Shown here: positions 1-64,000 of the stretch, piece by piece | Numbering within the stretch: position 1 is the first letter of the stretch | Layout: the number at the start of each line of letters is the position of its first letter | Source of the DNA: Streptomyces sp. NBC_00525 | GTDB lineage: Bacteria > Actinomycetota > Actinomycetes > Streptomycetales > Streptomycetaceae | Length of the DNA stretch: 64,000 nt | NCBI RefSeq assembly: GCF_036346595.1 | Contig: NZ_CP107834.1 | Location: 6,076,001-6,140,000, forward strand | Direction: 5' to 3' | Translations under genes and position numbers: made by a program | Notes under the pieces: generated by a model | What the model was told of the DNA's origin: nothing | Databases searched by the model: none | The model's input: the letters and a program-made list of their open reading frames with translations, nothing else

Positions 1-488
1 CGGTCGAAGACCCGCTGGGCGGCCCGCAGCCGGTCCGGGAGCACGGCCAGCAGCTCGGGCGCGATCCGCAGCGGGGGAGTGTCGGCGACCGGATGCCGGG
101 TCGTGGTGCGGACGGCGTCCAGGCTCGCCTTGCCGCACAGCCCGCAGGACGAGGTGGTGTAGACGTTGCGCTCCAGCGTGATGTCGGGGACCTCGACGCC
201 CGGCGCCAGGGCGACGTCCACCACGTTGTACGTGTTGACCCCCTCGGCGGTCGCGCCGGCGCAGTACACGATCGACCGCACGTCGGCCTGCCCGCCGATC
301 ACCCCCTCGCTGACCAGGAACCCCGCCGCCAGCGCGAAGTCGTCGCCCGGTGTGCGCATGGTGATGGCGAGCGGTCTGCCGTCGAGCCGGATCTCCAGGG
401 GCTCCTCGGCGACGAGGGTGTCGGGCCGGGTGGAGACGGCCCCGTCCCGGATGCGGATGGTGCGGCGGCGCTCGGTGACCCGTCCCAT
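1..488 (-). CDS. fdhD: Formate dehydrogenase accessory sulfurtransferase FdhD (3' part cut by window edge)
   Basis: The reverse strand from an ATG at 488 reads as the N-terminal ~162 residues of FdhD and runs off the window at base 1. FdhD transfers sulfur from a cysteine desulfurase (IscS in E. coli) to the bis-MGD molybdenum cofactor before it is inserted into formate dehydrogenase; it acts in the cytoplasm. Visible family features are the start MGRVTERRR, the segment LAAGFLVSEGVI, and the sulfur-carrying CxxC loop in SSSCGLCGKAS. The gene is divergent from the FabH-like gene at 777, with about 290 bp between them that holds both control regions. No formate dehydrogenase structural gene is in the window. 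Identification is secure; the C-terminus cannot be judged. Confidence 0.93.
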   Translation of the reverse strand, partial: MGRVTERRRTIRIRDGAVSTRPDTLVAEEPLEIRLDGRPLAITMRTPGDDFALAAGFLVSEGVIGGQADVRSIVYCAGATAEGVNTYNVVDVALAPGVEVPDITLERNVYTTSSCGLCGKASLDAVRTTTRHPVADTPPLRIAPELLAVLPDRLRAAQRVFD

Positions 489-776
489 GACCGTTGAACC
501 CGATTTCTGTGCGTACGAGGGCCCGAGCGGCGCCGGGCGGCGGCTGCCGGGAGCCACCGGACCCACCTGCGGCGGAGGGGCCCCGACTGTCATATTGTCC
601 TGCACCCGGAACGCGCCGCCGCAACCGGACGGCCGGGTCCGAAGCCGTCCCCGGCCCTTGCCAAGCGCAGCCCCTCCAAGGCGGAGCCGGTAATCCTGTG
701 GGATCACCTGCCCCCGTACCGGTCGGTAGCGACCAAGACTGGATGGTTCCAGACAGATGGAGCGAGGGGAACCTGC

Positions 777-1727
777 ATGACCGGCTCACGTGTCGTCGCA
801 CTCGGCCACTACCAGCCCGCCAAGGTGCTGACCAACCATGACCTGGCGGCCATGGTGGACACCAGTGACGAGTGGATCACCAGCCGCGTCGGTATCAGGA
901 CCCGCCACATCGGCGGCCCCGACGAGCCGGTGGACGAACTGGCCGCGCACGCGGCGGCCAAGGCGCTGGCCTCGGCCGGGCTCCAGCCGGCCGACATCGA
1001 CCTGGTGCTGGTCGCCACCTCCACCGCCATCGACCGCTCACCGAGCATGTCGGCGCGGGTGGCCGCCCGCCTCGGCATGGCCTCGCCCGCGGTGATGGAC
1101 ATCAACGTGGTGTGCTCCGGCTTCACCCACGCCCTCGCCACCGCCGACCACGCCCTGCGGGCCGGAGCCGCCACCCGCGCCCTGGTCATCGGCGCCGACA
1201 AGATGGGCGACATCGTCGACTGGTCCGACCGCTCCACCTGTGTCCTGATGGGTGACGGCGCCGGGGCGGCGGTCGTCGTCGCCGACCCGGCGGACGCGGA
1301 GCGGCCCGGCATCGGCCCCGTGCTGTGGGGATCGGTCCCCGGCATGGGCGACGCCGTCCGCATCGAGGGCACCCCGCCGCGCTTCGCGCAGGAGGGCCAG
1401 TCGGTCTACCGCTGGGCCACCACCCAGCTGCCCCCCATCGCCCGGCAGGTGTGCGAGCGGGCGGGCCTCACCCCGGAGGACCTGGCCGGGGTCGTCCTGC
1501 ACCAGGCCAACCTGCGGATCATCGAACCCGTCGCCCGCAGGATCGGCGCGGTCAACGCCGTCGTCGCCCGCGACGTGGTCGACTCCGGCAACACCTCGGC
1601 CGCCTCGATCCCCATGGCCCTGTCCAAGCTGGTCGAGCGCGGCGAGATCCCGAGCGGCGCCCCGGTCCTGCTCTTCGGCTTCGGCGGCAACCTGAGCTAC
1701 GCGGGCCAGGTGATTCGCTGCCCGTGA
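777..1727 (+). CDS. FabH-like 3-oxoacyl-ACP synthase III (ketosynthase III)
   Basis: A 316-residue KAS III-type condensing enzyme, full length for the family. The thiolase-fold triad is visible: Cys113 in NVVCSGFTHA, His242 in LHQANLRIIE and Asn272 in DSGNTSAASIP. The N-terminus has the typical DTSDEWITSRVGIRTRH segment. KAS III enzymes condense an acyl-CoA starter with malonyl-ACP. The gene stands alone rather than with fabD/acpP/fabF, so it may be a second copy with a special starter preference rather than the housekeeping FabH. The ATG at 777 follows a GAGGGGAA ribosome-binding site. A 14-bp tandem duplication ends the gene. KAS III fold is sure; the substrate is not. Confidence 0.88.
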   Translation: MTGSRVVALGHYQPAKVLTNHDLAAMVDTSDEWITSRVGIRTRHIGGPDEPVDELAAHAAAKALASAGLQPADIDLVLVATSTAIDRSPSMSARVAARLGMASPAVMDINVVCSGFTHALATADHALRAGAATRALVIGADKMGDIVDWSDRSTCVLMGDGAGAAVVVADPADAERPGIGPVLWGSVPGMGDAVRIEGTPPRFAQEGQSVYRWATTQLPPIARQVCERAGLTPEDLAGVVLHQANLRIIEPVARRIGAVNAVVARDVVDSGNTSAASIPMALSKLVERGEIPSGAPVLLFGFGGNLSYAGQVIRCP

Positions 1728-1737
1728 TCCGCTGCCC
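1710..1737 (+). repeat. 14-bp tandem duplication across the fabH-like stop codon
   Basis: Two consecutive units, GTGATTCGCTGCCC and GTGATCCGCTGCCC, differ at one base. A further GTGA follows. The first unit encodes the last residues of the ketosynthase. The TGA stop lies at the start of the second unit, so the duplication lies in the 3' end and just past it. It looks like a local replication slippage product. Confidence 0.8.
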
Positions 1738-1764
1738 GTGAGGCGCGCCCGGACCCCCTCCCCG

Positions 1765-1780
1765 GCCGCCACCGGGCGGC
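1765..1780. terminator. Short hairpin between convergent genes
   Basis: GCCGCC and GGCGGC form a 6-bp stem with a 4-base loop in the 66-bp gap between the convergent ketosynthase and DUF2254 genes. There is no U tract, as is common in Streptomyces. It could serve either strand. Confidence 0.4.
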
Positions 1781-1793
1781 GCGGGCGAACCGT

Positions 1794-3098
1794 TCAGCCG
1801 ATGCCCTGCCGGTCGGGGCGCAGCGCGAACGCGCGCTCGGCAGCGTCCGGCACCGCCCGCTGCACGTTCTGCACCAGCAGGGCACGATGCCGGACCAGCG
1901 GCCCCCGCCGCTCCGGCCCGGCCAGCCGCACCAGGTCGTCGATCCCTGCCAGCAGCCGCCGCGTCACCTGCGGGGCGGGCGCCGCGCACCGCCGTACCTC
2001 CTCGAACCCGAGGTCCACCAGGTCCTCCCACGACGGCACCTCCTGCACCAGCCGCACCGCACCCGTGCGGTCCCGGTGGTGCACGGTGCCCAGCGGCAGC
2101 CGCACCGCGGCGGCCAGGAACTGCACGATCCGGTCCAGGCACTGCACGGCCGTCGTCGGGTCGTTCACCGCCGAGGACAGCGCCCGCAGCGCGATGTCCG
2201 ACAACTGGCGCAGCCCGAACGCCAGATCCAGGTGCGGGGTGCGCTGCACGCCCACCGAGACCGTGTAGCGCAGCGCGTGCCGGGGCGGCGCCGCCCCGCC
2301 GTGCACGGCCAGCACCGGCGTCCCCGGCACCACGAAGTCCCCGAGCCGGGGGATCAGCCGGAGCACCACACCCTGGCGGCGGGCGGTCCGCACCAGCCGT
2401 GCCACGTTGACGTCCCGGAGGACCCCGGCCCGTCCCTCGTACAGGATCTGCCCCGTCTCGGCGGGCAGCGGCTCCGTCGCCGGACGCCCCGCCGGCATCC
2501 GGCCCAGCACCCGGAAGGTGTCCCGCGTGATGCGGTCGAGGACCGGTCCGACCTGCATCAGGCGCAGCGTGGAGCTGACGTAGCCGATGAACAGCAGCAG
2601 GCTGAGCCCGACGAGCACGGCGGTCAGCACGCTCTGCACGAACGGCAGCGAGGTGACCAGGCGCGGGTCGGTCTCGCTCTCGTACGAGCTGAGGACCAGC
2701 AGCGAGAACACGAACGTCGCCAGGAACACCGACAGGGTGAGCTTGCTGATCCGGCTGCGGATGAAGATCCGCACCACCCTGGGGGTGAGCTGCCCGCTCG
2801 CCATCTGCACCGCGACCAGCGAGATGCTGAAGACCACACCGATGAAGGTCATCATCGCCGAGCTGACCGTGACGACGATCTGCTTGGTGTCCTCGGCGAC
2901 CGACACCAGGTCCTGGATGTCGTCGTACGCCTGTTCCCGGCGCAGATACGAGACCAGCTGCTCGTCCACCGCCGCCGCGGCGAACCACAGCACGAAGGCG
3001 CAGACGAGCGTCAGGGCGGGGGCGAACCAGAACGTCTCGCGCAGATGTTCGCGCAGGGGTGACAGGGCGCGGGGAGGACGGGGGCCGCGATCTCTCAT
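1794..3098 (-). CDS. DUF2254 family membrane protein
   Basis: A 434-residue predicted membrane protein of the DUF2254 family; its function is unknown. Hydrophobic segments can be seen at roughly residues 25-45 (APALTLVCAFVLWFAAAAV), 75-95 (SSAMMTFIGVVFSISLVAV), 118-138 (LTLSVFLATFVFSLLVLSS) and 150-172 (LTAVLVGLSLLLFIGYVSS). The phrase MTFIGVVFSISLVAVQMAS and the following QLTPRVVR are hallmarks of the family. The C-terminal ~250 residues are soluble and probably cytoplasmic, with a segment rich in Arg and Leu. The ATG at 3098 has no clear Shine-Dalgarno sequence. The gene is monocistronic, convergent with the ketosynthase gene and divergent from tRNA-Leu. Confidence 0.82.
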   Translation of the reverse strand: MRDRGPRPPRALSPLREHLRETFWFAPALTLVCAFVLWFAAAAVDEQLVSYLRREQAYDDIQDLVSVAEDTKQIVVTVSSAMMTFIGVVFSISLVAVQMASGQLTPRVVRIFIRSRISKLTLSVFLATFVFSLLVLSSYESETDPRLVTSLPFVQSVLTAVLVGLSLLLFIGYVSSTLRLMQVGPVLDRITRDTFRVLGRMPAGRPATEPLPAETGQILYEGRAGVLRDVNVARLVRTARRQGVVLRLIPRLGDFVVPGTPVLAVHGGAAPPRHALRYTVSVGVQRTPHLDLAFGLRQLSDIALRALSSAVNDPTTAVQCLDRIVQFLAAAVRLPLGTVHHRDRTGAVRLVQEVPSWEDLVDLGFEEVRRCAAPAPQVTRRLLAGIDDLVRLAGPERRGPLVRHRALLVQNVQRAVPDAAERAFALRPDRQGIG

Positions 3099-3262
3099 GG
3101 AGGGGAAAGTAACCCGCCGCGCGCCCCGCCCGGCGGACCCCGCCGCCGACCCGCCGCCGACCCGTCGTCCACCGTCCGGCCACCGGATATGCAGGTGAGG
3201 GGCACTCCCAACCCCTGGTATTGTTTTCCTTGTCGCCGCGGGAGACCGGGGCGGATCACCTG

Positions 3263-3347
3263 GTCCGGGTGGCGGAATGGCAGACGCGCTAGCTTGAGGT
3301 GCTAGTGCCCTTTATCGGGCGTGGGGGTTCAAGTCCCCCCTCGGACA
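3263..3347 (+). tRNA. tRNA-Leu, anticodon GAG
   Basis: An 85-base cloverleaf with the long variable arm of a class II tRNA. The acceptor stem pairs GTCCGGG at 3263-3269 with CTCGGAC at 3340-3346, with A3347 as discriminator. The anticodon stem CTAGC/GCTAG encloses loop TTGAGGT with anticodon GAG at 3296-3298. The variable arm contains TGCCC TTTATC GGGCG, and the T arm is GGGGG TTCAAGT CCCCC. The CCA end is not encoded. It reads CUC/CUU leucine codons. TATTGT at 3219-3224 could be the -10 of its promoter, but I see no good -35. Confidence 0.96.
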
Positions 3348-3451
3348 CTCATCCAGTTCCCACGGTTCATCGCGAACCGTGGGAATTTCTGGTTTCCGGG
3401 GCGGCCCCGCGCCGCCTCCGGAGCGCCCGATCACCCCTTGGAGGACCCCCG

Positions 3452-4285
3452 GTGGCTGTGCAGCGGATCACGACCCGCAACGCCCGCTTTCAGCAGTTCC
3501 AGACGCTGCTCACCAACCGGACCAAGCGCGGACGCGCCGGCGAGTTCATCGTGCAGGGCGTCCGGCCGATCACCATGGCCGTCGAGCACGGCTGGACGGT
3601 GCGCACCCTCCTGTACGACGCGAGCCGCCCGCTGTCCCGCTGGGCGGGGGAGCTGATGCGCGGGAGCACCGCGGAGCGCATCGCCATGGCCCCGGAGCTG
3701 CTGGCGGAGCTGAGCGAGAAGGCGGAGGGCGCCCCGGAGGTCCTGGCGGTGGTCGAGATGGCCCCCGACGACCTGGCCCGCATCCCGGTCGACGACGACT
3801 TCCTCGGCGTCGCCCTCGACCGCCCGACGCAGCCCGGCAACATCGGCAGCATCATCCGCTCCGCCGACGCCTTCGGCGCCCGCGGCCTCGTCGTCACGGG
3901 CCACGCGGCCGACCCGTACGACCCGAAGGCGGTCCGCGCGACCACCGGCTCCTTCTTCGCCCTCCCCGTGGTCCGCACCCCCTCGCACCACGAGGTCGCC
4001 CAGTGGCTGGAGGCCGAACGCGGCCGGGGCCGACCCGTCCTGGTCGTCGGCACCGACGAGGACGGCGAGTGCGACGCCTCCGAGTTCGACCTCACCGGCC
4101 CGGTGCTGCTGCTCGTCGGCAACGAGACGACGGGCCTGAGCAACGCCTGGCGCGAGCACTGCGACCACGTCGTCAGCATCCCGATGACGGGCTCCGCCAG
4201 CTCCCTCAACGCCTCCAACGCGGCATCGATCGTGCTCTACGAGGCCCGCCGCCAGCGCCTGGCGAAGCGCCGGGCCCAGGGCTGA
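3452..4285 (+). CDS. SpoU/TrmH family rRNA (2'-O-) methyltransferase
   Basis: A 277-residue SPOUT-class RNA 2'-O-ribose methyltransferase that uses S-adenosylmethionine. The three SpoU motifs are present: NIGSIIRSADAFGA (motif 1), LLLVGNETTGLS (motif 2) and IPMTGSASSLNASNAASI (motif 3), which together build the knotted SAM site. An N-terminal substrate-binding domain (residues ~1-105, starting RITTRNARFQQFQ) precedes them, as in 23S rRNA methyltransferases. The reading frame is open upstream through the tRNA. The GTG at 3452 is chosen because GGAGG lies 7 bases before it and conservation starts there. The exact target nucleotide cannot be inferred. The gene follows tRNA-Leu directly. Confidence 0.88.
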   Translation: MAVQRITTRNARFQQFQTLLTNRTKRGRAGEFIVQGVRPITMAVEHGWTVRTLLYDASRPLSRWAGELMRGSTAERIAMAPELLAELSEKAEGAPEVLAVVEMAPDDLARIPVDDDFLGVALDRPTQPGNIGSIIRSADAFGARGLVVTGHAADPYDPKAVRATTGSFFALPVVRTPSHHEVAQWLEAERGRGRPVLVVGTDEDGECDASEFDLTGPVLLLVGNETTGLSNAWREHCDHVVSIPMTGSASSLNASNAASIVLYEARRQRLAKRRAQG

Positions 4286-4297
4286 GCGGGCCGGGCG

Positions 4298-4888
4298 TCA
4301 CGTTCGCTTCGCGTACACGATCAGGTTGTCCACCGGGTGGCCGTCCGCGTCGATCGCGCCGTCGCAGGTGATCAGGCGCAGGGCGCGTTCCGTGGTGCGG
4401 CCGTAGACGCGGGCGGTGGGGAAGTCGTCCTTGCGGACCGTTTCGCGGGCCGTGACCTCGAAGTGGACCTCCTTGCCGTCCGCGTTCCGTACGACGATGT
4501 CGGCGCCCTCGGCGATCTTCTTCAGGTCGTGGAAGACGGCCCGACCGTAGCGGGTGTCGTTGTGGCCGATCAGGACCGCCGCGCCCGGTTCGCCGGGCAC
4601 GGCGCTGCCCGTGTACCAGCCGGTCGTCATGCCCCGGTCGGCCGGGGGCACCTCGACGGTCCGGTCCGGGTTGAGGCCCAGGCGCATGATGTCGGAGTCC
4701 ACGCCCAGGGACGGGATGGACACATGGGCGGGGGGCCGGGCGGCGGCCGGGCTCTCGGCGGGGGTCCGGACCGCCGCCGGTGACTTCTCCGCCGCCGGGG
4801 CGGGGTCGCCGGAGCAGCCGGTGAGGGCGGCGAGCGCGGTGAGGGCCAGGGCGGCGACCGGCAGGGCGGCGCGGTGGGTGCGGGGCAT
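4298..4888 (-). CDS. Class F sortase, probable lipoprotein
   Basis: A 196-residue sortase. Residues 1-25 (ATG at 4888) form a lipoprotein-type signal ending in the lipobox LTGC (Cys25). An Ala/Pro-rich linker to ~53 follows, then the sortase barrel from VSIPSLGVDS. The catalytic His109 is in LIGHND and the catalytic Cys175 is in RLITCDG. The usual Arg after the Cys is less clear; Arg195 near the C-terminus is a candidate. Class F sortases are common in actinomycetes and are thought to anchor or cleave surface proteins; targets are mostly unknown. An upstream in-frame ATG at 4960 would add 24 residues that do not look like a signal, so 4888 is preferred. The small tethered protein at 4976-5350 is its likely partner. 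Confidence 0.88.
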   Translation of the reverse strand: MPRTHRAALPVAALALTALAALTGCSGDPAPAAEKSPAAVRTPAESPAAARPPAHVSIPSLGVDSDIMRLGLNPDRTVEVPPADRGMTTGWYTGSAVPGEPGAAVLIGHNDTRYGRAVFHDLKKIAEGADIVVRNADGKEVHFEVTARETVRKDDFPTARVYGRTTERALRLITCDGAIDADGHPVDNLIVYAKRT

Positions 4889-4975
4889 ACGAGGGGGCTC
4901 CAGGATCGTGCGTACGGCGGTGGCGCCGCCCGGTCGACCGGGCGGCGCCACCGCGTTCATCGGCTGCGGGACGGG

Positions 4976-5350
4976 TCAGCCGTCGCGGCGGGCGGTACGG
5001 CGGCGCAGGACGACCGTCCCGGCACCGGCCAGCAGCAGCGCGCCGGCCGCGGAGCCCGCGATCACGGCCGTGCTGTCGTCCGAGGAGCCGGCCGGGTGCT
5101 CACCGGCCGCGACGCCGCCGCGCGGCGCCTCGGAGGGCACCGCCGAAGGCACGGCGGACGGCACGGCGGACGGCTGGTCCGACGGCGGCAGCGTCGGCTC
5201 GGGCGACGGTACGACCGTCGGCTCGGCGGACTGCTTGCTCGGCGCCGCCGACGGGGTGGAGTCGGCGAAGGCCGCGGTGGCCGGTACGCACACCGCGCCG
5301 GCCGCGACGGCGGCGAGCAGGGCGGTACGCAGGGTGGTGCGCAGGGGCAT
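4976..5350 (-). CDS. Small secreted, membrane-tethered protein next to the sortase
   Basis: A 124-residue protein with an N-terminal signal peptide (ends near AAFA, residue ~29), a Pro/Ser-rich low-complexity stretch at ~31-75 with AVPS repeats, a membrane segment at ~94-115 (AVIAGSAAGALLLAGAGTVV) and a basic tail RRRTARRDG. This is the order of a cell-wall sorting signal (hydrophobic helix then positive tail), but no LPxTG or LAxTG motif precedes the helix. It is 87 bp upstream of the sortase gene and on the same strand, so it is probably cotranscribed. It is either a non-canonical sortase substrate or simply a tail-anchored surface protein. Function unknown. Confidence 0.75.
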   Translation of the reverse strand: MPLRTTLRTALLAAVAAGAVCVPATAAFADSTPSAAPSKQSAEPTVVPSPEPTLPPSDQPSAVPSAVPSAVPSEAPRGGVAAGEHPAGSSDDSTAVIAGSAAGALLLAGAGTVVLRRRTARRDG

Positions 5351-5408
5351 GGGCAGGGCTCCGTTCCGGATGGGCCTCGGAGAACGGCCGCGGTGCGGGT
5401 GCGCACCG

Positions 5409-5437
5409 GGCGCGAGGCATGCGGACAGGCTCGCGCC
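5409..5437 (-). terminator. Possible hairpin after the histidine kinase gene
   Basis: GGCGCGAG (5409-5416) and CTCGCGCC (5430-5437) form an 8-bp stem around a 13-base loop just beyond the kinase stop codon. It may end the two-component operon, or it may be part of the promoter region of the small secreted protein. Confidence 0.35.
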
Positions 5438-5454
5438 AAGTTGTGAGGAAGCTG

Positions 5455-7584
5455 TCAGATCGTTGTGTTCATCGCATCAGGGTCGCCGCCGGAACCGTCC
5501 CGCACCACCGCACCTGCCCCTCCTGCCGTGCCCGGCGCACCCGTGCCTCCCGCCGCCGGGCCGTCGGCCGGGAGGCGGAGCGTGAACACCGAGCCCTCGT
5601 CCGGGGTGCTCACCGCCGTGGCCGAACCGCCGTGCGCCTCCGCGAGTTTGCGGACGATCGCCAGCCCGAGGCCGCTGCCGCCGGTACGGCGGTTCCGGGA
5701 CTTCTCGCCCCGCCAGAACCGGTCGAACACCCGCGCGAGGTCCGCCGCCGGAATCCCGCTGCCCGTGTCGGCGACATCCACCAGCACCGCGCCCCCGTCC
5801 TCGGAGCCGTACGGCCGCAGCGTCACCGTGCCGCCCGCCGGGGTGTGCCGTACCGCGTTGGACACCAGGTTGCCCACCGCCTGCCGCAGCCGGACCGGAT
5901 CGGCCGTCAGCCGGGGCGGCGGCCGGTCCGCCGGGGACGGCGCCACGCTCAGCGCCACGCCCGCCGCCTCGGCGCCGGCCTGGTGCGCGGCGGCGACCTG
6001 CCCCAACAGCTCCTCGATCCGCACCGGTTCGGGATGCAGCCGCAGCGCGTCCGCGTCGGCCTGCGCCAGGTCCCGGAGGTCGTCGATGATGTGCTGGAGC
6101 TGGACCGCCTCCGTGTGCAGGAAGGCGATGAACTCCGGGTCCGGGTCGGCCACCCCGTCCTGCGCCGCCTCCAGCCAGCCCCGGATGTTGCTGAGCGGGG
6201 TGCGCAGCTCGTGGGCGACATCGCTCACCATCGCCTTGCGCTGGGCCTCCAGCCGGGCGCGGTGCGCGGACATGTCGTTGAACGCGGCGGCCAGCCGGCC
6301 GAGCTCGTTGTCCGCGGCCACCACCACCGGCGCGGTGTCCTCCCCGTCCCGCATCCGCTGCGCGGCGCCCGTCAGATCCCGCAGCGGGCGCACGAGCCGG
6401 GCGCCGACGAGCACCGAGGCGCCCACCGTGAGCGCCAGCACCAGGGCGGCCGCGCCCGCGATCCGTGCGGTGTTCGCCGGTGAGAGGTCGAAGCCGGGCA
6501 CGGTGGCGCCGCCCGGATCGCCGATGAACAGCAGCGCGGGCGAGGCGACGTACGAACCGAGCTGCTCCCGGCGGGCGGCGCCCACACAGGACGCGACGGC
6601 CCGGTCGTCCTCACTGGTGACGGCCGCCTGCTCGTCCCCGGGGCCCGGCACGGTGCTCGGCACCGGGCTCGGCTCCGCGCGGGGCGCGACGCTCGGCGCG
6701 TCGCTCGGGACGGCGGTCGGCGGCAGGGTCGGCACCGCCGAGGCGGGCACGGGCACCGCCTCCGCCGGAACCGGCTGCGCCGCCTGCCCCCAGGACACCC
6801 CGAGCTTCAGCTGGACGCCGTCGCGGCCCTGGCGCTCCAGACAGGCGTCGGCCAGCTGGGTGAGGGCCTTCAGCGCCTTGCGCTCGGTGGCGGTGGGCGC
6901 GTCCAGGGCGTCCAGCGCGCAGCCGGTGCCCCGGACGCGCTCCGGATCGTTGCCGCCCACCACCTGGATGAGCGGCCGGCCGCTCGCCCCGGCGACCACG
7001 TCCGCCGCGATCCCGTAGTCGCCGAGGCAGGCCGCGGCCCGGTCGGCGGCCCCGCGCAGCCGGTCCCGCTCGGCGGCCGGCAGCCGGAACGGCCCCACCG
7101 CGCGCGGGTCGACCCGGTCCGTGGTGGTGCCCGTCGCCCCGGCGCCGGAGCCCTGGGCGGCCAGTGCGGTGTCCACGGACAGCGGATCGACCACCGCCGA
7201 CGCCTGGGCCGGCAGCGCCGCCGCGCCGGATGCCGCCGAGTCGGCGAGCGGGGCGCGGGACTGGGTGGTCAGGGCGATCCGCCGGCCCGACTGCGCGGCC
7301 AGGTCGCGCACCGTCCGCCCGACGCCCTCCCAGGTCGGATGCGTCGCCGCGTAACCGAGCAGCCGGTGGTAGATCCGGGCGTCGGCGGCCAGGTTCTGGC
7401 CCTGCTCCTGGCGGATCGCACCGGACGTCGTCTGCACCGCCAGCCACGCCGTCGCCGCCACCGAGCACGCCGCGACCAGCGCCGAGACGGCCAGCAGCCG
7501 CGCGAACAGGCTCTTGCGCAGCGGCACGCCCCGCCGGGCACCGCCCGCACCCGGCCGCCGCCCCGCGCTACGCGGTCGCCGCAC
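5455..7584 (-). CDS. Two-component sensor histidine kinase with large Pro-rich extracellular domain
   Basis: A 709-residue sensor kinase. Its order is: TM1 ~27-50, an extracellular sensor of about 325 residues, TM2 ~376-396, HAMP ~396-448, HisKA with phospho-accepting His458 in SDVAHELRTPLSN, and HATPase_c with NLVSNAVRHTP (N box), DTGSGIP (G1) and GGSGLGLAI (G2). The C-terminal tail is Gly/Ala-rich. The sensor carries a Pro/Val/Ser/Ala stretch at ~271-316 with repeated xVPxxxP elements and several Cys residues (186, 222, 248, 333) that could form disulfides outside the cell. The GTG start overlaps the end of the response regulator gene by 17 bp, so the two are translationally coupled. The signal sensed is unknown. 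Confidence 0.92.
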   Translation of the reverse strand: MRRPRSAGRRPGAGGARRGVPLRKSLFARLLAVSALVAACSVAATAWLAVQTTSGAIRQEQGQNLAADARIYHRLLGYAATHPTWEGVGRTVRDLAAQSGRRIALTTQSRAPLADSAASGAAALPAQASAVVDPLSVDTALAAQGSGAGATGTTTDRVDPRAVGPFRLPAAERDRLRGAADRAAACLGDYGIAADVVAGASGRPLIQVVGGNDPERVRGTGCALDALDAPTATERKALKALTQLADACLERQGRDGVQLKLGVSWGQAAQPVPAEAVPVPASAVPTLPPTAVPSDAPSVAPRAEPSPVPSTVPGPGDEQAAVTSEDDRAVASCVGAARREQLGSYVASPALLFIGDPGGATVPGFDLSPANTARIAGAAALVLALTVGASVLVGARLVRPLRDLTGAAQRMRDGEDTAPVVVAADNELGRLAAAFNDMSAHRARLEAQRKAMVSDVAHELRTPLSNIRGWLEAAQDGVADPDPEFIAFLHTEAVQLQHIIDDLRDLAQADADALRLHPEPVRIEELLGQVAAAHQAGAEAAGVALSVAPSPADRPPPRLTADPVRLRQAVGNLVSNAVRHTPAGGTVTLRPYGSEDGGAVLVDVADTGSGIPAADLARVFDRFWRGEKSRNRRTGGSGLGLAIVRKLAEAHGGSATAVSTPDEGSVFTLRLPADGPAAGGTGAPGTAGGAGAVVRDGSGGDPDAMNTTI

Positions 7585-8296
7585 GGCCCGCCGCCTTCGC
7601 CGGGTCCGTCAGCTTGTAGCCGACACCGAAGACGGTGAGCAGCCGGACGGGCCGGCGCGGGGCCGGTTCGATCTTCTTGCGCAGATTCATGACGTGCACA
7701 TCGACGGTCCGGTCGCTGATGTAGCGGTCGAAGCCGTGCAGTTCGGCCAGCAGCCGCTGCCGGGAGAACACCCGGTCCGGCTCGGCCGCCAGCGCGGACA
7801 GAATCCGGAACTCGCCCGGTGTGCACTCCACCGCAGCCCCGTCCACGGTCACCACGTGCCGGCCCGGATCGACGACCAGCGCCCCCACCCGCAGCACCCC
7901 CGCCCCGTCCGGATCGCCGCCCGCGCCGTGCCGGTTGCGGCGCAGCAGCGTACGCACCCGGGCCATCAGCTCACGCGGGCTGTACGGCTTGGTGACGTAG
8001 TCGTCGGCGCCCAGATCGAGCCCGAGCAGCAGATCGTCCTCGGTGGTGCGGGCCGTGACCATCAGCACCGGCAGCTCCCGGTGCTCCGCGCGCAGCACCC
8101 GTACGACGTCGAGGCCGTCCGCGCGCGGCATCATCACATCGAGGACCAGCAGATCCGGTTCCCGCTGCCGCACCGCGTCGAGCGCCGCGAGCCCGTCCGG
8201 GGCGAGGGTCACCCGGTGACCCTCGCGTTCCAGGTAGCGGCGGAGGAGTTCGGCCTGATTCTCGTCGTCTTCGGCGACGATCACGTTTGCGCACAC
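7568..8296 (-). CDS. OmpR/PhoB family response regulator
   Basis: A 242-residue DNA-binding response regulator. The receiver domain (1-~118) has the acidic pair D10/D11 in AEDDEN, phospho-acceptor Asp53 in LLVLDVMMP, Thr81 in MVTAR and Lys103 in TKPYSP. The effector is a winged helix (~140-230) with the OmpR-type segment SDRTVDVHVMNLRKKIE followed by VFGVGYKL. The GTG at 8296 is preceded by a GAGCAGGT element. The stop codon overlaps the kinase start, and the pair forms one operon transcribed leftward. The kinase-regulator pairing is firm from the overlap; the regulon is unknown. Confidence 0.94.
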   Translation of the reverse strand: MCANVIVAEDDENQAELLRRYLEREGHRVTLAPDGLAALDAVRQREPDLLVLDVMMPRADGLDVVRVLRAEHRELPVLMVTARTTEDDLLLGLDLGADDYVTKPYSPRELMARVRTLLRRNRHGAGGDPDGAGVLRVGALVVDPGRHVVTVDGAAVECTPGEFRILSALAAEPDRVFSRQRLLAELHGFDRYISDRTVDVHVMNLRKKIEPAPRRPVRLLTVFGVGYKLTDPAKAAGRAATA

Positions 8297-8344
8297 CTGC
8301 TCGATCGTAAGGGGCCCGTTCGGCGTGCTCCCCGGCGCGGCGTC

Positions 8345-9565
8345 TCAGGCGACGAGGCGGTGGGCGTCCCTGGTGGCCTCGGCGAGCGCCGCGTAGTACT
8401 CCTCCGGGCGCCGTTCGAAGTCCGTCCAGGCCCCCAGCACGTCCAGTTCGCCGCCCGGAGCCCGCAGCAGGTCGACGGAGGTCTGCCCGAAGCGGGGGCC
8501 GGTGCCGGCGCCCTCGGCCTCAGCCAGTACAAGGCGCAGTCCGGCCACGGCGGTCCGGGCGCGGCGGCGGCGCTCCGGACCCGCGCCGAGCATGGAGGTG
8601 AGATCGGCGGCGGGGGAGGCGTCGTCCAGCAGGGGTTCCAGGCGGCAGGCCAGCTCCGTGGCCGCTGCCGCGGCGGCCCGTCCCTCGGGGCCCGCCTCCA
8701 CCAGCACGCGCAGCGCGGTGACGAGGGAGTCCGCCCGGGGATCGGACCGGCCGGCGGCCAGGCGTACCAGCGTGTCGGCGCTCACCCCCTCGGCCGTCCA
8801 CCGCGCGGCGGCGAGCGCCTTCTCGGCCGTACGCCGTCCCACGCCGGGCAGTTGTCCCAGCCGCCACTCGCCCGCGTCGAGGACATCGCGCACGGTGGTG
8901 ATGCCCGCCCGCTCCCACTCCTTGGTACGGAACCGGCGCCGCTCGTCGTCGCGCAGCCGGGTCACCGGGACGGTGCCCAACTCCTCGCGGACCCGCTCCC
9001 GGTGCAGGGGTTCCCATGCCGTGCGGACCGCTTCGACGGCCCGCGCGCGGTCCTCCTCCACCGAGGCCGCGGCCCCGGCCAGCCGCCATGCCCGGTCGAT
9101 GACGCCCCGGCTGACACCGCTCATCCGGGCCGCCGCGCGGACGTTGCCGCCGATGACGCCGGTGGTGATCAGCAGCAGCCCGAACACCGCCAGCCTGTCG
9201 GAGATGTCGATCCAGCGATCGACCGCCGCGTCGTCCTCGCCGAGGTTGTACAGCCGGCCCCTGCCGGAGCCCTCGGCGACCACGAAGCCGCTCTCGTAGC
9301 CGGTGCGCGTCTCCGGGTCGTGGTAGGGCGGCTTCAGCAGCGGATCGCGGTCGGGGTCGCACCGGTAGGTGCCCGTCCGGGTGGTGCGGTCGAAGGGGTC
9401 CGTCCACCGCACCGAGCAGGTGCCGTCCTTCTTCTCGGAGAGCACGGTCAGCCCGACCTGGCGGAGTTCCGGCATGTCCGGAGCGAGCGAGTAGGCGAGG
9501 GCGGAGCCGGTGAGGAGCAGCAGACCGAGCGCCAGTACCCAGCGGAAGAACGGCTTGTGTCTCAC
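8345..9565 (-). CDS. Membrane protein with helix-hairpin-helix motif
   Basis: A 406-residue protein of unknown function. From the GTG at 9565 the order is a membrane segment (~8-25, FRWVLALGLLLLTGSALAYS), a small extracytoplasmic domain of ~100 residues containing CSVRWTDPFDRTTRTGTYRC with a possible Cys-Cys pair, a second membrane segment (~128-145, LAVFGLLLITTGVIGG) and a ~260-residue Arg/Glu/Ala-rich cytoplasmic part. The latter holds a helix-hairpin-helix, GQLPGVGRRTAEKAL, typical of non-specific DNA or protein contacts. An upstream ATG at 9811 would add 82 residues without a coding look, so the GTG, with GGGGA before it, is preferred. It sits upstream of and on the same strand as the two-component pair, 49 bp away. 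Confidence 0.7.
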   Translation of the reverse strand: MRHKPFFRWVLALGLLLLTGSALAYSLAPDMPELRQVGLTVLSEKKDGTCSVRWTDPFDRTTRTGTYRCDPDRDPLLKPPYHDPETRTGYESGFVVAEGSGRGRLYNLGEDDAAVDRWIDISDRLAVFGLLLITTGVIGGNVRAAARMSGVSRGVIDRAWRLAGAAASVEEDRARAVEAVRTAWEPLHRERVREELGTVPVTRLRDDERRRFRTKEWERAGITTVRDVLDAGEWRLGQLPGVGRRTAEKALAAARWTAEGVSADTLVRLAAGRSDPRADSLVTALRVLVEAGPEGRAAAAAATELACRLEPLLDDASPAADLTSMLGAGPERRRRARTAVAGLRLVLAEAEGAGTGPRFGQTSVDLLRAPGGELDVLGAWTDFERRPEEYYAALAEATRDAHRLVA

Positions 9566-9878
9566 CCGGTGTCCCCGTGTCCTGTCGGCGGTGCGTACGG
9601 CGCTGCCAGCATCGTCCCGGCCGGAGGGGGCCCGCAAGAACGGGAGTCGGCAGTGGAACGGGCCGGATTCTGCCCGGACCGGGCAGTGCTGTGGACCGTA
9701 CTCGGCGCCCGCCGCCCCCGGCTGTCGCGAGTGATCGGGCCGTTCGATGGTTATGACCGTCCACTGCTGGGAATTGATCACGATTGACCGGCCCACTGCA
9801 CGCAAACTCACTTATAGTGAGCGGATGTTGACCGCGTGATTGTGACGCGTGCTGTTGTCGCCATAGAAATCAGGATTC
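9566..9878. other. Divergent control region between the HhH membrane protein and the P450 operon
   Basis: These 313 bases hold no gene I can support. The only clear structure is the inverted repeat at 9807-9821 with a TATAGT hexamer inside it. The rest is ordinary divergent upstream DNA, somewhat richer in A+T near 9760-9850, including GAATTGATCACGATTGACC. Confidence 0.6.
9807..9821. promoter_or_regulatory. Inverted repeat CTCACT-TAT-AGTGAG upstream of P450 operon
   Basis: A perfect 6-bp inverted repeat with a 3-base centre, 58 bp upstream of the first P450 start. TATAGT at 9813-9818 inside it fits a -10 hexamer on the plus strand, so the repeat may be an operator overlapping the promoter. 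TTGACC at 9784 lies too far away (23-base spacer) to be its normal -35. Confidence 0.45.
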
Positions 9879-11174
9879 ATGACACGCCCTTCCCCGGCAG
9901 AGTCCGCGCCGGTTTCTCCGTCCGCCCCCTCCGGCTGCCCGGCGCACGCCGGCGCGGTGCCGCTCTGGGGTCCCGGCTTCCAGGCAGAGCCCCGTACCGT
10001 GTACCGCGCCATGCGCCGCGACCACGGTCCGGTCGTGCCCGTCGAACTGCCGGGCGGCTTCCCCGCCTGGCTGGTCGTCGGCTACCGCGAACTGCACCGG
10101 GTCACCAGCGACGGGGAGCTGTTCCCGCGCGACGTCGGCCTCTGGAACCAGTGGCCGCACGTCCCGGACGACTGGCCCCTGCTGCCGATGGTCGGGCGGC
10201 CCATGCCGTCCATCTACTTCACCGCGGGCGAGGAGCACCGCCGGCACGTCCGCATGGTCGGACCCGCCCTCGAAGGCGCCGACCCGTTCCAGATCCGGGG
10301 CCACTGCGAGCAGTTGGCCGACCGGCTGGTCGACGCGGTGTGCGCGCGGGGCACCGCCGACCTCGTCGCCGAGTTCTGCGAACCGCTCCCCGTGCTCGTC
10401 CTCGCCCGTCTGATCGGCTTCCCGGACGAGGAGGGCGCCGAGATCGCGCGGGTGCTCAAGGACCTGGCCGACGGCGGCCCCGAGGCGCAGAGCGCGCATC
10501 TGCGCTTCGGCGAGCTGATGGCGCGGCTGCTCGCGTCGAAGCGGGCCGTGCCGGGCGACGACGTGACCTCCCGGATGCTCGAATTCCCCGCGGAGTTCAC
10601 CGACGAGGAGTACACGCTCGACCTGATGGCGGTCACGGCCGCCGGGCACCTCCCCACCGCCGACTGGATCAGCAACTCGGTCCGGCTGATGCTCACCGAG
10701 GACGAGTTCGCCGACTCCATGGCCGGCGGCCGGCGCAGCATCGGCGAGGCGATGAACGAGGTGCTGTGGGAGGACACCCCCACCCAGATCCTGGCCGGCC
10801 GCTGGGCCGCGCGCGACACCCAGCTGGGCGGGCAGCACATCGCCGCCGGCGACATGGTGCTGCTCGGGCTCGGCGCCGCCAACACCGACCCGCTCATCCG
10901 CCAGGGCGTCGCCGGCGCGGGCGGCCCGGCCCAGGGCGGCAACGGCGCGCATCTGGCCTTCAGCCACGGCGAGTACCGCTGCCCGTTCCCCGCCCAGGAG
11001 ATCGCCGAGATCATCGCCAGGACCGGCATCGAGGTGCTGCTCGACCGGCTGCCCGACCTCCGGCTCGACGTACCCGTCGAAGAACTCGTCCGGCGGCCCT
11101 CCGCCTTCCTGCGCGGCACGACTTCGCTCCCCGTCCGGTTCACCCCCGTACGTACGACAGGAGACTCTTCGTGA
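9879..11174 (+). CDS. Cytochrome P450, CYP157-like, lacking the ExxR arginine
   Basis: A 431-residue soluble P450. The haem-ligand Cys368 lies in FSHGEYRCPF, where the Gly normally found two residues after the Cys is Phe. The K-helix reads NEVLWEDTP, so the arginine of the ExxR motif is Trp. Loss of ExxR is known for the actinomycete CYP157 family. The I-helix region VTAAGHLPTADW also lacks the normal acid/alcohol pair. It is translationally coupled to the next P450 (GTGA overlap), as CYP157 genes often pair with CYP154 genes. The protein may still bind haem, but its catalytic competence is doubtful, and it could act as a partner for the second P450. No ferredoxin gene is adjacent. Confidence 0.88.
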   Translation: MTRPSPAESAPVSPSAPSGCPAHAGAVPLWGPGFQAEPRTVYRAMRRDHGPVVPVELPGGFPAWLVVGYRELHRVTSDGELFPRDVGLWNQWPHVPDDWPLLPMVGRPMPSIYFTAGEEHRRHVRMVGPALEGADPFQIRGHCEQLADRLVDAVCARGTADLVAEFCEPLPVLVLARLIGFPDEEGAEIARVLKDLADGGPEAQSAHLRFGELMARLLASKRAVPGDDVTSRMLEFPAEFTDEEYTLDLMAVTAAGHLPTADWISNSVRLMLTEDEFADSMAGGRRSIGEAMNEVLWEDTPTQILAGRWAARDTQLGGQHIAAGDMVLLGLGAANTDPLIRQGVAGAGGPAQGGNGAHLAFSHGEYRCPFPAQEIAEIIARTGIEVLLDRLPDLRLDVPVEELVRRPSAFLRGTTSLPVRFTPVRTTGDSS

Positions 11175-12424
11175 ACTGCCCCCATGCCGCACAGGCGGCG
11201 GCCCAGCACGGTACGACCGTCGTCATCGACCCCATGGTCCAGGACCTGGACGGTGAGACGGCACGGCTGCGCGACGCCGGGCCGCTGGCCCGGATCGAAC
11301 TGCTGGGCGTGCCCGCCTGGACCCTCACCCGGCACGCGGACGCCCGGCGGCTGCTGGTCGACCCGCGGCTGGTGAAGGACATCAACGCATGGGGGCTGTG
11401 GCAGAGCGGCGTGGTGACGCGCGACTGGCCGCTCATCGGAATGATCGACGCGGGACGCTCCATGTTCACCGTGGACGGGGACGAGCACCGCCGGCTGCGC
11501 ACCAAGACCTCGCAGGCGCTGACGCCCCGCCGCCTGGAGGCGATACGGCCGGACATCGAGAAGTTCACCGCCGAACTGCTGGACGCGCTGGAGGAGGGCG
11601 GCCGGGACGGGGCGGTGGTCGACCTCAAGTCGGTGTTCGCCCAGCCGCTGCCGATGCGGGTCGTCGGCATGCTGATGGGCGTCGACCCGGCGGAGAACGC
11701 CATGCTGACCCGGCAGTACAAGGCGTTCTTCTCGATGCTCACCCCGCAGGAGGAGCGCCTCGCCCTCCTCGACGACCTGGACGTCTTCTACACCGCGCTC
11801 GTACGGGAGAAGACCGCGCGCCCGACCGACGACCTGACCTCCGCGCTGATCCTGGCCGAGGAGGGCGGCGAGCCGCTCACCGAGGAGGAGGTCATCGGCA
11901 ACCTCAAGGCCATGGTCGCCGCCGGCCACGAGACCACCATCGGCCTCATCCTCAACGCCGTACGCGCCCTGCTGGCCAACCCCGGTCAGCTCCGCATGGT
12001 GCTCGACGGGGAGGTGCCCTGGGAGACCGTGATCGAGGAGACCCTGCGCTGGGACACCCCCACCACCCATCTGCTCATGCGGTTCGCCACCGAGGACATC
12101 CAGGTGGGCGACGGCGTCATCGCCAAGGGCGAGGGCGTGGTCATCTCGTACCGGGTGATCGGCCGCGACCCCGAACAGCACGGCCCCGACGCCGACGCCT
12201 TCGACATCACCCGCCCCACCCCCATCCGGCACATGACCTTCGGGCACGGCCCGCACATCTGCCCCGGCGCCGCCCTCTCGCGGGTCGAGGCGGGCATCGC
12301 CCTGCCGGCCCTCTTCGCGCGCTTCCCCAACCTGCGGCTCGCGGTCCCCGACGAGGAGCTGCGCAAGCTTCCGGTGATGACCCAGAACGACATGGCGTCC
12401 TTCCCGGTCGTGCTCCACGACTGA
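11171..12424 (+). CDS. Cytochrome P450, CYP154-like
   Basis: A 417-residue P450 with a complete set of motifs: I-helix AAGHETT, K-helix EETLR with the normal ExxR, and haem signature FGHGPHICPG with Cys364. It should carry out NAD(P)H/ferredoxin-dependent monooxygenation of an unknown substrate. The GTG start at 11171 overlaps the TGA of the preceding P450 (GTGA) and has AGGAGA 8 bases upstream, so the two are made together. The open frame extends far upstream, but that part is a shadow of the first P450. The CYP154 assignment rests on overall likeness and on the coupling to a CYP157-type gene. Confidence 0.88.
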   Translation: MNCPHAAQAAAQHGTTVVIDPMVQDLDGETARLRDAGPLARIELLGVPAWTLTRHADARRLLVDPRLVKDINAWGLWQSGVVTRDWPLIGMIDAGRSMFTVDGDEHRRLRTKTSQALTPRRLEAIRPDIEKFTAELLDALEEGGRDGAVVDLKSVFAQPLPMRVVGMLMGVDPAENAMLTRQYKAFFSMLTPQEERLALLDDLDVFYTALVREKTARPTDDLTSALILAEEGGEPLTEEEVIGNLKAMVAAGHETTIGLILNAVRALLANPGQLRMVLDGEVPWETVIEETLRWDTPTTHLLMRFATEDIQVGDGVIAKGEGVVISYRVIGRDPEQHGPDADAFDITRPTPIRHMTFGHGPHICPGAALSRVEAGIALPALFARFPNLRLAVPDEELRKLPVMTQNDMASFPVVLHD

Positions 12425-12485
12425 GCCGGTGCGACGGGGGAGGACGCGGCGAGCATATCGTTGCGGTAGTTGACGCGCACAGAGG

Positions 12486-12503
12486 TGTCGAAGCGCTTCG
12501 ACA
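12486..12503. promoter_or_regulatory. LacI-type operator O1, upstream of lacI-type promoter
   Basis: The 18-bp perfect palindrome TGTCGAAGCGCTTCGACA has the central CG expected for a LacI-family site. It lies just upstream of the -35 of the regulator gene. The same 12-bp core occurs at 12578-12589, 24271-24282 and 24442-24453. Confidence 0.85.
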
Positions 12504-12509
12504 GTGGTC

Positions 12510-12538
12510 TGGACACACTGTCACGGCAAAGCTAGGAT
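12510..12538 (+). promoter_or_regulatory. Promoter of the LacI-family regulator gene
   Basis: TGGACA (12510-12515) and TAGGAT (12533-12538) are separated by 17 bases, a good vegetative (HrdB-type) promoter. It is bracketed by operators at 12486 and 12576, which suggests autoregulation. Transcription would start near 12545. Confidence 0.65.
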
Positions 12539-12575
12539 CACGTTGTCTCTCCACGTCAAGGCTGGGGAGAGCGGA

Positions 12576-12589
12576 GTCGAAGCGCTTCG
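12576..12589. promoter_or_regulatory. LacI-type operator O2, downstream of lacI-type promoter
   Basis: GTCGAAGCGCTTCG contains the core CGAAGCGCTTCG at 12578-12589. It sits in the leader of the regulator gene, 89 bp centre to centre from the upstream copy. A bound repressor here would block elongation or loop with the first site. Confidence 0.82.
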
Positions 12590-12630
12590 CTACATCGCTT
12601 CGCCCTATCTGACCGGTGAGGGAGAGCCGC

Positions 12631-13638
12631 ATGGTCACCCTGGCCGAGGTCGCGCAGCACGCCGGAGTCTCGGCGAGCACGGTGAGCTACGTCCTCAGCG
12701 GGAAGCGCTCCATCTCCGTCGCCACCCGCGAACGCGTCGAGCGCAGCATCCAGCAGCTCGGCTACCACCCCAATGCCGGGGCCCGCGCGCTCGCCAGCAG
12801 CCGGTCCAACATCATCGCGCTGATGGTGCCGCTGCGCACCGACATGTACGTGCCGGTGATGATGGAGATCGCCATCGCGGTCGCCACCACCGCCCGCACC
12901 CACGGCTACGACGTCCTCCTCCTCACCGGCGAGGAGGGGCCCGCCGCGGTGCGGCGGATCGCCGGCAGCTCGCTGGCCGACGCCATGATCCTGATGGACG
13001 TCGAACTGCACGACGAACGGCTGCCGCTGCTGCGCGAGACCGACCGGGCCGCCGTGCTCATCGGACTGCCCGCCGACACCGCCGGACTGACCTGCGTGGA
13101 CCTCGACTTCGAGGCGACCGGCGCGCTCTGCGTGGAGCATCTGGCCGGCCTGGGCCACCGCGAGATCGCCGTCATCGGCGAGGCCGCCGCGGTCTACGAG
13201 CGGCACACCGGCTTCGCCGAACGGACCGTGGACGGCGTACGGGCCAAGGCACGGGAGACCGGCGTCCGCGTGCTGCACCGCCCCTGCGAGGGCGGGTACG
13301 CGGCGATGGCGCAGACACTGTCGCGGATATTCGACGAGCGCCCCGGCACCACGGGCTTCATCGTGCAGAACGAGGCGGCGGTGGAGCCGCTGCTCAACCT
13401 GTTGCGGCAGCAGGGCCGGGCCGTGCCCGAGGACGTGTCCGTGGTGGCGATCTGCCCCGAACAGGTGGCCTCCCAGGCGTCGGTGCGGCTCACCTCCGTC
13501 GCCATCCCGGCCCATGAGATGGGGCGCCGCTCCGTCGAGCAGGTCGTCGCCAAGCTCTCCGGCCGGGGCACCGACGAAGTCGAGCTGCTGGCCCCGGAAC
13601 TGACGGTGCGGGAGAGTACCGGGCCCGCCCCGGTCTGA
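12631..13638 (+). CDS. LacI family transcriptional regulator of xyloglucan genes
   Basis: A 335-residue LacI/GalR repressor. The N-terminal HTH is VTLAEVAQHAGVSASTVSYVLSG, with hinge helix ARALASSRSNIIAL, followed by a periplasmic-binding-protein-like effector domain. The ATG at 12631 is chosen because GGGAG precedes it and it opens directly on the HTH; a GTG at 12616 is the alternative. The palindromic CGAAGCGCTTCG sites at its own promoter and between the binding-protein and GH3 genes make it the likely repressor of the whole locus, probably released by a xyloglucan oligosaccharide or a breakdown product. The inducer is inferred only from the neighbouring enzymes. It is convergent with the GH95-like gene. 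Confidence 0.92.
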   Translation: MVTLAEVAQHAGVSASTVSYVLSGKRSISVATRERVERSIQQLGYHPNAGARALASSRSNIIALMVPLRTDMYVPVMMEIAIAVATTARTHGYDVLLLTGEEGPAAVRRIAGSSLADAMILMDVELHDERLPLLRETDRAAVLIGLPADTAGLTCVDLDFEATGALCVEHLAGLGHREIAVIGEAAAVYERHTGFAERTVDGVRAKARETGVRVLHRPCEGGYAAMAQTLSRIFDERPGTTGFIVQNEAAVEPLLNLLRQQGRAVPEDVSVVAICPEQVASQASVRLTSVAIPAHEMGRRSVEQVVAKLSGRGTDEVELLAPELTVRESTGPAPV

Positions 13639-13658
13639 GCCCCGGCAGGCCCCGCGCC

Positions 13659-13694
13659 GACGAGCCGGCCCCCCGTGCGGGAGGCCGGCTCGTC
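13659..13694. terminator. Strong bidirectional hairpin terminator
   Basis: GACGAGCCGGCC (13659-13670) pairs perfectly with GGCCGGCTCGTC (13683-13694) around a 12-base loop, between the convergent regulator and GH95-like genes. It can end both transcripts. Confidence 0.8.
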
Positions 13695-13703
13695 CGCGTG
13701 ACC

Positions 13704-15932
13704 TCACCGGGGGCCGATCTCCAGGACCAGCTCCACCCCGGCCGTCAGCTCGACCGCCGCGACGCACGGCGCGGCGCCCGCCCCCGTACGCACATCGATC
13801 CGCGCGTCCCGGTCCGGGCGCAGCACCGCCCGCGCACCGCCGTCCGCCGACCAGCGCAGATCGAGCCCGGCACCGAACCGGGTCCGCACCCCGCGCAGTT
13901 CGCCACTCGGGCAGGACGCGAGCGGCGCGGGCAGCAGCACCAGCCGGTGCGGGGTCGACTGGACCAGCGACTCGATCACGGCGGCCGGCAGCGCGTGCGC
14001 CGCGTCCGCGTTGTACACATCGCGCCCCGGATAGTGGGCGCTCATCAGCGAGTCGTGGAAGAAGTCGCCCGCCAGCACCGACCGGACCGCCGCCGAGGCC
14101 CGCGCCCCGTCCCGCAGCCGCGCCGCGACCAGCGCGTGGTGCAGATGGCCGTGGGCCGAGTCGTTCTCGGCGCCCCGCAGTTCCAGCGCCCGGTGCGCGG
14201 CGGCCGCCGTCCCCGGCGTGTCGTACGGGTTGACCGCGTCCAGCGGCCACACCGGGTACAGGTGGCTCAGATGGCGGTGGTCGTACGTCTCCGCCAGGCC
14301 CGGCCACGCCCACTCGGCCAGCGCCCCGTCCTCGTTGACCCGGTAGTCCGCGAGCCGCTCCGCCAGCGCGAGGCGGCGCTCCGAGGCCGGGTCGCCCGGT
14401 GCGCGGTCGGCGGACGCGGTCAGCGCGTGCCGGGCCGCCGCCAGGTCCATCGTCGCGTTCACCGTGCCCCAGCTCGCGTTGGCGGGCCGGTTCTCCGGCG
14501 AGTACGAGGGCACCACGGCCACCCGCCCGTCCGGGCCCGTCCGGGTGAGGAAGTCCTCGTAGAACAGGGCGGTCTCGTGCAGCGCGGCGGTCAGCCGGGG
14601 GTCCTCCGCCCCCGTCGTCTCCGCGTGCTCGATCAGCGGCTCCAGCAGCCAGTCCGCCCCGGCCGTCCACAGATGCAGCGGGTAGGCGCGCTGGTAGTGG
14701 CGGGTGTGCCCGGACTCGCCGTCCGTGTGCGAAGGGGCCACGATCCCGCGCGCCCCGAACACCGCCCGCGCGTTGTCCCGCCAGTCCGCGAGCTGCCCGT
14801 ACACCAGGGCGGCGTGCGCCTCGGACACCTCGGGCAGCGCCGCGGCCGCGGCCGAGGCGATCTGGAGGTTGAGGTTGGCGTTGGTGGTGAACGCCCCCGA
14901 CCAGGCGGTGTCCCAGTCGCCCGTCCACAGCCCGGTCAGCCGGGGCGGCAGCATCCCGGACGCGGACAGCAGGTGGTAGCGCCCTGCCGCGCACAGCCGC
15001 TCCAGGAGCGCCGGACTGTCCGGGCGCCGCACCAGTTCGCTGCCGGGCAGCGCGCGTTCGGCCGGGTCCGCGTCCAGGGTGAGCGCGGCCCGCTCGAACG
15101 CCGGCCGGTGCAGGGCCGCGTGGCGGGCGAGCAGCGCGGCGTAGTCGCCGTCCGGCAGCCCGGCGCACTCCGCCGCCGGGTCGACCCGGCCCGCGTGCCG
15201 GCGCACCCGCGTCAGCAGCAGCAGGCTCCTGGCCCCCTCGACCCGGACGCCCTCGCCCGCCACCGACACCCGCCCGCCCTCCGCGCGGAGCACGGTCAGA
15301 CCGGTGTACCCGAGGTCGCTGTCGGGGTAGCCGGCGCGCAGCGTCAGCCGGGCGCCGTCCGGGGTGAGGACGGTGCTGCGGCCGACGGCCAGCCGGGGCG
15401 GGGCGCCCGGCAGCGCGTGGTCCAGGACGACGTCCACGGCGAGCCCGGGCCCGGTGACGTGCTGCACGATCACGTCGTCCGCGCGCGAGACGAAGACCCG
15501 GCTGCGCCAGGTCTCGCAGCCGGCCGTGATCTCCCCCGTGCCGAAGCGGACCGCGCGGCGGTAGCCGGACGCCGGGTCGGCCACCGCGGGGGCGGCGTTG
15601 CCCGGCGCGGGCCGCAGCCGGGTCTGGAACGCCGGGTGGAAGGGCTGCACCCACACCAGCGGCCGGCCCGCGCCGAAACGCTCCGCCGCCGTGGTGTCCC
15701 CGGCCAGCAGGGCGCTCTGCAACCGGCCCAGCCGGTCCGCGAGTTCGGGCGGTCGGACGTGCTCGCTGCCGTTGGGCCGCACCAGCGTGTGGTGGTTGAC
15801 GATCACCCGGTCGTCGGCCGGGTCCCCGTACACCATCGCGCCGTGCCGGCCGTTGCCCGCCAGGAAGGCGTCCTCCCAGCGGGCGGCCGGGCGCGGCTCC
15901 CAGGTGCCGTCGATGTCGGTGCGTACGGTCAC
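13704..15932 (-). CDS. GH95-like glycoside hydrolase (probable alpha-L-fucosidase or alpha-L-galactosidase)
   Basis: A 742-residue enzyme with a GH95 layout. It has an N-terminal beta-sandwich (starting WEDAFLAGNGRHGAMVYGD), an (alpha/alpha)6 barrel with WTGDWDTAWSGAFTTNANLNLQ, and the landmarks SYSPENRPANASWGTVNATMD and HRHLSHLYPVWP, then a C-terminal sandwich. GH95 enzymes remove terminal 1,2-alpha-L-fucose or L-galactose, which decorate xyloglucan. It has no signal peptide, so it should act on imported oligosaccharides. The GTG at 15932 overlaps the GH42 stop (GTGA). The open frame extends further upstream through the GH42 gene but is a shadow there. The late GH95 segment is VYNADAAHALPAAVIESLVQ, where I would expect a QIDGNFG-like sequence, so the exact specificity is uncertain. 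Confidence 0.78.
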   Translation of the reverse strand: MTVRTDIDGTWEPRPAARWEDAFLAGNGRHGAMVYGDPADDRVIVNHHTLVRPNGSEHVRPPELADRLGRLQSALLAGDTTAAERFGAGRPLVWVQPFHPAFQTRLRPAPGNAAPAVADPASGYRRAVRFGTGEITAGCETWRSRVFVSRADDVIVQHVTGPGLAVDVVLDHALPGAPPRLAVGRSTVLTPDGARLTLRAGYPDSDLGYTGLTVLRAEGGRVSVAGEGVRVEGARSLLLLTRVRRHAGRVDPAAECAGLPDGDYAALLARHAALHRPAFERAALTLDADPAERALPGSELVRRPDSPALLERLCAAGRYHLLSASGMLPPRLTGLWTGDWDTAWSGAFTTNANLNLQIASAAAAALPEVSEAHAALVYGQLADWRDNARAVFGARGIVAPSHTDGESGHTRHYQRAYPLHLWTAGADWLLEPLIEHAETTGAEDPRLTAALHETALFYEDFLTRTGPDGRVAVVPSYSPENRPANASWGTVNATMDLAAARHALTASADRAPGDPASERRLALAERLADYRVNEDGALAEWAWPGLAETYDHRHLSHLYPVWPLDAVNPYDTPGTAAAAHRALELRGAENDSAHGHLHHALVAARLRDGARASAAVRSVLAGDFFHDSLMSAHYPGRDVYNADAAHALPAAVIESLVQSTPHRLVLLPAPLASCPSGELRGVRTRFGAGLDLRWSADGGARAVLRPDRDARIDVRTGAGAAPCVAAVELTAGVELVLEIGPR

Positions 15933-17905
15933 GGCGCGGTGCTCCGCAGCACGGCGACGCCGTAGCGGCCGAGCGCGATCCGGTCCACCACGGACCGGCC
16001 GGTCAGCAGGTCCTCGTAGGTGCCGGGGACCGCCACGGTGACCATCTCGCGGCGGTGGTGCAGCAGGAACAGCAGCTCGCCCCGGCGCACCGCCTCCACC
16101 CCCTCGGGCAGTCCGGCCAGCACCGGTTCCACCCCGGCCTCGCGGACGACGCCGGCCAGCAGGGAGCGCAGCGCGGCGGGTTCCGGCAGGGTGGACACAT
16201 AGGTCGCGCGGCCCCTGCGCAGCACGGCCGGGAGCCCGGCCAGCTCGCCGTCGCGGTAGGTCGCCAGCACCTCGGCGTCCTCGGCGGCCTCCAGCTCCTC
16301 GGACCACAGGGTGCCCCGGAAGCCGTCGCACTCCACCGCCTCGTCCGCCTCCAGCGGCCACCACTCGTGCAGGATGCCGATGCCGAACAGCTCGCGCAGC
16401 CGGGCGTCCATCCCGCCCGGCCTGATCCGGTCGTCCCGGTCCGCGACCCCGCTGAAGAAGCCGCACACCAGCCGCCCGCCGCCGCGCACGTACGCCACCA
16501 GGTTGTCGATCGCCGCGTCGTCCAGCAGGTAGAGGTGTGGGACGACCACCACCGCGTACCCGCCGAGATCGGCGTCGGGGCGGGCGAAGTCCGTTGCCGT
16601 GCCGCTCTCCCACAGCGCCCGGTGCCAGTGCCGGATCACCTCCGCGTAGTCGAGCAGCGCGGACGGGAGGCCCTCCTGGGCGCCCGCCCACCAGGCGTCC
16701 CAGTCGTGCAGCACCGCCACCCGGGCGCTCACTCCGGCGCCGGACACGGCGGGCCCGATCGCGGCGAGTTCGGCGCCCAGCCGGCGGGTCTCCCGGAAGG
16801 CGCGGCCGTGCTCACCGGCGTGGCCCAGCATCCCCGAGTGGAACTTCTCCGAGCCCTGCCGGGACTGCCGCCACTGGAAGTAGCAGACCGCGTCGGCGCC
16901 GCGCGCCACCGCCTGCAGCGACCAGAGCCGGTTCAGCCCCTCGGGCTTGGGCCGGTTGACGGGCCGCCAGTTCACCGCGCCCGCCGCCTGCTCCATCAGC
17001 ATCCACGGCCCGGCGGCCTGCGACCGCGTCATGTCGGCGATCATCGCGTTGTACTGCCCGCCCCACGCGTCGCGCGGGTCCGGATAGATGTCGACCGACA
17101 CGACGTCCTCCTCGGCCGACCACGCCCAGGCGTCCTGGCCCGACCACAGCGGCATGAAGTTGGTCGTCACCGGGATGTCCGGGGTGTGCCGGGCGACGAT
17201 GTCCCGCTCGGCCGTGTAGCACTCCTTCAGCGCGTCAGACGTGAACCGCTTGAAGTCCAGCACCTGGGCCGGGTTCTTCATGTACTGCGCCTTGCGGGGC
17301 GGCAGGATCTCCGGCCACGCGTCGTAGCGCTGGCTCCAGAAGGCCGTGCCCCACGCCTCGTTGAGGGCGTCGAGTGTCCGGTACCGCTCGTGCAGCCAGC
17401 GGCGGAAGTGCGCCGCCGTCTCGTCGCACCAGCAGTGCGTGCAGTACTCGTTGTTGATGTGCCACATGGTCAGCGCCGGATGCCCGGCGTACCGCGCGGC
17501 CAGGTCCTCGGTGAGGGCGGCGGCATAGCGGCGGTAGACCGGGGAACTGGCGCAGAACTGCTGGCGTGAGCCGTACCAGACGATCGAGCCGTCCTCGGCG
17601 CGCGGCAGGGTCTCCGGGTGCCGCGCCCCCATCCAGGGCGGCGGGGACGCGGTCGGCGTGGCGAGCACGACGCCGATGCCGTGGCTGTGCATCAGGTCCA
17701 TCAGCCGGTCCAGCCAGCCGAACTCCCTGGCTCCTGGGCGGGGTTCGATCCTCGCCCAGGAGAAGACGCCGAGCGTGACGGAGTTGACGCCGGCCTCCTT
17801 CATCAGCCGGACGTCGTCCTCCCACACCTCCTCGGGCCACTGCTCGGGGTTGTAGTCGCCTCCGAAGAGGATGCGGCCGCGGACCGCGTCGCGCAGGGAC
17901 GGCAT
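15929..17905 (-). CDS. GH42 beta-galactosidase
   Basis: A 658-residue clan A glycosidase. The catalytic acid Glu153 is in HINNEYCTHCWC and the nucleophile Glu305 is in MLMEQAAGAVNW. Cys118, 155, 158 and 160 match the metal-binding cysteines of several GH42 enzymes. The TIM barrel (~1-390) is followed by a glutamine-amidotransferase-like trimerisation domain (~395-590) and a small beta domain. No signal peptide is present, so it probably trims galactose from xyloglucan oligosaccharides in the cytoplasm. The ATG at 17905 has GGGAGA before it; the longer frame from 17977 overlaps the GH74 gene and is not favoured. It lies 19 bp after GH74 in the same operon. Confidence 0.92.
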   Translation of the reverse strand: MPSLRDAVRGRILFGGDYNPEQWPEEVWEDDVRLMKEAGVNSVTLGVFSWARIEPRPGAREFGWLDRLMDLMHSHGIGVVLATPTASPPPWMGARHPETLPRAEDGSIVWYGSRQQFCASSPVYRRYAAALTEDLAARYAGHPALTMWHINNEYCTHCWCDETAAHFRRWLHERYRTLDALNEAWGTAFWSQRYDAWPEILPPRKAQYMKNPAQVLDFKRFTSDALKECYTAERDIVARHTPDIPVTTNFMPLWSGQDAWAWSAEEDVVSVDIYPDPRDAWGGQYNAMIADMTRSQAAGPWMLMEQAAGAVNWRPVNRPKPEGLNRLWSLQAVARGADAVCYFQWRQSRQGSEKFHSGMLGHAGEHGRAFRETRRLGAELAAIGPAVSGAGVSARVAVLHDWDAWWAGAQEGLPSALLDYAEVIRHWHRALWESGTATDFARPDADLGGYAVVVVPHLYLLDDAAIDNLVAYVRGGGRLVCGFFSGVADRDDRIRPGGMDARLRELFGIGILHEWWPLEADEAVECDGFRGTLWSEELEAAEDAEVLATYRDGELAGLPAVLRRGRATYVSTLPEPAALRSLLAGVVREAGVEPVLAGLPEGVEAVRRGELLFLLHHRREMVTVAVPGTYEDLLTGRSVVDRIALGRYGVAVLRSTAP

Positions 17906-17924
17906 GGCGTCTCCCGTCCGTTTC

Positions 17925-20165
17925 TTACCGAGGGTCTGCGTACTGGATGCCGCGGCCGTTGGTGCCCAGATAGACACGGCCGTGGACGCGGGGGTCGCCG
18001 GTGATCACCTCACCGGTCCAGCCCCACTGGTGGGAGTCGTCGTTGATCCGGACCCAGGTGCGGCCGGAGTCGTCGGAACGCAGCACCGCCACGCCGTCGT
18101 ACGTCGCCGACACCCTGCCGGTCTGGAAGACCGCCGGGTAGCCCGCGCCGGGCCGCCTGCGGCCGCGCACCGGGGCCGCCTTGCCGAAGCCCAGCGCGTG
18201 CGACGCCTGGCAGCCGGGCACGGCGGCGAAGGTGCGCCCGCCGTCCGTCGACCGGAACAGCCCGTTGTCCTTCGCGGACAGCCACAGGTCCCCGGTGCGG
18301 CCGGGCGCCGCCGCCACCTTGAACTGGGCGTCGCCGGAGGGCAGTCCGGCCGCGCCCCGGACGAAGGTCGCGCCACCGTCGCGGGAGAGGAACACGGCGC
18401 CCGTGTCGGTGTCGTACACGTAGAAGCGCCGGGGGTCGAGCGGGTCGGCCACCGGGGTGCCTCCCTTGGGGAAGCCGGCCACCTCGGCCCAGGTCCGGCC
18501 GCCGTCCGTGGAGCGGTGCGCCGGGTATTTCGTGCCGTCCCAGTGGACGAACGACCACAGCAGCGTCGAGCCGTCCGCCGAGACCGCGATCGGGCCCGGC
18601 GCGGAAGGGGCGATGGCGGGCTGCGAGGCGAACGGCCGCCAGCTGCGGCCGCCGTCCTCGGAGTAGGCGCCGGCGGCGTCGGAGCCGGACGGCCAGCCGG
18701 TGCGCACCACGTACGACGGCTTGAGCGAGGCGAGCGCCAGGCCGGTGGCGGTGCCGAACACCGGGTCGGCGGCCATCCCGCGCGACGGGGACGCGGTCAG
18801 CGACTCGTGGTACATCACGCCGATGTCGCCGAGACCGCTCAGCAGGCGGGCGCCCTTGCCGGGCGGGGCGATCAGGAAGCGCACCGAGGACTCCTCCAGG
18901 CCCCGGATCTCCGGCGCCCAGTGGACGAGGTCGCGGGTGCCGTAGATCGTCGCGCCGGTCCCGTACACGATGTGGTGCGAGTCGAAGGGGTCGACGGCGA
19001 CGGCCTGCATCCACCAGCCGAACTTGGGGGTGCCGCCCCAGCGCAGGAACGGGGTCTCGGAGACGTCCAGGACGGCGGTGTCCTTGAGCGAGGTCCAGCT
19101 CGCGCCGCCGTCCGCGGAGCGGAACACCGTGTCGATCCGCCCCCAGCGGTTGTTGGTGGTGACGACGAGGGTGCCCGCGCGGCGCGCGTCCACGGCGACT
19201 CCGCCGTACCCGAAGCCGTCGCCTGCCACTGCGTCGGGGCGCACCGGGGTGACGTCGCTCCAGGCGCCCGTGACCGTGTCGAGGCGGTGGACCGCGCCGT
19301 CCGACTGCCCGTTGGGCCCCGGCGCGTCCGCGTACGTCACGTACAGCGCCCGGCCGCGCGCGTCGTACGCGGCCCGCACCGGCACGTTCACCGACGCGCT
19401 GCCGGAGGGCCGGCCGGGCACCTCCTCCCAGCCGCCCCGGCCGTCGGTGCGGTACAGCGCGCCGCCGCCGTCGCCCCAGCCCGCGTACACCGTGCGGCCC
19501 GCCGCGACCAGGAACGTCACGCCCTGCCCGGCCGGTGACGGGGTGGCCGGGAAGGCGGCCGGGGCCCAGGTCGCGCCCCGGTCCGCGGAGCGCAGCAGCC
19601 CGTCGTGCCGGGTGCCGAGCCAGAGCGTCGAGCTGTCGCGGGGGTCGACGAGCAGGCGCTCGCCGGCGCCGCGCCCGTCCTCGTTGGCGCCGAGGCGGAC
19701 GGTGAGGTCGGCCCGCTTCCAGGTCGCGCCCCGGTCATCGGAGCGCAGCACGGCGCCGGGGGAGGCCCAGGACTGCGCGTAGGTGCCGCAGGCCAGGTAG
19801 AGGCGGTCGGGGTGGGCCGGGTCGACGGCCATGGCCTCGATGCCGAGCAGGTTCCAGTCGTCCCAGCCGATGTGGTCGGTGAGCGGGGTCCAGCGGGCCT
19901 TCGCGGCGTCCCAGCGGTAGGCGCCGCCGATGTCGGTGCGGGCGTAGGCGAGGCCCTTCACCGCGGGGTGGAACAGCAGCCCGGTGACGAACCCGGTGCC
20001 GCCGATGGCGGCGGTCCGCCAGCGGTGGGGCCGGTGGTCGTCGTGGGGGCGGCGGCCGTGGGCGGCGGCGGGTGCGGCGACCGGGAGGGCGGTCGCGGCG
20101 GCGGCGACGGCGGCCGAGGCGAGCACGGTTCTGCGGCGGGGCGTGGGCGCGGACGAAGCGCGCAT
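17925..20165 (-). CDS. GH74 secreted endo-xyloglucanase
   Basis: A 746-residue enzyme of two seven-bladed propellers, built from repeats such as SDDRGATW, SADGGASW, STDGGRTW and SDDSGRTW. The catalytic aspartates expected for GH74 are Asp78 in ARTDIGGAYRW and Asp447 in GLGDIGVMYH. Residues 1-~37 form a twin-arginine signal peptide (PRRRTVLASAAVAAA, then APAAAHG), so it is exported folded by Tat. It cleaves the glucan backbone of xyloglucan outside the cell. No carbohydrate-binding module is attached. The ATG at 20165 has GGAAGG 8 bases upstream. Its place right after the two permease genes ties the depolymerase to uptake of its products. Confidence 0.94.
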   Translation of the reverse strand: MRASSAPTPRRRTVLASAAVAAAATALPVAAPAAAHGRRPHDDHRPHRWRTAAIGGTGFVTGLLFHPAVKGLAYARTDIGGAYRWDAAKARWTPLTDHIGWDDWNLLGIEAMAVDPAHPDRLYLACGTYAQSWASPGAVLRSDDRGATWKRADLTVRLGANEDGRGAGERLLVDPRDSSTLWLGTRHDGLLRSADRGATWAPAAFPATPSPAGQGVTFLVAAGRTVYAGWGDGGGALYRTDGRGGWEEVPGRPSGSASVNVPVRAAYDARGRALYVTYADAPGPNGQSDGAVHRLDTVTGAWSDVTPVRPDAVAGDGFGYGGVAVDARRAGTLVVTTNNRWGRIDTVFRSADGGASWTSLKDTAVLDVSETPFLRWGGTPKFGWWMQAVAVDPFDSHHIVYGTGATIYGTRDLVHWAPEIRGLEESSVRFLIAPPGKGARLLSGLGDIGVMYHESLTASPSRGMAADPVFGTATGLALASLKPSYVVRTGWPSGSDAAGAYSEDGGRSWRPFASQPAIAPSAPGPIAVSADGSTLLWSFVHWDGTKYPAHRSTDGGRTWAEVAGFPKGGTPVADPLDPRRFYVYDTDTGAVFLSRDGGATFVRGAAGLPSGDAQFKVAAAPGRTGDLWLSAKDNGLFRSTDGGRTFAAVPGCQASHALGFGKAAPVRGRRRPGAGYPAVFQTGRVSATYDGVAVLRSDDSGRTWVRINDDSHQWGWTGEVITGDPRVHGRVYLGTNGRGIQYADPR

Positions 20166-20229
20166 GGCGGACACCTTCCGTACAGCGGTGGGGGAGGGGC
20201 GAGGGGGAGGGGCGGCGGGGCGCGGGGGC

Positions 20230-21192
20230 TCAGCCCTTCACGGCGCCGGTGAGCATGCCCTTCTGGAAGTGCTTCTGGACGAACGGCGACAGCACCGCGA
20301 CCGGGATGAGGGCCAGGATCATGACGGCCATCTGCACGGCCAGGCTGTTGATCTGCCCGCTGCTGACGGCCGCGCCCATGGCGCCGGGCGGCACCTGGTG
20401 CTGGAGGACCAGCTGACGCAGGATCATCTGGAGCGGGTACTTCTCGCTGTCCTGGATGTAGAGCATCGCGTTGAACCACTGGCTCCAGTAGCCGACCGCG
20501 TAGAACAGCGAGATCACGGCGATCACCGCGCGGGACAGCGGCATGATGATCTGGAGCAGGATGCGCCACTCGCCGGCCCCGTCGATGCGGGCGGCGTCGA
20601 TGAGTTCGGGCGCGGTGTCCATGAAGAAGCCGCGCAGCACGAGCACGTTGAACACGCTGATCGCGCTGGGCAGGATCATCGACCAGTAGCTGTTGCTCAG
20701 TCCGATGCCGGTGACCAGCAGATACGTCGGGATGAGGCCGGCGCCGAAGAACATGGTCGCCATCAGCGTCATCAGCAGCGGGCGGTGCGCGTAGGAGTCG
20801 CGGCGGCTGAGCCCGTACGCGCACAGGATCGAGACGGCCATGCTCACCGCCGTACCGACGACGGTCAGGCCGACGCTGACGGCGGCGGCGCGGGTCACCG
20901 CGCCCCCGCTCAGCAGCTCCTTGTACGCCACGAAGGTGATGTGCTTCGGCCAGACGACCAGGCCACCGGCCTCGTTGATGGCCTTGGTGTCGGAGAGGCT
21001 GGTCACCAGCACCACCCAGATCGGGATGATGATGACGGCGCAGATAGCGACCAGGCCGAAGCCCTTGAAGGCCAGGCCCGCCTTGGTGGGCTCCTCCTCC
21101 CACACGGGGCGCGGTTCCATCCGCAGGGCGCGCTGGAGGCGGGTCTCGGTGCGTTCGGCCGGCTCCGCCGGCCGGTTCAGGAGAGTTGTCAT
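20230..21192 (-). CDS. ABC sugar transporter permease, LplC/MalG type
   Basis: A 320-residue inner-membrane permease of the CUT1 family. Six membrane segments can be traced, from GLVAICAVIIIPIWVVLVTS (~45-66) to VQMAVMILALIPVAVLSPF (~288-306). The EAA loop that contacts the ATPase is ELIDAARIDGAGEWRILLQI. The C-terminus FQKGMLTGAVKG is typical of the LplC group, which imports oligosaccharides. Its start overlaps the stop of the partner permease (ATGA). It should bring GH74 products into the cell. No ATPase gene is in the locus; in Streptomyces the shared ATPase MsiK usually serves such importers. Confidence 0.92.
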   Translation of the reverse strand: MTTLLNRPAEPAERTETRLQRALRMEPRPVWEEEPTKAGLAFKGFGLVAICAVIIIPIWVVLVTSLSDTKAINEAGGLVVWPKHITFVAYKELLSGGAVTRAAAVSVGLTVVGTAVSMAVSILCAYGLSRRDSYAHRPLLMTLMATMFFGAGLIPTYLLVTGIGLSNSYWSMILPSAISVFNVLVLRGFFMDTAPELIDAARIDGAGEWRILLQIIMPLSRAVIAVISLFYAVGYWSQWFNAMLYIQDSEKYPLQMILRQLVLQHQVPPGAMGAAVSSGQINSLAVQMAVMILALIPVAVLSPFVQKHFQKGMLTGAVKG

Positions 21193-22304
21193 TTCTTGGA
21201 GTACACCCCCTGCTCGCCCAGCATGTGGGCGACCTTGTTGGCCCCCAGCACCATGGCGACGCTGAACAGTCCCTTGAAGATGCCGGCGGCGGCCGCGTAG
21301 CCGAAGTCACCGGTCTTGATGCCCGTCCACCAGATGTAGGTGTCCAGGATTTCCGAGGCCCCGGCGCCGACCTGGTCGCGCTGGAGGAGGATCTGCTCGA
21401 AGTCGAGGTTGAGCGCGCTGCCCACCCGCAGGACGAGCAGCAGGGCGATCACCGGGCGCAGCGCGGGCAGCGTGACGTGCCACATGCGGCGCCAGCGGCC
21501 GGCCCCGTCCACGGCGGCGGCCTCGTACAGATCGGTGTTGACGGCGGCGAGCGCGGCCAGGAAGACGATGACGCCCCACCCGGCGTCCTTCCACACGGCC
21601 TGCGCGCTGACCAGGAACTTGAAGAAGCCCGGATCGGTCATCAGGTCGAAGCCCTCGTGGCCGTGCTCGCGCAGCCACTGGGCGACGAGTCCGGCGCCGC
21701 CGAACATCTGCTGGAAGACGGTGACGACGAGCACCCAGGAGAAGAAGTGCGGCAGGTAGACGATGGCCTGCACCCAGGCCCGGACCCGCGCACTCATGAT
21801 CGTGTTGAGCAGGAGCGCGATGGCGATCGGGATGGGGAAGAAGAGGACGAGCTGGGTGACGAAGATGACCAGCGTGTTCACGAGGACTTCCCAGAAGCGG
21901 TAGTCCTCGAAGATCCGGGTGAAGTTGTCGAACCCGATGAACGGGCTGCCCGTGATGCCCAGGTCGTACACGTCGTAGTCCTGGAAGGCCACGATGTTCC
22001 CGAGCAGCGGGATGTAGTTGAAGATCAGCAGCAGCACGATGGCCGGCGTGGTCATCAGGATCAGGGTGCGGTCGCGCCGCAGCCGCTGACGCCAGGTGAT
22101 GCCGCCCGCCCGCGCGCCGGAATCCGCCTGTCCGCCGCCCTTGTCCCTCCGGGAGGCGCGCGGGCCGCCCGCGCGTGACCTGCCCGCCGGGACGTCCCCC
22201 GTTTTCCCGCCGTCACCGTCCCCGGTGCCGCTGCCGCCCGCCGGGGCGTTGGCCCCGCCGGCGGTCCGGTCCGGGTCGGCCGCGACCGTGGCCCGTGACT
22301 TCAC
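21189..22304 (-). CDS. ABC sugar transporter permease, LplB/MalF type
   Basis: A 371-residue permease, the first of the pair. An unusually long hydrophilic Gly/Ala/Arg-rich N-terminal tail of ~75 residues precedes TM1 (LILMTTPAIVLLLIFNYIPLLG). The EAA loop is EAAAVDGAGRWRRMWHVTLP. The C-terminus ends LGEQGVYSKK, as in LplB-like proteins. The GTG at 22304 has GGGGAG 6 bases before it. It is separated from the binding-protein gene by a 99-bp gap with two hairpins, which may lower permease relative to binding-protein expression. It forms a heterodimeric channel with the downstream permease. Confidence 0.92.
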   Translation of the reverse strand: MKSRATVAADPDRTAGGANAPAGGSGTGDGDGGKTGDVPAGRSRAGGPRASRRDKGGGQADSGARAGGITWRQRLRRDRTLILMTTPAIVLLLIFNYIPLLGNIVAFQDYDVYDLGITGSPFIGFDNFTRIFEDYRFWEVLVNTLVIFVTQLVLFFPIPIAIALLLNTIMSARVRAWVQAIVYLPHFFSWVLVVTVFQQMFGGAGLVAQWLREHGHEGFDLMTDPGFFKFLVSAQAVWKDAGWGVIVFLAALAAVNTDLYEAAAVDGAGRWRRMWHVTLPALRPVIALLLVLRVGSALNLDFEQILLQRDQVGAGASEILDTYIWWTGIKTGDFGYAAAAGIFKGLFSVAMVLGANKVAHMLGEQGVYSKK

Positions 22305-22335
22305 CCTGTGCTCCCCATGTCGTGCTTCTGACCAC

Positions 22336-22402
22336 GGCCGCCGGGCCGGTGCGCCCGGCGGCCCCTTCCCTCGTGTGCGTACGGACGGTGTGTGCCGTAC
22401 GC
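22336..22402 (-). promoter_or_regulatory. Intercistronic hairpins between binding-protein and permease genes
   Basis: GGCCGCCGGGC (22336-22346) pairs perfectly with GCCCGGCGGCC (22353-22363), 11 bp with a 6-base loop. A second stem pairs GCGTACGG (22377-22384) with CCGTACGC (22395-22402). Such structures often stabilise the upstream message and partly terminate, giving more binding protein than permease. Confidence 0.65.
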
Positions 22403-22403
22403 G

Positions 22404-24077
22404 TCAGTTGCCGGAGCCGTTCTTGTCGAGAATGTCCTGGTACCAGGCGCGCAGCTTGTCGCCGCCGCTCTTCTTCCAGGTGTTGACCGCGTCGTCGACG
22501 TCGCCGACCTTCTTGCGGCCGCGCCGGATGTCCTTCTGGAGGTCGTCGAACGGCGTGTACAGGGAGGCGTAGCGCTGCGGCTCGACGACCTGCATGCCGA
22601 AGAAGAGGGGCTTCTTGACGTGCGGCGCCTGGCGCGCCATCCAGCCCGCGTAGTCCTTGGCGAGCTGCGGCTGGTCCGGGTAGGCGATCGAGGTGGGCGG
22701 CGAGGCGACGAACAGGAACGTGGAGGGCTGGGCCTCCTCGACGCCCTGCGGCGTGTACGTCGGGGTGCCGTCCTTGATCGTGTAGTGGGTGCCCTTGACC
22801 CCGTAGTTGGTGAGCATGAACTCCTCGGTGCCGAACGGCGCGGCCGCGTAGTCGGCGATGCCGAGGAACTCCTCGATCTTCTCCTTGGGCAGGTCCTTGC
22901 TGAGGAACGTGAAGATGCCCGCCGGGTCGTCCTGCCACAGCAGCGGCTTGCCGCCGTCCTGGTTGAAGAAGTCCAGCGCCTGCATCTCGAACTTCGGGTT
23001 CACGCCCGCCTGTTCGGTGACCATGCCCTTCCAGCCGCCGGTGCCGTCGTTGTACATGACGACCCGTCCGCTGGTGAAGCGGATCTTGGCGTCGGCGTCC
23101 TTGTTGGCCTCGGCGTCCGGGTGGACGTACCCGCCGTCGTGGAGCTTGCGGGCGAAGGCCAGCGCCTCGCGGTACGCCTTCGTCTCGATCTTGTGGACGA
23201 GCTTGCCGTCCTCCAGCTGCCAGTAGTGCGGGGCGTCCGGGAGCAGGCCGAAGATCTTCTGGATGCAGACCCACAGGTCGTCGAAGGCCCACACCTTCTT
23301 CCGGGGGGCCGTGTACTCCTTGCCGAAGGCCAGCAGGTCGTCGGCGCTCGCCGGGAGGGCGCCGGAGCCGATGAGGTCCTTGCGGTAGAAGATCGCGTTG
23401 CCGATGATCGGCGTCGGCATGGGCAGGCCGCGCAGCTTGCCGCCGAAGACCGAGTACTGCCAGGCGCCGGTGGGGATGTTCGCCAGGTTCGGGTACTTCT
23501 TGACGGCGTCGCCCGCCAGGAACGGGGAGAGGTCGGCGAACTTGGCGGTGATGGCGTTGCGGATCTGCCCCTGCATGTTCCAGCCGGGGATGGTCATGAC
23601 GTCCGGGATCTCCGAACCGGCGAGGACCGCGCCGATCTTCTCCTGGTACGTGTTGCCGTCCTGCGGGTCGAAGTCGAGGGTGGCGCCGACGGCCTCGTTC
23701 ACGGCCTTGTAGTACGGGTTGTTCTTCTTCGGGACCGTGCCCCACAGCGGGGTCATCACCCGGAACTCCGACCCCTTGCCCGGCACCGACTTCACCGACT
23801 TGGCCAGCGGGTCCGGGAGCTTGGTGTAGCCGGGGCTCGAACCGTTGACGCCGGGCACGTCCGGCTCGACCAGGTTCAGCGGGGCATAGCTCGGCACGAC
23901 CTTCTTCAGGGCCTTGCCCGAGGTCGTGCCCTCCCTGCCCGACGAGCCGGAGCCGGAACCGCCGCACGCGGCGAGCAGCGGCACCCCGCCGGCCACGGCT
24001 ACGGCCGCCACCGCGCCGGTGGCGAGGAAGCTTCTCCGGCTCGGGGCCGTGGCGGAGGGGGAGGAATTCGGCGTCAT
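22404..24077 (-). CDS. Extracellular solute-binding lipoprotein of the xyloglucan-oligosaccharide ABC importer
   Basis: A 557-residue family 1 binding protein, long as in the LplA group. The signal is of the Tat lipoprotein type: SRRSFLATGAVAAVAVAGG then lipobox LAAC with lipidated Cys38, followed by a Gly/Ser linker. Aromatic-rich segments such as YWQLEDGKLVHK and GGWKGMVTEQ fit an oligosaccharide-binding cleft. It is the first gene of the leftward operon (binding protein, two permeases, GH74, GH42, GH95-like). A LacI-type operator sits at 24270-24283, about 200 bp upstream of its start. The ligand (xyloglucan oligomers) is inferred from the operon. Confidence 0.92.
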   Translation of the reverse strand: MTPNSSPSATAPSRRSFLATGAVAAVAVAGGVPLLAACGGSGSGSSGREGTTSGKALKKVVPSYAPLNLVEPDVPGVNGSSPGYTKLPDPLAKSVKSVPGKGSEFRVMTPLWGTVPKKNNPYYKAVNEAVGATLDFDPQDGNTYQEKIGAVLAGSEIPDVMTIPGWNMQGQIRNAITAKFADLSPFLAGDAVKKYPNLANIPTGAWQYSVFGGKLRGLPMPTPIIGNAIFYRKDLIGSGALPASADDLLAFGKEYTAPRKKVWAFDDLWVCIQKIFGLLPDAPHYWQLEDGKLVHKIETKAYREALAFARKLHDGGYVHPDAEANKDADAKIRFTSGRVVMYNDGTGGWKGMVTEQAGVNPKFEMQALDFFNQDGGKPLLWQDDPAGIFTFLSKDLPKEKIEEFLGIADYAAAPFGTEEFMLTNYGVKGTHYTIKDGTPTYTPQGVEEAQPSTFLFVASPPTSIAYPDQPQLAKDYAGWMARQAPHVKKPLFFGMQVVEPQRYASLYTPFDDLQKDIRRGRKKVGDVDDAVNTWKKSGGDKLRAWYQDILDKNGSGN

Positions 24078-24269
24078 TGCGTCAACCCTTCGAGGCGCAC
24101 CAGGACGACACGCGGCGGGGCGACCGCCGATCGGTTCCTGTGTCTGAGGTGGAGCGTTGCTGGCCGGGCCGGTGTCACCGGCCCCAGGTGAAGCGGTTCA
24201 ACAGGGAGGCGGCAGAAAGTGTCGCCGTCCCGGAATACCAAGGGCGCCGGGCGCCCCATCGAAACTCCG

Positions 24270-24283
24270 TCGAAGCGCTTCGA
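24270..24283. promoter_or_regulatory. LacI-type operator O3, binding-protein side
   Basis: TCGAAGCGCTTCGA, a perfect 14-bp palindrome with the core shared by all four sites. It lies in the 457-bp divergent region between the binding-protein gene (leftward) and the GH3 gene (rightward), and probably controls the leftward operon. Confidence 0.85.
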
Positions 24284-24411
24284 TGTTGCAGCGAGGTTAA
24301 GTGAAGGGTCTGTGTGGCACAAGAGTTCGTTGCCGGATTCCTCCGACCCGTTTCCGAACCGTTTCCCGGGGAGAAGCGGCCGCGCCGAAAGCGGAGGCCG
24401 CCCACCGCCCC

Positions 24412-24441
24412 TTGACACGCGCGGGGTTGGCCATCGAGCAT
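24412..24441 (+). promoter_or_regulatory. Possible promoter of the GH3-GH31 operon
   Basis: TTGACA (24412-24417) is a consensus -35; GAGCAT (24436-24441), 18 bases on, is a weak -10. The LacI operator at 24441-24454 directly abuts it, which would place a repressor over the start site. The rest of the 24078-24534 divergent region shows only the second operator. Confidence 0.45.
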
Positions 24442-24454
24442 CGAAGCGCTTCGA
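24441..24454. promoter_or_regulatory. LacI-type operator O4, GH3 side
   Basis: TCGAAGCGCTTCGA, identical to the site at 24270-24283 and 171 bp from it centre to centre. It lies just downstream of the likely promoter and 81 bp before the GH3 start codon. Confidence 0.85.
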
Positions 24455-24534
24455 AAGATCGTCCGAGGCTCCTTCCGGGCCCGCACGATGCGCCGGCACC
24501 CCCAGACCTCCCACCTTTGAAGAAGGACCCGTAC

Positions 24535-27399
24535 GTGACGGAACAACCGCAGCCCTTCCGCGACCCGCGGCTGCCCTTCGCCAAGCGCGTCGACGATCTG
24601 CTCCAGCGGCTCACGCCGGACGAGCGCGTCGCGATGCTCCACCAGTTCGCCCCGGCCGTCGACCGGCTCGGCCTCGGCGCCTTCCGCACCGGCCAGGAAG
24701 CCCTGCACGGCGTCGCCTGGATGGGACCGGCCACCGTCTTCCCGCAGGCCGTCGGCCTCGGCGCCACCTGGAACGACGAACTGGTGCGCCGCGTCGGCGA
24801 AGCCGTCGGCAACGAGGTCCGCGCCAAGCGCGCCCACGACGACCGTGTCGGCCTCAACGTCTGGGCCCCCACCGTCAACCTGCTGCGCCACCCGCTGTGG
24901 GGGCGCGGCGAGGAGGGGTACTCCGAGGACGCCGGCCTCACCTCCGCCATCGCGGTCGCCTACACGCGCGGCCTGCGCGGCGACCACCCGCACTACTGGC
25001 GCACCGCCCCGGTCCTCAAGCACTGGCTCGCCCACAACAACGAGACCGACCGCGACACCTCGTCCTCCTCGGTCCGCCCCAGGGTCCTGCACGAATACGA
25101 CCTGCGCGCCTTCCGCGACGCCGTACGCGCGGGCGCGGTGGCCGGCGTGATGCCCGCCTACAACCTGGTCAACGGCCGCCCCAACCACGTCTCGCCGCTG
25201 CTGTCCCGGCAGCTGCGCACCTGGACCGAACAGCCCCTGGTCGTCTGCTCCGACGCCGGCGCGCCGACCAACCTGGTGGACTCCGAGCACTACTTCGACA
25301 CCCACGAGGAGGCGACCGCCGCCGCCCTGCGCGCCGGCGTCGACAGCTTCACCGACCACGGCCAGGACCCCACCGTCATCACCGCCCGCGTCAAGGGCGC
25401 CCTGGAGCGCGGCCTGCTCGACGAGCACGACATCGACACCGCCGTCCGCCGCCTGCTCCACATGCGCTTCGCCCTCGGCGAGTTCGACCCGGAGCTGGAC
25501 CCGTACGCGAACACCACCGCCCTGGACACCGAGGAGCACCGGGCGCTCGCGCTGGAGGCCGCCGAACAGGCGGTCGTCCTCCTCAAGAACGACGGGCTCC
25601 TCCCGCTCGACCCGGCCGCCGGCCGGACCGTCGCCGTCGTCGGACTCCTCGCGGACGCCTGCAAGCTCGACTGGTACAGCGGCACCCTGATGCACCGCTC
25701 CACCCCGCTCGACGGACTGCGCGAACGCTTCGGCGCCGATCGCGTGGTGCACGCCGAGGGCGCCGATCTGATCCGGATCAAGTGCGCGGACGGCTGGCTG
25801 CACATCCCCGAGGCGGACCCGGACACCGCCGCCGCGCAGGGCGCCGAGGGCGCACTCGACCCGGCGCTCCTCGCCGGCCGCACCGACCTGCCCCCGCTGG
25901 TCTGCGCCGACACCCCGTCCGAGCTGGCGCTCGTGGACTGGGGCGACGGTGTCATCACCCTGCGGGAGCCGGCGGGCCGCTATCTGTCCGTCGCCGAGGA
26001 CGGCCGGGTACGCGCCTCCGCGGACGAACCGGGCGGCTGGGTCGTCCAGGAGACCTTCCGTCGGGAAGCGGTGGAAGGTCATGCCGGCGGTCACCGCCTT
26101 CTGCACATCGGAACGGGTGGGTATGTCTCAGTCGCCGCCGACGGCGTAAAGGTTGCCGCCCCGGACGGAGACGATCCGGCCGCCGCCGGAACCGTCTTCG
26201 AGATCGAGGTGACCGAGCGCGGCGAGGACGCCGTCGCCCGCGCCGCCGCCGCGGCCGACACCGTGATCGTGGTCGCCGGGAACGACCCGCACATCAACGG
26301 CCGCGAGACCGAGGACCGCACCACCCTGGACCTGCCCGCCCAGCAGGAACGCCTCTGGCGCGCCGCCCACGCCGCCAACCCGCGCACCGTCCTGGCGGTC
26401 ACCTCCGCCTACCCCTACGCGCTGCCCGACGCCGCCGCCACCCTGCCCGCCCTGCTGTGGACCGCCCACGGCGGCCAGGCGGCGGGCACCGCGCTCGCCC
26501 GCGTCCTCGCCGGCGACGTCTCCCCGGCCGGCCGGCTCCCGCAGACCTGGTACGCCTCCGACGCGGAACTCCCCGGCCTCCTCGACTACGACATCATCGG
26601 CTCCCGCCAGACCTACCTCTACTACGAGGGCACCCCGCTCTACCCGTTCGGCCACGGCCTCACGTACAGCGACTTCACCTACGGCGACCTGACCGCCGAA
26701 CGCGAGGGCTCCGTGCTGCGCGTCGCGCTCACCGTCACCAACACCGGCACCGTCGCCTCCGACGAGGTCGCCCAGCTGTACGTACGGGCCGTCGCCCCGT
26801 CCGTCACCCGGCCGCTGCGCCGGCTCGCCGGCCACCGCAGGCTGCGGCTCGCACCCGGCGCGGGGGAGCGCGTCGCCTTCACCGTGCCGGTCGAGGAGCT
26901 CGGGTACTGGGACGTGGCGCACGGCCGCTGGAGCGTCGAGCCCGGCGCGTACGAGATCCAGGCGGGCGCCTCCAGCGCGGACATCCGCCTCACCGCGGTC
27001 GTCACCGTCGACGGCGAACCGGCCGGGCCGCGCCCGGTCCTGGACCGCGGTCTGGAGGCGGCCGACTACGACGAGCAGCTCGGCACCGCGATCGTGGACC
27101 GCGCCAAGACGGACGGCGACGCGGTCACCGCCACCGCCGAGCCCAGTGAACTGCTCTACCGCCGCTGCGACTTCGGCGCCGGCACGGACGGCGTCGAGGT
27201 CCTGGCCTCGGGCGAGGGGGCCGTGCTGATCACCGTGGACGGCACCACCGTCACCGTCCCGGTGCCCGCGACCGGCGGACCGTACGCGTACCGCGCCCTG
27301 CGGGCCGGGCTGAGCGCTTCGGGCGTCCGCGACCTGCGGGTCGGCCTGCGCGGCACGGTCCGGCTGGCCCGGCTCGGCTTCACCGGGGCCGGCGAGTGA
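24535..27399 (+). CDS. GH3 beta-glucosidase with inserted beta-trefoil-like domain
   Basis: A 954-residue GH3 enzyme. The N-terminal barrel carries nucleophile Asp240 in VVCSDAGAP and the substrate-binding KHWLAHNNE. The alpha/beta sandwich is split by an extra segment at ~410-558 that contains GRYLSVAEDGRVRAS and GGYVSVAADGVKV, repeats like those of fascin/ricin-type beta-trefoils; PA14 is the insertion usually seen here. A fibronectin III-like domain (~720-840) and a C-terminal beta domain (~870-954) follow. No signal peptide is seen, so it likely removes glucose from imported oligosaccharides after xylose removal. The GTG at 24535 has AAGGA 8 bases before it; the frame is open further upstream but non-coding in style and crosses the operator. 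Confidence 0.88.
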   Translation: MTEQPQPFRDPRLPFAKRVDDLLQRLTPDERVAMLHQFAPAVDRLGLGAFRTGQEALHGVAWMGPATVFPQAVGLGATWNDELVRRVGEAVGNEVRAKRAHDDRVGLNVWAPTVNLLRHPLWGRGEEGYSEDAGLTSAIAVAYTRGLRGDHPHYWRTAPVLKHWLAHNNETDRDTSSSSVRPRVLHEYDLRAFRDAVRAGAVAGVMPAYNLVNGRPNHVSPLLSRQLRTWTEQPLVVCSDAGAPTNLVDSEHYFDTHEEATAAALRAGVDSFTDHGQDPTVITARVKGALERGLLDEHDIDTAVRRLLHMRFALGEFDPELDPYANTTALDTEEHRALALEAAEQAVVLLKNDGLLPLDPAAGRTVAVVGLLADACKLDWYSGTLMHRSTPLDGLRERFGADRVVHAEGADLIRIKCADGWLHIPEADPDTAAAQGAEGALDPALLAGRTDLPPLVCADTPSELALVDWGDGVITLREPAGRYLSVAEDGRVRASADEPGGWVVQETFRREAVEGHAGGHRLLHIGTGGYVSVAADGVKVAAPDGDDPAAAGTVFEIEVTERGEDAVARAAAAADTVIVVAGNDPHINGRETEDRTTLDLPAQQERLWRAAHAANPRTVLAVTSAYPYALPDAAATLPALLWTAHGGQAAGTALARVLAGDVSPAGRLPQTWYASDAELPGLLDYDIIGSRQTYLYYEGTPLYPFGHGLTYSDFTYGDLTAEREGSVLRVALTVTNTGTVASDEVAQLYVRAVAPSVTRPLRRLAGHRRLRLAPGAGERVAFTVPVEELGYWDVAHGRWSVEPGAYEIQAGASSADIRLTAVVTVDGEPAGPRPVLDRGLEAADYDEQLGTAIVDRAKTDGDAVTATAEPSELLYRRCDFGAGTDGVEVLASGEGAVLITVDGTTVTVPVPATGGPYAYRALRAGLSASGVRDLRVGLRGTVRLARLGFTGAGE

Positions 27400-27460
27400 A
27401 CCGCACCGCCGCCCGGCCCCCTCTTCCTCCCCCTCCAGTTGCCCCCGGCAAGGAGTCCGC

Positions 27461-29740
27461 ATGAAGTTCACCGATGGCTTCTGGCTCATGCGTGAGGGCG
27501 TACGCGCCTCCTACGCGACCGAGGTCCGCGATCTGCGCGTCGACGCCGACCGGTTCACCGCGTACGCCGCGGTCAAACGGGTGGCCGCACGCGGCGACAC
27601 CCTCAACACCCCGCTCATCACCGTCGACTGCTTCTCCCCGGCCGAGGGTGTCATCGGAGTCCGCACCACCCACCACGCCGGGAAGGCCCGCCGGGGACCG
27701 GACTTCGCGTTCCCCGGCCTCGACCCGGCGGCCTCCGGCGCCCGCACCCGGCGGGACGGCACCGTCACCGAACTCACCAGCGGCCCGCTGACCCTGCGGA
27801 TGGACGCCGAGGGGCCCTGGGGCATCACCTTCCTGGACGCCGAGGGGCGCCGGCTGACCGGCGTCGACCCCAAGGGCACCGCCTTCGCCACCGCCCCGGA
27901 CGGCTCCCACCACATGGTCGCCCAACTCGCCCTGGGCGTCGGGGAGAACGTCTACGGGCTGGGCGAGCGGTTCACCCCGTACGTCAAGAACGGCCAGAGC
28001 GTGGACATCTGGCAGGCGGACGGCGGCACCAGCAGCGAACTGGCCTACAAGAACATCCCGTTCTACCTCTCCTCGCGCGGCTACGGCGTCTTCGTCAACC
28101 ATCCCGGCAAGGTCTCCTTCGAGGTCGGCTCCGAGTCGGTGGGCCAGGTCCAGTTCAGCGTCGAGGACCAGGAGCTGGAGTACTACATCGTCGCCGGACC
28201 GACCCCCAAGGAGGTCCTGGCCCGCTACACCGCGCTCACCGGCCGCCCCGCCCTGCCCCCGGCCTGGTCCTTCGGCCTCTGGCTGACGACGTCGTTCTGC
28301 ACCTCGTACGACGAGGCGACCGTCACCTCGTTCGTCGAGGGCATGGCGGAGCGCGAGATCCCGCTCTCCGTCTTCCACTTCGACTGCTTCTGGATGCGCG
28401 AGTACCAGTGGTCGGACTTCCTGTGGGACCCGGACGTCTTCCCGGACCCGGAGGGCATGCTCGCCCGGCTCAAGGAACGCGGGCTGCGCATCAGCATGTG
28501 GATCAACCCGTACATCGCCCAGAAGTCGGCCCTGTTCGCCGAGGGCGCCGAACTCGGGCACCTGGTCCGCCGCCCCAATGGCGACATCTGGCAGTGGGAC
28601 CTCTGGCAGCCGGGCATGGCCCTGGTCGACTTCACCAGCCCCGCCGCCCGCGCGTGGTACACCGGCAAACTGCGTGCTTTGCTCGACCAGGGCGTCGACT
28701 GCTTCAAGACCGACTTCGGCGAGCGCGTCCCCACCGACGTCGTCTGGCACGACGGCTCCGACCCGGAGCGCATGCACAACTACTACGCCCAGATCTACAA
28801 CCGCACGGTCTTCGAACTCCTGGAGAAGGAACGCGGCCACGGCGAGGCCGTCCTGTTCGCCCGTTCCGCCACGGCCGGCGGCCAGCAGTACCCCGTCCAC
28901 TGGGGCGGCGACTGCTTCGCCTCCTTCACCGCCATGGCGGAATCGCTGCGCGGCGGCCTGTCCCTGAGCCTGTCCGGCTTCGGGTTCTGGAGCCATGACA
29001 TCGGCGGCTTCGAGGGCACCCCCGACCCGGCCGTCTTCAAGCGCTGGCTCGCCTTCGGACTGCTCTCCTCGCACAGCAGGCTGCACGGCAACGTGTCCTA
29101 CCGGGTGCCGTGGGAGTTCGGCGAGGAAGCGGTGGACGTCGCCCGCGCGTTCACCCTCCTCAAGCACCGCCTCATGCCCTACCTGTACGGGGCGGCCGTC
29201 GAGGCCCACCGCACCGGCGTCCCGGTCATGCGCCCCATGCTCCTCGAATTCCCCGGCGACCCGGCCACCCGCACCCTGGACCGGCAGTACATGCTCGGCC
29301 CGGACCTGCTGGTCGCCCCGGTCTTCAGCGAGGACGGCCAGGTCGAGTACTACGTCCCCGAGGGCACCTGGACCCACCTGCTGACCGGCGAGACGGTCAC
29401 CGGCCCAGCCTGGCGCCACGAGACCCACGGCTTCGACAGCCTCCCGGTCCTCGTCCGCCCCGGCGCGGTCCTGCCCTGGGGCGCCGACGACCAGCGCCCC
29501 GACGCCGACTGGCTCGACGGGCTCACGCTGCGCGTCTTCGGCGACGGCCCCGGCGCGGCCGGCACGACCGTCACCGTGCCCGACCTGACGGGCGCCACCG
29601 CCGCCACCTTCCGGGTGACCCGCGACGGGGACACCCTGACCGTCGCCTCCGAGCGCATCGACCGCCCGTACCGCGTGGTCGCCGAGGCGACGGGCGCCAC
29701 GGGCGAGGGCACGGGAACGGTGTCGGTGCCGCTGGGCTGA
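27461..29740 (+). CDS. GH31 alpha-xylosidase (YicI-like)
   Basis: A 759-residue GH31 enzyme closely like E. coli YicI. Nucleophile Asp418 is in FKTDFGERVPTD and acid/base Asp484 is in HWGGDC, two residues off the YicI numbering (416 and 482). The YicI-type phrases FWMREYQWSDF and GLWLTTSF are present. It removes non-reducing-end alpha-1,6-xylose from xyloglucan oligosaccharides in the cytoplasm. It lies 61 bp after GH3 with AAGGAG before the ATG, so the two work in turn on the same chain. Its product, xylose, can be handled by xylA/xylB nearby. Confidence 0.93.
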   Translation: MKFTDGFWLMREGVRASYATEVRDLRVDADRFTAYAAVKRVAARGDTLNTPLITVDCFSPAEGVIGVRTTHHAGKARRGPDFAFPGLDPAASGARTRRDGTVTELTSGPLTLRMDAEGPWGITFLDAEGRRLTGVDPKGTAFATAPDGSHHMVAQLALGVGENVYGLGERFTPYVKNGQSVDIWQADGGTSSELAYKNIPFYLSSRGYGVFVNHPGKVSFEVGSESVGQVQFSVEDQELEYYIVAGPTPKEVLARYTALTGRPALPPAWSFGLWLTTSFCTSYDEATVTSFVEGMAEREIPLSVFHFDCFWMREYQWSDFLWDPDVFPDPEGMLARLKERGLRISMWINPYIAQKSALFAEGAELGHLVRRPNGDIWQWDLWQPGMALVDFTSPAARAWYTGKLRALLDQGVDCFKTDFGERVPTDVVWHDGSDPERMHNYYAQIYNRTVFELLEKERGHGEAVLFARSATAGGQQYPVHWGGDCFASFTAMAESLRGGLSLSLSGFGFWSHDIGGFEGTPDPAVFKRWLAFGLLSSHSRLHGNVSYRVPWEFGEEAVDVARAFTLLKHRLMPYLYGAAVEAHRTGVPVMRPMLLEFPGDPATRTLDRQYMLGPDLLVAPVFSEDGQVEYYVPEGTWTHLLTGETVTGPAWRHETHGFDSLPVLVRPGAVLPWGADDQRPDADWLDGLTLRVFGDGPGAAGTTVTVPDLTGATAATFRVTRDGDTLTVASERIDRPYRVVAEATGATGEGTGTVSVPLG

Positions 29741-29753
29741 CCCGAGCGGACCG

Positions 29754-29789
29754 GCGGGGCGGCGGGGAGGGGGTCCCCCGCCGCCCCGC
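29754..29789 (+). terminator. Strong hairpin terminator after the GH3-GH31 operon
   Basis: GCGGGGCGGCGGGG (29754-29767) pairs perfectly with CCCCGCCGCCCCGC (29776-29789) around an 8-base loop, right after the GH31 stop codon. Confidence 0.85.
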
Positions 29790-29857
29790 TCCTCCCGGGG
29801 TTTGGCCCGATCTCTCGGGCGGGCGCATGATGGCCGTCACCGGACGAGGAGGCGACC

Positions 29858-30427
29858 ATGGTGCGCGCGGGCCTGACCGCGGAACGTCTGACCAGGGCGG
29901 GCGCCGAACTGGCCGACGAGGTCGGCTTCGAGCGGGTGACCGTCTCGGCGCTCGCCCGGCGGTTCGACGTCACGGTGGCGAGCCTCTACTCGCACCTGAA
30001 GAACTCCCGGGACCTGCGGACCAGGATCGCCCTGCTCGCCCTGGAGGAACTGGCCGACCGGTGCGCCGCCGCCCTCGCGGGCCGGGCCGGCAAGGACGCC
30101 CTGCGCGCCTTCGCCGACGTGTACCGGGACTACGCCCGCGAGCACCCCGGCCGCTACGCCGCGGCCCAGATCGAACTCGACCCGGAGGCGGCGGCCGCGA
30201 GTGCCGGCGGCCGGCACGCCCTCATGACCCGCGCCATCCTGCGCGGCTACCACCTGAGCGAACCGGACGAGACCCACGCCGTGCGGCTCCTGGGCAGCGT
30301 CTTCCACGGCTTCGTCAGCCTGGAGGCGCGGGGCGGGTTCAGCCACAGCGCCCCCGACTCGCAGGAGTCCTGGACCCGCTCCCTGGACGCCCTGGACGCC
30401 CTCCTGCGGAACTGGCCCGCCCCCTGA
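29858..30427 (+). CDS. TetR family transcriptional regulator
   Basis: A 189-residue TetR-type regulator. The N-terminal HTH spans ~10-50 (ERLTRAGAELADEVGFERVTVSALARRFDVTVASLYSHLKN). The C-terminal ligand/dimer domain resembles the WHG type (VYRDYAREHPGRYAA, then LLGSVFHGFVSLEA). GAGGAGG lies just upstream of the ATG. It is separated by strong terminators on both sides, so it is a single-gene unit. Its target is unknown; the vWA gene pair at 30.5-32.7 kb lies next to it but has no obvious TetR palindrome apart from the inverted repeat at 32686. Confidence 0.88.
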   Translation: MVRAGLTAERLTRAGAELADEVGFERVTVSALARRFDVTVASLYSHLKNSRDLRTRIALLALEELADRCAAALAGRAGKDALRAFADVYRDYAREHPGRYAAAQIELDPEAAAASAGGRHALMTRAILRGYHLSEPDETHAVRLLGSVFHGFVSLEARGGFSHSAPDSQESWTRSLDALDALLRNWPAP

Positions 30428-30460
30428 CCCCGCGCGGTTCGCGGAGCACCCCGGAACGCG

Positions 30461-30498
30461 GCCGGGGCCGGGCGGGTGCGGACCCGCCCGGCCCCGGC
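30461..30498. terminator. Very strong bidirectional hairpin terminator
   Basis: GCCGGGGCCGGGCGGGT (30461-30477) pairs perfectly over 17 bp with ACCCGCCCGGCCCCGGC (30482-30498), with a 4-base loop GCGG. It lies between the TetR gene and the convergent secreted-protein gene. Confidence 0.9.
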
Positions 30499-30505
30499 GC
30501 ATCCG

Positions 30506-30553
30506 GTGCTCGCTGTGCCGGCCGTGCTCGTGGTGCTCGCCGTGCCGGCCGTG
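30506..30553. repeat. Imperfect 21-bp direct repeat in intergenic DNA
   Basis: Two units starting GTGCTCGCTGTGCCGGCCGT (30506) and GTGCTCGCCGTGCCGGCCGT (30533) differ at one base and are spaced by 6 bases. They lie between the terminator and the 3' end of the secreted-protein gene. No function is evident. Confidence 0.6.
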
Positions 30554-30560
30554 CCCGGCG

Positions 30561-31394
30561 TCAGACGCCCGGCGGCACGTGGGACGGGCGGCCCCGGCCA
30601 CGGGTCAGCGAGTAGCCGAAGACGCCCGCCAGCGCGGCGAGCACCCCGCCGCCCGCCGTCCACAGCCAGCGGCTGGTCCACCAGCCCGACGACCAGCCGT
30701 CCTCCGGCTCCGCGGCCATCGCGGCCGGCCGGGGAGAGGCGTCCGTACCGTCGTCCGACGCCTGCCCGGCCGCGGAGACGCCGGGCACCAGCGGCTTCGA
30801 CAGGCTGCCGTCCACATCGACGGAGCCGCCCTGGTCCTTGGAGCCGACCTCCACCTCGGTGCGCACCGGCAGACCCAGGTCCGCCTGGGGGAGCCCGACG
30901 ACCGTGAGACGGACGTAGTAGCTGCCCGGCAGCGGGTCGTTGGCCCACGGCTCCGCCAGGGCCCGGACGGTCCGCAGCACACAGGTCAGCTCGACCGTCG
31001 CGGCGTCGGCCGCCGCGGTGCCGGTCTGCTTGCCGTACATGCACGCCTGGCGGCGGCGCAGTCCGTCGTACACGTCGACCTGCCAGGTCTGCGCCCCGTG
31101 CCGGGTGGCGCTCTCGGGCAGGGTGACCTTCGCCTTCACCGTGGCGCGCTGCCCGGCGTCGGCCGGGAAGACCCAGTACAGGTAGTCGCCGGTGGAGGCG
31201 TCGGCGGTGGCGGTCTCGCCCTGCCGGATCGCCGTGGCGGTACGGAAGGTGGTACCCGCCTCGGTGGGGCCGGACTCCTCGCCGGAGGGGCTCGGGCTCG
31301 CCGTCGCGTCGTCGGCGGAAGCGGCCGACGCCCCGGTGAGCAGGGTCAGGCCGGTCAGCAGCGCGCCCGCGAGCACGCGTCTCGTACGGGACAT
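30561..31394 (-). CDS. Secreted membrane-anchored protein, partner of the vWA protein
   Basis: A 277-residue protein with a signal peptide (MSRTRRVLAGALLTGLTLLTG...ASA, ~27 residues), a Ser/Pro linker, a beta-rich domain (TTFRTATAIRQGETATADAS onward), and near the C-terminus a membrane helix (~245-265, WTAGGGVLAALAGVFGYSLT) with a basic cytoplasmic tail. The domain start, with a charged turn then YLYWVFPADAGQRATVKAKV, resembles the region after the vWA domain of its neighbour (WYKVEVLPGQELRASVSV), so the two may share a fold. Its ATG overlaps the vWA stop (ATGA), so the two are coupled. Function unknown. Confidence 0.75.
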   Translation of the reverse strand: MSRTRRVLAGALLTGLTLLTGASAASADDATASPSPSGEESGPTEAGTTFRTATAIRQGETATADASTGDYLYWVFPADAGQRATVKAKVTLPESATRHGAQTWQVDVYDGLRRRQACMYGKQTGTAAADAATVELTCVLRTVRALAEPWANDPLPGSYYVRLTVVGLPQADLGLPVRTEVEVGSKDQGGSVDVDGSLSKPLVPGVSAAGQASDDGTDASPRPAAMAAEPEDGWSSGWWTSRWLWTAGGGVLAALAGVFGYSLTRGRGRPSHVPPGV

Positions 31395-32659
31395 CAGTTG
31401 GTCCTCCAGACAGCGATGCGCCAGCGCGAGATCCAGCCGAAGAGGAGACCCACGATCAGGCCGGTCAGGGTGAGCAGGCCCAGCAGCCACCAGCCATGGC
31501 CCAGCCCGAAGGCGGCCACGTCCGAGGCCGTGTCGGGGCCGTCCACCAGGTCGACGGTCAGCTCGATCGGCATGCCGGGGGAGGTCTTCACCGAGGCGGG
31601 CGCCGAGAAGGAGTTGCTGACCTGGAGGCAGACGGTCTCGGGGGTCTGCTCGTCGTCGTCCAGTTCGGCCTTGGGGTAGCGCAGCCCGGAGGAGATGGCG
31701 TCGGTGCGCCCGGTCCCGGACTCGGAGCCCCGGACGATCTCCCGGCCATGCACGGTCACCGCGCGCAGCAGCATCCCGTAGTCGTTGTTGACGGCGCGGT
31801 CGGCGAAGACGCTGACCGAGGCGCGCAGTTCCTGGCCGGGCAGCACCTCGACCTTGTACCAGCGGTGCTCGGCGAACTTCTCGCGGTCGGTGTAGAGGCC
31901 GGGCTTCAGCTCGGGCGCGTCCGTGCAGCTGTCGGCGCCCTTGGTGGCGACCGGGGTGACGACGGGCTCCGCCGCGCGGTCCACCAGCTGCTTGACGCGG
32001 CTGGAGAGTTCGTCGGTGTGCTGGACGGCCGTGTAGGTGCCGCCGGTGGCCTCGGCGATGCAGGTCAGCTGCTGGCGGATCTTCGCGTTGGGTACCAGGC
32101 CGAGGGTGTCGATGACCAGGTGGATGCCGCGCGCCGCGATGTCGCGGGCGACCTCGCAGGGGTCGAGCGGGCCGCAGGTGTCCTCGCCGTCGCTGATGAG
32201 GACGATCCGGCGGGTGGAGTCGCCGCCCTCCAGGTCGTCGGCGGCGCCGAGCAGCGCGGGGCCGATCGGGGTCCAGCCGGTGGGGGCGAGCGTCGCGACG
32301 GCGGTCTTCGCCTCGGTGCGGTCCAGCGGGCCGACCGGGTAGAGCTGCCGGGTGTCCTTGCAGCCCACCTTGCGGTCGTCGCCCGGATAGTCGGCGCCGA
32401 GGGTGCGGATGCCGAGCTGCACCTGCTCCGGCACCGCGTCCAGCACCTCGTTGAACGCCTGCTTCGCCGCGCTCATCCGGGACTTGCCGTCGATGTCGCG
32501 GGTCCGCATGGAGCCGCTGACGTCCAGGACCAGCTCGACCTTGGGCGAGGCATTCGTGGGGGTTTCGTCGGCCGCGGCGGGCAGCGCCGTGCCGAGCCCG
32601 GCGGTCAGGGTGGCGAGCAGAATGCCCACCCCGACCGTCAGCCTTCTTCTTATGATCAT
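31394..32659 (-). CDS. Secreted vWA-domain membrane protein
   Basis: A 421-residue protein: signal peptide 1-~30 (GILLATLTAGLGTALPAAA), von Willebrand factor A domain (~40-215) with intact metal site DVSGSM, a Thr loop (APTGWTPIG) and LISDGEDTC, then a beta-sandwich region and a C-terminal membrane helix (LLGLLTLTGLIVGLLFGWIS). It is exposed outside the membrane, probably binding a protein or the wall in a divalent-metal-dependent way. The start codon lies only six bases after a good -10, so the message looks leaderless. It is coupled to the following gene. Role unknown. Confidence 0.88.
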   Translation of the reverse strand: MIIRRRLTVGVGILLATLTAGLGTALPAAADETPTNASPKVELVLDVSGSMRTRDIDGKSRMSAAKQAFNEVLDAVPEQVQLGIRTLGADYPGDDRKVGCKDTRQLYPVGPLDRTEAKTAVATLAPTGWTPIGPALLGAADDLEGGDSTRRIVLISDGEDTCGPLDPCEVARDIAARGIHLVIDTLGLVPNAKIRQQLTCIAEATGGTYTAVQHTDELSSRVKQLVDRAAEPVVTPVATKGADSCTDAPELKPGLYTDREKFAEHRWYKVEVLPGQELRASVSVFADRAVNNDYGMLLRAVTVHGREIVRGSESGTGRTDAISSGLRYPKAELDDDEQTPETVCLQVSNSFSAPASVKTSPGMPIELTVDLVDGPDTASDVAAFGLGHGWWLLGLLTLTGLIVGLLFGWISRWRIAVWRTN

Positions 32660-32665
32660 CGCCGG

Positions 32666-32694
32666 ATAGTAGTGAACATCAGTTCGCTAACCAA
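32666..32694 (-). promoter_or_regulatory. Promoter of the vWA gene giving a leaderless transcript
   Basis: On the minus strand TTGGTT (32694-32689) and TACTAT (32671-32666) are spaced by 17 bases. The ATG begins at 32659, six bases past the -10, so transcription should start at or next to the A of the ATG. Confidence 0.7.
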
Positions 32695-32708
32695 AACGGC
32701 TGGTTGGC
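32686..32708. promoter_or_regulatory. Inverted repeat overlapping the -35 of the vWA promoter
   Basis: GCTAACCA (32686-32693) and TGGTTGGC (32701-32708) form an inverted repeat with one mismatch and a 7-base spacer. It covers the -35 element, so it is a candidate operator. Confidence 0.45.
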
Positions 32709-32777
32709 GCCCCGGCCCGGAACGGCCGGTGCCGCCGTACGCGCTCCCGCGCGCGCACGGCGGCCCATGACGGCCGG

Positions 32778-34268
32778 TCAGCCGGTACGGTCCCCGCCGA
32801 GCAGCGGCCCGGCCGCCCGCTCCAGCACGGAGCCGATCCGGTCCCACGCCGTCAGATCCCGCTCCACCGCCTCCAGCAGGAGATCGGCGCCGGTGTCCCA
32901 GCCCGCCGCGACCGCCACCGCGTCCGCGCCGGTGGCCGCCGACGCCGCGAGCGCCGCTGCCCCGAGCGCCACCAGCTCCCCGGCGCCCGGCACGATCACC
33001 GGCCTTCCGGAGAGCCGCCGTACGGTCTCCACCCAGACGCGGCCCTGCGCGCCGCCGCCGATCAGCCGCAGCGGCCGGGCCGCCACCTCCGGATCGGCCG
33101 GGTCGAGCCCGCAGGCCCGCAGCAGCTCGTCGAGCGCCCGCAGCACGGTCACCACCGCGCCCTCGTAGGCGGCTCCGAGCAGTTGCCGCGGGGTGGTGTC
33201 GTGCCGCAGCCCGGTGAGGAGACCGGCGGCGGTGGGCAGGTCCGGGGTGCGCTCGCCGTCCAGGTAGGGCAGCAGCACCGCCTCGCCGCCCGGCTCCGCG
33301 TCGTCGCGGTCCAGGCCGAACAGGGCGGCGACCTTGTCCACGGCGAGCGTGCAGTTCAGGGTGCAGGCCAGCGGCAGATACGTACCGTCCGCCGCCGCGA
33401 ACCCGGAGAGCGCGGCGGAGGCCGGGCGGGTCCGGGACGCGGCGAAGACCGTGCCCGAGGTACCCAGGCTCAGCACCGGGTGGTCCAGCAGCCCGGCCCC
33501 GCCCAGGCCGAGCCCCACGGCGGCGCTCATGTTGTCCCCGGTGCCCGCCGCGACCGCGATCCCGGCGGGCAGCCCGAGCGCCTCGGCGGCCCGCTCCGTC
33601 AGCCCGCCGACGCGGGCCGCGCCGCTCGGCGCCACCTCGGGCAGCAGCGCCGCGTCCAGCCCGATCAGCTCCAGCAGCCCGGGGTCGTAGGCGCCGGTCG
33701 CGGTGGAGTACCAGCAGGTGCCCGACGCGTCGCCCGGATCGGTGACGGCCCGGCCGGAGAGCCGCTCGGTCAGGAAGTCGTGGGGCAGGCGCACGGCGGC
33801 GGCCGCCCGCGCGGTCTCCGGCTCGTTCTCCCGCAGCCACTGCCACTTCGACGCGGTCATCGCGGCCACCGGGACGGACCCGGTGCGCGCCGTCCAGGCG
33901 TCGGCGCCGCCGAGCGCGGCGGTCAGGGCGGCGGCCTGCGGGGCGGACCGGGTGTCGTTCCACAGCAGGGCCGGGCGCAGCGGACGGCCCTGCGCGTCCA
34001 GGACGACCAGACCGTGCTGCTGGCCCGCGACCGCGATGCCCACCACGTCGGCCGGGGCGGCGCCGGACTCCTTCAGCCCGGCGGCGACCGCGTCGCACAG
34101 GGCCCGCCACCAGACCTCGGGGTCGCTCTCGCGCGCCCCGCCCTCGCCGGTGACCACGTGCGGGGCGCGGCCTACGGCGAGCAGCCGGCCGGTGGCGGTG
34201 TCGACGAACGCCGCCTTGGTGGACTGGGTGGAGCTGTCCACACCGATGACGACGGTATGCGGCGGCAT
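32778..34268 (-). CDS. xylB: Xylulokinase
   Basis: A 496-residue FGGY-family sugar kinase that makes xylulose-5-phosphate from xylulose and ATP. The N-terminal phosphate loop is VIGVDSSTQSTKAAF, with substrate motif AVAGQQHGLVVLD and catalytic Asp in AAGTGDNMSAAVG. The C-terminal FGGY signature region includes RLIGGGAQGRVWVE. The ATG at 34268 is preferred over one at 34280 because GAGGT lies six bases before it. It is divergent from xylA across a shared 229-bp control region. It completes xylose breakdown after xylA. Confidence 0.94.
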   Translation of the reverse strand: MPPHTVVIGVDSSTQSTKAAFVDTATGRLLAVGRAPHVVTGEGGARESDPEVWWRALCDAVAAGLKESGAAPADVVGIAVAGQQHGLVVLDAQGRPLRPALLWNDTRSAPQAAALTAALGGADAWTARTGSVPVAAMTASKWQWLRENEPETARAAAAVRLPHDFLTERLSGRAVTDPGDASGTCWYSTATGAYDPGLLELIGLDAALLPEVAPSGAARVGGLTERAAEALGLPAGIAVAAGTGDNMSAAVGLGLGGAGLLDHPVLSLGTSGTVFAASRTRPASAALSGFAAADGTYLPLACTLNCTLAVDKVAALFGLDRDDAEPGGEAVLLPYLDGERTPDLPTAAGLLTGLRHDTTPRQLLGAAYEGAVVTVLRALDELLRACGLDPADPEVAARPLRLIGGGAQGRVWVETVRRLSGRPVIVPGAGELVALGAAALAASAATGADAVAVAAGWDTGADLLLEAVERDLTAWDRIGSVLERAAGPLLGGDRTG

Positions 34269-34286
34269 GGCTGACCTCATTCACTG

Positions 34287-34318
34287 ACGTATTTGATCGT
34301 GTGGAAAACAAATTACGT
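34287..34318. promoter_or_regulatory. Probable ROK regulator operator between xylB and xylA
   Basis: ACGTATTTG (34287-34295) and CAAATTACGT (34309-34318) form an inverted repeat; TGATCG is also repeated at 34294 and 34318. ACTGACGTA (34283-34291) recurs, inverted, in the promoter of the ROK gene at 37000. A second A+T-rich stretch follows at 34415-34450 close to xylA. Confidence 0.6.
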
Positions 34319-34497
34319 GATCGAACCGCTCCGGAACAGGGGAGGTTCCTCCTTCGTGTCCGGTGTGCGGGAAGGTTCCGGGTCTCGGGGCTTTACGTCG
34401 CACGGGCTGTCCGTGCATGATTAGTCATGACAGTGAACAAATTGAGGTTCGACCGCCCGACCGGCTGCGGACCCCTGGCCCCGAAGGCGGCACCACC

Positions 34498-35667
34498 ATG
34501 ACGGAACGCTTCGCACCGACCCCCGAGGACAAGTTCACCTTCGGTCTGTGGACCGTGGGCTGGCAGGGCCGCGACCCCTTCGGCGACGCCACGCGCACCG
34601 CGATCGACCCGGTCGACTCCGTCAAGCGCCTCGCCGAGCTCGGCGCGTACGGCGTGACCTTCCACGACGACGACCTGATCCCGTTCGGCTCCTCGGACAC
34701 CGAGCGCGAGGCCGTCGTCAAGCGCTTCCGCCAGGCGCTCGACACGGCCGGACTGGTCGTCCCCATGGCCACGACCAACCTCTTCACGCACCCCGTCTTC
34801 AAGGACGGCGCCTTCACCGCCAACGACCGCGACGTCCGCCGCTACGCCCTGCGCAAGACCATGCGCAACATCGACCTCGCCGTCGAGCTGGGCGCCACCA
34901 CCTACGTCGCCTGGGGCGGCCGGGAAGGCTCCGAGTCCGGCGCCGCCAAGGACGTCCGGGTCGCGCTCGACCGCATGAAGGAGGCGTTCGACCTGCTGGG
35001 CGACTACGTCACCGAGCAGGGCTACGACCTGAAGTTCGCCATCGAGCCCAAGCCCAACGAGCCGCGCGGCGACATCCTCCTGCCCACCATCGGCCACGCC
35101 CTCGCCTTCATCGAGCGCCTGGAGCGCCCCGAGCTGGTCGGCGTCAACCCGGAGGTCGGGCACGAGCAGATGGCCGGCCTCAACTTCCCGCACGGCATCG
35201 CGCAGGCCCTGTGGGCGGGCAAGCTCTTCCACATCGACCTCAACGGCCAGTCCGGCATCAAGTACGACCAGGACCTGCGCTTCGGCGCCGGCGACCTGCG
35301 CCAGGCGTTCTGGCTGGTCGACCTGCTGGAGAGCTCCGACTACACCGGCCCGCGCCACTTCGACTTCAAGCCTCCGCGCACCGAGGACTACGACGGCGTC
35401 TGGGCCTCCGCCGCCGGCTGCATGCGCAACTACCTCATCCTCAAGGAGCGCGCCGCCGCCTTCCGCGCCGACCCGGCCGTCCGGGAGGCCCTGCGCGCCG
35501 CCCGTCTCGACGAGCTGGCGCAGCGCACCGCCGAGGACGGCGTGGCCGGCCTGCTCGCCGACCGCTCCGCCTTCGAGGAGTTCGACGTGGACGCGGCCGC
35601 CGCGCGCGGCATGGCGTTCGAGGTCCTGGACCAGCTCGCGATGGACCACCTGCTCGGCGTCCGCTGA
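34498..35667 (+). CDS. xylA: Xylose isomerase
   Basis: A 389-residue class I xylose isomerase, the usual Streptomyces length (~388). It converts D-xylose to D-xylulose (and glucose to fructose) with two divalent metals. Visible active-site elements are His56 and Asp59 in [12 protein letters not shown], the metal-site segment [22 protein letters not shown], and [15 protein letters not shown]. The frame is open to 34363, but the ATG at 34498 matches the family start. The gene is divergent from xylB and followed by a strong terminator shared with the ROK gene. Confidence 0.97.
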
Positions 35668-35683
35668 CCCGGCGGCGCACCGG

Positions 35684-35720
35684 GGGAGGGGGCGGACGCA
35701 CGACGCGTCCGCCCCCTCCC
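35684..35720. terminator. Strong bidirectional terminator between xylA and the ROK gene
   Basis: GGGAGGGGGCGGACGC (35684-35699) pairs perfectly over 16 bp with GCGTCCGCCCCCTCCC (35705-35720), with a 5-base loop. It is followed by GCGTTT on the xylA strand. Confidence 0.92.
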
Positions 35721-35734
35721 GCGTTTCGCGGCTC

Positions 35735-36973
35735 TCAGGCCATCGCCGGACGCGCGTACGCCACCGGGTCGGCCAGCACGTCCGTCATGACCAGCGCCGC
35801 CGCGCCCCGCGCCGCGTCCCCCGCCACCGACGACGCGCGCAGCCGGCCCCCGCCGGGCGACCAGAGCCCGGACACCACCCGGCCCAGCTCCTCACCGGCG
35901 GGCGGCGACAGCCACGGCATCAGGTTCCGGTAGATCCCGCCGAGCACCACCGCGTCCGGGTCCAGCAGATTGACCGCCCCCGACAGCACCCGGCCCAGCA
36001 TCCGGCCGGCCTCCGCGACCGCCGCGACGGCCCGCTCGTCGCCCGCCCGGACCCGCTTCTCCAGCTCCGTGACGGCCAGACCGCCGGCCCCGTCGATCCC
36101 GGCCGCCCGCAGCAGCGCCGCCTGTCCCGCGTACTGCTCCAGGCAGCCGCGCGAACCGCACCGGCACCGGGGCCCCTGCGCGTCCACCACGACGTGCCCG
36201 ATCTCACCCGCGAAGCCGTGCGCCCCGCGCAGCAGCTCGCCGTCGATGACGACCGCACCGCCCACGCCGATCTCGCCCGTGAGGTACAGGAAGGTGCGGA
36301 TGCGTTCCAGGCCGCCGAACCACAGCTCGGCCAGGGCCGCGAGGTTCGCCTCGTTCTCCGAGCGGACCGGCAGCGCCGGGTGGCCCGGATGCTCGGCGGT
36401 CAGCGCGGCGGCGAACAGCTCCTCGGCCGGCACCTGGTTCCAGCCCAGGTTCGGCGCCTGGCGGACCGCGCCGCCGGAGACCAGGCCCGGCAGCGCCAGG
36501 GCCACACCGACCGGGTACAGCTCCTGCTCCCGCGCCGAGTCCAGGGTGCGCGCGGCGATCCGGGCCGCCCGCGCCAGAACCTCGGCGGGCGGGGTGCCCC
36601 GGTTGTCCAGGTGTTCGGTGAGCCGGACCCGGCCGGTGCCGGCCAGGTCCACGACGCACACCGAGACGTAGTCGATGTTGACCTCGACCCCGAGCCCGGC
36701 CGGTCCGGTGCGGGCCGTCTTCAGCGCGGTGCCGGGACGGCCGGCCTGACCGCTGAACGTCTTGCCGGACTCGGTCAGGAAGCCGCTCTCCAGCAGCTGC
36801 TCGACCAGCGAGGACACGGCGGCACGGGTCAGCCCCACGCGTGCGGCGACCCCGGCCCGGGTCGCCTCCCCCTCGCCCTCGTCGCGGACGGCCCGCAGCA
36901 CGAGGCTCAGATTGCTGCGCCGGACGGTGTCCTTGTCGGCCTTGGGCCCCAGCGGTGTGAGGTTGCTCTTCAT
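35735..36973 (-). CDS. ROK family transcriptional regulator, probable xylose repressor
   Basis: A 412-residue ROK protein: an N-terminal winged helix (~18-80, RSNLSLVLRAVRDEG, then AAVSSLVEQLLESGFL) and a sugar-kinase-like ROK domain with GEIGVGGAVV, GEIGHVVVD and the zinc-binding CRCGSRGCLEQYAG. Proteins of this type (XylR, NagC) repress sugar genes and let go on binding the sugar. It is convergent with xylA, and a word of its own promoter, ACTGACGTA, recurs at the xylB/xylA control region. It is therefore the likely regulator of xylA, xylB and itself; this is inference. AGGACC lies before the ATG. Confidence 0.9.
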   Translation of the reverse strand: MKSNLTPLGPKADKDTVRRSNLSLVLRAVRDEGEGEATRAGVAARVGLTRAAVSSLVEQLLESGFLTESGKTFSGQAGRPGTALKTARTGPAGLGVEVNIDYVSVCVVDLAGTGRVRLTEHLDNRGTPPAEVLARAARIAARTLDSAREQELYPVGVALALPGLVSGGAVRQAPNLGWNQVPAEELFAAALTAEHPGHPALPVRSENEANLAALAELWFGGLERIRTFLYLTGEIGVGGAVVIDGELLRGAHGFAGEIGHVVVDAQGPRCRCGSRGCLEQYAGQAALLRAAGIDGAGGLAVTELEKRVRAGDERAVAAVAEAGRMLGRVLSGAVNLLDPDAVVLGGIYRNLMPWLSPPAGEELGRVVSGLWSPGGGRLRASSVAGDAARGAAALVMTDVLADPVAYARPAMA

Positions 36974-36996
36974 ATCGGTCCTGAGCCTATGCGATT

Positions 36997-37012
36997 CCGT
37001 ACGTCAGTACGG
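36997..37012. promoter_or_regulatory. Palindrome in the ROK gene promoter
   Basis: CCGTAC-GTCA-GTACGG, a perfect 6-bp inverted repeat with a 4-base centre, 23 bp upstream of the ROK start codon. The minus strand contains ACTGACGTA, the word also found upstream of xylB. Confidence 0.6.
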
Positions 37013-37027
37013 TCCCGATCCGGGCAA

Positions 37028-37057
37028 ACCGGGCCCCGCCGCGCGACGGGGCCCGGT
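37028..37057 (-). terminator. Hairpin terminator after the DUF305 gene
   Basis: ACCGGGCCCCG (37028-37038) pairs perfectly with CGGGGCCCGGT (37047-37057) around an 8-base loop, directly past the DUF305 stop codon and upstream of the ROK promoter. Confidence 0.8.
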
Positions 37058-37063
37058 CCCGTC

Positions 37064-37714
37064 TCAGGAGGCGGACGCCCCCCGCTCCTTGAGCATGTCC
37101 GCCATGAGCGCGATCTCCGACTGCTGGCCCCGGACCATGCCGTCGGCCAGGTTCCGGATCTCCTCGGTCCCCGCCGACGAGGCCGCCGCGGCCGCCATGT
37201 CGGCACCGGCCTTGTGGTGGGCGGTCATCAGCCGGAGGAAGAGCACCTCCGCCTTTCTGCCCTCGGCCTTGCGCAGGGCGTCCAGCTGGGCGTCGGTCGC
37301 CATGCCGGGCATCAGCGCCCCGTCACCGCCGGGGGTGAAGGTGTGCCCCATCCACGCCATCGGCGCTCCGGGGGAACTCTTGGCCCGCCCCCACATCTCC
37401 AGCCACCCGAGCAGCATGCCGCGCTGATTGGCCTGGGTGTTGATGATGTCGAACGCGAGCCGGCGCACTGCCTCGTCCGAGGTGCGGTCCCGGACGATGA
37501 ACGACATCTCGACCGCCTGCTGGTGGTGGACCGCCATGTCGCGCGCGAACCCCACATCGGCCGAGGACTCCGCCGGTGCGGACGCCGCGGCGGACGCGGC
37601 GGGCGCCGACGTCGAGGGCCGGGCGAGCGTCAGCGCGATGAGCACCAGCGCCAGCAGCAGTACGGCACCGCCGGCCAGCAGCAGGAGCCGCGAGGTGCGG
37701 GGGGCGGACGTCAC
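37064..37714 (-). CDS. DUF305 family exported protein
   Basis: A 216-residue protein with an N-terminal membrane anchor or signal (LLLLAGGAVLLLALVLIALTLA, ~9-30), an Ala/Ser/Pro linker, and a DUF305 four-helix domain of the ferritin-like type. The paired motifs MAVHHQQAVEM and MTAHHKAGADM are the family hallmark; the His and Met residues suggest metal, often copper, binding. It is made with the DUF3105 protein upstream (ATGA overlap), a common pairing in actinomycetes. It probably faces the outside of the membrane. Function is not established. Confidence 0.9.
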   Translation of the reverse strand: MTSAPRTSRLLLLAGGAVLLLALVLIALTLARPSTSAPAASAAASAPAESSADVGFARDMAVHHQQAVEMSFIVRDRTSDEAVRRLAFDIINTQANQRGMLLGWLEMWGRAKSSPGAPMAWMGHTFTPGGDGALMPGMATDAQLDALRKAEGRKAEVLFLRLMTAHHKAGADMAAAAASSAGTEEIRNLADGMVRGQQSEIALMADMLKERGASAS

Positions 37715-38361
37715 TTGGCGATCCCTCCCGTGCAGGCGGCGCCCGGCTCGGGGGTCTGCGCGCCCTGCACGTACTTGGTGAAGAACTGCGCCACCCGCGG
37801 GTCGTCGGCGCTCTTGACGGTGAGCTGCTTGCCCCAGGCGCTGAGCATCAGCGGTGCCGCCTGGTCCTCGATCGGGCTCATCAGAGAGTAGGGCGTGGAC
37901 GCGACGCGCTCGTTCAGCTTCTTCACATCGGCGGGCTTCGCCTTGCCGGTGTACGTCACCCAGACCGCGCCGTGCTCCAGCGAGTGGACGGCGTTCTCCT
38001 TCGGTATCGCCTCGGTGTACACATCACCGTTGCAGTTCATCCACACCGGGTTGTGGTCGCCGCCGACCGGCGGGTTCATCGGGTAGTCGACGGTCTTCTC
38101 GACATGGTTCTGGGTGAGCTTGTCCCAGCTCTTCTCGCCGTCCACGTCCGACGCCACCACGGCGGCCTCCTCCTTGTCCTGCTCGTCGGCGGCGTTCATC
38201 AGATAGCCGCCGCCGGCGACGAGGCCGACGACCGCCAGGACGCTGGCCCCGATGGTGAGGATGCGGGCGCGGCGCTCGCGGGCGCGCTCCTGGCGGCGGG
38301 CCTCCTCCAGCTTGGCGCGGCGGGCGGCGGCGTTGTTCTTCTTGTTCTCGGCGGAAGCCAT
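37711..38361 (-). CDS. DUF3105 family membrane protein
   Basis: A 216-residue protein. Residues 1-32 are very rich in Lys/Arg/Glu/Ala and probably form a cytoplasmic helix. One membrane segment (~34-55, ILTIGASVLAVVGLVAGGGYL) leads to an outer DUF3105 domain with the conserved PPVGGDHNPVWMNCNGDVY and HSLEHGAVWVTY. Conserved His and Cys suggest metal binding. Its stop overlaps the DUF305 start by 4 bp. The pair probably works together, perhaps in metal handling, but no function is proven. Confidence 0.9.
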   Translation of the reverse strand: MASAENKKNNAAARRAKLEEARRQERARERRARILTIGASVLAVVGLVAGGGYLMNAADEQDKEEAAVVASDVDGEKSWDKLTQNHVEKTVDYPMNPPVGGDHNPVWMNCNGDVYTEAIPKENAVHSLEHGAVWVTYTGKAKPADVKKLNERVASTPYSLMSPIEDQAAPLMLSAWGKQLTVKSADDPRVAQFFTKYVQGAQTPEPGAACTGGIAK

Positions 38362-38457
38362 GACGGGGTCCTTCGGTTCAGCGGATCGGTGGGGGCACTG
38401 CGTACGGCATGGGGGAGCCGCCGCCCCGGAAACGGGTACGGGAGATCCCCGGCCGTC

Positions 38458-38874
38458 CTAGATCCGCTGAACCTGAAGGCGTAGGGGGTCCACCTCGCCG
38501 ACCGCGTCGTTCGAGGGGCCCCGGATCGACCGGCCGCCGGTCAGCGGCTGGGCCGGAAGCGTCGTCACGGCGGCCGAGGGCACCCCTGCCGGGGCCGGCT
38601 GGCCGGGCAGCAGGACGGGCGCCGAGGGCTTCGAGGTGCCGTGGCAGGAGTCGCCCACGCCCCGGCTGCCGGGGGAGTCGGCCACCACGGCGCGCACCCC
38701 GGAGAAGTCCGCCGGCGCGGCGGCCGACCAGACCCTGGGCTCGGGGCCCGGGTGGTGCCGGCCGGACTGCGGGGAGCAGCAGGCGGCGAGGGCCACCAGG
38801 ATGAACAGCCAGGCGAGCGCGGCCGGCGCACCGGTGCCGCGCAGCCCCTTCGCTCCCGCGCTCAGCCTGCTCAT
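38458..38874 (-). CDS. Putative small lipoprotein, unknown function
   Basis: A 138-residue protein with an n-region bearing Lys and Arg, hydrophobic stretch APAALAWLFILVALAAC and a lipobox-like LAAC (Cys32, then Cys33). The rest is a Pro/Ser/Ala-rich, weakly conserved-looking chain with no recognised domain and one further Cys. Start may be ATG 38874 or ATG 38883 (three residues longer); neither has a strong ribosome-binding site. It lies ~100 bp upstream of the DUF3105 gene on the same strand. The codon pattern supports a real gene. Confidence 0.55.
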   Translation of the reverse strand: MSRLSAGAKGLRGTGAPAALAWLFILVALAACCSPQSGRHHPGPEPRVWSAAAPADFSGVRAVVADSPGSRGVGDSCHGTSKPSAPVLLPGQPAPAGVPSAAVTTLPAQPLTGGRSIRGPSNDAVGEVDPLRLQVQRI

Positions 38875-39000
38875 GCCGCACATCGTACGTGGCGCGTTGA
38901 ACTTTCAAGCAGTGCGGGAGCGGACAGGCACGGGGCCGGTGAACCTGTGGATCGGCGGACGGAAGGTTCGATTTCGGCCATGGCGAGATAGTGTGCCCCG

Positions 39001-39825
39001 GTGACCACGCACTCGAACGTATCTGCGGGCTGGTATCCCGATCCGCACGGCGCCCCCCAGCTGCTGCGTTACTGGGACGGCTCCCGGTGGACCGACCACA
39101 CGCACCCGGCCGAGGGCGGCGGGGCCCCCGCGCGGCCGCAGGCCCCCGCGCAGGGGCAGGTGCCGCAGCAGCCGGCCGCCGTCCCGCCGCAGGGCGCCCC
39201 GCACCCGCAGGGCGGCGCTCCCGGCGGCGCGCTCTTCGAACAGCAGGTCCTGGTCGTGAACCAGAAGGCCAAGCTGATCGAGCTGACGAACGAGTACAGC
39301 GTCTTCGACCAGCACGGCACCACCATCGGGTCGGTCGTACAGGTCGGCCAGGGCGCCATGCGCAAGGTGCTGCGCTTCCTCACCAGCATCGACCAGTACC
39401 TCACCCACCGCCTCGAGATCCGCGACGCCCAGGGGCAGCCGCAACTGCTGCTGACCCGGCCGGCGAAGTTCATCAAGTCCCGGGTCGTCGTGCAGCGCCC
39501 CGACGGCCGGCCGGTCGGCGAGATCGTCCAGCAGAACGCCATCGGCAAGATCAACTTCGCCGTCATGGCCGGCGGGCAGCAGATCGGCGCCATCAAGGCC
39601 GAGAACTGGCGCGCCTGGAACTTCGCGATCGTGGACCACAACGACGCCGAGGTCGCCCGGATCACCAAGACCTGGGAGGGCCTCGCCAAGACGCTGTTCA
39701 CGACGGCGGACAACTACGTCCTCCAGATCCACTACCGGCTCCCCGAGCCGCTGCTGAGTCTGGTGGTGGCGGCCGCCCTGACCGTGGACACCGCGCTCAA
39801 GCAGGACGCCCGCGGCCTCGGCTGA
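39001..39825 (+). CDS. DUF2510 + scramblase/LURP-one-like protein
   Basis: A 274-residue protein in three parts. Residues ~9-35 form a DUF2510 unit (AGWYPDPHGAPQLLRYWDGS). Residues ~40-75 are a Pro/Gln/Ala linker. Residues ~78-270 form a tubby-like barrel of the phospholipid scramblase-related/LURP-one kind (FEQQVLVVNQKAKLIELTNEY, then RVVVQRPDGRPVGEIVQ, and a C-terminal hydrophobic helix LLSLVVAAALTVDTAL). Bacterial members have no settled role; membrane association is likely. The GTG at 39001 lacks a ribosome-binding site. TAGTGT six bases upstream could be a -10, giving a leaderless message. Confidence 0.8.
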   Translation: MTTHSNVSAGWYPDPHGAPQLLRYWDGSRWTDHTHPAEGGGAPARPQAPAQGQVPQQPAAVPPQGAPHPQGGAPGGALFEQQVLVVNQKAKLIELTNEYSVFDQHGTTIGSVVQVGQGAMRKVLRFLTSIDQYLTHRLEIRDAQGQPQLLLTRPAKFIKSRVVVQRPDGRPVGEIVQQNAIGKINFAVMAGGQQIGAIKAENWRAWNFAIVDHNDAEVARITKTWEGLAKTLFTTADNYVLQIHYRLPEPLLSLVVAAALTVDTALKQDARGLG

Positions 39826-39906
39826 CCCGCTCCGGGCCGCGCCGGTGCCGACGCGGGACCGGCCCGGACGGCCCGTCACGGGCGGCCCGTTCCGGCCAAG
39901 TGTTTT

Positions 39907-39923
39907 ACGGGTGTAATACCTGT
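39907..39923. promoter_or_regulatory. Probable MarR operator in the FUSC promoter
   Basis: ACGGGTGTAATACCTGT is a nearly perfect palindrome (one mismatched pair). It abuts TAACGT (39924-39929), a possible -10 six bases before the GTG start at 39936, so the transcript may be leaderless and repressed at this site by the MarR protein encoded by the second gene. Confidence 0.55.
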
Positions 39924-39935
39924 TAACGTGTATGG

Positions 39936-41612
39936 GTGAGTGAGACAACCGCCAGGTCCCGCAGGCCCGCCGTCCGCAAGCTGCCGCTGACCGGCCCGCT
40001 GCGCCTGGCCCGGCCCTCCGACATGTGGTTCAAGCCCGCCACCAGCGTGGTCGTGGCCACCGCGATACCCAACCTGGCGCTGCTCGCCGTCGACCGGCTC
40101 GACCTGGTGATGTACACGATGGCGGGCTCGCTCTGCGCGCTCTACGGCCACCACCTCCCCTACGCGCGCCGCGCCCGGACCGTCGCCGGTGTCGTCCTCG
40201 GCATGACCGCCGGGCTCGCCGCCGCCCTCGTCGTCGCCTCGCTCACCACGTCGACCGCCCTGCTCATCGCCGTCGGCGCGCTCCTGGCCGCCGGGCAGAA
40301 ACTGCTCTGCGACGCGACCCGCATCGGCCCGCCCGGACCGGTGATCCTCACCTTCGTCAGCTCCGCCGCCCTCTTCTCCCCCCAGACGCTCGCCCAGGTC
40401 CCCGGCCACCTCGCCCTGACCCTCGGCGCCGGGGCGGTCGCCTGGCTCGTCGCCGTCGTCGCCCCCGCCCTCGTCCGCCGCGACGGCCCCGAACGCCGCG
40501 CCACCGCCCGCGCCCTGGACGCCGCCGCCGCGCACGCCGCCGCCCCCGGCCACGCCACCCGGCGCGCCGCCGTCACCGCCGTCCACGCCGCCTGGCAGAC
40601 CCTCGTCGCGGCCGGCCGCCCCACCCCGGCCCGCCGCGCCCTGGAACGCCTGGTCGTCCACGCCGAGACCACCGCCCTGACCGCCGCGCCCGACCCCGCC
40701 GACGCCGGCCGGCTGCGCGCTTGGGCCCGGCAGACCCGCGCCCGCGGCCCCGTGCCCACCCCGCCGGCCACCACCGGCACCACCGCCGAACTCCTCGGCC
40801 TCGACACCGAACGCGCCGCCCGCACCGGACTCCCGCGCACCCTGACGCGCGCCCTCGCCCCCGGCTCCCCGCTGCTCCCGGTCGCCGCCCGTACCCTCGT
40901 CGGCTGTGCCCTGGCCGGATACGTCTGCTCCGCCGCGGGCGTCGGCCGCCCCTACTGGGCCATCGTCACGGCCGCCTCGCTCTACCAGGCCAACGTCACG
41001 CTCTCCTGGAACCGCACGCTCCAGCGCACCCTCGGCAACCTCATCGGCGTGCTCGTCTTCGCGGCCGTCCTGCCGGCCGCCCGGACCGCCCCGCTCGCCC
41101 TCATCGGCTTCTGCCTCCTCTTCGCGTTCGCCGCCGAGGCGCTGATCACCCGCAACTACTGGCTCGGCTCCGTCGCCGTGACCCCGATGGCCCTGCTCGT
41201 CCTGGAGTACGCGGGCACCCACCCGGCCGGCGAACTGATCGGCGACCGGGTCCTGGACACCGTCATCGGCGCCGCGGTCGGCTTCCTCGCCGCCGTCCTG
41301 GTCACCAACCGCCGTGCCACCGGCCGCGTCGAGCGCGCCCTCGCCGCCGCCGAGCACGCCCGCGACCACGCCGCGCGGACCCTCGCCGCACCCGAACCCG
41401 CCCCCGCCGCGCTGGACGCCGCCCGCCGCCGGCTCACCGGCTCCCTGGTCGAACTGCGCGAGGCCGACGACACCGCGGCCGGGGAGTGGTGGCAGCCGGA
41501 CCTGCCCCGGGAGGCGGTGCTCGCGGCCGAGCGGGACGGACACCGTACGCTCGCCGCGACAGCGAAACGGCAGGGGCTGCTCGTCCCCGCCCAGGAGAAC
41601 GGAGCGGTGTGA
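39936..41612 (+). CDS. FUSC family (fusaric acid resistance-like) membrane protein
   Basis: A 558-residue membrane protein with the FUSC layout: a first bundle of membrane helices (~35-180), a soluble Ala/Arg-rich region (~190-300), a second bundle (~305-435, with RPYWAIVTAASLYQANVTLSWNRTLQRTLGNLIGVL, the family's best conserved stretch) and a C-terminal helical tail. FUSC proteins are linked to export of aromatic acids and drugs. The GTG start has no ribosome-binding site. The TGA overlaps the start of the MarR gene, so transporter and regulator form one autoregulated operon. Confidence 0.88.
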   Translation: MSETTARSRRPAVRKLPLTGPLRLARPSDMWFKPATSVVVATAIPNLALLAVDRLDLVMYTMAGSLCALYGHHLPYARRARTVAGVVLGMTAGLAAALVVASLTTSTALLIAVGALLAAGQKLLCDATRIGPPGPVILTFVSSAALFSPQTLAQVPGHLALTLGAGAVAWLVAVVAPALVRRDGPERRATARALDAAAAHAAAPGHATRRAAVTAVHAAWQTLVAAGRPTPARRALERLVVHAETTALTAAPDPADAGRLRAWARQTRARGPVPTPPATTGTTAELLGLDTERAARTGLPRTLTRALAPGSPLLPVAARTLVGCALAGYVCSAAGVGRPYWAIVTAASLYQANVTLSWNRTLQRTLGNLIGVLVFAAVLPAARTAPLALIGFCLLFAFAAEALITRNYWLGSVAVTPMALLVLEYAGTHPAGELIGDRVLDTVIGAAVGFLAAVLVTNRRATGRVERALAAAEHARDHAARTLAAPEPAPAALDAARRRLTGSLVELREADDTAAGEWWQPDLPREAVLAAERDGHRTLAATAKRQGLLVPAQENGAV

Positions 41613-42115
41613 CCGACGACATCGTGGCCTCGGTGGTCCGGCAGTGGCGCGCCGTCAACCCGGAGCTGGACACCGGACCCATGGAGCTGATCGGCCGCAT
41701 CAACCGGTGCTCCGCCCTCCTCCAGCAGGCCGAGGACGCCCCGCTGCGGGCGGCCGGGCTGAACCGCGCCGAGTTCGACCTGCTCGGGGCCGTACGCCGT
41801 ACCGACCGTGAACTGACCCCCGGCGAGCTGGCCAGGGAGACCTTCTCCTCCGGGGCCGCCGTCACCAAGCGGCTCAAGGTCCTCCAGGAACGCGGACTGC
41901 TCGCCCGGCGCGGCGACGAACGCGACCGCAGGGTGACGTACGTGGGCCTCACCGACGAGGGGCGCGCCCTGGTCGACGGGCTGCTGCCGCAGCAGCTCGC
42001 GTACGAGCGCGCGGTGCTCTCCGGCCTCGACGCCGAGTCCCGCGACCGGCTGAGCGCTCAGCTCAGCGAGCTGCTGGTCCAGCTGGAGGGACGCATCGGC
42101 GGCGCCCGCCGCTGA
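41609..42115 (+). CDS. MarR family transcriptional regulator
   Basis: A 168-residue MarR repressor. The winged helix is seen in LNRAEFDLLGAVRRTDRELTPGELARETFSSGAAVTKRLKVLQERGLL with the wing RRGDERDRRVTYVGLTDEG. The GTG at 41609 overlaps the FUSC stop (GTGA); GGAGAACGGAG precedes it. The open frame upstream is a shadow of the FUSC gene. It probably binds the palindrome at 39907-39923 and lets go on binding an aromatic ligand that FUSC exports; that part is inferred from the operon. Confidence 0.9.
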   Translation: MTDDIVASVVRQWRAVNPELDTGPMELIGRINRCSALLQQAEDAPLRAAGLNRAEFDLLGAVRRTDRELTPGELARETFSSGAAVTKRLKVLQERGLLARRGDERDRRVTYVGLTDEGRALVDGLLPQQLAYERAVLSGLDAESRDRLSAQLSELLVQLEGRIGGARR

Positions 42116-42458
42116 CCCCGGCCGGGCGCCCGCCGTGGACGCCCGGCCGCCGCATCACCCGTAAGAGCCCCTTCGATCACATGTGCCCTTTGAGCGCGTC
42201 GCGGGGCGATTCTTCCGTGTTCTTCCGTGCCGTCACTCCCCGCACACGCGTGAAGGCGGTGCGTGTAAAAACTCGTGAGTGTATTACCGCTGGAGCGCTC
42301 GCGCAGGGGGTTGGAGGAATGTGCGAAAGCACTGATTCGATCTGACTAAGCTCACGCGCTGTGCAACCGAGTTGAGATGAATTCGCGTGCTTGTTCCCTT
42401 CATGCACACAAGCGCCGAATCTCCGGAATACAGCCCGAATCAACCGCCAGAGGTTCAG
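42116..42458. other. Long upstream region of the conservon
   Basis: These 343 bases hold no gene I can support. They are richer in A+T than the surroundings and contain a tandem 10-mer TTCTTCCGTG at 42210-42229, a run GTGTAAAAACTCGTGAGTGT near 42261-42280, and TCTGACTAAGCT near 42341. This is probably a complex promoter region for the conservon. Confidence 0.5.
42210..42229 (+). repeat. Tandem 10-bp direct repeat upstream of the conservon
   Basis: TTCTTCCGTG occurs twice head to tail. It may be a binding site for a regulator or a chance duplication. Confidence 0.55.
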
Positions 42459-44081
42459 ATGGCCCGTGTTGAATCACCGCCGGCCGGACGGGAAGCCCCC
42501 GTCGCCCGCGCCCTGTTGCTACCCGTCGTCGTGATGGCGGGAGCGACCACCGCCGCCGCGGCGCTGGTCGCCGAGCCCGCGCGGATACCAGTCGTCTGGT
42601 GCGGAGTCTTCGCCACCGTCGTCGTCGCCGCGCTCGCCGTGGAGATCGCCCGCCGGGGCCGCACGATCCGCCGCCGCAACGCCGAGTACCAGCGGCGTCT
42701 CACCGCCCTGGAACGGCGCATCGCCGACCACGACGAGGAGACCGTACGCATCAGCAAGGAGCTGCTGCCGGCCGCCATCCACCGTTTGCGCGTGGGCAAC
42801 TCGCCCGACGAGGTGCTGCGCGACGTGGTCGACGCCGACCCGGTCTACCGCCACCTCTCCGACCCGCAGCGCTCCCTCGTCTACACGGTCCTCGACATCA
42901 TCGACAACGAGGAGGCGACCCGCGACTCGGCGCAGCGCGCCTTCGTCAACGTCGCCCGCCGCGTCCAGGCGATCGTCAACCGACAGGCCAGTGAGCTGCG
43001 GGAGATGGAGGAGCACCACGGGCGCAACCCCGACGTCTTCGACGACCTGCTCCGCATCGACCACGGCACCGCGCTGATCGGCCGGCTCGCCGACTCCATC
43101 GCCGTGCTCGGCGGCGCCCGCCCCAGCCGCCAGTGGCCCAAGCCCGTACCGCTGTTCAGCGTGCTGCGCGGCGCCATGTCGCGCATCCTGGAGTACCCGC
43201 GCATCGATCTGCACTCGATCGCCAAGGTCGCCATCATCGGCACCGCGGTCGAACCGCTCATCCACGCCTGCGCCGAACTCCTCGACAACGCCACCCGCTA
43301 CTCGCCGCCGCAGACCCGGGTGCACGTCACCGCGGTCGAGGTGCAGACCGGCATCGCCATCGAGATCGAGGACGGCGGCGTCAGCCTCAGCGAGGAGGCC
43401 CGCGCCCGCGCCGAGAACATGCTCGCCAGGGCCCAGGCAGGCTCCAGCATGAACGACCTCGGCGAGGCCCCGCGCCTCGGCATGGCCGTCGTCGGGCGCC
43501 TCGCCCGGATGTACGACCTCCAGGTCTCGCTGCGCCAGTCCGCGTACGGCGGTGTCCGCGCGGTGCTCATCGTGCCCCGCGCCATGGTCACCACCGGCCC
43601 GGCGCCCGGCATCGCCCACGGCATCGGCGCCACCTCGCGGCCCACCAGCGACATCGACCTCTCCGACCTGCAGCACGTCGTGCCGCCGCGTGGCAAGCGG
43701 CGCAAGCCCAAGCCCGCGGTCGCCGCCCGCCCCGCCACCGGCCCGGTCGTCTCCGACACCAGGCCGGCCGCCCCCACCGCCGCCCTGGAGGACGACGTGC
43801 CCGTCGTCACCGAATGGACCGCGGGCGGCCTCCCGCAGCGCCGCAGCCGGGGCCGCGCCCCGCTGGGTTCGCACAACCTCCCCGCCCAGGCCGCCGACCC
43901 CATGGCCGGCCGCACCAACGGCCACGGCTACGGCCACGGCCCCGCCCAGGGGGGCAACAGCACGGAACCGCCTCCCGGCATCTGGCTGGAGGCGTTCACC
44001 AAGGCCGCCAACGGCGTGCCCCAGGAGCCCGGGGCGGACGACGCCCCTGACGACGCGTGGGACAAGGGAGATCAGCAGTGA
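42459..44081 (+). CDS. rarA: Conservon sensor-like protein CvnA (RarA type)
   Basis: A 540-residue membrane histidine-kinase-like protein. Two membrane helices (~17-37 and ~44-64) are followed by a helical region and a HATPase_c domain with N box HACAELLDNATRYSPP and a late GxG-type loop LGEAPRLGMAVVGRLA. No clear phospho-accepting His block is present, as usual for CvnA. A long Pro/Ala/Arg-rich tail (~400-540) follows. CvnA-D are proposed to form a membrane signalling complex resembling eukaryotic G-protein systems; in S. coelicolor the rar set affects aerial growth. The ATG at 42459 is chosen for GAGG five bases before it; ATG 42402 would add 19 residues. Confidence 0.88.
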   Translation: MARVESPPAGREAPVARALLLPVVVMAGATTAAAALVAEPARIPVVWCGVFATVVVAALAVEIARRGRTIRRRNAEYQRRLTALERRIADHDEETVRISKELLPAAIHRLRVGNSPDEVLRDVVDADPVYRHLSDPQRSLVYTVLDIIDNEEATRDSAQRAFVNVARRVQAIVNRQASELREMEEHHGRNPDVFDDLLRIDHGTALIGRLADSIAVLGGARPSRQWPKPVPLFSVLRGAMSRILEYPRIDLHSIAKVAIIGTAVEPLIHACAELLDNATRYSPPQTRVHVTAVEVQTGIAIEIEDGGVSLSEEARARAENMLARAQAGSSMNDLGEAPRLGMAVVGRLARMYDLQVSLRQSAYGGVRAVLIVPRAMVTTGPAPGIAHGIGATSRPTSDIDLSDLQHVVPPRGKRRKPKPAVAARPATGPVVSDTRPAAPTAALEDDVPVVTEWTAGGLPQRRSRGRAPLGSHNLPAQAADPMAGRTNGHGYGHGPAQGGNSTEPPPGIWLEAFTKAANGVPQEPGADDAPDDAWDKGDQQ

Positions 44082-44485
44082 TCCAGCAGCGCGGCAACAT
44101 GGACTGGATGCTCAAGGAGCTCGCCGACGACGTCCCGGACATCCACCAGATCGTCGTCCTCTCGGCGGACGGCCTGCGCATCGCCCAGCACGGCGGCGAC
44201 CCCGACGTCGCCGACCGGCTCGCGGCGGCGTGCGCCGGACTGCAGAGCCTGGCGGCGGCCGTCGCCACCGAGATCCCGTACAGCGACGGCCGGATGCGGC
44301 TCGTCGTCATCGAGGTCACCGGCGGCTTCTTCTACCTGATGGCAGCGGGCACCGGCGCCTACCTCGCGGTGCTCGCCGGGGAGACGGTGGACGCCGGACA
44401 CGTCGGCGCGCGGATGCGCGACATGGTCGCCCGCATCGGCGGCCATCTCACGAGCCCGCCCCGCCACGACGGGCAGCCCGGATGA
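44078..44485 (+). CDS. rarB: Conservon roadblock/LC7 protein CvnB (RarB type)
   Basis: A 135-residue roadblock/LC7 domain protein. The start region MDWMLKELADDVPDIHQIVVLSADGLRIA and middle GGFFYLMAAGTGAYLAVLA are typical. Roadblock proteins often act as partners that regulate small GTPases, here CvnD. The GTG at 44078 overlaps the CvnA stop (GTGA) with AAGGGAG upstream, and the stop overlaps the CvnC start (ATGA). Confidence 0.92.
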   Translation: MIQQRGNMDWMLKELADDVPDIHQIVVLSADGLRIAQHGGDPDVADRLAAACAGLQSLAAAVATEIPYSDGRMRLVVIEVTGGFFYLMAAGTGAYLAVLAGETVDAGHVGARMRDMVARIGGHLTSPPRHDGQPG

Positions 44486-44853
44486 AGTCTCCCCGAAGAG
44501 AACGCCGGAAGGCGGACCCGGCGCTGAGCGATCCGGAACGGCTCTACGTCATCACCGGCGATCCCGACGACGGAGAGCGGGCCGCGCTCGACCTGGTCAC
44601 GATGATCGTCTCGAAGTCCGAGCCGTCCCCGACCGTCCAGCCCGAGCAGGCCGTGATCCTGCGGCTCTGCCAGGCCCCGTTATCCGTCGCGGAACTCTCC
44701 GCCTACCTCAGCCTCCCGTTCAGCGTGGTGACCTCGCTCCTCACCGAACTCCTCGCCACCGGACTGATCGAATCGCGCGCGCCGATCGTGCGCGCGACCC
44801 TCCCGGACCGGTCCCTCCTCGAAGCGGTGATGCATGGACTTCAGAAACTCTGA
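44482..44853 (+). CDS. rarC: Conservon DUF742 protein CvnC (RarC type), contains a TTA codon
   Basis: A 123-residue DUF742 protein, probably a winged-helix adaptor of the conservon complex (RLYVITGDPDD, ILRLCQAPLSVAELSAYLSLP, VVTSLLTELLATGLI). Leucine 67, in QAPLSV, is encoded by TTA at 44680-44682, the rare codon read by the bldA tRNA in Streptomyces. I found no other in-frame TTA in the genes of this window. The ATG overlaps the CvnB stop, and its own end overlaps CvnD by 20 bp. Confidence 0.92.
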   Translation: MKSPRRERRKADPALSDPERLYVITGDPDDGERAALDLVTMIVSKSEPSPTVQPEQAVILRLCQAPLSVAELSAYLSLPFSVVTSLLTELLATGLIESRAPIVRATLPDRSLLEAVMHGLQKL

Positions 44854-45448
44854 CACGATCACGGGCCCCCGCAGCGAGGACGTCCTGCCCACCACGGCCA
44901 CCGCCGCGGTGAAGGTCGTGATCGTCGGGGGGTTCGGGGCCGGCAAGACGACCATGGTCGGCTCGGTCAGCGAGATCCGGCCGCTGACCACCGAAGAGAC
45001 CATGACGCAGGCCGGGATCGGCGTCGACGACAACTACGGGGTGGAGAGCAAGACCGCCACCACCGTCGCCATGGACTTCGGCCGGATCAGCATCAGCGAC
45101 GAGCTGATCCTCTACCTCTTCGGCACCCCCGGCCAGGAGCGGTTCTGGTTCCTCTGGAACGGCCTGTTCGAGGGCGCCCTCGGCGCCGTCGTCCTCATCG
45201 ACACCCGGCGGCTCGAAGTCAGCTTCGACGTCATCGGACGCCTGGAGGAGCGCGGCGTGCCGTTCGTCGTCGCCATCAACAGCTTCCCCGACGCCCCGAA
45301 GCACCCCGTCGAAGCGCTGCGCAGTGCCCTGGACCTCCCGGACGAGGTCCCGATAATCGACTGCGACGCCCGGCTGCGCGTCTCCAGCCGCGATGTGCTG
45401 ATGACCCTGATGCGCTACCTGCACAGTCTGGCCCTCCCACGCGCCTGA
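44834..45448 (+). CDS. rarD: Conservon GTP-binding protein CvnD (RarD type)
   Basis: A 204-residue small GTPase-like protein. The P-loop GGFGAGKT is at 32-39 and G3 is GTPGQE from residue 97. The G4 position reads AINSFP instead of NKxD, which is normal for the CvnD group. Switch I lies near RPLTTEETMTQAG. It is thought to cycle on the membrane complex of CvnA-C. The ATG at 44834 lies within the end of CvnC, so translation is coupled. Confidence 0.93.
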   Translation: MDFRNSDTITGPRSEDVLPTTATAAVKVVIVGGFGAGKTTMVGSVSEIRPLTTEETMTQAGIGVDDNYGVESKTATTVAMDFGRISISDELILYLFGTPGQERFWFLWNGLFEGALGAVVLIDTRRLEVSFDVIGRLEERGVPFVVAINSFPDAPKHPVEALRSALDLPDEVPIIDCDARLRVSSRDVLMTLMRYLHSLALPRA

Positions 45449-45538
45449 CCCGCCCGCGCACCCTCCCGAACCCGTCCCGCGCGTTCCCCCACCGCGCCCC
45501 CGACCGTCCGGCCCCGCGGCCGGACTCCTGGAGCGATC

Positions 45539-47119
45539 GTGACAAGCCCCTTCCCCTACGAGCACGGCCAGGACACCGCGCCGGTCCCGCCCCCCGAATG
45601 CCCGGCCCACGGCCTGGGCGTCGGCCCCGGCGGACTGCGCCGGATGTACGGCCCCGAGGCCGAACAGGACCCGCACGGCCTGTACGAGAAGCTGCGCGCC
45701 GAACACGGCACGGTGGCCCCCGTCCTGCTGCACGGCGACGTGCCCGCCTGGCTGGTCCTCGGCCACAGCGAGAACCTGCACATGACCCGTACGCCCTCGC
45801 AGTTCTCCCGTGACTCCCGCCACTGGTGGGCGCTGCAGGACGGCACCATCGCCCCCGACCACCCGCTCGCCCCGCAGGTCGCCTGGCAGCCGATCTGCGC
45901 CTTCGCGGACGGCGCCACCCACGAGCGCCAGCGCGGCGCCCTCACCGACTCCATCGCCCGCATCGACACCCGCGGCGTCCGGCGCCACATCAACCGCTAC
46001 AGCAACCGGCTCGTCAACGGCTTCTGCCGGGAGGGCCGCACCGACCTCGTCGCCGAGTTCGCCGAACGGCTGCCCATGATGGTCATGTGCGCCGTCCTCG
46101 GGATGCCGGAGGAGTCCAACGACCGGATGGTGCAGGCCGCCCGTGACATGATCAAGGGCACCGCCACCGCCGTCCAGAGCAACGCCTACATGGTGGACGT
46201 GCTGAGCCGCCTCGTGGAGCGCCGCCGCCGCGAGCCCGCCGACGACTTCGCCACCTGGCTCGTCGAACACCCCGCCGCCATGAACGACAAGGAGGTGGCC
46301 GAGCATCTGCGGCTCATGCTCATCGTCTCCTACGAGACGACCACCAACCTGATCGCCAACGTGCTGCGCATGGTCCTCACCGACCCCCGCTTCCGCTCCC
46401 GGCTCAGCGGCGGCCACATGACCGTGCCCGAGGCGGTCGAGCAGACCCTGTGGGACGAGCCGCCGTTCGCCGCGATCCTGGGCCGCTGGGCGGTCGGCGA
46501 CACGGAACTGGGCGGCCAGCACATCAAGGCCGGCGACGCGCTGATCGTCGGCATCACGGCGGCCAACACCGACCCGGTGGTACGTCCCGACCTCAAGGCC
46601 GACATGGCGGGCAACCGCGCCCACCTCGCGTTCAGCGGCGGCCCCCACGAGTGCCCCGGCCAGGACATCGGGCGCGCCATCGCCGACGTCGGCGTCGAGG
46701 CGCTGCTGATGCGCCTGCCCGACCTCGAACTCGCGGTCGAGGAGAGCGAACTGCGCTGGGTCGGCAACCTGGTCAGCCGTCACCTGGCCGAACTCCCCGC
46801 CGAATTCGCGGCCCGCGCCCCGCAGGACGACCGCCGGCCGCCGTCCATGGGCAAGCCCACCGCCGCCCGCCGGGACTGGGAGGTCCAGTCCGCCGTACGG
46901 CACGCCGCCCCGACCCCGGTCCGGGCCCACCTGCCCTCCGACCAGGCCCACGCCCCCGCCCGCTCCGGCCCGTCCGGCGCGACCGCCACCGTCGACGGCT
47001 CGGCGGACGTGACCGGCGCGGCGGGCGAGAACGCCGCCGGCCTGGTCCCGCGCCAGCGCAAGCCCGGCGCGCCCGCCCGGCTCTGGAGCGTCGTCTCCCG
47101 CTGGTGGAACGGCGACTGA
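45539..47119 (+). CDS. rarE: Conservon cytochrome P450, CYP157 type (RarE)
   Basis: A 526-residue P450. The haem signature is FSGGPHECPG with Cys ~372. The K-helix reads EQTLW, so the ExxR arginine is missing, a known trait of the CYP157 family to which S. coelicolor RarE (CYP157A) belongs. The I-helix region IVSYETTTN is also unusual. After the P450 fold (ends near residue 425) comes a ~100-residue Ala/Pro/Arg-rich tail with no clear domain. The GTG at 45539 has GGAG before it and lies 90 bp after CvnD. Its chemistry is unknown. Confidence 0.88.
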   Translation: MTSPFPYEHGQDTAPVPPPECPAHGLGVGPGGLRRMYGPEAEQDPHGLYEKLRAEHGTVAPVLLHGDVPAWLVLGHSENLHMTRTPSQFSRDSRHWWALQDGTIAPDHPLAPQVAWQPICAFADGATHERQRGALTDSIARIDTRGVRRHINRYSNRLVNGFCREGRTDLVAEFAERLPMMVMCAVLGMPEESNDRMVQAARDMIKGTATAVQSNAYMVDVLSRLVERRRREPADDFATWLVEHPAAMNDKEVAEHLRLMLIVSYETTTNLIANVLRMVLTDPRFRSRLSGGHMTVPEAVEQTLWDEPPFAAILGRWAVGDTELGGQHIKAGDALIVGITAANTDPVVRPDLKADMAGNRAHLAFSGGPHECPGQDIGRAIADVGVEALLMRLPDLELAVEESELRWVGNLVSRHLAELPAEFAARAPQDDRRPPSMGKPTAARRDWEVQSAVRHAAPTPVRAHLPSDQAHAPARSGPSGATATVDGSADVTGAAGENAAGLVPRQRKPGAPARLWSVVSRWWNGD

Positions 47120-47214
47120 GACCCGGCCGCACCTTCGGGGCGGCCCGGTGGACGGAGGCTCCGGCCCTTCGTCACCGGGCCGCCCCGCGCCCGTGCCACG
47201 TACCATGCGGAAGC

Positions 47215-48555
47215 GTGAAGCTGACAATTCTGGGCGGCGGCGGATTCCGGGTCCCTCTGGTGTACGGGGCGCTGCTCGCCGACCACGCCGAGGGCCGCGT
47301 GTCGGCCGTCACCCTCTACGACACGGACACCGACCGGCTCACCGCCGTCGCACGGGTCCTCGCCGAACAGGCCGCGGGCATCCCGGACGCGCCGGCCGTC
47401 CGCGCCACCACCGACCTGGACGAGGCCCTGCGCGGCGCCGACTTCGTCTTCTCCGCGATCCGCGTCGGTGGCCTCGCGGGCCGGGCCGCCGACGAACGGG
47501 TCGCCCTGGACGAGGGCGTACTCGGGCAGGAGACGGTCGGTGCCGGCGGCATCGCGTACGGGCTGCGCACCGTGCCCGTCGCCGTCGACCTGGCGCGGCG
47601 CATCGCCCGGCTCGCCCCGGACGCCTGGGTCATCAACTTCACCAACCCGGCCGGACTGGTCACCGAGGCGATGTCCCGCCACCTCGGCGACCGCGTCATC
47701 GGCATCTGCGACTCACCGGTCGGCCTCGGCCGCCGCATCGCCCGTGTCCTGGGCGCCGATCCGGACCTGGCCCGGATCGACTACATCGGCCTCAACCACC
47801 TCGGCTGGGTACGCGGGCTGTACGTCGCGGGCCGGGACGAACTCCCGCGCCTGCTCGCCGACCCCGGACTGCTGGGCTCCTTCGAGGAGGGCCGGCTGTT
47901 CGGCCCCGACTGGCTGCGCTCCCTGGGCTCGATCCCCAACGAATACCTGCACTACTACTACTTCAACCGCGAGGCCGTCCGCGCCTACCAGGAGGCCGCG
48001 CAGACCCGGGGCGCCTTCCTGCGCGAGCAGCAGGAGGGCTTCTACGGCCGGATGAAGGACCCGGCGACCCCCGCCCTGGCCACCTGGGACCGCACCCGCG
48101 CCGAGCGCGAGGCCACCTACATGTCGGAGAACCGGGAGGTGGCCGGCGCCGGCGAGCGCGAGAAGAGCGATCTGGACACCGGCGGCTACGAACAGGTCGC
48201 GCTCGCCCTGATGCGCGCGATCGCCCGTGACGAGCAGGCCACCCTGATCCTCAACGTCCGCAACCGCGCCACCCTGGCCGTGCTGGACGCGGACGCCGTG
48301 ATCGAGGCGCCCTGCCTGGTGGACGCCAACGGCGCCCGGCCCCTCGCCGCGGACCCGCTGCCCTACCACGCGGTGGGCCTGGTCACCTCGGTGAAGGCCG
48401 TCGAGCGCGCGGTGCTCGACGCGGCGGCGAGCGCGTCGCGCGCGGACGCCGTCCGGGCGTTCGCCCTGCACCCGCTGGTCGACTCGGTCTCCGTCGCCCG
48501 CCGCCTGGTGGACGGCTACACGAAGGCGCATCCCGGACTGGCGTACCTGGCGTAG
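47215..48555 (+). CDS. GH4 family 6-phospho-beta-glucosidase
   Basis: A 446-residue NAD- and metal-dependent GH4 enzyme. The Rossmann start is KLTILGGGGFRVP. Metal ligands expected in GH4 are Cys165 in GICDSP and His195 in GLNHLGW. The family segment VINFTNPAGLVTEA is present. GH4 enzymes act on 6-phospho-glycosides or on free glycosides by a redox-elimination route. There is no PTS gene here, so the true substrate could be unphosphorylated. The GTG at 47215 follows CGGAAGC closely, with TACCAT eight bases upstream as a possible -10. It is convergent with the SWIM gene, only 8 bp apart. Confidence 0.88.
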   Translation: MKLTILGGGGFRVPLVYGALLADHAEGRVSAVTLYDTDTDRLTAVARVLAEQAAGIPDAPAVRATTDLDEALRGADFVFSAIRVGGLAGRAADERVALDEGVLGQETVGAGGIAYGLRTVPVAVDLARRIARLAPDAWVINFTNPAGLVTEAMSRHLGDRVIGICDSPVGLGRRIARVLGADPDLARIDYIGLNHLGWVRGLYVAGRDELPRLLADPGLLGSFEEGRLFGPDWLRSLGSIPNEYLHYYYFNREAVRAYQEAAQTRGAFLREQQEGFYGRMKDPATPALATWDRTRAEREATYMSENREVAGAGEREKSDLDTGGYEQVALALMRAIARDEQATLILNVRNRATLAVLDADAVIEAPCLVDANGARPLAADPLPYHAVGLVTSVKAVERAVLDAAASASRADAVRAFALHPLVDSVSVARRLVDGYTKAHPGLAYLA

Positions 48556-48563
48556 CACTCGGG

Positions 48564-50756
48564 TCAGGGGAGCCGGGCCGGGTGTACGGGGTGGTGCCCG
48601 CCCGGTCCCGCTCCCGGCCCCGGTCCCGGTCCCGGCCCCTCGGCGGCGAGGAGTTCGCCGCTCACCAGCAGGTGCAGCTGCGCCTCCAGCCAGGCGGCGA
48701 CCCGCGCCGACCCGTCCGGCGCGGCCGACCTGCCCGGTCCGTCCGTACCGTCCGTACCGTTCGTATCGTCAGTACCGGCCGTACCGGCCGCCGGGTCGAG
48801 CACCGTACGGAGCAGGGCCGCCGCCCGCCCGAGCCCCGTCCGGCGCAGCGCGGTGGCGGCGTCGCCGATCCGGGCCAGGACCGGCCCGGACGGACTGCGT
48901 AGCCCCCCGTGGGCCAGCGCGGCCAGCGCGGCCACCGCCTCCTCCAGCGCGGCCGTCAGCGGGTCCGCCGCCCGCCGCGCCACCGGGGCCAGGGCCGCCG
49001 CCCCGTTACCGGGCGCGAGATCGGGCACCGTCACCCCGTCCGGCGTCAGCACGGCGATCGGGTCGATCCGTATCCCGCCGCCCTCCCGGACCACCGCACC
49101 GCTCACATGCGTGGCCCCCCGCCGCAGCACGTCGGCCAGCGCGTCCAGCGCGCCGGGGCACCCCGGCCGGTACTCCGAGGCCAGCAGCGCGCGGTTCCCC
49201 GCCGCGTCCCGCACCACCGCCTCCAGGCGCTGCTCGCCGGCGTCGTACCCGACCTCCTCGACTCGGGACAGGGCGACCACGCGGACCGCCCCGGCCGCCA
49301 CCCGGGGCCGGATCAGCCGGGGCGGCCGGCCGTACCAGGAGGCGATGAGCGCGGCCAGGTCCCCGACCAGCAGCGGGGGCGGCAGCCGGGTCCAGGAGCT
49401 GCCGACCGGGGTGACCCCGGTGGCGCCGAGCCGGCCGCGGACGATCGTCAGGGTGCGCCCCGCGGTGCGCCGGACGCTCTCGCTGACGAGGGTGCCGGTG
49501 GCGAGCGCGCCCAGCGTGGTGGAGAGCAGCCGGCGCTGCGCGAGCGCGTGGCCGGTGAGGCGCTGGGGCCACTCCTTGCGGAGCACCAGGACGCTGCCGG
49601 CGTGGGGGTGGGCGAAGTACACCTCGGCGACCGGGGTCTCGACGGGGCCGGTGATCCGGCAGCCGAGCGCGGTGAGCCGGACCTGGCGCAGCGGCGTCTC
49701 CGCGGCCTCGTCCGTGCCCAGGACGCCGGGCACGGCGGCGGCCAGCCGCCGGGCGTGCACCTCGGTGAGCAGCGCCGCGACCAGCTCCGGGCGGTGGGCG
49801 GCGCCCCGGTCGGCGTAGGCGGAGAGCTGCCCGGCCAGCTCCGCCAGGGCCGCGGCGGGCCAGTGGTACGCGTCGCGCGCGAGCGCCCGGCCCGCCCGGT
49901 CGACGGCCCCGGCGAGCACGGGCCCCGCCTGGGCGACACCGTCGAGCAGCAACTCCTCGACGAGGCCGGCCGCGGCATCCAGGCTGCCCGCGCCCCCGGA
50001 CGGGGCCCGCGGGGGCGCCGGGGCCTCGGCCGGCGGGGGAGCCGGTGTCGCCGTACGGCCGGGCGCACCGGCCCCGGCGGCCCGCTCGCCCCCCACCCGG
50101 ACGGTGGCCGCGCGCTCCGCCGCCCCTGCTGTTCGCGCTGCCTCCGGTGTCCCCGCCGCCTCCGCGTCGGCGGCGCGGAACGCCCAGACGGCGAGCGCGA
50201 CGACCTCGGCGCGCAGCGCGGCGGAGGCGTCCGTGGTGGCGTAGCCGATCTCGCCGGGCACCGGGAACCGCACCGTGCACGCGGGCAGTTCCACCCAGGG
50301 CTCGGGGCGCCCGGCGGTGGGCCGGTGCACCACGGCCTCGTAGCCCCGCCGCAGCGTGCGCCGGGCGGCGGCGACCGGGCGGGCGCCGAGCGCCCCGGTG
50401 AGCGTGTCGTCGTCGATCGTGCCCGGCGACCACTCGACGGGCGGCCGGGGCGCCGGGGACGGCGCGTCGGCGGCCAGGCGCCGGTAGGCGAGGACGAGCG
50501 CGATCAGATGGCGGCACACCCCGGTCGCGGCGCAGTCGCACCGGCCGTCGTCCAGACCGGTGCCGGCGGGCAGCACGGCGGCCGTGCCGTCGGGGAAGAC
50601 CGCCCGCACCGAGGCGTCGTCGCCGGTCGTCAGCTCCGGAACCGTGCCCGCGTCCAGGTCCTTCGCGGCGCGTTTGACGAGTCCCCGGTTGGCGAGCGCG
50701 GCCAGGGCCTCGGGGGTGAGGGCCAGCAGATCGGCCCTGGGGGCCGGCGCGGTCAT
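48564..50756 (-). CDS. SWIM zinc-finger protein (YehQ-like)
   Basis: A 730-residue protein. The SWIM motif CDC-(5)-CRH uses Cys73, Cys75, Cys81 and His83, and probably binds nucleic acid or protein. The rest is a large Ala/Arg/Leu-rich region with a low-complexity Pro/Ala linker at ~225-275, and a C-terminal Gly/Pro run GPGPGPGPGAGPGG. It is the last gene of a five-gene operon; its ATG overlaps the stop of the vWA gene (ATGA). The order matches E. coli yehQ beside yehP. The open frame continues upstream but is a shadow of the vWA gene. Function unknown. Confidence 0.85.
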   Translation of the reverse strand: MTAPAPRADLLALTPEALAALANRGLVKRAAKDLDAGTVPELTTGDDASVRAVFPDGTAAVLPAGTGLDDGRCDCAATGVCRHLIALVLAYRRLAADAPSPAPRPPVEWSPGTIDDDTLTGALGARPVAAARRTLRRGYEAVVHRPTAGRPEPWVELPACTVRFPVPGEIGYATTDASAALRAEVVALAVWAFRAADAEAAGTPEAARTAGAAERAATVRVGGERAAGAGAPGRTATPAPPPAEAPAPPRAPSGGAGSLDAAAGLVEELLLDGVAQAGPVLAGAVDRAGRALARDAYHWPAAALAELAGQLSAYADRGAAHRPELVAALLTEVHARRLAAAVPGVLGTDEAAETPLRQVRLTALGCRITGPVETPVAEVYFAHPHAGSVLVLRKEWPQRLTGHALAQRRLLSTTLGALATGTLVSESVRRTAGRTLTIVRGRLGATGVTPVGSSWTRLPPPLLVGDLAALIASWYGRPPRLIRPRVAAGAVRVVALSRVEEVGYDAGEQRLEAVVRDAAGNRALLASEYRPGCPGALDALADVLRRGATHVSGAVVREGGGIRIDPIAVLTPDGVTVPDLAPGNGAAALAPVARRAADPLTAALEEAVAALAALAHGGLRSPSGPVLARIGDAATALRRTGLGRAAALLRTVLDPAAGTAGTDDTNGTDGTDGPGRSAAPDGSARVAAWLEAQLHLLVSGELLAAEGPGPGPGPGAGPGGHHPVHPARLP

Positions 50757-51922
50757 CGGCCCAGCCTCTCCGCGACGAACTCCGCCAGCCGGCCGGGCGT
50801 CATCGCCCCGATGTGCGCACCGGCCTCGGCGAGCCGGCCGGCCAGCTCCCGGTCGTAGTCCGGGTTCGCGTCCTCGTCCAGGGCGGCCAGGCCGAGCACG
50901 GTGGTGCCCTGCTCCACGAGCGCGCGCACGGTGCGGCGCAGCCGGTGGGCGTCGCCGCCCTCGTAGAAGTCGGTGATCAGCGCGACGATCGCGCGGCGCG
51001 GGTTCTCCACCAGATCGGCCGCGTAGGCGACGGCCCGTGCGATGTCCGTACCGCCGCCGAGCTGCACCTTCATCAGCAGCTCCACCGGGTCCGTCACATC
51101 GGCCGTCAGGTCGACCACGTTGCTGTCGAACGCGACGAGATGCGTCTTCAGACCGGGGAGGCCCCAGAGGCAGGCGGCCGTGACGGCGGAGTGGATCACG
51201 GAACCGGCCATCGAGCCGGACTGGTCGACCAGCAGGACGAGCTGCCACCGCGTCACCTGCCGCCGGGTGCGCGAGTGGAAGTGGGGCCGCTCGATGAGCA
51301 GGCGCCCCTGGTCCGGCCGGTAGTGCGCCAGATTGGCCCGTACGGTCCGCCGGAAGTCGAAGTTCCGGGCGAGCGGGGTACGGCTGGGGCGGCGCGAGCG
51401 GGTGCCGTGGAAGGCATGCCGGACCTCGGGGCGGAGCCGGGCGAGGAGCTGTGCGACGACGGACTCGACGATGCGCCGGGCCGCGTGCAGCACCTGCGGG
51501 TTCATCAGATGCTTGGTCCGCAGCACGGCGCGCAGCAGCGTGGCGCTCGGTTCGACCCGCTCCAGCACCTCCGGATCGGTGACGATCTCCTCGATGCCGT
51601 ACCGCTCGACGGCGTCCCGCTCCAGCCGTTCGACGGTCTCTTGGGGAAACAGCCGGTGGATGTCGTCGAGCCAGTCCACGGCGGTCACCGGGGAGGGGCC
51701 GGAGCCGCCCGCGCGCGGGGCGGCCGAACCGGAGCGGCGCACGCCCCGCCGGGCGAGGTCGGGATCGCGCCCGTACAGCCAGTCGAGCGCGGCGTCCTGC
51801 CCGGTCCGGCCGGGCCCGAGCGGGCCCGTGTGCCGTTCGGCGGGCGAGCCGAGCACGAGGCGCCACCGTTCCAGGCCGGCGTCCTGCGGGGAGCCGGGGT
51901 CGGGGGTGAGGGGCCCGGTCAT
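50753..51922 (-). CDS. Cytoplasmic vWA-domain protein (YehP-like), MoxR partner
   Basis: A 389-residue protein without a signal peptide. The C-terminal half (~225-385) is a vWA domain with metal site LLVDQSGSMAGS, Thr loop GGGTDIARA and ALITDFYEGG. The N-terminal half is alpha-helical and contains RLFPQETVERLERDAVERYG, as in YehP proteins. vWA proteins of this kind are usual partners of MoxR AAA ATPases, coupling ATP use to remodelling or metal-dependent assembly. It overlaps its neighbours at both ends (ATGA). Target unknown. Confidence 0.9.
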   Translation of the reverse strand: MTGPLTPDPGSPQDAGLERWRLVLGSPAERHTGPLGPGRTGQDAALDWLYGRDPDLARRGVRRSGSAAPRAGGSGPSPVTAVDWLDDIHRLFPQETVERLERDAVERYGIEEIVTDPEVLERVEPSATLLRAVLRTKHLMNPQVLHAARRIVESVVAQLLARLRPEVRHAFHGTRSRRPSRTPLARNFDFRRTVRANLAHYRPDQGRLLIERPHFHSRTRRQVTRWQLVLLVDQSGSMAGSVIHSAVTAACLWGLPGLKTHLVAFDSNVVDLTADVTDPVELLMKVQLGGGTDIARAVAYAADLVENPRRAIVALITDFYEGGDAHRLRRTVRALVEQGTTVLGLAALDEDANPDYDRELAGRLAEAGAHIGAMTPGRLAEFVAERLGR

Positions 51923-54261
51923 GAGGGGGTTCCTCCGAGTCCGTAGCGGGTGAGCAGGCCGGTCACGCGGTTCTCCAGGGCTCCGGCGCGGGCGATCAGC
52001 AAGGGGTCGGCGGTGGTCCGCAGCAGGGCGCGCGACGAGCCCCGCAGCCCGCGCCGGGCCAGCAGCCGCCCGGCGATCCGCTCCCGCTCCCGTGGCGGGA
52101 AGAACGCGAACGCCTGCCGCAACGCGGGCAGCCCGGCCAGGAACGCCTCCTCGGACAACTCGCACAGCACGTCGTCCAGCACCCCGACGAGCGAGGCGCC
52201 CCCACGGCCCGGACCGTCCGCATCGCCGCCGCTCGTCAGCTCGTCGCGGGCCACCGCGAACAGGCCGGCGAGCCAGTCTCCCAGGGCGTCCGCACCCGAC
52301 AGGGCCACCGCCCGCACCGCCTTCTCCGGGGCGTCCGCCTCCGCCGGCCCCTCCGCGAGCACCTGGTGCAGGCCGAACGCGGCGCCCCGGACATCGAGGG
52401 GCGCCGCCGCGTCCCGGCCGATGCGGCGGGCGACCGCGGCCACCACGTCCCGGCCGGTGGCGAGCAGGTCCGGGGCGTGCAGCACCGCGTCCCGGACCGC
52501 GACCACGGCGCGCAGCCGGGGCAGGTCCACGCCGCCCGCGCCCCGTACGCCCTCCAGGAGCCACAGCAGCCGGTCCGTGGCCCCGCTGATCACCGCGGCC
52601 AGCAGGGGACCCCGGGCGACCCCGTAGATCCGGTCGTGGCGCCACAGGCCCAGCGCGGTGGCCAGGACGCTGCCGAGCGGGCCCGCGTGGACCAGCACGC
52701 GCACCCGGGCGCCCAGGTCGGCCAGCAGCCGCGCGGACAGGCCGCTCACCCCGCAGAGCACCGCGTCGAACAGCACGGCGGCCGGCGCCCCCGCCTCCTC
52801 CTCGCGCCGGACCCGCTCGGCGAGCGACGCGGCCGCCGCCTCCTCCAGGGTCGCGCCGTGGGCGCCCGCCTCCACCAGGGCCGCGTCGCGCCCGGCCGCG
52901 GAGCGGGGCTCCCAGCGCTCGGTGAACACCGGATCGACGCCGTGGGCCGGGCCCGCCGTCCGCTCGTGGCCGGGAACGCCGAGGACCCGCAGCCCGTGGA
53001 GCGCCCGGCTGCGCTCCAGGTCCCGGGCGTCCGTGAGGTCCAGCTCCACGGTGCGCGGCGCGCCGGACAGGCCGAGCCGCTCCAGCCGGGCCGCCACGTC
53101 GTGGACGAGCGGCGGGGCCGGGGTGTCGGGGTGCAGCCGGCCGACGCGCCCACCGCCGCAGGCCGCGAGGATCTCGACGACCACGGGGTGGGTGCCCTCG
53201 CGGAGCGCGCCCCGGACCGTCCACGGCAGCGGGCCGTCCAGATCGTCGGTGATCAATGCGCCCGCCAGACCGTCCAGCACATCGATCCGCGCCGTCCGGG
53301 GATGGCCGCGCAGCGCCGTCAGACCCTCCGTCAGACTGCGGGCCGCGACGAGGTCCGCCGTCGAGACCGGCACCTTGCGCGCCCGCAGCCGCTCGACCAC
53401 CGCCCGCAGCAGCCGGTCCGCCGCCTCCTGCGGGCCCCGCTCCCACACGTCCTGGTAGAAGCCGGGGGACGGCATCCCCGACTCGTACCCGGTGAACGCG
53501 TCCAGCCGGCGGAACGAGTACGGCACGAGGAAACTCCCCGCGTCCGCCCCGGCCGGCGGCTGCGGCACCAGCGGCCAGCCGTCCGCACCGCACTCCGCGT
53601 CGCCCTCCCCGGCCGGGCCGTCCGGGGCCGCGAGCCTGCGCAGCGCGGGCTGATGGAAGCCGCCGGTCACCACCAGGACGGGCCTGCCGCCCGCCGAGGC
53701 CACCGCCGCCCGCACCCAGGAAGCCATGTACGCCTCGCGTGCCCGGTCCCCGGCGTCCGCCTCCGCGTCGCCGCGCACCAGCGCGAAGTAGGCGTCGAGC
53801 CGTTCCGCGACGTCCTCGTCCGGCCCGACCTCGAACAGCCGGTCCCACAGCGCGTCCGGCGAATCCACCGCGAACCGCCGGCACAGCCGCTCCGTGGCCT
53901 CGGCGTACCGGACCTCCGCGTCGGCGTACCGGTTGCCGCGCTCCGCGAACGCCGGGTGCCAGGCGGGCAGGTCGATGAAGCGGACCTCCGCGCCCGCCGC
54001 CCGGCCCGCCCGCAGCGCCACCCACTCCGGGGAGTAGTCGCACAGCGGGGCCCAGGACGTGGCCGCGCGCCGCCCGTCGCGGTAGTGGCTGAACACCGCG
54101 ACGGGCAGCTCGTGGCCGAGGAGCAGCTCGTCCAGCCGGGCGTTCATCTCCGCCGGCCCCTCGACCAGGACATGGGCGGGGCGCAGCCGCTCCACCGTGC
54201 GCTCGACGAGCCGGGCGCAGGCGGGGGAGTGGTGGCGCACACCCAGGAACACGGCGGTCAT
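51919..54261 (-). CDS. DUF5682 family protein (YehM-like)
   Basis: A 780-residue protein of the DUF5682 family. The start VFLGVRHHSPACARLV is the family hallmark, followed by HVLVEGPAEMNARLDELL, SHYRDGRRAATSWAPLCDYSPEW and VLVVTGGFHQPALRRL. The first ~200 residues resemble the TraB/erythromycin-esterase-like fold, with His, Glu and Asp at conserved places, hinting at a hydrolytic site. The remainder is alpha-helical. It sits between MoxR and vWA genes with ATGA overlaps on both sides. The ATG at 54261 is set by that overlap. No function is known. Confidence 0.87.
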   Translation of the reverse strand: MTAVFLGVRHHSPACARLVERTVERLRPAHVLVEGPAEMNARLDELLLGHELPVAVFSHYRDGRRAATSWAPLCDYSPEWVALRAGRAAGAEVRFIDLPAWHPAFAERGNRYADAEVRYAEATERLCRRFAVDSPDALWDRLFEVGPDEDVAERLDAYFALVRGDAEADAGDRAREAYMASWVRAAVASAGGRPVLVVTGGFHQPALRRLAAPDGPAGEGDAECGADGWPLVPQPPAGADAGSFLVPYSFRRLDAFTGYESGMPSPGFYQDVWERGPQEAADRLLRAVVERLRARKVPVSTADLVAARSLTEGLTALRGHPRTARIDVLDGLAGALITDDLDGPLPWTVRGALREGTHPVVVEILAACGGGRVGRLHPDTPAPPLVHDVAARLERLGLSGAPRTVELDLTDARDLERSRALHGLRVLGVPGHERTAGPAHGVDPVFTERWEPRSAAGRDAALVEAGAHGATLEEAAAASLAERVRREEEAGAPAAVLFDAVLCGVSGLSARLLADLGARVRVLVHAGPLGSVLATALGLWRHDRIYGVARGPLLAAVISGATDRLLWLLEGVRGAGGVDLPRLRAVVAVRDAVLHAPDLLATGRDVVAAVARRIGRDAAAPLDVRGAAFGLHQVLAEGPAEADAPEKAVRAVALSGADALGDWLAGLFAVARDELTSGGDADGPGRGGASLVGVLDDVLCELSEEAFLAGLPALRQAFAFFPPRERERIAGRLLARRGLRGSSRALLRTTADPLLIARAGALENRVTGLLTRYGLGGTPS

Positions 54262-55385
54262 CAGCCGTCCAGCAGATGGCGTGCGTCGTACAGGGCCTGC
54301 CACTGCGGGGTGCGCCGGCGCCCCGCCTGCTGCTCCAGATAGCGCCGCAGCCGGGCCAGGTCGTCCGGGCTGTCCTTGGCCGCCGTGCCCGCGAGACAGG
54401 CGACGACATCGGCCGCGTTGCCCGGCTCGCCGCGCAGATACCAGCCGCGCACCCCCACCGCGTGGGCCACCGACACCGCCTCCGCCGTACTCATCACCGC
54501 CGTGGGCCGGTCACCGCACCCGCCGCGCCCGTCCTGCGCCCCGGCGCCCGCCCGCAGTTCGCGGAACGTGGCGACCAGGACCTCCAGCACGTCCCGGTCG
54601 GGCGGCGGCTCCACCCCGGAGTTCGCCAGCAGCCGGGCCACCTCGGCCTCCACCAGCTCCAGTTCGGTGTCGAGGTCGGGGATCGGGAACACCGTCTCGA
54701 AGTTGAACCGGCGCTTGAGCGCCGCGCTCATCTCGTTGACGCCCCGATCGCGGGTGTTGGCCGTCGCGATGACGTTGAACCCCTGCCGGGCGAAGACCAT
54801 GCTGTCCGGGCCGGGCAGTTCGGGGATCGCCACGACCCGCTCCGAGAGCAGCGACAGCAGCGAGTCCTGCACCTCCAGCGGACAGCGGGTGATCTCCTCG
54901 AAGCGGACGAGCCGTCCCTCCGCCATGCCGCGCAGCATCGGCGCGGGCACGAGGGAGCGGGGCGAGGGCCCCTCGGCGACCAGCAGCGCGTAGTTCCAGC
55001 CGTACTTGATCTGGTCCTCGGTGGTGGCGGCCCCGCCCTGCACGGTGAGCGTCGAATCCCCGCTGACGGCGGCCGCGATCAGCTCGGACAGCAGCGACTT
55101 GGCCGTGCCCGGCTCGCCCACGAGCATCAGCCCCCGGCTGGTCGCCAGCGTCACCAGCGCCCGGTCCACGAGCGAGGGATTGCCGACGAACTTCCGGCCG
55201 ATCCCCGCCTCCGGGTCCCCGACGACGAAGCGCCGCGCGGCGCGCAGGCTCAGCTCCCAGCCCGGCGGCCGGGGATCGCGGTCCGCCTCCCGCAGCGCGG
55301 CCAGCTCGGCCGCGTACCGCACCTCGGCCGGCGGCCGCTGCACCCGGACCGCCGCTTGCGTGGCGGCCTCCTCGCGCACCGTCAT
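54261..55385 (-). CDS. MoxR-type AAA+ ATPase (YehL-like)
   Basis: A 374-residue AAA+ protein. Walker A is GEPGTAKS (90-97). Walker B is LVRFEEI, with Glu in place of the usual Asp. Sensor 1 is IATANTRD (Asn210), and the Arg-finger region is AALKRRFNFE. The C-terminal lid is short. MoxR ATPases act as chaperones, often with vWA partners. The ATG at 55385 overlaps the DUF4132 stop and the TGA overlaps the DUF5682 start. It is the only recognisable NTPase of the operon and probably powers the system. Confidence 0.92.
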   Translation of the reverse strand: MTVREEAATQAAVRVQRPPAEVRYAAELAALREADRDPRPPGWELSLRAARRFVVGDPEAGIGRKFVGNPSLVDRALVTLATSRGLMLVGEPGTAKSLLSELIAAAVSGDSTLTVQGGAATTEDQIKYGWNYALLVAEGPSPRSLVPAPMLRGMAEGRLVRFEEITRCPLEVQDSLLSLLSERVVAIPELPGPDSMVFARQGFNVIATANTRDRGVNEMSAALKRRFNFETVFPIPDLDTELELVEAEVARLLANSGVEPPPDRDVLEVLVATFRELRAGAGAQDGRGGCGDRPTAVMSTAEAVSVAHAVGVRGWYLRGEPGNAADVVACLAGTAAKDSPDDLARLRRYLEQQAGRRRTPQWQALYDARHLLDG

Positions 55386-58300
55386 GCCGCGGCGCCCTCG
55401 GTGAGCGCGGTCAGGTCCGCCAGGAGCTCGGACGTCGTCACCGCGTCCAGCTCGCCGAACCGCAGGTCGTGGGGGCGGCCGTGCCAGTAGTCGGACGGGT
55501 CCTCGGCCAGCCAGACGGTCTCCAGGACCTGTTCGGGGAACATGTCGACCATCCCGACGGCGATGCCCTCGTCCAGGGCGATCACCAGATGGCGGTGGTC
55601 CGCCAGCCGCTTGGAGATCCACCGCTCCACGCCGTTGTCCAGCGGCGTCCCGCGCCGCCAGCCGAACCGCTCCAGACCGAGGAGCCGGCCCGTGGGGACC
55701 TTGATGCCCTCGAAGCGGGTCATCCGGTGGCCGGCCGCCTCCTCGTCGGTCAGCGCGAACACCGGGCGCCCGAGCTGCGGGAACGGCTGCAGGATCTCGT
55801 AGTCCGCGAACACCTCCGACCAGTCGGTCACCGCCCCGCCCAGGTCCAGCGGATGGGCCGCCCGCACGGACGCCCCCTCGGGCAGCTCGAAGGTGTCGTC
55901 CTCGACGTCCGCGAACGTCCGGTCCTCCGCCACCCGGAACGCCGTGGCCGTCCCGTCCGCCTCGCTCAGCCACACCAGCCGGCGCACCAGGTGCCACATC
56001 AGCGGATGGCCGACGAACAGCTCGGCGAACTCCTGCGCCGTCCAGGACCGGCCCGCCACCATGGCGGCCTCCAGCCGGCGCACCTGGTCCGACGCGATCG
56101 TCCGGACGTCCTTCTTCAGCGCCATGAACCGCTTGCGCTCGGCCGGCGCCAGTTCGGCGTCGTCCCGGACGCCCGGCTTCGGGAGGTCCTTGCGGCGCTT
56201 GCCGTCCCCGTCCAGGACGTAGGGCCGCAACTGCTCGTCGAAGCCCACCGTGAACGTACGGCCGCCGTAGTCGATGACGGTGGAACCGTCCGCGTCCAGG
56301 CCCAGATCGGGCACCAGCCGGTCCGAGAGCTGTTCGCCCGTCAGCCCCAGGCCCGCCGCCACCTCGGCGATCTTCTCCGCGGCCCGCACCTTGAGCGCCT
56401 TGAACTTCACCCGCTGGGAGATCCCGTGCAGATGGAGCAGGGCCGTGTCGCTGCCGATCGCCGCCAGGACGCTCAGCCCCTCCACCGCGCGGTGATGGGC
56501 GTTCTCACCGGGCCAGGCCCGGATCACCGGCGTCAGCCGGCGCACCGTGTCGTCGTTGCCCAGCACTCCCAGCGCGTACAGCGTCCAGGACTCCTTGGCG
56601 GGCAGGAGCGCACCGCGCCACTGCTCGAACAGCGCCCAGGCGAACGCGGCGGCCGAGGCCGGGTCCACCGTGCGCAGCACATCGGCGAGCCCCGGATACG
56701 GCTCGCCCGGCTTGGACAGGGCCAGCATCGTCACGACATGGCGGACCGACTCGTCCGGCAGGGCCCCGCCCGACGCGACCTCGATCTGCGGCAGCAGCAC
56801 CGGGTCCGCCCAGTCCGGCAGGGCCGGCATCGTGGCGGGCAGGGCCCGCTCCAGCGGATCGGCGGCCAGCAGCGCGGCCACCGCCTCCGCCGCCTGCTTC
56901 CCGTACCCCTCGGCGGCGGCGCGGACCACCGAGTCGCCGTGCGAGGCGGCGATCAGGCGCAGCGCCTGCTCGGCGGCGCGCCGGGCGGCACCGGCCTTGC
57001 CGACGGCGTCGGGCACCAGCAGCGGCGCCGCCCGCACGCCGTGCCGCTCGAACCAGGAGCGGGCCACCACGGCCGCGGACTTGAGCCGCACCGACCAGTC
57101 GGCCATGTGCCGGGCGATCCGCGCGTCGACGAACGGCAGCAGCAGCGGGGCCAGCCCGCCGGGCTGGCGCGGCACCACGCGCAGCAGCAGGGGCAGGGCA
57201 TCGAGGCCGAAGCGGGCGGCCACCGGCTTGAGCGTGTCGAGGCCGTCCCACAGGTCGGTCGGGTCCCAGCCGGCGAGCAGCGGCGCGACGAGCTCCTCGG
57301 GTCCGTGGACGTAGATCCACGCGGAGCGCAGATTCGGCTCGTTGAGCCCGTAGCGGGCCGAGGTCAGCACCCGCTCCCAGTCGTCCACCGCATCCCGCCG
57401 GGTGTACCAGCTTTCGGTGGCCGCCCAGTCCTCCCGCTCGCCGGCCCGCCACAGCAGGGCGGGTTCGTCCGCGGCCGTCAGGCCGGTGACCATCGCGGGC
57501 TTGGCCTTGCTCCGGGGCCGGGTCCACGGCGGGCTGGTCAGCACGGCCGGCAGGGCGTCGGCGGGGGCGTCCGCGATGCGGTTCGCCGGGTGCAGCAGGG
57601 GTTCGACGATCTCCGCCAGGCCGGCGTCCAGCGTCGGCAGCACCTCCGCCACCAGGTCGCGGTGGGCGGCGATGTGCGCGGGGAGCAGCCCGGCCGACGT
57701 GGTCGCCGGGAGGCCCGCCCGGTCGCGGGCGTCGGCGGCGAGCAGCCGCAGCGCGCGGACCGGATAGCGGCGCATCGCCTCCAGCAGCGCCGGGCGGCAG
57801 TTCTTGTCGTCCGAGTGGTCGAGCAGGGCGGTGAATGCCTCGTCCGTGGGGAACTCGACGAGCGCGTCGGCGATATCCCTCATCCAGGTCCCGTAGAAGC
57901 GCCCGCCGCGCAGCTCCGCGACCAGCATGGGGGCGAGCGCCGAGCCGATGCCCTCGGCGGCGGTGGCGATCACGGCGGCGGTCCGGTCGAAGCCGCTGGT
58001 GTGGGTGAAGTGGGCGGCCTGCTCCGGTGAGTTCAGCGAGCAGAGAACGAGGGAGAGCAGACCGGCATCGGTCGTGCCGGCGGTCTTCGGGTCCGTGCAC
58101 AGCTCGGCGACCCAGCCGGACTCGCTCGGCGCCAGAAAGGCCGTGATCGCCTTGCGCGAGGAGTCGGTGCGGCAGGCGGCGAGCGCCTCGACCGTGGCCC
58201 GGTAGGTCTCGTCGCCGGCGGCGGCGATCAGCGTGCGCAGCCGGTCGGCGGCCACCCGGCTGTAGTGCCCGGACGCGGTCTCGTACGCCTCGGTCCGCGC

Positions 58301-58762
58301 CTCCAGCCACGGGTCGTGGCGGGCGCCGCCGGTCTGCGTGTAGTGCGGCTCGGTCATGAACAGCTCCACCGCGGCGCGGGCGGCGAACGGCAGTCCGTGC
58401 AGCCGGACCCAGCTGTCGGCCCAGGCACCCGGCGGAGGCGAGTACATCCCGACGATCGAGGCCACGGCCGCCGCGCCGGCGGGCGACGGATCGCCGTCCA
58501 GATGGCGGCGGACCTCCGCGACGAGGACCTGGTCACTGCCCGGCGCGTCCAGGAACTGCCCGATCCAGGCCCGCTCCTCGGCCGTCCGCGCCGCGATCGT
58601 GTCGAGCAGTTCCGCCTCCACCCGGGCGGGCGCGCGCTTGATGCCGCCGCGCCGGGGGATGACCAGGCGCTGCCAGCGGTCCGGGAAGACGAAGGTGTTC
58701 TCGTCGGCCCCCGCCGTCCCGGCTCGCGACGCACCGTTCTCGACAGCATGCTCGGTACCCAC
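55382..58762 (-). CDS. DUF4132 domain protein (YehI/MolR-like), first gene of the operon
   Basis: An 1126-residue protein, largely alpha-helical and probably solenoid-like through the first ~800 residues. The C-terminal DUF4132 domain is marked by KRFMALKKDVRTIASDQVRRLE, SWTAQEFAELFVGHPLMWHLVRRLVW and the following beta-rich region with FPQLGRPVFAL. Related E. coli proteins are YehI and MolR. The GTG at 58762 starts the message; GGGGGCGG lies upstream. It may act as the large scaffold or recogniser of the MoxR system; that is inference. Confidence 0.88.
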   Translation of the reverse strand: MGTEHAVENGASRAGTAGADENTFVFPDRWQRLVIPRRGGIKRAPARVEAELLDTIAARTAEERAWIGQFLDAPGSDQVLVAEVRRHLDGDPSPAGAAAVASIVGMYSPPPGAWADSWVRLHGLPFAARAAVELFMTEPHYTQTGGARHDPWLEARTEAYETASGHYSRVAADRLRTLIAAAGDETYRATVEALAACRTDSSRKAITAFLAPSESGWVAELCTDPKTAGTTDAGLLSLVLCSLNSPEQAAHFTHTSGFDRTAAVIATAAEGIGSALAPMLVAELRGGRFYGTWMRDIADALVEFPTDEAFTALLDHSDDKNCRPALLEAMRRYPVRALRLLAADARDRAGLPATTSAGLLPAHIAAHRDLVAEVLPTLDAGLAEIVEPLLHPANRIADAPADALPAVLTSPPWTRPRSKAKPAMVTGLTAADEPALLWRAGEREDWAATESWYTRRDAVDDWERVLTSARYGLNEPNLRSAWIYVHGPEELVAPLLAGWDPTDLWDGLDTLKPVAARFGLDALPLLLRVVPRQPGGLAPLLLPFVDARIARHMADWSVRLKSAAVVARSWFERHGVRAAPLLVPDAVGKAGAARRAAEQALRLIAASHGDSVVRAAAEGYGKQAAEAVAALLAADPLERALPATMPALPDWADPVLLPQIEVASGGALPDESVRHVVTMLALSKPGEPYPGLADVLRTVDPASAAAFAWALFEQWRGALLPAKESWTLYALGVLGNDDTVRRLTPVIRAWPGENAHHRAVEGLSVLAAIGSDTALLHLHGISQRVKFKALKVRAAEKIAEVAAGLGLTGEQLSDRLVPDLGLDADGSTVIDYGGRTFTVGFDEQLRPYVLDGDGKRRKDLPKPGVRDDAELAPAERKRFMALKKDVRTIASDQVRRLEAAMVAGRSWTAQEFAELFVGHPLMWHLVRRLVWLSEADGTATAFRVAEDRTFADVEDDTFELPEGASVRAAHPLDLGGAVTDWSEVFADYEILQPFPQLGRPVFALTDEEAAGHRMTRFEGIKVPTGRLLGLERFGWRRGTPLDNGVERWISKRLADHRHLVIALDEGIAVGMVDMFPEQVLETVWLAEDPSDYWHGRPHDLRFGELDAVTTSELLADLTALTEGAAA

Positions 58763-58813
58763 AGGACCGCCCCCGTTTCTCCCTGTTGCACCCGAATGTC
58801 ACGGGCTTTTCGA

Positions 58814-58844
58814 TCAGTGGTTCCACAGTAGAACCGACCACTGA
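58814..58844. promoter_or_regulatory. Nested palindrome upstream of the DUF4132-MoxR operon
   Basis: TCAGTGGT (58814-58821) and ACCACTGA (58837-58844) form a perfect 8-bp inverted repeat. Within it GGTTC and GAACC form a second one around CACAGTA. On the minus strand the centre holds TACTGT, a possible -10. It is a candidate operator for the five-gene operon, 52 bp upstream of its start. Confidence 0.5.
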
Positions 58845-58872
58845 CAACGGAGGGTGACCGGGGGGGGGCTGG

Positions 58873-59313
58873 TCAGGGGGCGGAGACCGCCGGGGGCCCG
58901 TACACCTGGGTCCAGGTCGGCGTCACGCCGGTCACCTGGCAGACCATCAGGAACAGGGGGATGGGCGGGGTGTACGGCGTACGGCTGTCGGGCTGGTGGA
59001 TCAGCCGGGGGCGTACCGCCGGTACACAGGCGCCGCGCGCGTACGCCGCCTGCTCGGGCCAGTCCAGGTCGAGGTCGGAGCCGGCCGGGACGATCCACCA
59101 CCAGCGCTCGGCGTCCGCGAAGACACAGCCGGTACGCGGCAGGTGGGACATCAGCCGGAAGCCGTAGCGCGCGGGCACCCCCACCGCGTCGTAGCCCAGG
59201 CTCGCCGACAGCGCCGTGGGCAGCGGGAGCTGGACCCGGCCGCCGCCCGACGGGCCCGCGGGCTCACGGGAGCGGCGCATCGCGAGGAAATGGTTCATGG
59301 CGTTCTTCAGCAT
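58873..59313 (-). CDS. Hypothetical protein of the ATPase/HTH/DUF397 group
   Basis: A 146-residue protein of unknown function. It has no membrane segment; features include ALSASLGYDAVGVPARYGFRLM, AERWWWIVPAGSDLDLDWP and a Pro-rich end. Proteins of this look often lie beside a small ATPase and a whiJ-like HTH gene in Streptomyces. The start is taken as ATG 59313, which overlaps the ATPase stop by 7 bp; ATGs five and ten residues further in are alternatives. The frame open to 59625 is a shadow of the ATPase gene. Confidence 0.65.
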   Translation of the reverse strand: MLKNAMNHFLAMRRSREPAGPSGGGRVQLPLPTALSASLGYDAVGVPARYGFRLMSHLPRTGCVFADAERWWWIVPAGSDLDLDWPEQAAYARGACVPAVRPRLIHQPDSRTPYTPPIPLFLMVCQVTGVTPTWTQVYGPPAVSAP

Positions 59314-59765
59314 GTGTGCTCCGAGCCGTGCGGCAGTTCTGCCCAGACGATGCGGCCCGAGCCGTCCCCGGCGTCGCGCGATCCCCAGGCGGCGGCCAGC
59401 GAGTCGACGAGCAGGAGGCCGCGGCCGTGCTCGTCGTCGGCACCCCTGCCCAGGCGGGGGCCGCCCGGCTGGTGCCCCTGGTCCTGCACGGAGACGCGCA
59501 GCCGGCCGTCCAGGCGGCGCAGTTCGCACAGGACCCGTGCGCTCGCCGTGTGCACCACCGCGTTGGTGACCAGTTCGGACACGATCAGGACCGCCGCCTC
59601 GCGGGTGTCGCCGTCCGTGCGCCACTCGCCGAGCCGGGTCTTCGTCAGGCGCCGGGCGGTGGCGACCGATTCGGGGTGCGCGGGCAGCGCGAAGCAGTAA
59701 CGGAGCGCTTCGGCCCCCGGACTGAGGTCCACGCGCCGGGGGATGAGCGCACTGCCAGGTGCCAC
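59307..59765 (-). CDS. Small HATPase_c protein (anti-sigma factor-like ATP-binding protein)
   Basis: A 152-residue GHKL ATPase of the RsbW/SpoIIAB-like kind. The N box is VSELVTNAVVHT, followed by the G1-type VQDQGHQPGG and G2-type DDEHGRGLLLVDSLA. Such proteins bind or phosphorylate anti-anti-sigma factors, or act with the nearby HTH gene in whiJ-like clusters. The GTG at 59765 is the assumed start. It is divergent from the HTH gene with ~205 bp between them. Confidence 0.87.
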   Translation of the reverse strand: MAPGSALIPRRVDLSPGAEALRYCFALPAHPESVATARRLTKTRLGEWRTDGDTREAAVLIVSELVTNAVVHTASARVLCELRRLDGRLRVSVQDQGHQPGGPRLGRGADDEHGRGLLLVDSLAAAWGSRDAGDGSGRIVWAELPHGSEHTC

Positions 59766-59970
59766 GACCGAATCCTCACAGTGGGGGCTGCGTCACGCTT
59801 CGCGATCTTGGAGAAAGCCGCGGGCGCGACAGGTCAACTGATTTCGCACACCAACTCTCCCCCTGTAACGAACACTTGGCAAGAGGCACTGTGAAAATTC
59901 CAGAGTGGCTGTGTCCACGGCGGCATGCGCATGGCACACTGCACCCATACAGCGCATGGGGAGGTCTGAA

Positions 59971-60831
59971 GTGAGCGAACCGCGGTCCGCCCCGACCGTG
60001 GGCCAGGTCGTTCTCGGCAAGCGTCTGCAGGACCTGCGGGAGCGTGCCGGGATGAGCCGGGACCTGGCCGCGAAGGTGTTGCGCGTCGCCCCGGCGACGG
60101 TGCGCAGGATGGAGACGGCCGAGGTCGCCCTCAAGATCCCCTATGTGCAGGTGCTGCTGAAGGCCTACGGGGTCGGCGACGAGGAGTCGGACGCCTTCGT
60201 CGAACTCGCGGAGGAGGCCAACAAGCCGGGCTGGTGGCAGCGGTTCCACGACGTGCTGCCGGACTGGTTCAGCATGTACGTCAGCCTGGAGGGCGCGGCG
60301 AGCCTGCTGCGCATCTACGAGCCGCACTTCGTGTCCGGACTCCTCCAGACCGAGGACTACGCGCGCAGCGTGATGCGTACGGGTGCGGTCGGCCAGGTCA
60401 GGATCGAGGACATCGAGCGCCATGTGGCGCTGCGGATGGAACGGCAGGAACTGCTCACCAAGCAGAACGCGCCCCGCCTGTGGGTGGTGATGGACGAGAC
60501 CGTCCTGCGCCGCCCCGTCGGCAGCGCCGCCATCATGCGCGCCCAGGTGGACAAGCTGCTCGAAGCGACGTCGATGCCCAATGTGACACTGCAGATCGCG
60601 GAGTTCTCCACTGGTCACCACCCGGGGACGTACGGGGCGTTCGTGCTCTTCCGGTTCGCCGTCCCCGAACTGCCCGACATGGTCTACAGCGAATATCTGA
60701 CCGGAGCCGTCTACTTCGACGCGCGCCAGGAGGTGGCCTCCTACCTCGAGGTCATGGACCGCATGGCGGCCCAGGCCGCGACTGCACAACGCACGAAGGA
60801 ACTCCTCCGGGACTTCCGCAAGGAGCTGTGA
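59971..60831 (+). CDS. XRE-family HTH protein with DUF5753 (WhiJ-like)
   Basis: A 286-residue regulator. The N-terminal XRE HTH is QVVLGKRLQDLRERAGMSRDLAAKVLRVAPATVRRME, and the C-terminal DUF5753 domain has LLRIYEPHFVSGLLQTEDYA and TLQIAEFSTGHHPGTYGAFVLFRF. Proteins of this type (WhiJ and many paralogues) regulate development and are paired with DUF397 proteins. The GTG at 59971 is chosen for GGGGAGGT six to seven bases upstream. Its stop overlaps the DUF397 ATG by one base. Confidence 0.9.
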   Translation: MSEPRSAPTVGQVVLGKRLQDLRERAGMSRDLAAKVLRVAPATVRRMETAEVALKIPYVQVLLKAYGVGDEESDAFVELAEEANKPGWWQRFHDVLPDWFSMYVSLEGAASLLRIYEPHFVSGLLQTEDYARSVMRTGAVGQVRIEDIERHVALRMERQELLTKQNAPRLWVVMDETVLRRPVGSAAIMRAQVDKLLEATSMPNVTLQIAEFSTGHHPGTYGAFVLFRFAVPELPDMVYSEYLTGAVYFDARQEVASYLEVMDRMAAQAATAQRTKELLRDFRKEL

Positions 60832-61067
60832 TGACACCCATATACAACGGCATGCCTGCCGCTGACCTCGGCTCCGAAGGCTGGTACAAGCCATGGAGCG
60901 GCGGCAACGGCGGTACCTGCGTCGAGGCCATGAAACTGGCTGACGGGAGAATCGCCATGCGCCAGTCGGCGGACCCGGACGGTCCGGCCCTCATCTACAC
61001 CCACCACGAGATCGCCGCCTTCATCCAGGGTGCCAAGGCCGGCCAGGCGGACTTCCTGCTGACCTGA
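60831..61067 (+). CDS. DUF397 small protein
   Basis: A 78-residue DUF397 protein, with the family pattern of a Trp near the start (GWYKPWSGGNGGTCVEAM), ADGRIAMRQSADPDGPALIYT and an end of EIAAFIQGAKAGQADFL. DUF397 proteins are thought to modulate the partner HTH protein. The ATG overlaps the partner's stop (TGATG). It completes the whiJ-like triad. Confidence 0.92.
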   Translation: MTPIYNGMPAADLGSEGWYKPWSGGNGGTCVEAMKLADGRIAMRQSADPDGPALIYTHHEIAAFIQGAKAGQADFLLT

Positions 61068-61075
61068 CCGGCACA

Positions 61076-61540
61076 ATGGGACGCATGTCCCGACGCACCT
61101 CCCGCCCCCGGCGCCCGTCCGCCACGGGCGCCCGCACCACCCCGGCCCCCGAGATCGGCGCGGTTTCGCCGTGCCCCTGCGGGCTGCCCGCCGCGTACGC
61201 CGAGTGCTGCGGCCGGCTGCACGCGGGGGCCCCGGCGGCGACGTGCGAGGCGCTGATGCGCTCCCGCTACGCCGCCTTCGTCGTCCGGGACGCCGGATAC
61301 CTGCTCCGCACCTGGCACCCGGACCACCGCCCGGACGTCCTGGACCTCGACCCGGACCAGCGCTGGCAGGGGCTGGAGGTCCTGGAGACCACGGAGGGCA
61401 GCGCCTTCCACACCACCGGCACCGTCACCTTCCGCGCCCACTACGCGGTGGGCGGGCGCGCCGGATCGCTCCACGAGAAGAGCCGCTTCGTGCGCCACGC
61501 GGGCGCCTGGGTCTACGAGACCGCCGTCTTCGCCGACTGA
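61076..61540 (+). CDS. YchJ family protein with SEC-C type zinc motif
   Basis: A 154-residue protein of the YchJ (UPF0225) family. The N-terminal SEC-C-like metal site is CPCGLPAAYAECCGRLHAG, followed by the family's LMRSRYAAFVVRDAGYLLRTWHP and an NTF2-like fold with GTVTFRAHY and LHEKSRFVRHAGAWVY. Its function is unknown. The start may be ATG 61076 or ATG 61085; neither has a good ribosome-binding site, and CACAAT seven bases before 61085 could be a -10. The 3' end overlaps the convergent MFS gene by 28 bp. Confidence 0.87.
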   Translation: MGRMSRRTSRPRRPSATGARTTPAPEIGAVSPCPCGLPAAYAECCGRLHAGAPAATCEALMRSRYAAFVVRDAGYLLRTWHPDHRPDVLDLDPDQRWQGLEVLETTEGSAFHTTGTVTFRAHYAVGGRAGSLHEKSRFVRHAGAWVYETAVFAD

Positions 61541-63603
61541 GCGCCCGCCGGGGCGGCCGGGGCCAGCTCCTGCGTCAGGTCCTCCGCCAGCAGCCGCTTG
61601 GCGATCGCATCGACGGCGGCGCGCAGCCGGGCGTCGTCCGGGCGCCCGCCGTCCGGGCCCAGCTGGTCGTTCAGCCAGCGCGCCCAGGCGTCGCCGATGG
61701 CCCGGGCCTCGCGGCGGCCGGCCGCGGTGTGCGTGAACAAATGGCCGTCCCCGGTGAGGAAGCCCTCCTCGATCATCCGGTCGAAGACCGGCACCAGCAC
61801 CTCCGGCGGAATCCGGTGCCGGGCGGCGATCAGCCGAAGCCCCGCATGGCCCACCATCCGGGTGAACAGATCGACCTGCATCACCGCCCAGGCGCCCGCC
61901 ATGTCCAGCCGGGTGTCCGAACCGGCCACGATCCGCCGCGCCGTCTCCGGGTCCACCCGCCGCAGCACCCTGGCCACCGAGAACTCCAGCAGCCGGGCCG
62001 AGTCCCCGGTGTTCGGCGAGGCGAACCCCTCGCCCATGTCGGTCGAGCCCGCCCGCACCGTGTCCCGCAGCTTCACCTGCTTGAGGAACAGCGCGACGAC
62101 GAACCCGATCAGCGCCACGGGCACCGTCCACAGGAACACCGTGTGCAAGGTGTCCGCGTACGCCTGGGCCAGCGGCGCCGACTGGGCGGGGGGCAGCGCG
62201 TGCAGCCCCTCCGGGCTCTGCGACGCCTTCGCGAGCACGGCGGGATCGCCGCCCGCCCGCGCCGCCTCGGCGATCCCGTCCCTGAGATGGGGGCCGAGCC
62301 CGTTGGCGTAGATCGTCCCGAAGACGGCGGTGCCGAAGGAGCTGCCGAGCGTTCGGAAGAAGGTCACGCCCGAGGTCGCCGTGCCCAGGTCCGCGTAGTC
62401 GACGGTGTTCTGCACCGCGATCGTCAGAACCTGCATGGACAGGCCGATCCCGATGCCCAGGATCAGCATGTACAGCGACTCCAGCCACACCCCGCTGTCC
62501 GGGCCCATCCGGGAGAGCAGGAAGAGACCGGCCGCCATGACGAGTGACCCGACGATGGGGAAGATCCGGTAGCGGCCGGTCTTGCTGACCACATTGCCGC
62601 TGAAGATCGACGCCGCCAGCAGACCGGCGACCATCGGCAGGGTCCGCACCCCCGACAGGGTCGCCGAGTCGCCGTCCACGTACTGGAGATACGTCGGCAG
62701 GAAGATCATCGCGCCGAGCATCGCGAACCCCACGATGAAGCTCAGCACCGAGCACACCGTGAAGACCGGGTTGCCGAAGAGCCGCATCGGCAGCATCGGC
62801 TCCTTCGCCCGGAACTCCACCAGGCAGAACAGCGCGAGCGCCACCACACCGAGCACGAACAGCCCGATGATGACCCCGGAGCCCCAGGCGTACTCGTTGC
62901 CGCCCCAGCTGGTGGCCAGGATCAGGGCGCTGGCCCCGACCGTGACCATGGCGATGCCCGAGTAGTCGATGACCGGCCGCCCGGCCGCCTTCACGGACGG
63001 GATCGTCCGGGCCGCCGCGACGACCACCACGATCGCGATCGGCACATTGACGTAGAACGCCCAGCGCCAGGTCAGATGGTCGGTGAACAGCCCGCCCAGC
63101 AGCGGGCCGATCACGGTCGAAACCCCGAACACGGCACCGATCGCGCCCTGGTACTTGCCCCGGTCGCGCAGCGGGATGACGTCCGCGATCAACGCCATCG
63201 AGGTGACCATCAGACCGCCGGCGCCGATGCCCTGGAGCCCGCGCCACACGATCAGCAGCGTCATGTTCGTCGCGAGCCCGCAGAGGAACGAACCGGTGAT
63301 GAAGATGACGGCGGACACCTGGAAGACGATCTTCCGCCCGAACAGGTCGCCGAACTTGCCGACCAGGACCGTCGCCACGGTCTCCGCCAGCAGATAGGCG
63401 GTGACCACCCACGACATGTGCGCGGCGCCCCCGAGGTCCGAGACGATCGTGGGCAGTGCCGTGCCCACGATCGTCTGGTCCAGCGCGGCCAGCAGGATGC
63501 CCAGCACGATCGTGGCGAAGACGATGTTGCGGCGGCGCGGATCGAGCACGGGCGGCGCGGCGGCACTCCGTGCGACGGGTGCGGTCTCGCTGGCAGTGGT
63601 CAC
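61513..63603 (-). CDS. MFS exporter, DHA2 (14-TM) family, with extra C-terminal winged-helix-like domain
   Basis: A 696-residue drug:proton antiporter. Motifs include ALDQTIVGTALPTIVSDLGG (TM1, motif D1), GKFGDLFGRK (motif A) and LQGIGAGGLMVTSMALIAD, then the GPLLGG motif C. The membrane part ends near residue 525. The last ~170 residues are soluble and cytoplasmic, with RIPPEVLVPVFDRMIEEGFLTGDGHLFTHTAAGRREA, which looks like a winged-helix (MarR-like) wing and helix. Such fused tails are known in some actinomycete exporters, but their role is unclear. The GTG at 63603 has GAGGG upstream. Substrate unknown. Confidence 0.9.
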   Translation of the reverse strand: MTTASETAPVARSAAAPPVLDPRRRNIVFATIVLGILLAALDQTIVGTALPTIVSDLGGAAHMSWVVTAYLLAETVATVLVGKFGDLFGRKIVFQVSAVIFITGSFLCGLATNMTLLIVWRGLQGIGAGGLMVTSMALIADVIPLRDRGKYQGAIGAVFGVSTVIGPLLGGLFTDHLTWRWAFYVNVPIAIVVVVAAARTIPSVKAAGRPVIDYSGIAMVTVGASALILATSWGGNEYAWGSGVIIGLFVLGVVALALFCLVEFRAKEPMLPMRLFGNPVFTVCSVLSFIVGFAMLGAMIFLPTYLQYVDGDSATLSGVRTLPMVAGLLAASIFSGNVVSKTGRYRIFPIVGSLVMAAGLFLLSRMGPDSGVWLESLYMLILGIGIGLSMQVLTIAVQNTVDYADLGTATSGVTFFRTLGSSFGTAVFGTIYANGLGPHLRDGIAEAARAGGDPAVLAKASQSPEGLHALPPAQSAPLAQAYADTLHTVFLWTVPVALIGFVVALFLKQVKLRDTVRAGSTDMGEGFASPNTGDSARLLEFSVARVLRRVDPETARRIVAGSDTRLDMAGAWAVMQVDLFTRMVGHAGLRLIAARHRIPPEVLVPVFDRMIEEGFLTGDGHLFTHTAAGRREARAIGDAWARWLNDQLGPDGGRPDDARLRAAVDAIAKRLLAEDLTQELAPAAPAGAQSAKTAVS

Positions 63604-63631
63604 CCTTGCACCCTCACATCGCGCCGAATCA

Positions 63632-63643
63632 CCCGCATGCGGG
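63632..63643. promoter_or_regulatory. Perfect palindrome upstream of the MFS gene
   Basis: CCCGCATGCGGG, a 12-bp perfect palindrome 28 bp upstream of the MFS start codon, between it and the next gene upstream. It is a candidate operator. Confidence 0.4.
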
Positions 63644-63658
63644 GAACGCCCGGACGTG

Positions 63659-64000
63659 TCAGCCCAGCAGATCCCGCAGCGACGCCGTCATCCGCGCGGC
63701 GAAGGCCTCGCGCACGGGGGCGGACACCCGGTCCAGCGACAGATACGGATTGAGGTCCTCCAGCTCCACCAGCAGCAGTTCGCCGTCCGCCGTCCGGCAC
63801 GCGTCCACACGCTGGATGCCGTGCTCCAGCGTGTTCCACTCCACGAACGACCGCGCGAACGCCAGGTCCGCCGCGCTCGCCGGGTACGGCTCCAGCACCC
63901 ACCGCCGCTCCGGGTCCGGGGCGTGCAGCGCGTACTGGAAGTCGTGGTCCACGAAGTAGAAGGACACCTCGTAGCGGAAGTCGATCCGGGGCTGGACGAG
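63659..64000 (-). CDS. C-terminal part of a possible ATP-grasp protein (5' part beyond window)
   Basis: The frame is open to the right edge, so only the last 113 residues are seen. They include ERRWVLEPYPAS, FVEWNTLEHGIQRVDACRTADGELLLVELED and LNPYLSLDRV. The pattern of Asp, then DGELLLVELEDLNPYL, fits the metal-binding end of an ATP-grasp fold (xDxxxxxDGxxxxxExNxxP), which would make it a ligase-like enzyme. A GTG at 63967 is internal, not the start. It lies 55 bp upstream of the MFS gene on the same strand. The assignment is tentative. Confidence 0.5.
   Translation of the reverse strand, partial: LVQPRIDFRYEVSFYFVDHDFQYALHAPDPERRWVLEPYPASAADLAFARSFVEWNTLEHGIQRVDACRTADGELLLVELEDLNPYLSLDRVSAPVREAFAARMTASLRDLLG

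Follow-up and report, generated by a model that had tools for sequence, protein, structure and literature searches.

A predicted DNA-damage promoter precedes a five-gene MoxR/vWA operon of Streptomyces that is collinear with yehI-L-M-P-Q of Escherichia coli

MoxR proteins paired with a vWA protein are known from several systems, CbbQ-CbbO and CoxD-CoxE among them. RavA-ViaA (PMC3893208) and NorQ-NorD (PMC9976466) likewise combine a MoxR ATPase with a vWA partner, as does the operon described here. The closest counterpart is E. coli yehI-yehK-yehL-yehM-yehP-yehQ, in which orthologues of all five genes are arranged alike; K-12 differs in having the small gene yehK, the WGR gene yehF and the DUF4132 pseudogene yehH in addition. 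The E. coli set is dispensable for viability, as the genome-reduced strain DGF-298 is without yehI to yehQ (PMC10652928). Our literature searches found no paper giving the five-gene or yeh set a role. We analysed a window of 64,000 nucleotides (the whole stretch of Streptomyces sp. NBC_00525 DNA under study), and our best reading, with a probability of about 60%, is that its yeh-like operon encodes a DNA-damage-induced MoxR/vWA remodelling machine.

The five genes predicted originally (DUF4132, MoxR, DUF5682, vWA and SWIM) are all present on the minus strand within 48564-58762, and are collinear with yehI-L-M-P-Q at 33, 63, 36, 59 and 29% identity, respectively. The yeh set named in the original prediction is correct, down to the K-12 order, and the collinear orthologues bear out the idea of a coherent five-gene NTP-dependent system common to Streptomyces and E. 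coli. The features are as follows:

58825..58847, minus strand: RecA-NDp / PafBC-type promoter site, TTGTCAGTG-N8-TACTGT, an exact consensus match
58762-48564, minus strand: five-gene operon DUF4132-MoxR-DUF5682-vWA-SWIM
55382..58762, minus strand: DUF4132 protein, 1126 aa, yehI orthologue (PF13569, 212 bits)
55658..56203, minus strand: Pfam DUF4132 domain, residues 854-1035
54261..55385, minus strand: MoxR AAA+ ATPase, 374 aa, YehL subfamily (AAA_5, 118 bits; 63% identity to YehL)
55095..55118, minus strand: intact Walker A motif of MoxR, GEPGTAKS
51919..54261, minus strand: DUF5682 protein, 780 aa, yehM orthologue (334 bits; 36% identity to YehM)
54223..54237, minus strand: RHHSP motif, residues 9-13, where the alpha/beta domain of DUF5682 begins
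50753..51922, minus strand: VWA_CoxE protein, 389 aa, yehP orthologue (194 bits; 59% identity to YehP)
51209..51226, minus strand: MIDAS motif of the vWA protein, DQSGSM
48564..50756, minus strand: SWIM protein, 730 aa, yehQ orthologue
50508..50540, minus strand: SWIM motif, CDCAATGVCRH, residues 73-83

The operon therefore has the make-up of a YehL-type MoxR/vWA operon, with a YehL-orthologous MoxR carrying Walker A, a VWA_CoxE protein carrying MIDAS, DUF5682 between them and SWIM after them; by sequence, the Walker A, MIDAS and SWIM motifs are all intact. An ATGA overlap had been claimed for all four gene junctions: three do overlap by four bases, while MoxR/DUF5682 overlaps by one (TGATG). 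Overlapping junctions show coupling but do not by themselves establish a fixed protein ratio. The MoxR protein is identical to YehL at 227 of 359 positions (63%), and the DUF4132 protein matches YehI over its C-terminal half (33%); its model (pLDDT 87.4) predicts a helical solenoid with a C-terminal alpha/beta domain, which is compatible with the scaffold role proposed for it. The DUF5682 protein (model pLDDT 87.6) carries conserved His/Asp/Glu residues, and R9, H10, H11 and P13 are invariant in nine sequences of types I-III (defined below); a TraB/esterase-like fold for its N-terminus had been suggested, and for this TIKI/TraB/EreA/ChaN-like class we obtained a weak fold match, a separate search being empty at E ≤ 0.001. 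Pfam returned nothing for the SWIM protein, which aligns with YehQ from residue 7 to 620 of 730 (29% identity) and carries a single SWIM motif, against two in YehQ. SWIM domains are able to bind protein as well.

The RecA-independent (PafBC) promoter consensus is given as tTGTCRgtg-8nt-TannnT (PMC5656591). The site found here lies 63 bp upstream of DUF4132, the first gene, and on its strand, as would be expected of a member of the PafBC regulon, and it is the sole one within one mismatch in the window. Genome-wide there are 24 exact sites, compared with none for the reversed motif. Twenty of the 22 other exact genomic sites were traced to the next gene (L135 and L144 were left out of the Pfam scan), and nine of these 20 genes belong to Pfam repair or replication families: UDG, RuvC, RecD2-like, UvrB, O6-methylguanine methyltransferase, DnaX, DnaN, XseA and RecA. 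A Cas3-like gene also stands behind a damage-type site in this genome. Very probably, then, the operon is DNA-damage-regulated, and we infer from the site that it would be induced in this strain. Promoters of this kind are reportedly recognised by ClgR as well (PMC5656591), so the regulator is not necessarily PafBC. An initial search is reported to have suggested non-conservation of the Mycobacterium smegmatis PafBC motif in S. venezuelae (PMC9380542), and Streptomyces SCO6735, which has such a promoter, is reported to be UV-induced with a mutant that is not clearly damage-sensitive (PMC5087735). Regulation by a damage promoter is the new result here; the original prediction had overlooked it, along with the published LexA and DdrO links and the sister architectures, both taken up below.

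We surveyed the best 80 of at least 570 relatives of the locus. All five genes are present in 71 of these 80 loci and no other gene order occurs among them; the association is beyond chance, one of the points on which the predicted system had been said to hinge. Six loci end at a contig edge after DUF5682; L023 and L028 have room but lack a vWA or SWIM match, and L078 lacks a DUF4132 match. In the order of the junctions, the median gaps in this set are -4, -1, -4 and -4 bp (79, 75, 72 and 72 loci scorable), with 47, 39, 40 and 43 loci exactly at these values.

The promoter site recurs ahead of related operons. The 80 actinobacterial loci contain 17 exact and 26 one-mismatch sites, of which 15 and 19, respectively, share the strand of DUF4132 or MoxR and lie no more than 500 bp upstream of that gene, a zone making up 2.4% of the positions scored; in that zone the reversed motif gave 0 sites and three shuffles gave 0, 0 and 2. 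Outside Streptomycetaceae, a site within one mismatch was found in only 10 of 52 loci (exact in one), and a looser form in 25 of 52. SOS control was rejected for Actinobacteria: of 79 upstream regions, four contain CGAACN4GTTCG with at most one mismatch, which we take as chance.

Four related architectures occur in Streptomyces. Each combines MoxR and vWA with DUF5682, which is diverged in one case. The operon in the window is type I, and its genome also carries the DUF5691 type (type II). Among 150 Streptomyces genomes, type I is present in 11; type II was assigned to 140 from left-over matches, i.e. by subtraction from match counts; types III and IV are in 57 and 34, counts that rest on bands of identity and on a reading of 12 and 8 loci. 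A damage site precedes most of the Streptomyces loci examined in each architecture. It is exact in 9 of 10 type I loci (L113, on a contig that begins within DUF4132, was left out here), in 12 of 12 type II loci, where it faces SWIM-DUF5691, in 8 of 12 type III loci, with two more at one mismatch, and in 6 of 8 type IV loci, again with two more at one mismatch. The site is missing from type III loci L115 and L121 and from three non-Streptomyces type II loci (L100-L102); L098 is cut within DUF4132, and the absence of a site there is therefore uninformative. The 80-locus set seems to overlap the Streptomyces loci, G249/L007, G258/L023 and G337/L004 probably being the same genomes; as G258 and L023 are apparently one genome, L111, whose site is on the opposite strand, and L023 are one locus.

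Damage control of related genes has been reported in other phyla. E. coli molR, which adjoins yehI, is listed as LexA-regulated (PMC11039860). Within one mismatch, CTGTN8ACAG has 11 sites in the 21 kb of E. coli sequence listed, one of them by yehF, so that the yehF-side site counts only through the published molR listing; no exact CTGTN8ACAG was found in the Proteus and Iodobacter loci. In Deinococcus radiodurans, DdrO targets drA0165-drA0166 (DUF4132), and tagged DRA0166 is reported to be induced by mitomycin C (PMC8533742). In D. taeanensis (L085), a DdrO-type box, TTATGTTTCTGGCGTAA, stops 20 bp short of the start of SWIM; it has two mismatches to the published consensus and is the best site in the locus, where four matches lie within three mismatches, two of them being this box on either strand. 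A tighter pattern, TTAYGN7CRTAA, and its shuffle control were written after the site was known, and the control is for that reason not independent. The alphaproteobacterial LexA box GTTCN7GTTC is absent next to the Rhizobium and Agrobacterium operons; a Sinorhizobium match 700 bp upstream of MoxR, with two more in 25 kb, we take as chance.

The original prediction placed MoxR-vWA pairs among proposed conflict/defence or stress systems; a conflict or defence role gained little support. It would make the operon an anti-phage or conflict system in which DNA damage is the alarm, DUF5682 the toxic effector and sensing the task of duplicated DUF4132 proteins. The patchy spread of types I, III and IV in Streptomyces (11, 57 and 34 of 150 genomes) would suit this, as would two or more DUF4132 genes scored in 24 of 80 loci (with a crude gene caller), the damage site before the Cas3-like gene, an Iodobacter plasmid copy beside a type I restriction system, and MoxR relatives in 38 plasmid records out of 72,556, some of which are as large as chromosomes. 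However, the best PADLOC-DB 2.0.0 match of the five proteins is IetA for MoxR at E 0.0043, and flank proteins (120 of 224 selected, from 61 loci) gave hits at E ≤ 1e-10 to 32 PADLOC families (25 families shown, many being overlapping helicase models, with no control set), none of which occurs in more than two proteins. No MoxR homologue was found in viral contigs, DUF5682 is in 1 of 50,697 phage records (an unverified scaffold), yehL is present in 5171 of 5426 complete E. coli genomes, and type II is assigned to 140 of 150 Streptomyces genomes. We consequently rejected defence as the main reading and regard it as unlikely.

Cofactor insertion, in which MoxR/vWA would act like NorQ/NorD and mature a metalloenzyme, perhaps DUF5682 itself, for damage recovery, is also rather improbable. 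In its favour, iron insertion into NO reductase requires NorQ/NorD (PMC9976466), the vWA protein belongs to the VWA_CoxE family, DUF5682 has conserved His/Asp/Glu, and type III shows a DUF5682-vWA fusion. Yet no outside neighbour recurs broadly in the 80 loci (crude gene calls, with clusters antisense inside the operon set aside by eye), so no partner metalloenzyme is seen, and SWIM and DUF4132/DUF5691 are left unexplained. Hardly credible is a role in regulating molybdate metabolism, which the molR name implies: the name is the historic one of WGR/DUF4132 genes, but the same source reports that DdrO depletion left moeA and moeB without differential expression (PMC8533742), and Pfam detects no DNA-binding regulator domain in the DUF4132 protein of the window.

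The reading as a damage-induced remodelling machine draws on the identity that MoxR (63%) and vWA (59%) share with their E. coli counterparts, on the DUF5682-vWA fusion of type III, on two type I loci in which a single frame covers both, and on a WGR-DUF4132 fusion in Sinorhizobium. DNA damage would switch on transcription from the RecA-independent (PafBC) promoter, giving five proteins from one message that may assemble into a complex. The MoxR ring would be the source of ATP-driven force, and the vWA protein would couple it through MIDAS to DUF5682, whose alpha/beta domain His, Glu and Asp residues may be catalytic, should there be an enzymatic step. Target recognition would fall to the SWIM zinc protein and to the solenoid of DUF4132; the presumed clients would probably be protein-DNA complexes left by damage. 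A remodelling activity of MoxR/vWA is the more probable part of this biochemistry, and action on nucleoprotein, with its implied DNA targeting, is a tentative one. More speculative, and unlikely in full, is a widespread, previously unrecognised damage module in which a MoxR/vWA ring, a SWIM/DUF4132 (or DUF5691) arm and a DUF5682 hydrolase pull apart or digest proteins trapped on damaged DNA, control by LexA, DdrO or PafBC having been acquired independently across phyla.

Against described systems, the operon has MoxR and vWA in common with the MoxR-vWA-beta-propeller ternary conflict systems (eLife 2020, PMC7159879). Its MoxR scores 20.7 bits with the bpMoxR model, under the curated cut-off of 27, and Pfam matches no beta-propeller in the five proteins, which places it outside that class; a term search of the same paper returned none of SWIM, DUF5682, DUF4132, YehL and TraB. 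Beside the E. coli set, damage control is reported for the adjoining molR, under another regulator, and in D. radiodurans the DUF4132 and WGR proteins of drA0165-drA0166 and dr2173 are under DdrO (PMC8533742). A common damage signal, acting through three different regulators, would provide a physiological setting for the YehL-branch set that is testable in ordinary laboratory strains. If this is right, the bacterial DNA-damage response would gain a large ATPase module, in keeping with the appearance of molR, whose name refers to molybdate, in a list of SOS genes. To our knowledge, neither RavA-ViaA and NorQ-NorD nor the other MoxR/vWA pairs come with DUF5682, SWIM, DUF4132 or a damage promoter.

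The five-gene operon lies on the minus strand of the window, within a 7.1-Mb source assembly, and is headed by a consensus match to the RecA-NDp/PafBC-type promoter of the RecA-independent DNA-damage response:

58825-58847, minus (operon) strand, RecA-NDp/PafBC-type site TTGTCAGTG-GTCGGTTC-TACTGT
58762-55382, minus strand, DUF4132 protein, 1126 aa
55385-54261, minus strand, MoxR, 374 aa
54261-51919, minus strand, DUF5682 protein, 780 aa
51922-50753, minus strand, vWA_CoxE protein, 389 aa
50756-48564, minus strand, SWIM protein, 730 aa

In 5' to 3' order the junctions read ATGA, TGATG, ATGA and ATGA; the original prediction had ATGA at every junction, which is right for three of the four but not for MoxR/DUF5682. 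A motif check found Walker A (GEPGTAKS), sensor 1 (ATAN) and MIDAS (DQSGSM) intact in the operon proteins, and the SWIM motif CDCAATGVCRH is intact in the fifth, which has one such motif whereas E. coli YehQ has two. Among the matches listed, the top named match of MoxR is from Streptomyces sp. AC1-42W (99%). Converging on the operon's 3' end is a plus-strand run (42387-47116) that, named by eye from translations, is conservon-like (large sensor-like frame, LC7-like protein, GTPase-like protein) and is followed by a cytochrome P450-like gene.

The E. coli yeh genes were rightly named as the counterpart: gene order is the same in K-12, with identities of 63% (MoxR), 59% (vWA), 36% (DUF5682), 33% (DUF4132, C-terminal half) and 29% (SWIM). 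A scan of species genomes yielded at least 570 MoxR relatives, of which the best 80, all actinobacterial by title, were used. DUF4132-MoxR-DUF5682-vWA-SWIM is complete in 71 of these 80 loci; in every one of the 80, the first of the other set members to follow MoxR is DUF5682, and median intergenic gaps are -4, -1, -4 and -4. Among the incomplete loci, six are cut by contig ends, L078 is without a DUF4132 match, and L023 and L028 gave no vWA or SWIM match despite sufficient room. L023, treated together with L111 as one type I locus, has room for every gene and its damage site on the opposite strand, and may be a copy that is decaying or has been rearranged. A crude gene caller scored 24 of the 80 loci with at least two DUF4132 genes; long DUF4132 matches upstream of MoxR in L024, L036, L038, L039, L046 and others suggest tandem genes, and DUF4132 pairs are also seen in Iodobacter (two genes) and K-12 (yehH/yehI). 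In a phylum sample of 198 genomes, DUF5682 occurs in 17, DUF4132 in 11 (one below the curated cut-off) and both in nine, which are not independent events because eight belong to the window's genus.

A common MoxR-DUF5682-vWA core was found in several gene settings. Type I adds DUF4132 and SWIM (window, E. coli, Iodobacter L088), with a variant in Sinorhizobium L083 and Agrobacterium L165 that places DUF4132 between DUF5682 and vWA. Type II combines the core with SWIM-DUF5691 (Deinococcus L085, Rhizobium L086/L167/L168, Hymenobacter L087), the two halves being divergent in Streptomyces; the window's genome has both types. Type III comprises a short DUF4132 protein, a 1640-aa protein, MoxR, a DUF5682-vWA fusion and a 623-aa SWIM-motif protein. 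In type IV, vWA-MoxR is accompanied by a diverged DUF5682, for which 5/8 loci gave a match at the cut-off used; no SWIM protein was identified in the eight. In the Kitasatospora type I loci L021 (11065-14697) and L026 (11065-14766) a single open frame spans DUF5682 and vWA, resembling the type III fusion. In Sinorhizobium, DUF4132 is fused to WGR, a domain that occurs in DNA-break sensors such as PARP; in K-12, WGR is encoded by yehF, which adjoins the DUF4132 pseudogene yehH.

The window's site lies 63 bp upstream of the DUF4132 start and fits tTGTCRgtg-8nt-TannnT, the mycobacterial consensus for LexA/RecA-independent damage genes (PMC5656591). PafBC acts through this motif (PMC6789036). UV-inducible S. 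coelicolor SCO6735 is reported to have a RecA-NDp promoter upstream, although its mutant was without clear damage sensitivity (PMC5087735). As counter-evidence, an initial search suggested that S. venezuelae does not conserve the PafBC motif of M. smegmatis (PMC9380542), and ClgR too is reported to recognise the promoter type (PMC5656591). The whole genome holds 24 exact sites and none of the reversed pattern: one before the type I operon, one at the type II locus and 22 elsewhere. We followed 20 of the 22, using Pfam on the frame chosen by coding score. Nine lead to UDG, RuvC, RecD2-like, UvrB, O6-methylguanine methyltransferase, DnaX, DnaN, XseA and RecA; of the other 11, one leads to Cas3, one to a transposase and four to further named families, and five to genes without a Pfam family. 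The site therefore marks a damage regulon in this genome. The Cas3 HD-domain gene begins directly after its exact site (L143, C1:5432119-5434119), and on this basis the strain's CRISPR genes may be damage-regulated.

The site recurs across the best 80 loci. There are 17 exact sites, 15 of them within 500 bp upstream of DUF4132/MoxR on the same strand (76,134 of 3,169,014 positions), and 26 one-mismatch sites, of which 19 fall in that region; there the reversed motif gave 0 and three shuffles 0, 0 and 2. Within one mismatch, 22 of 25 Streptomyces loci carry it (14 exact), as do 2/3 loci of Kitasatospora and Yinghuangia and 10/52 from other families (one exact). A looser form occurs in 25 of those 52 (28 sites vs 1.35 expected); its six-letter variant was controlled with one reversed and two shuffled patterns, none of which gave a site. 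Ten Streptomyces type I loci have upstream sequence: nine carry an exact site, and in the other, L111, it is on the opposite strand. Type II has an exact site towards SWIM-DUF5691 in 12/12 and a one-mismatch site towards MoxR in 10/12; type III has 8/12 exact and 2/12 one-mismatch, type IV 6/8 and 2/8. No site was found in L100-L102, type II loci of other actinobacterial genera. Ten of the 12 Streptomyces type II loci carry the two sites back to back, including the strain's own (L095:6809-6879; C1:4196808-4196878), where the exact one faces SWIM-DUF5691 and the one with a mismatch faces MoxR.

The suggestion of a conflict or defence system sits poorly with prevalence. This MoxR family is common wherever counted: 145 of 150 Streptomyces genomes have at least one (E <= 1e-60), with type I in 11, type III in 57 and type IV in 34 by identity band and the remaining match, assigned to type II, in 140; yehL is in 5171 of 5426 E. 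coli genomes, chromosomal at 5181 of 5183 places. Such high prevalence and chromosomal location are unlike most defence systems. Among 72,556 plasmid records, 38 hold MoxR relatives (E <= 1e-60), several of them chromosome-sized; six plasmid loci joined the best 80 in an architecture tally of 86. A 14-kb faecal scaffold filed as 'Bacteriophage sp.' (L089, MT835988.1) with MoxR-DUF5682-vWA is probably bacterial.

As to mechanism, the vWA-DUF5682 fusion suggests that these two act jointly, and the divergent layout of type II in Streptomyces points to two halves, one for recognition (SWIM-DUF5691) and one for remodelling (MoxR-DUF5682-vWA). Judging by SWIM, by WGR and by the timing, our best guess is that the system would remodel protein-DNA complexes. 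The literature searched mentions DUF4132 and yielded no DUF5682 or DUF5691 paper; subscription papers and preprints fell largely outside it, and earlier proposals may exist. PMC3893208 names the YehL subfamily, and the paper with five yeh names gives them in the deletion list of a genome-reduced strain (PMC10652928).

Links to DNA-damage control extend beyond Actinobacteria. A one-mismatch LexA core starts 25 bp upstream of E. coli yehF, although the 21 kb listed contain 11 such sites; we take this one to be the published molR box. molR, a listed known LexA-regulated gene (PMC11039860), directly precedes yehI (PMC10652928). A motif scan found no LexA box at the Rhizobium, Agrobacterium, Proteus or Iodobacter operons. 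Rhizobium type II loci (L167:3100-3199; L168:3110-3211) share an inverted repeat, TTTCTG-N11-CAGAAA, about 60 bp or less upstream of SWIM; it was spotted by eye and is a possible operator. The Deinococcus taeanensis type II operon starts 20 bp downstream of TTATGTTTCTGGCGTAA, which has two mismatches to the published RDRM consensus (the tighter pattern behind its shuffle control was composed once the site had been seen) and resembles listed DdrO boxes (PMC8533742). In D. radiodurans, DdrO targets the operon drA0165-drA0166, in which DUF4132 belongs to drA0166 and a box lies at -83; tagged DRA0166 is reported among the proteins that mitomycin C induces in an IrrE- and DdrO-dependent manner (PMC8533742). 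The set is a MoxR/vWA machine whose members are linked to DNA-damage control in three phyla via three regulators. For Actinobacteria and one Deinococcus the link comes from promoter sites, for E. coli and D. radiodurans from published work; this convergence is the strongest clue to the set's function.
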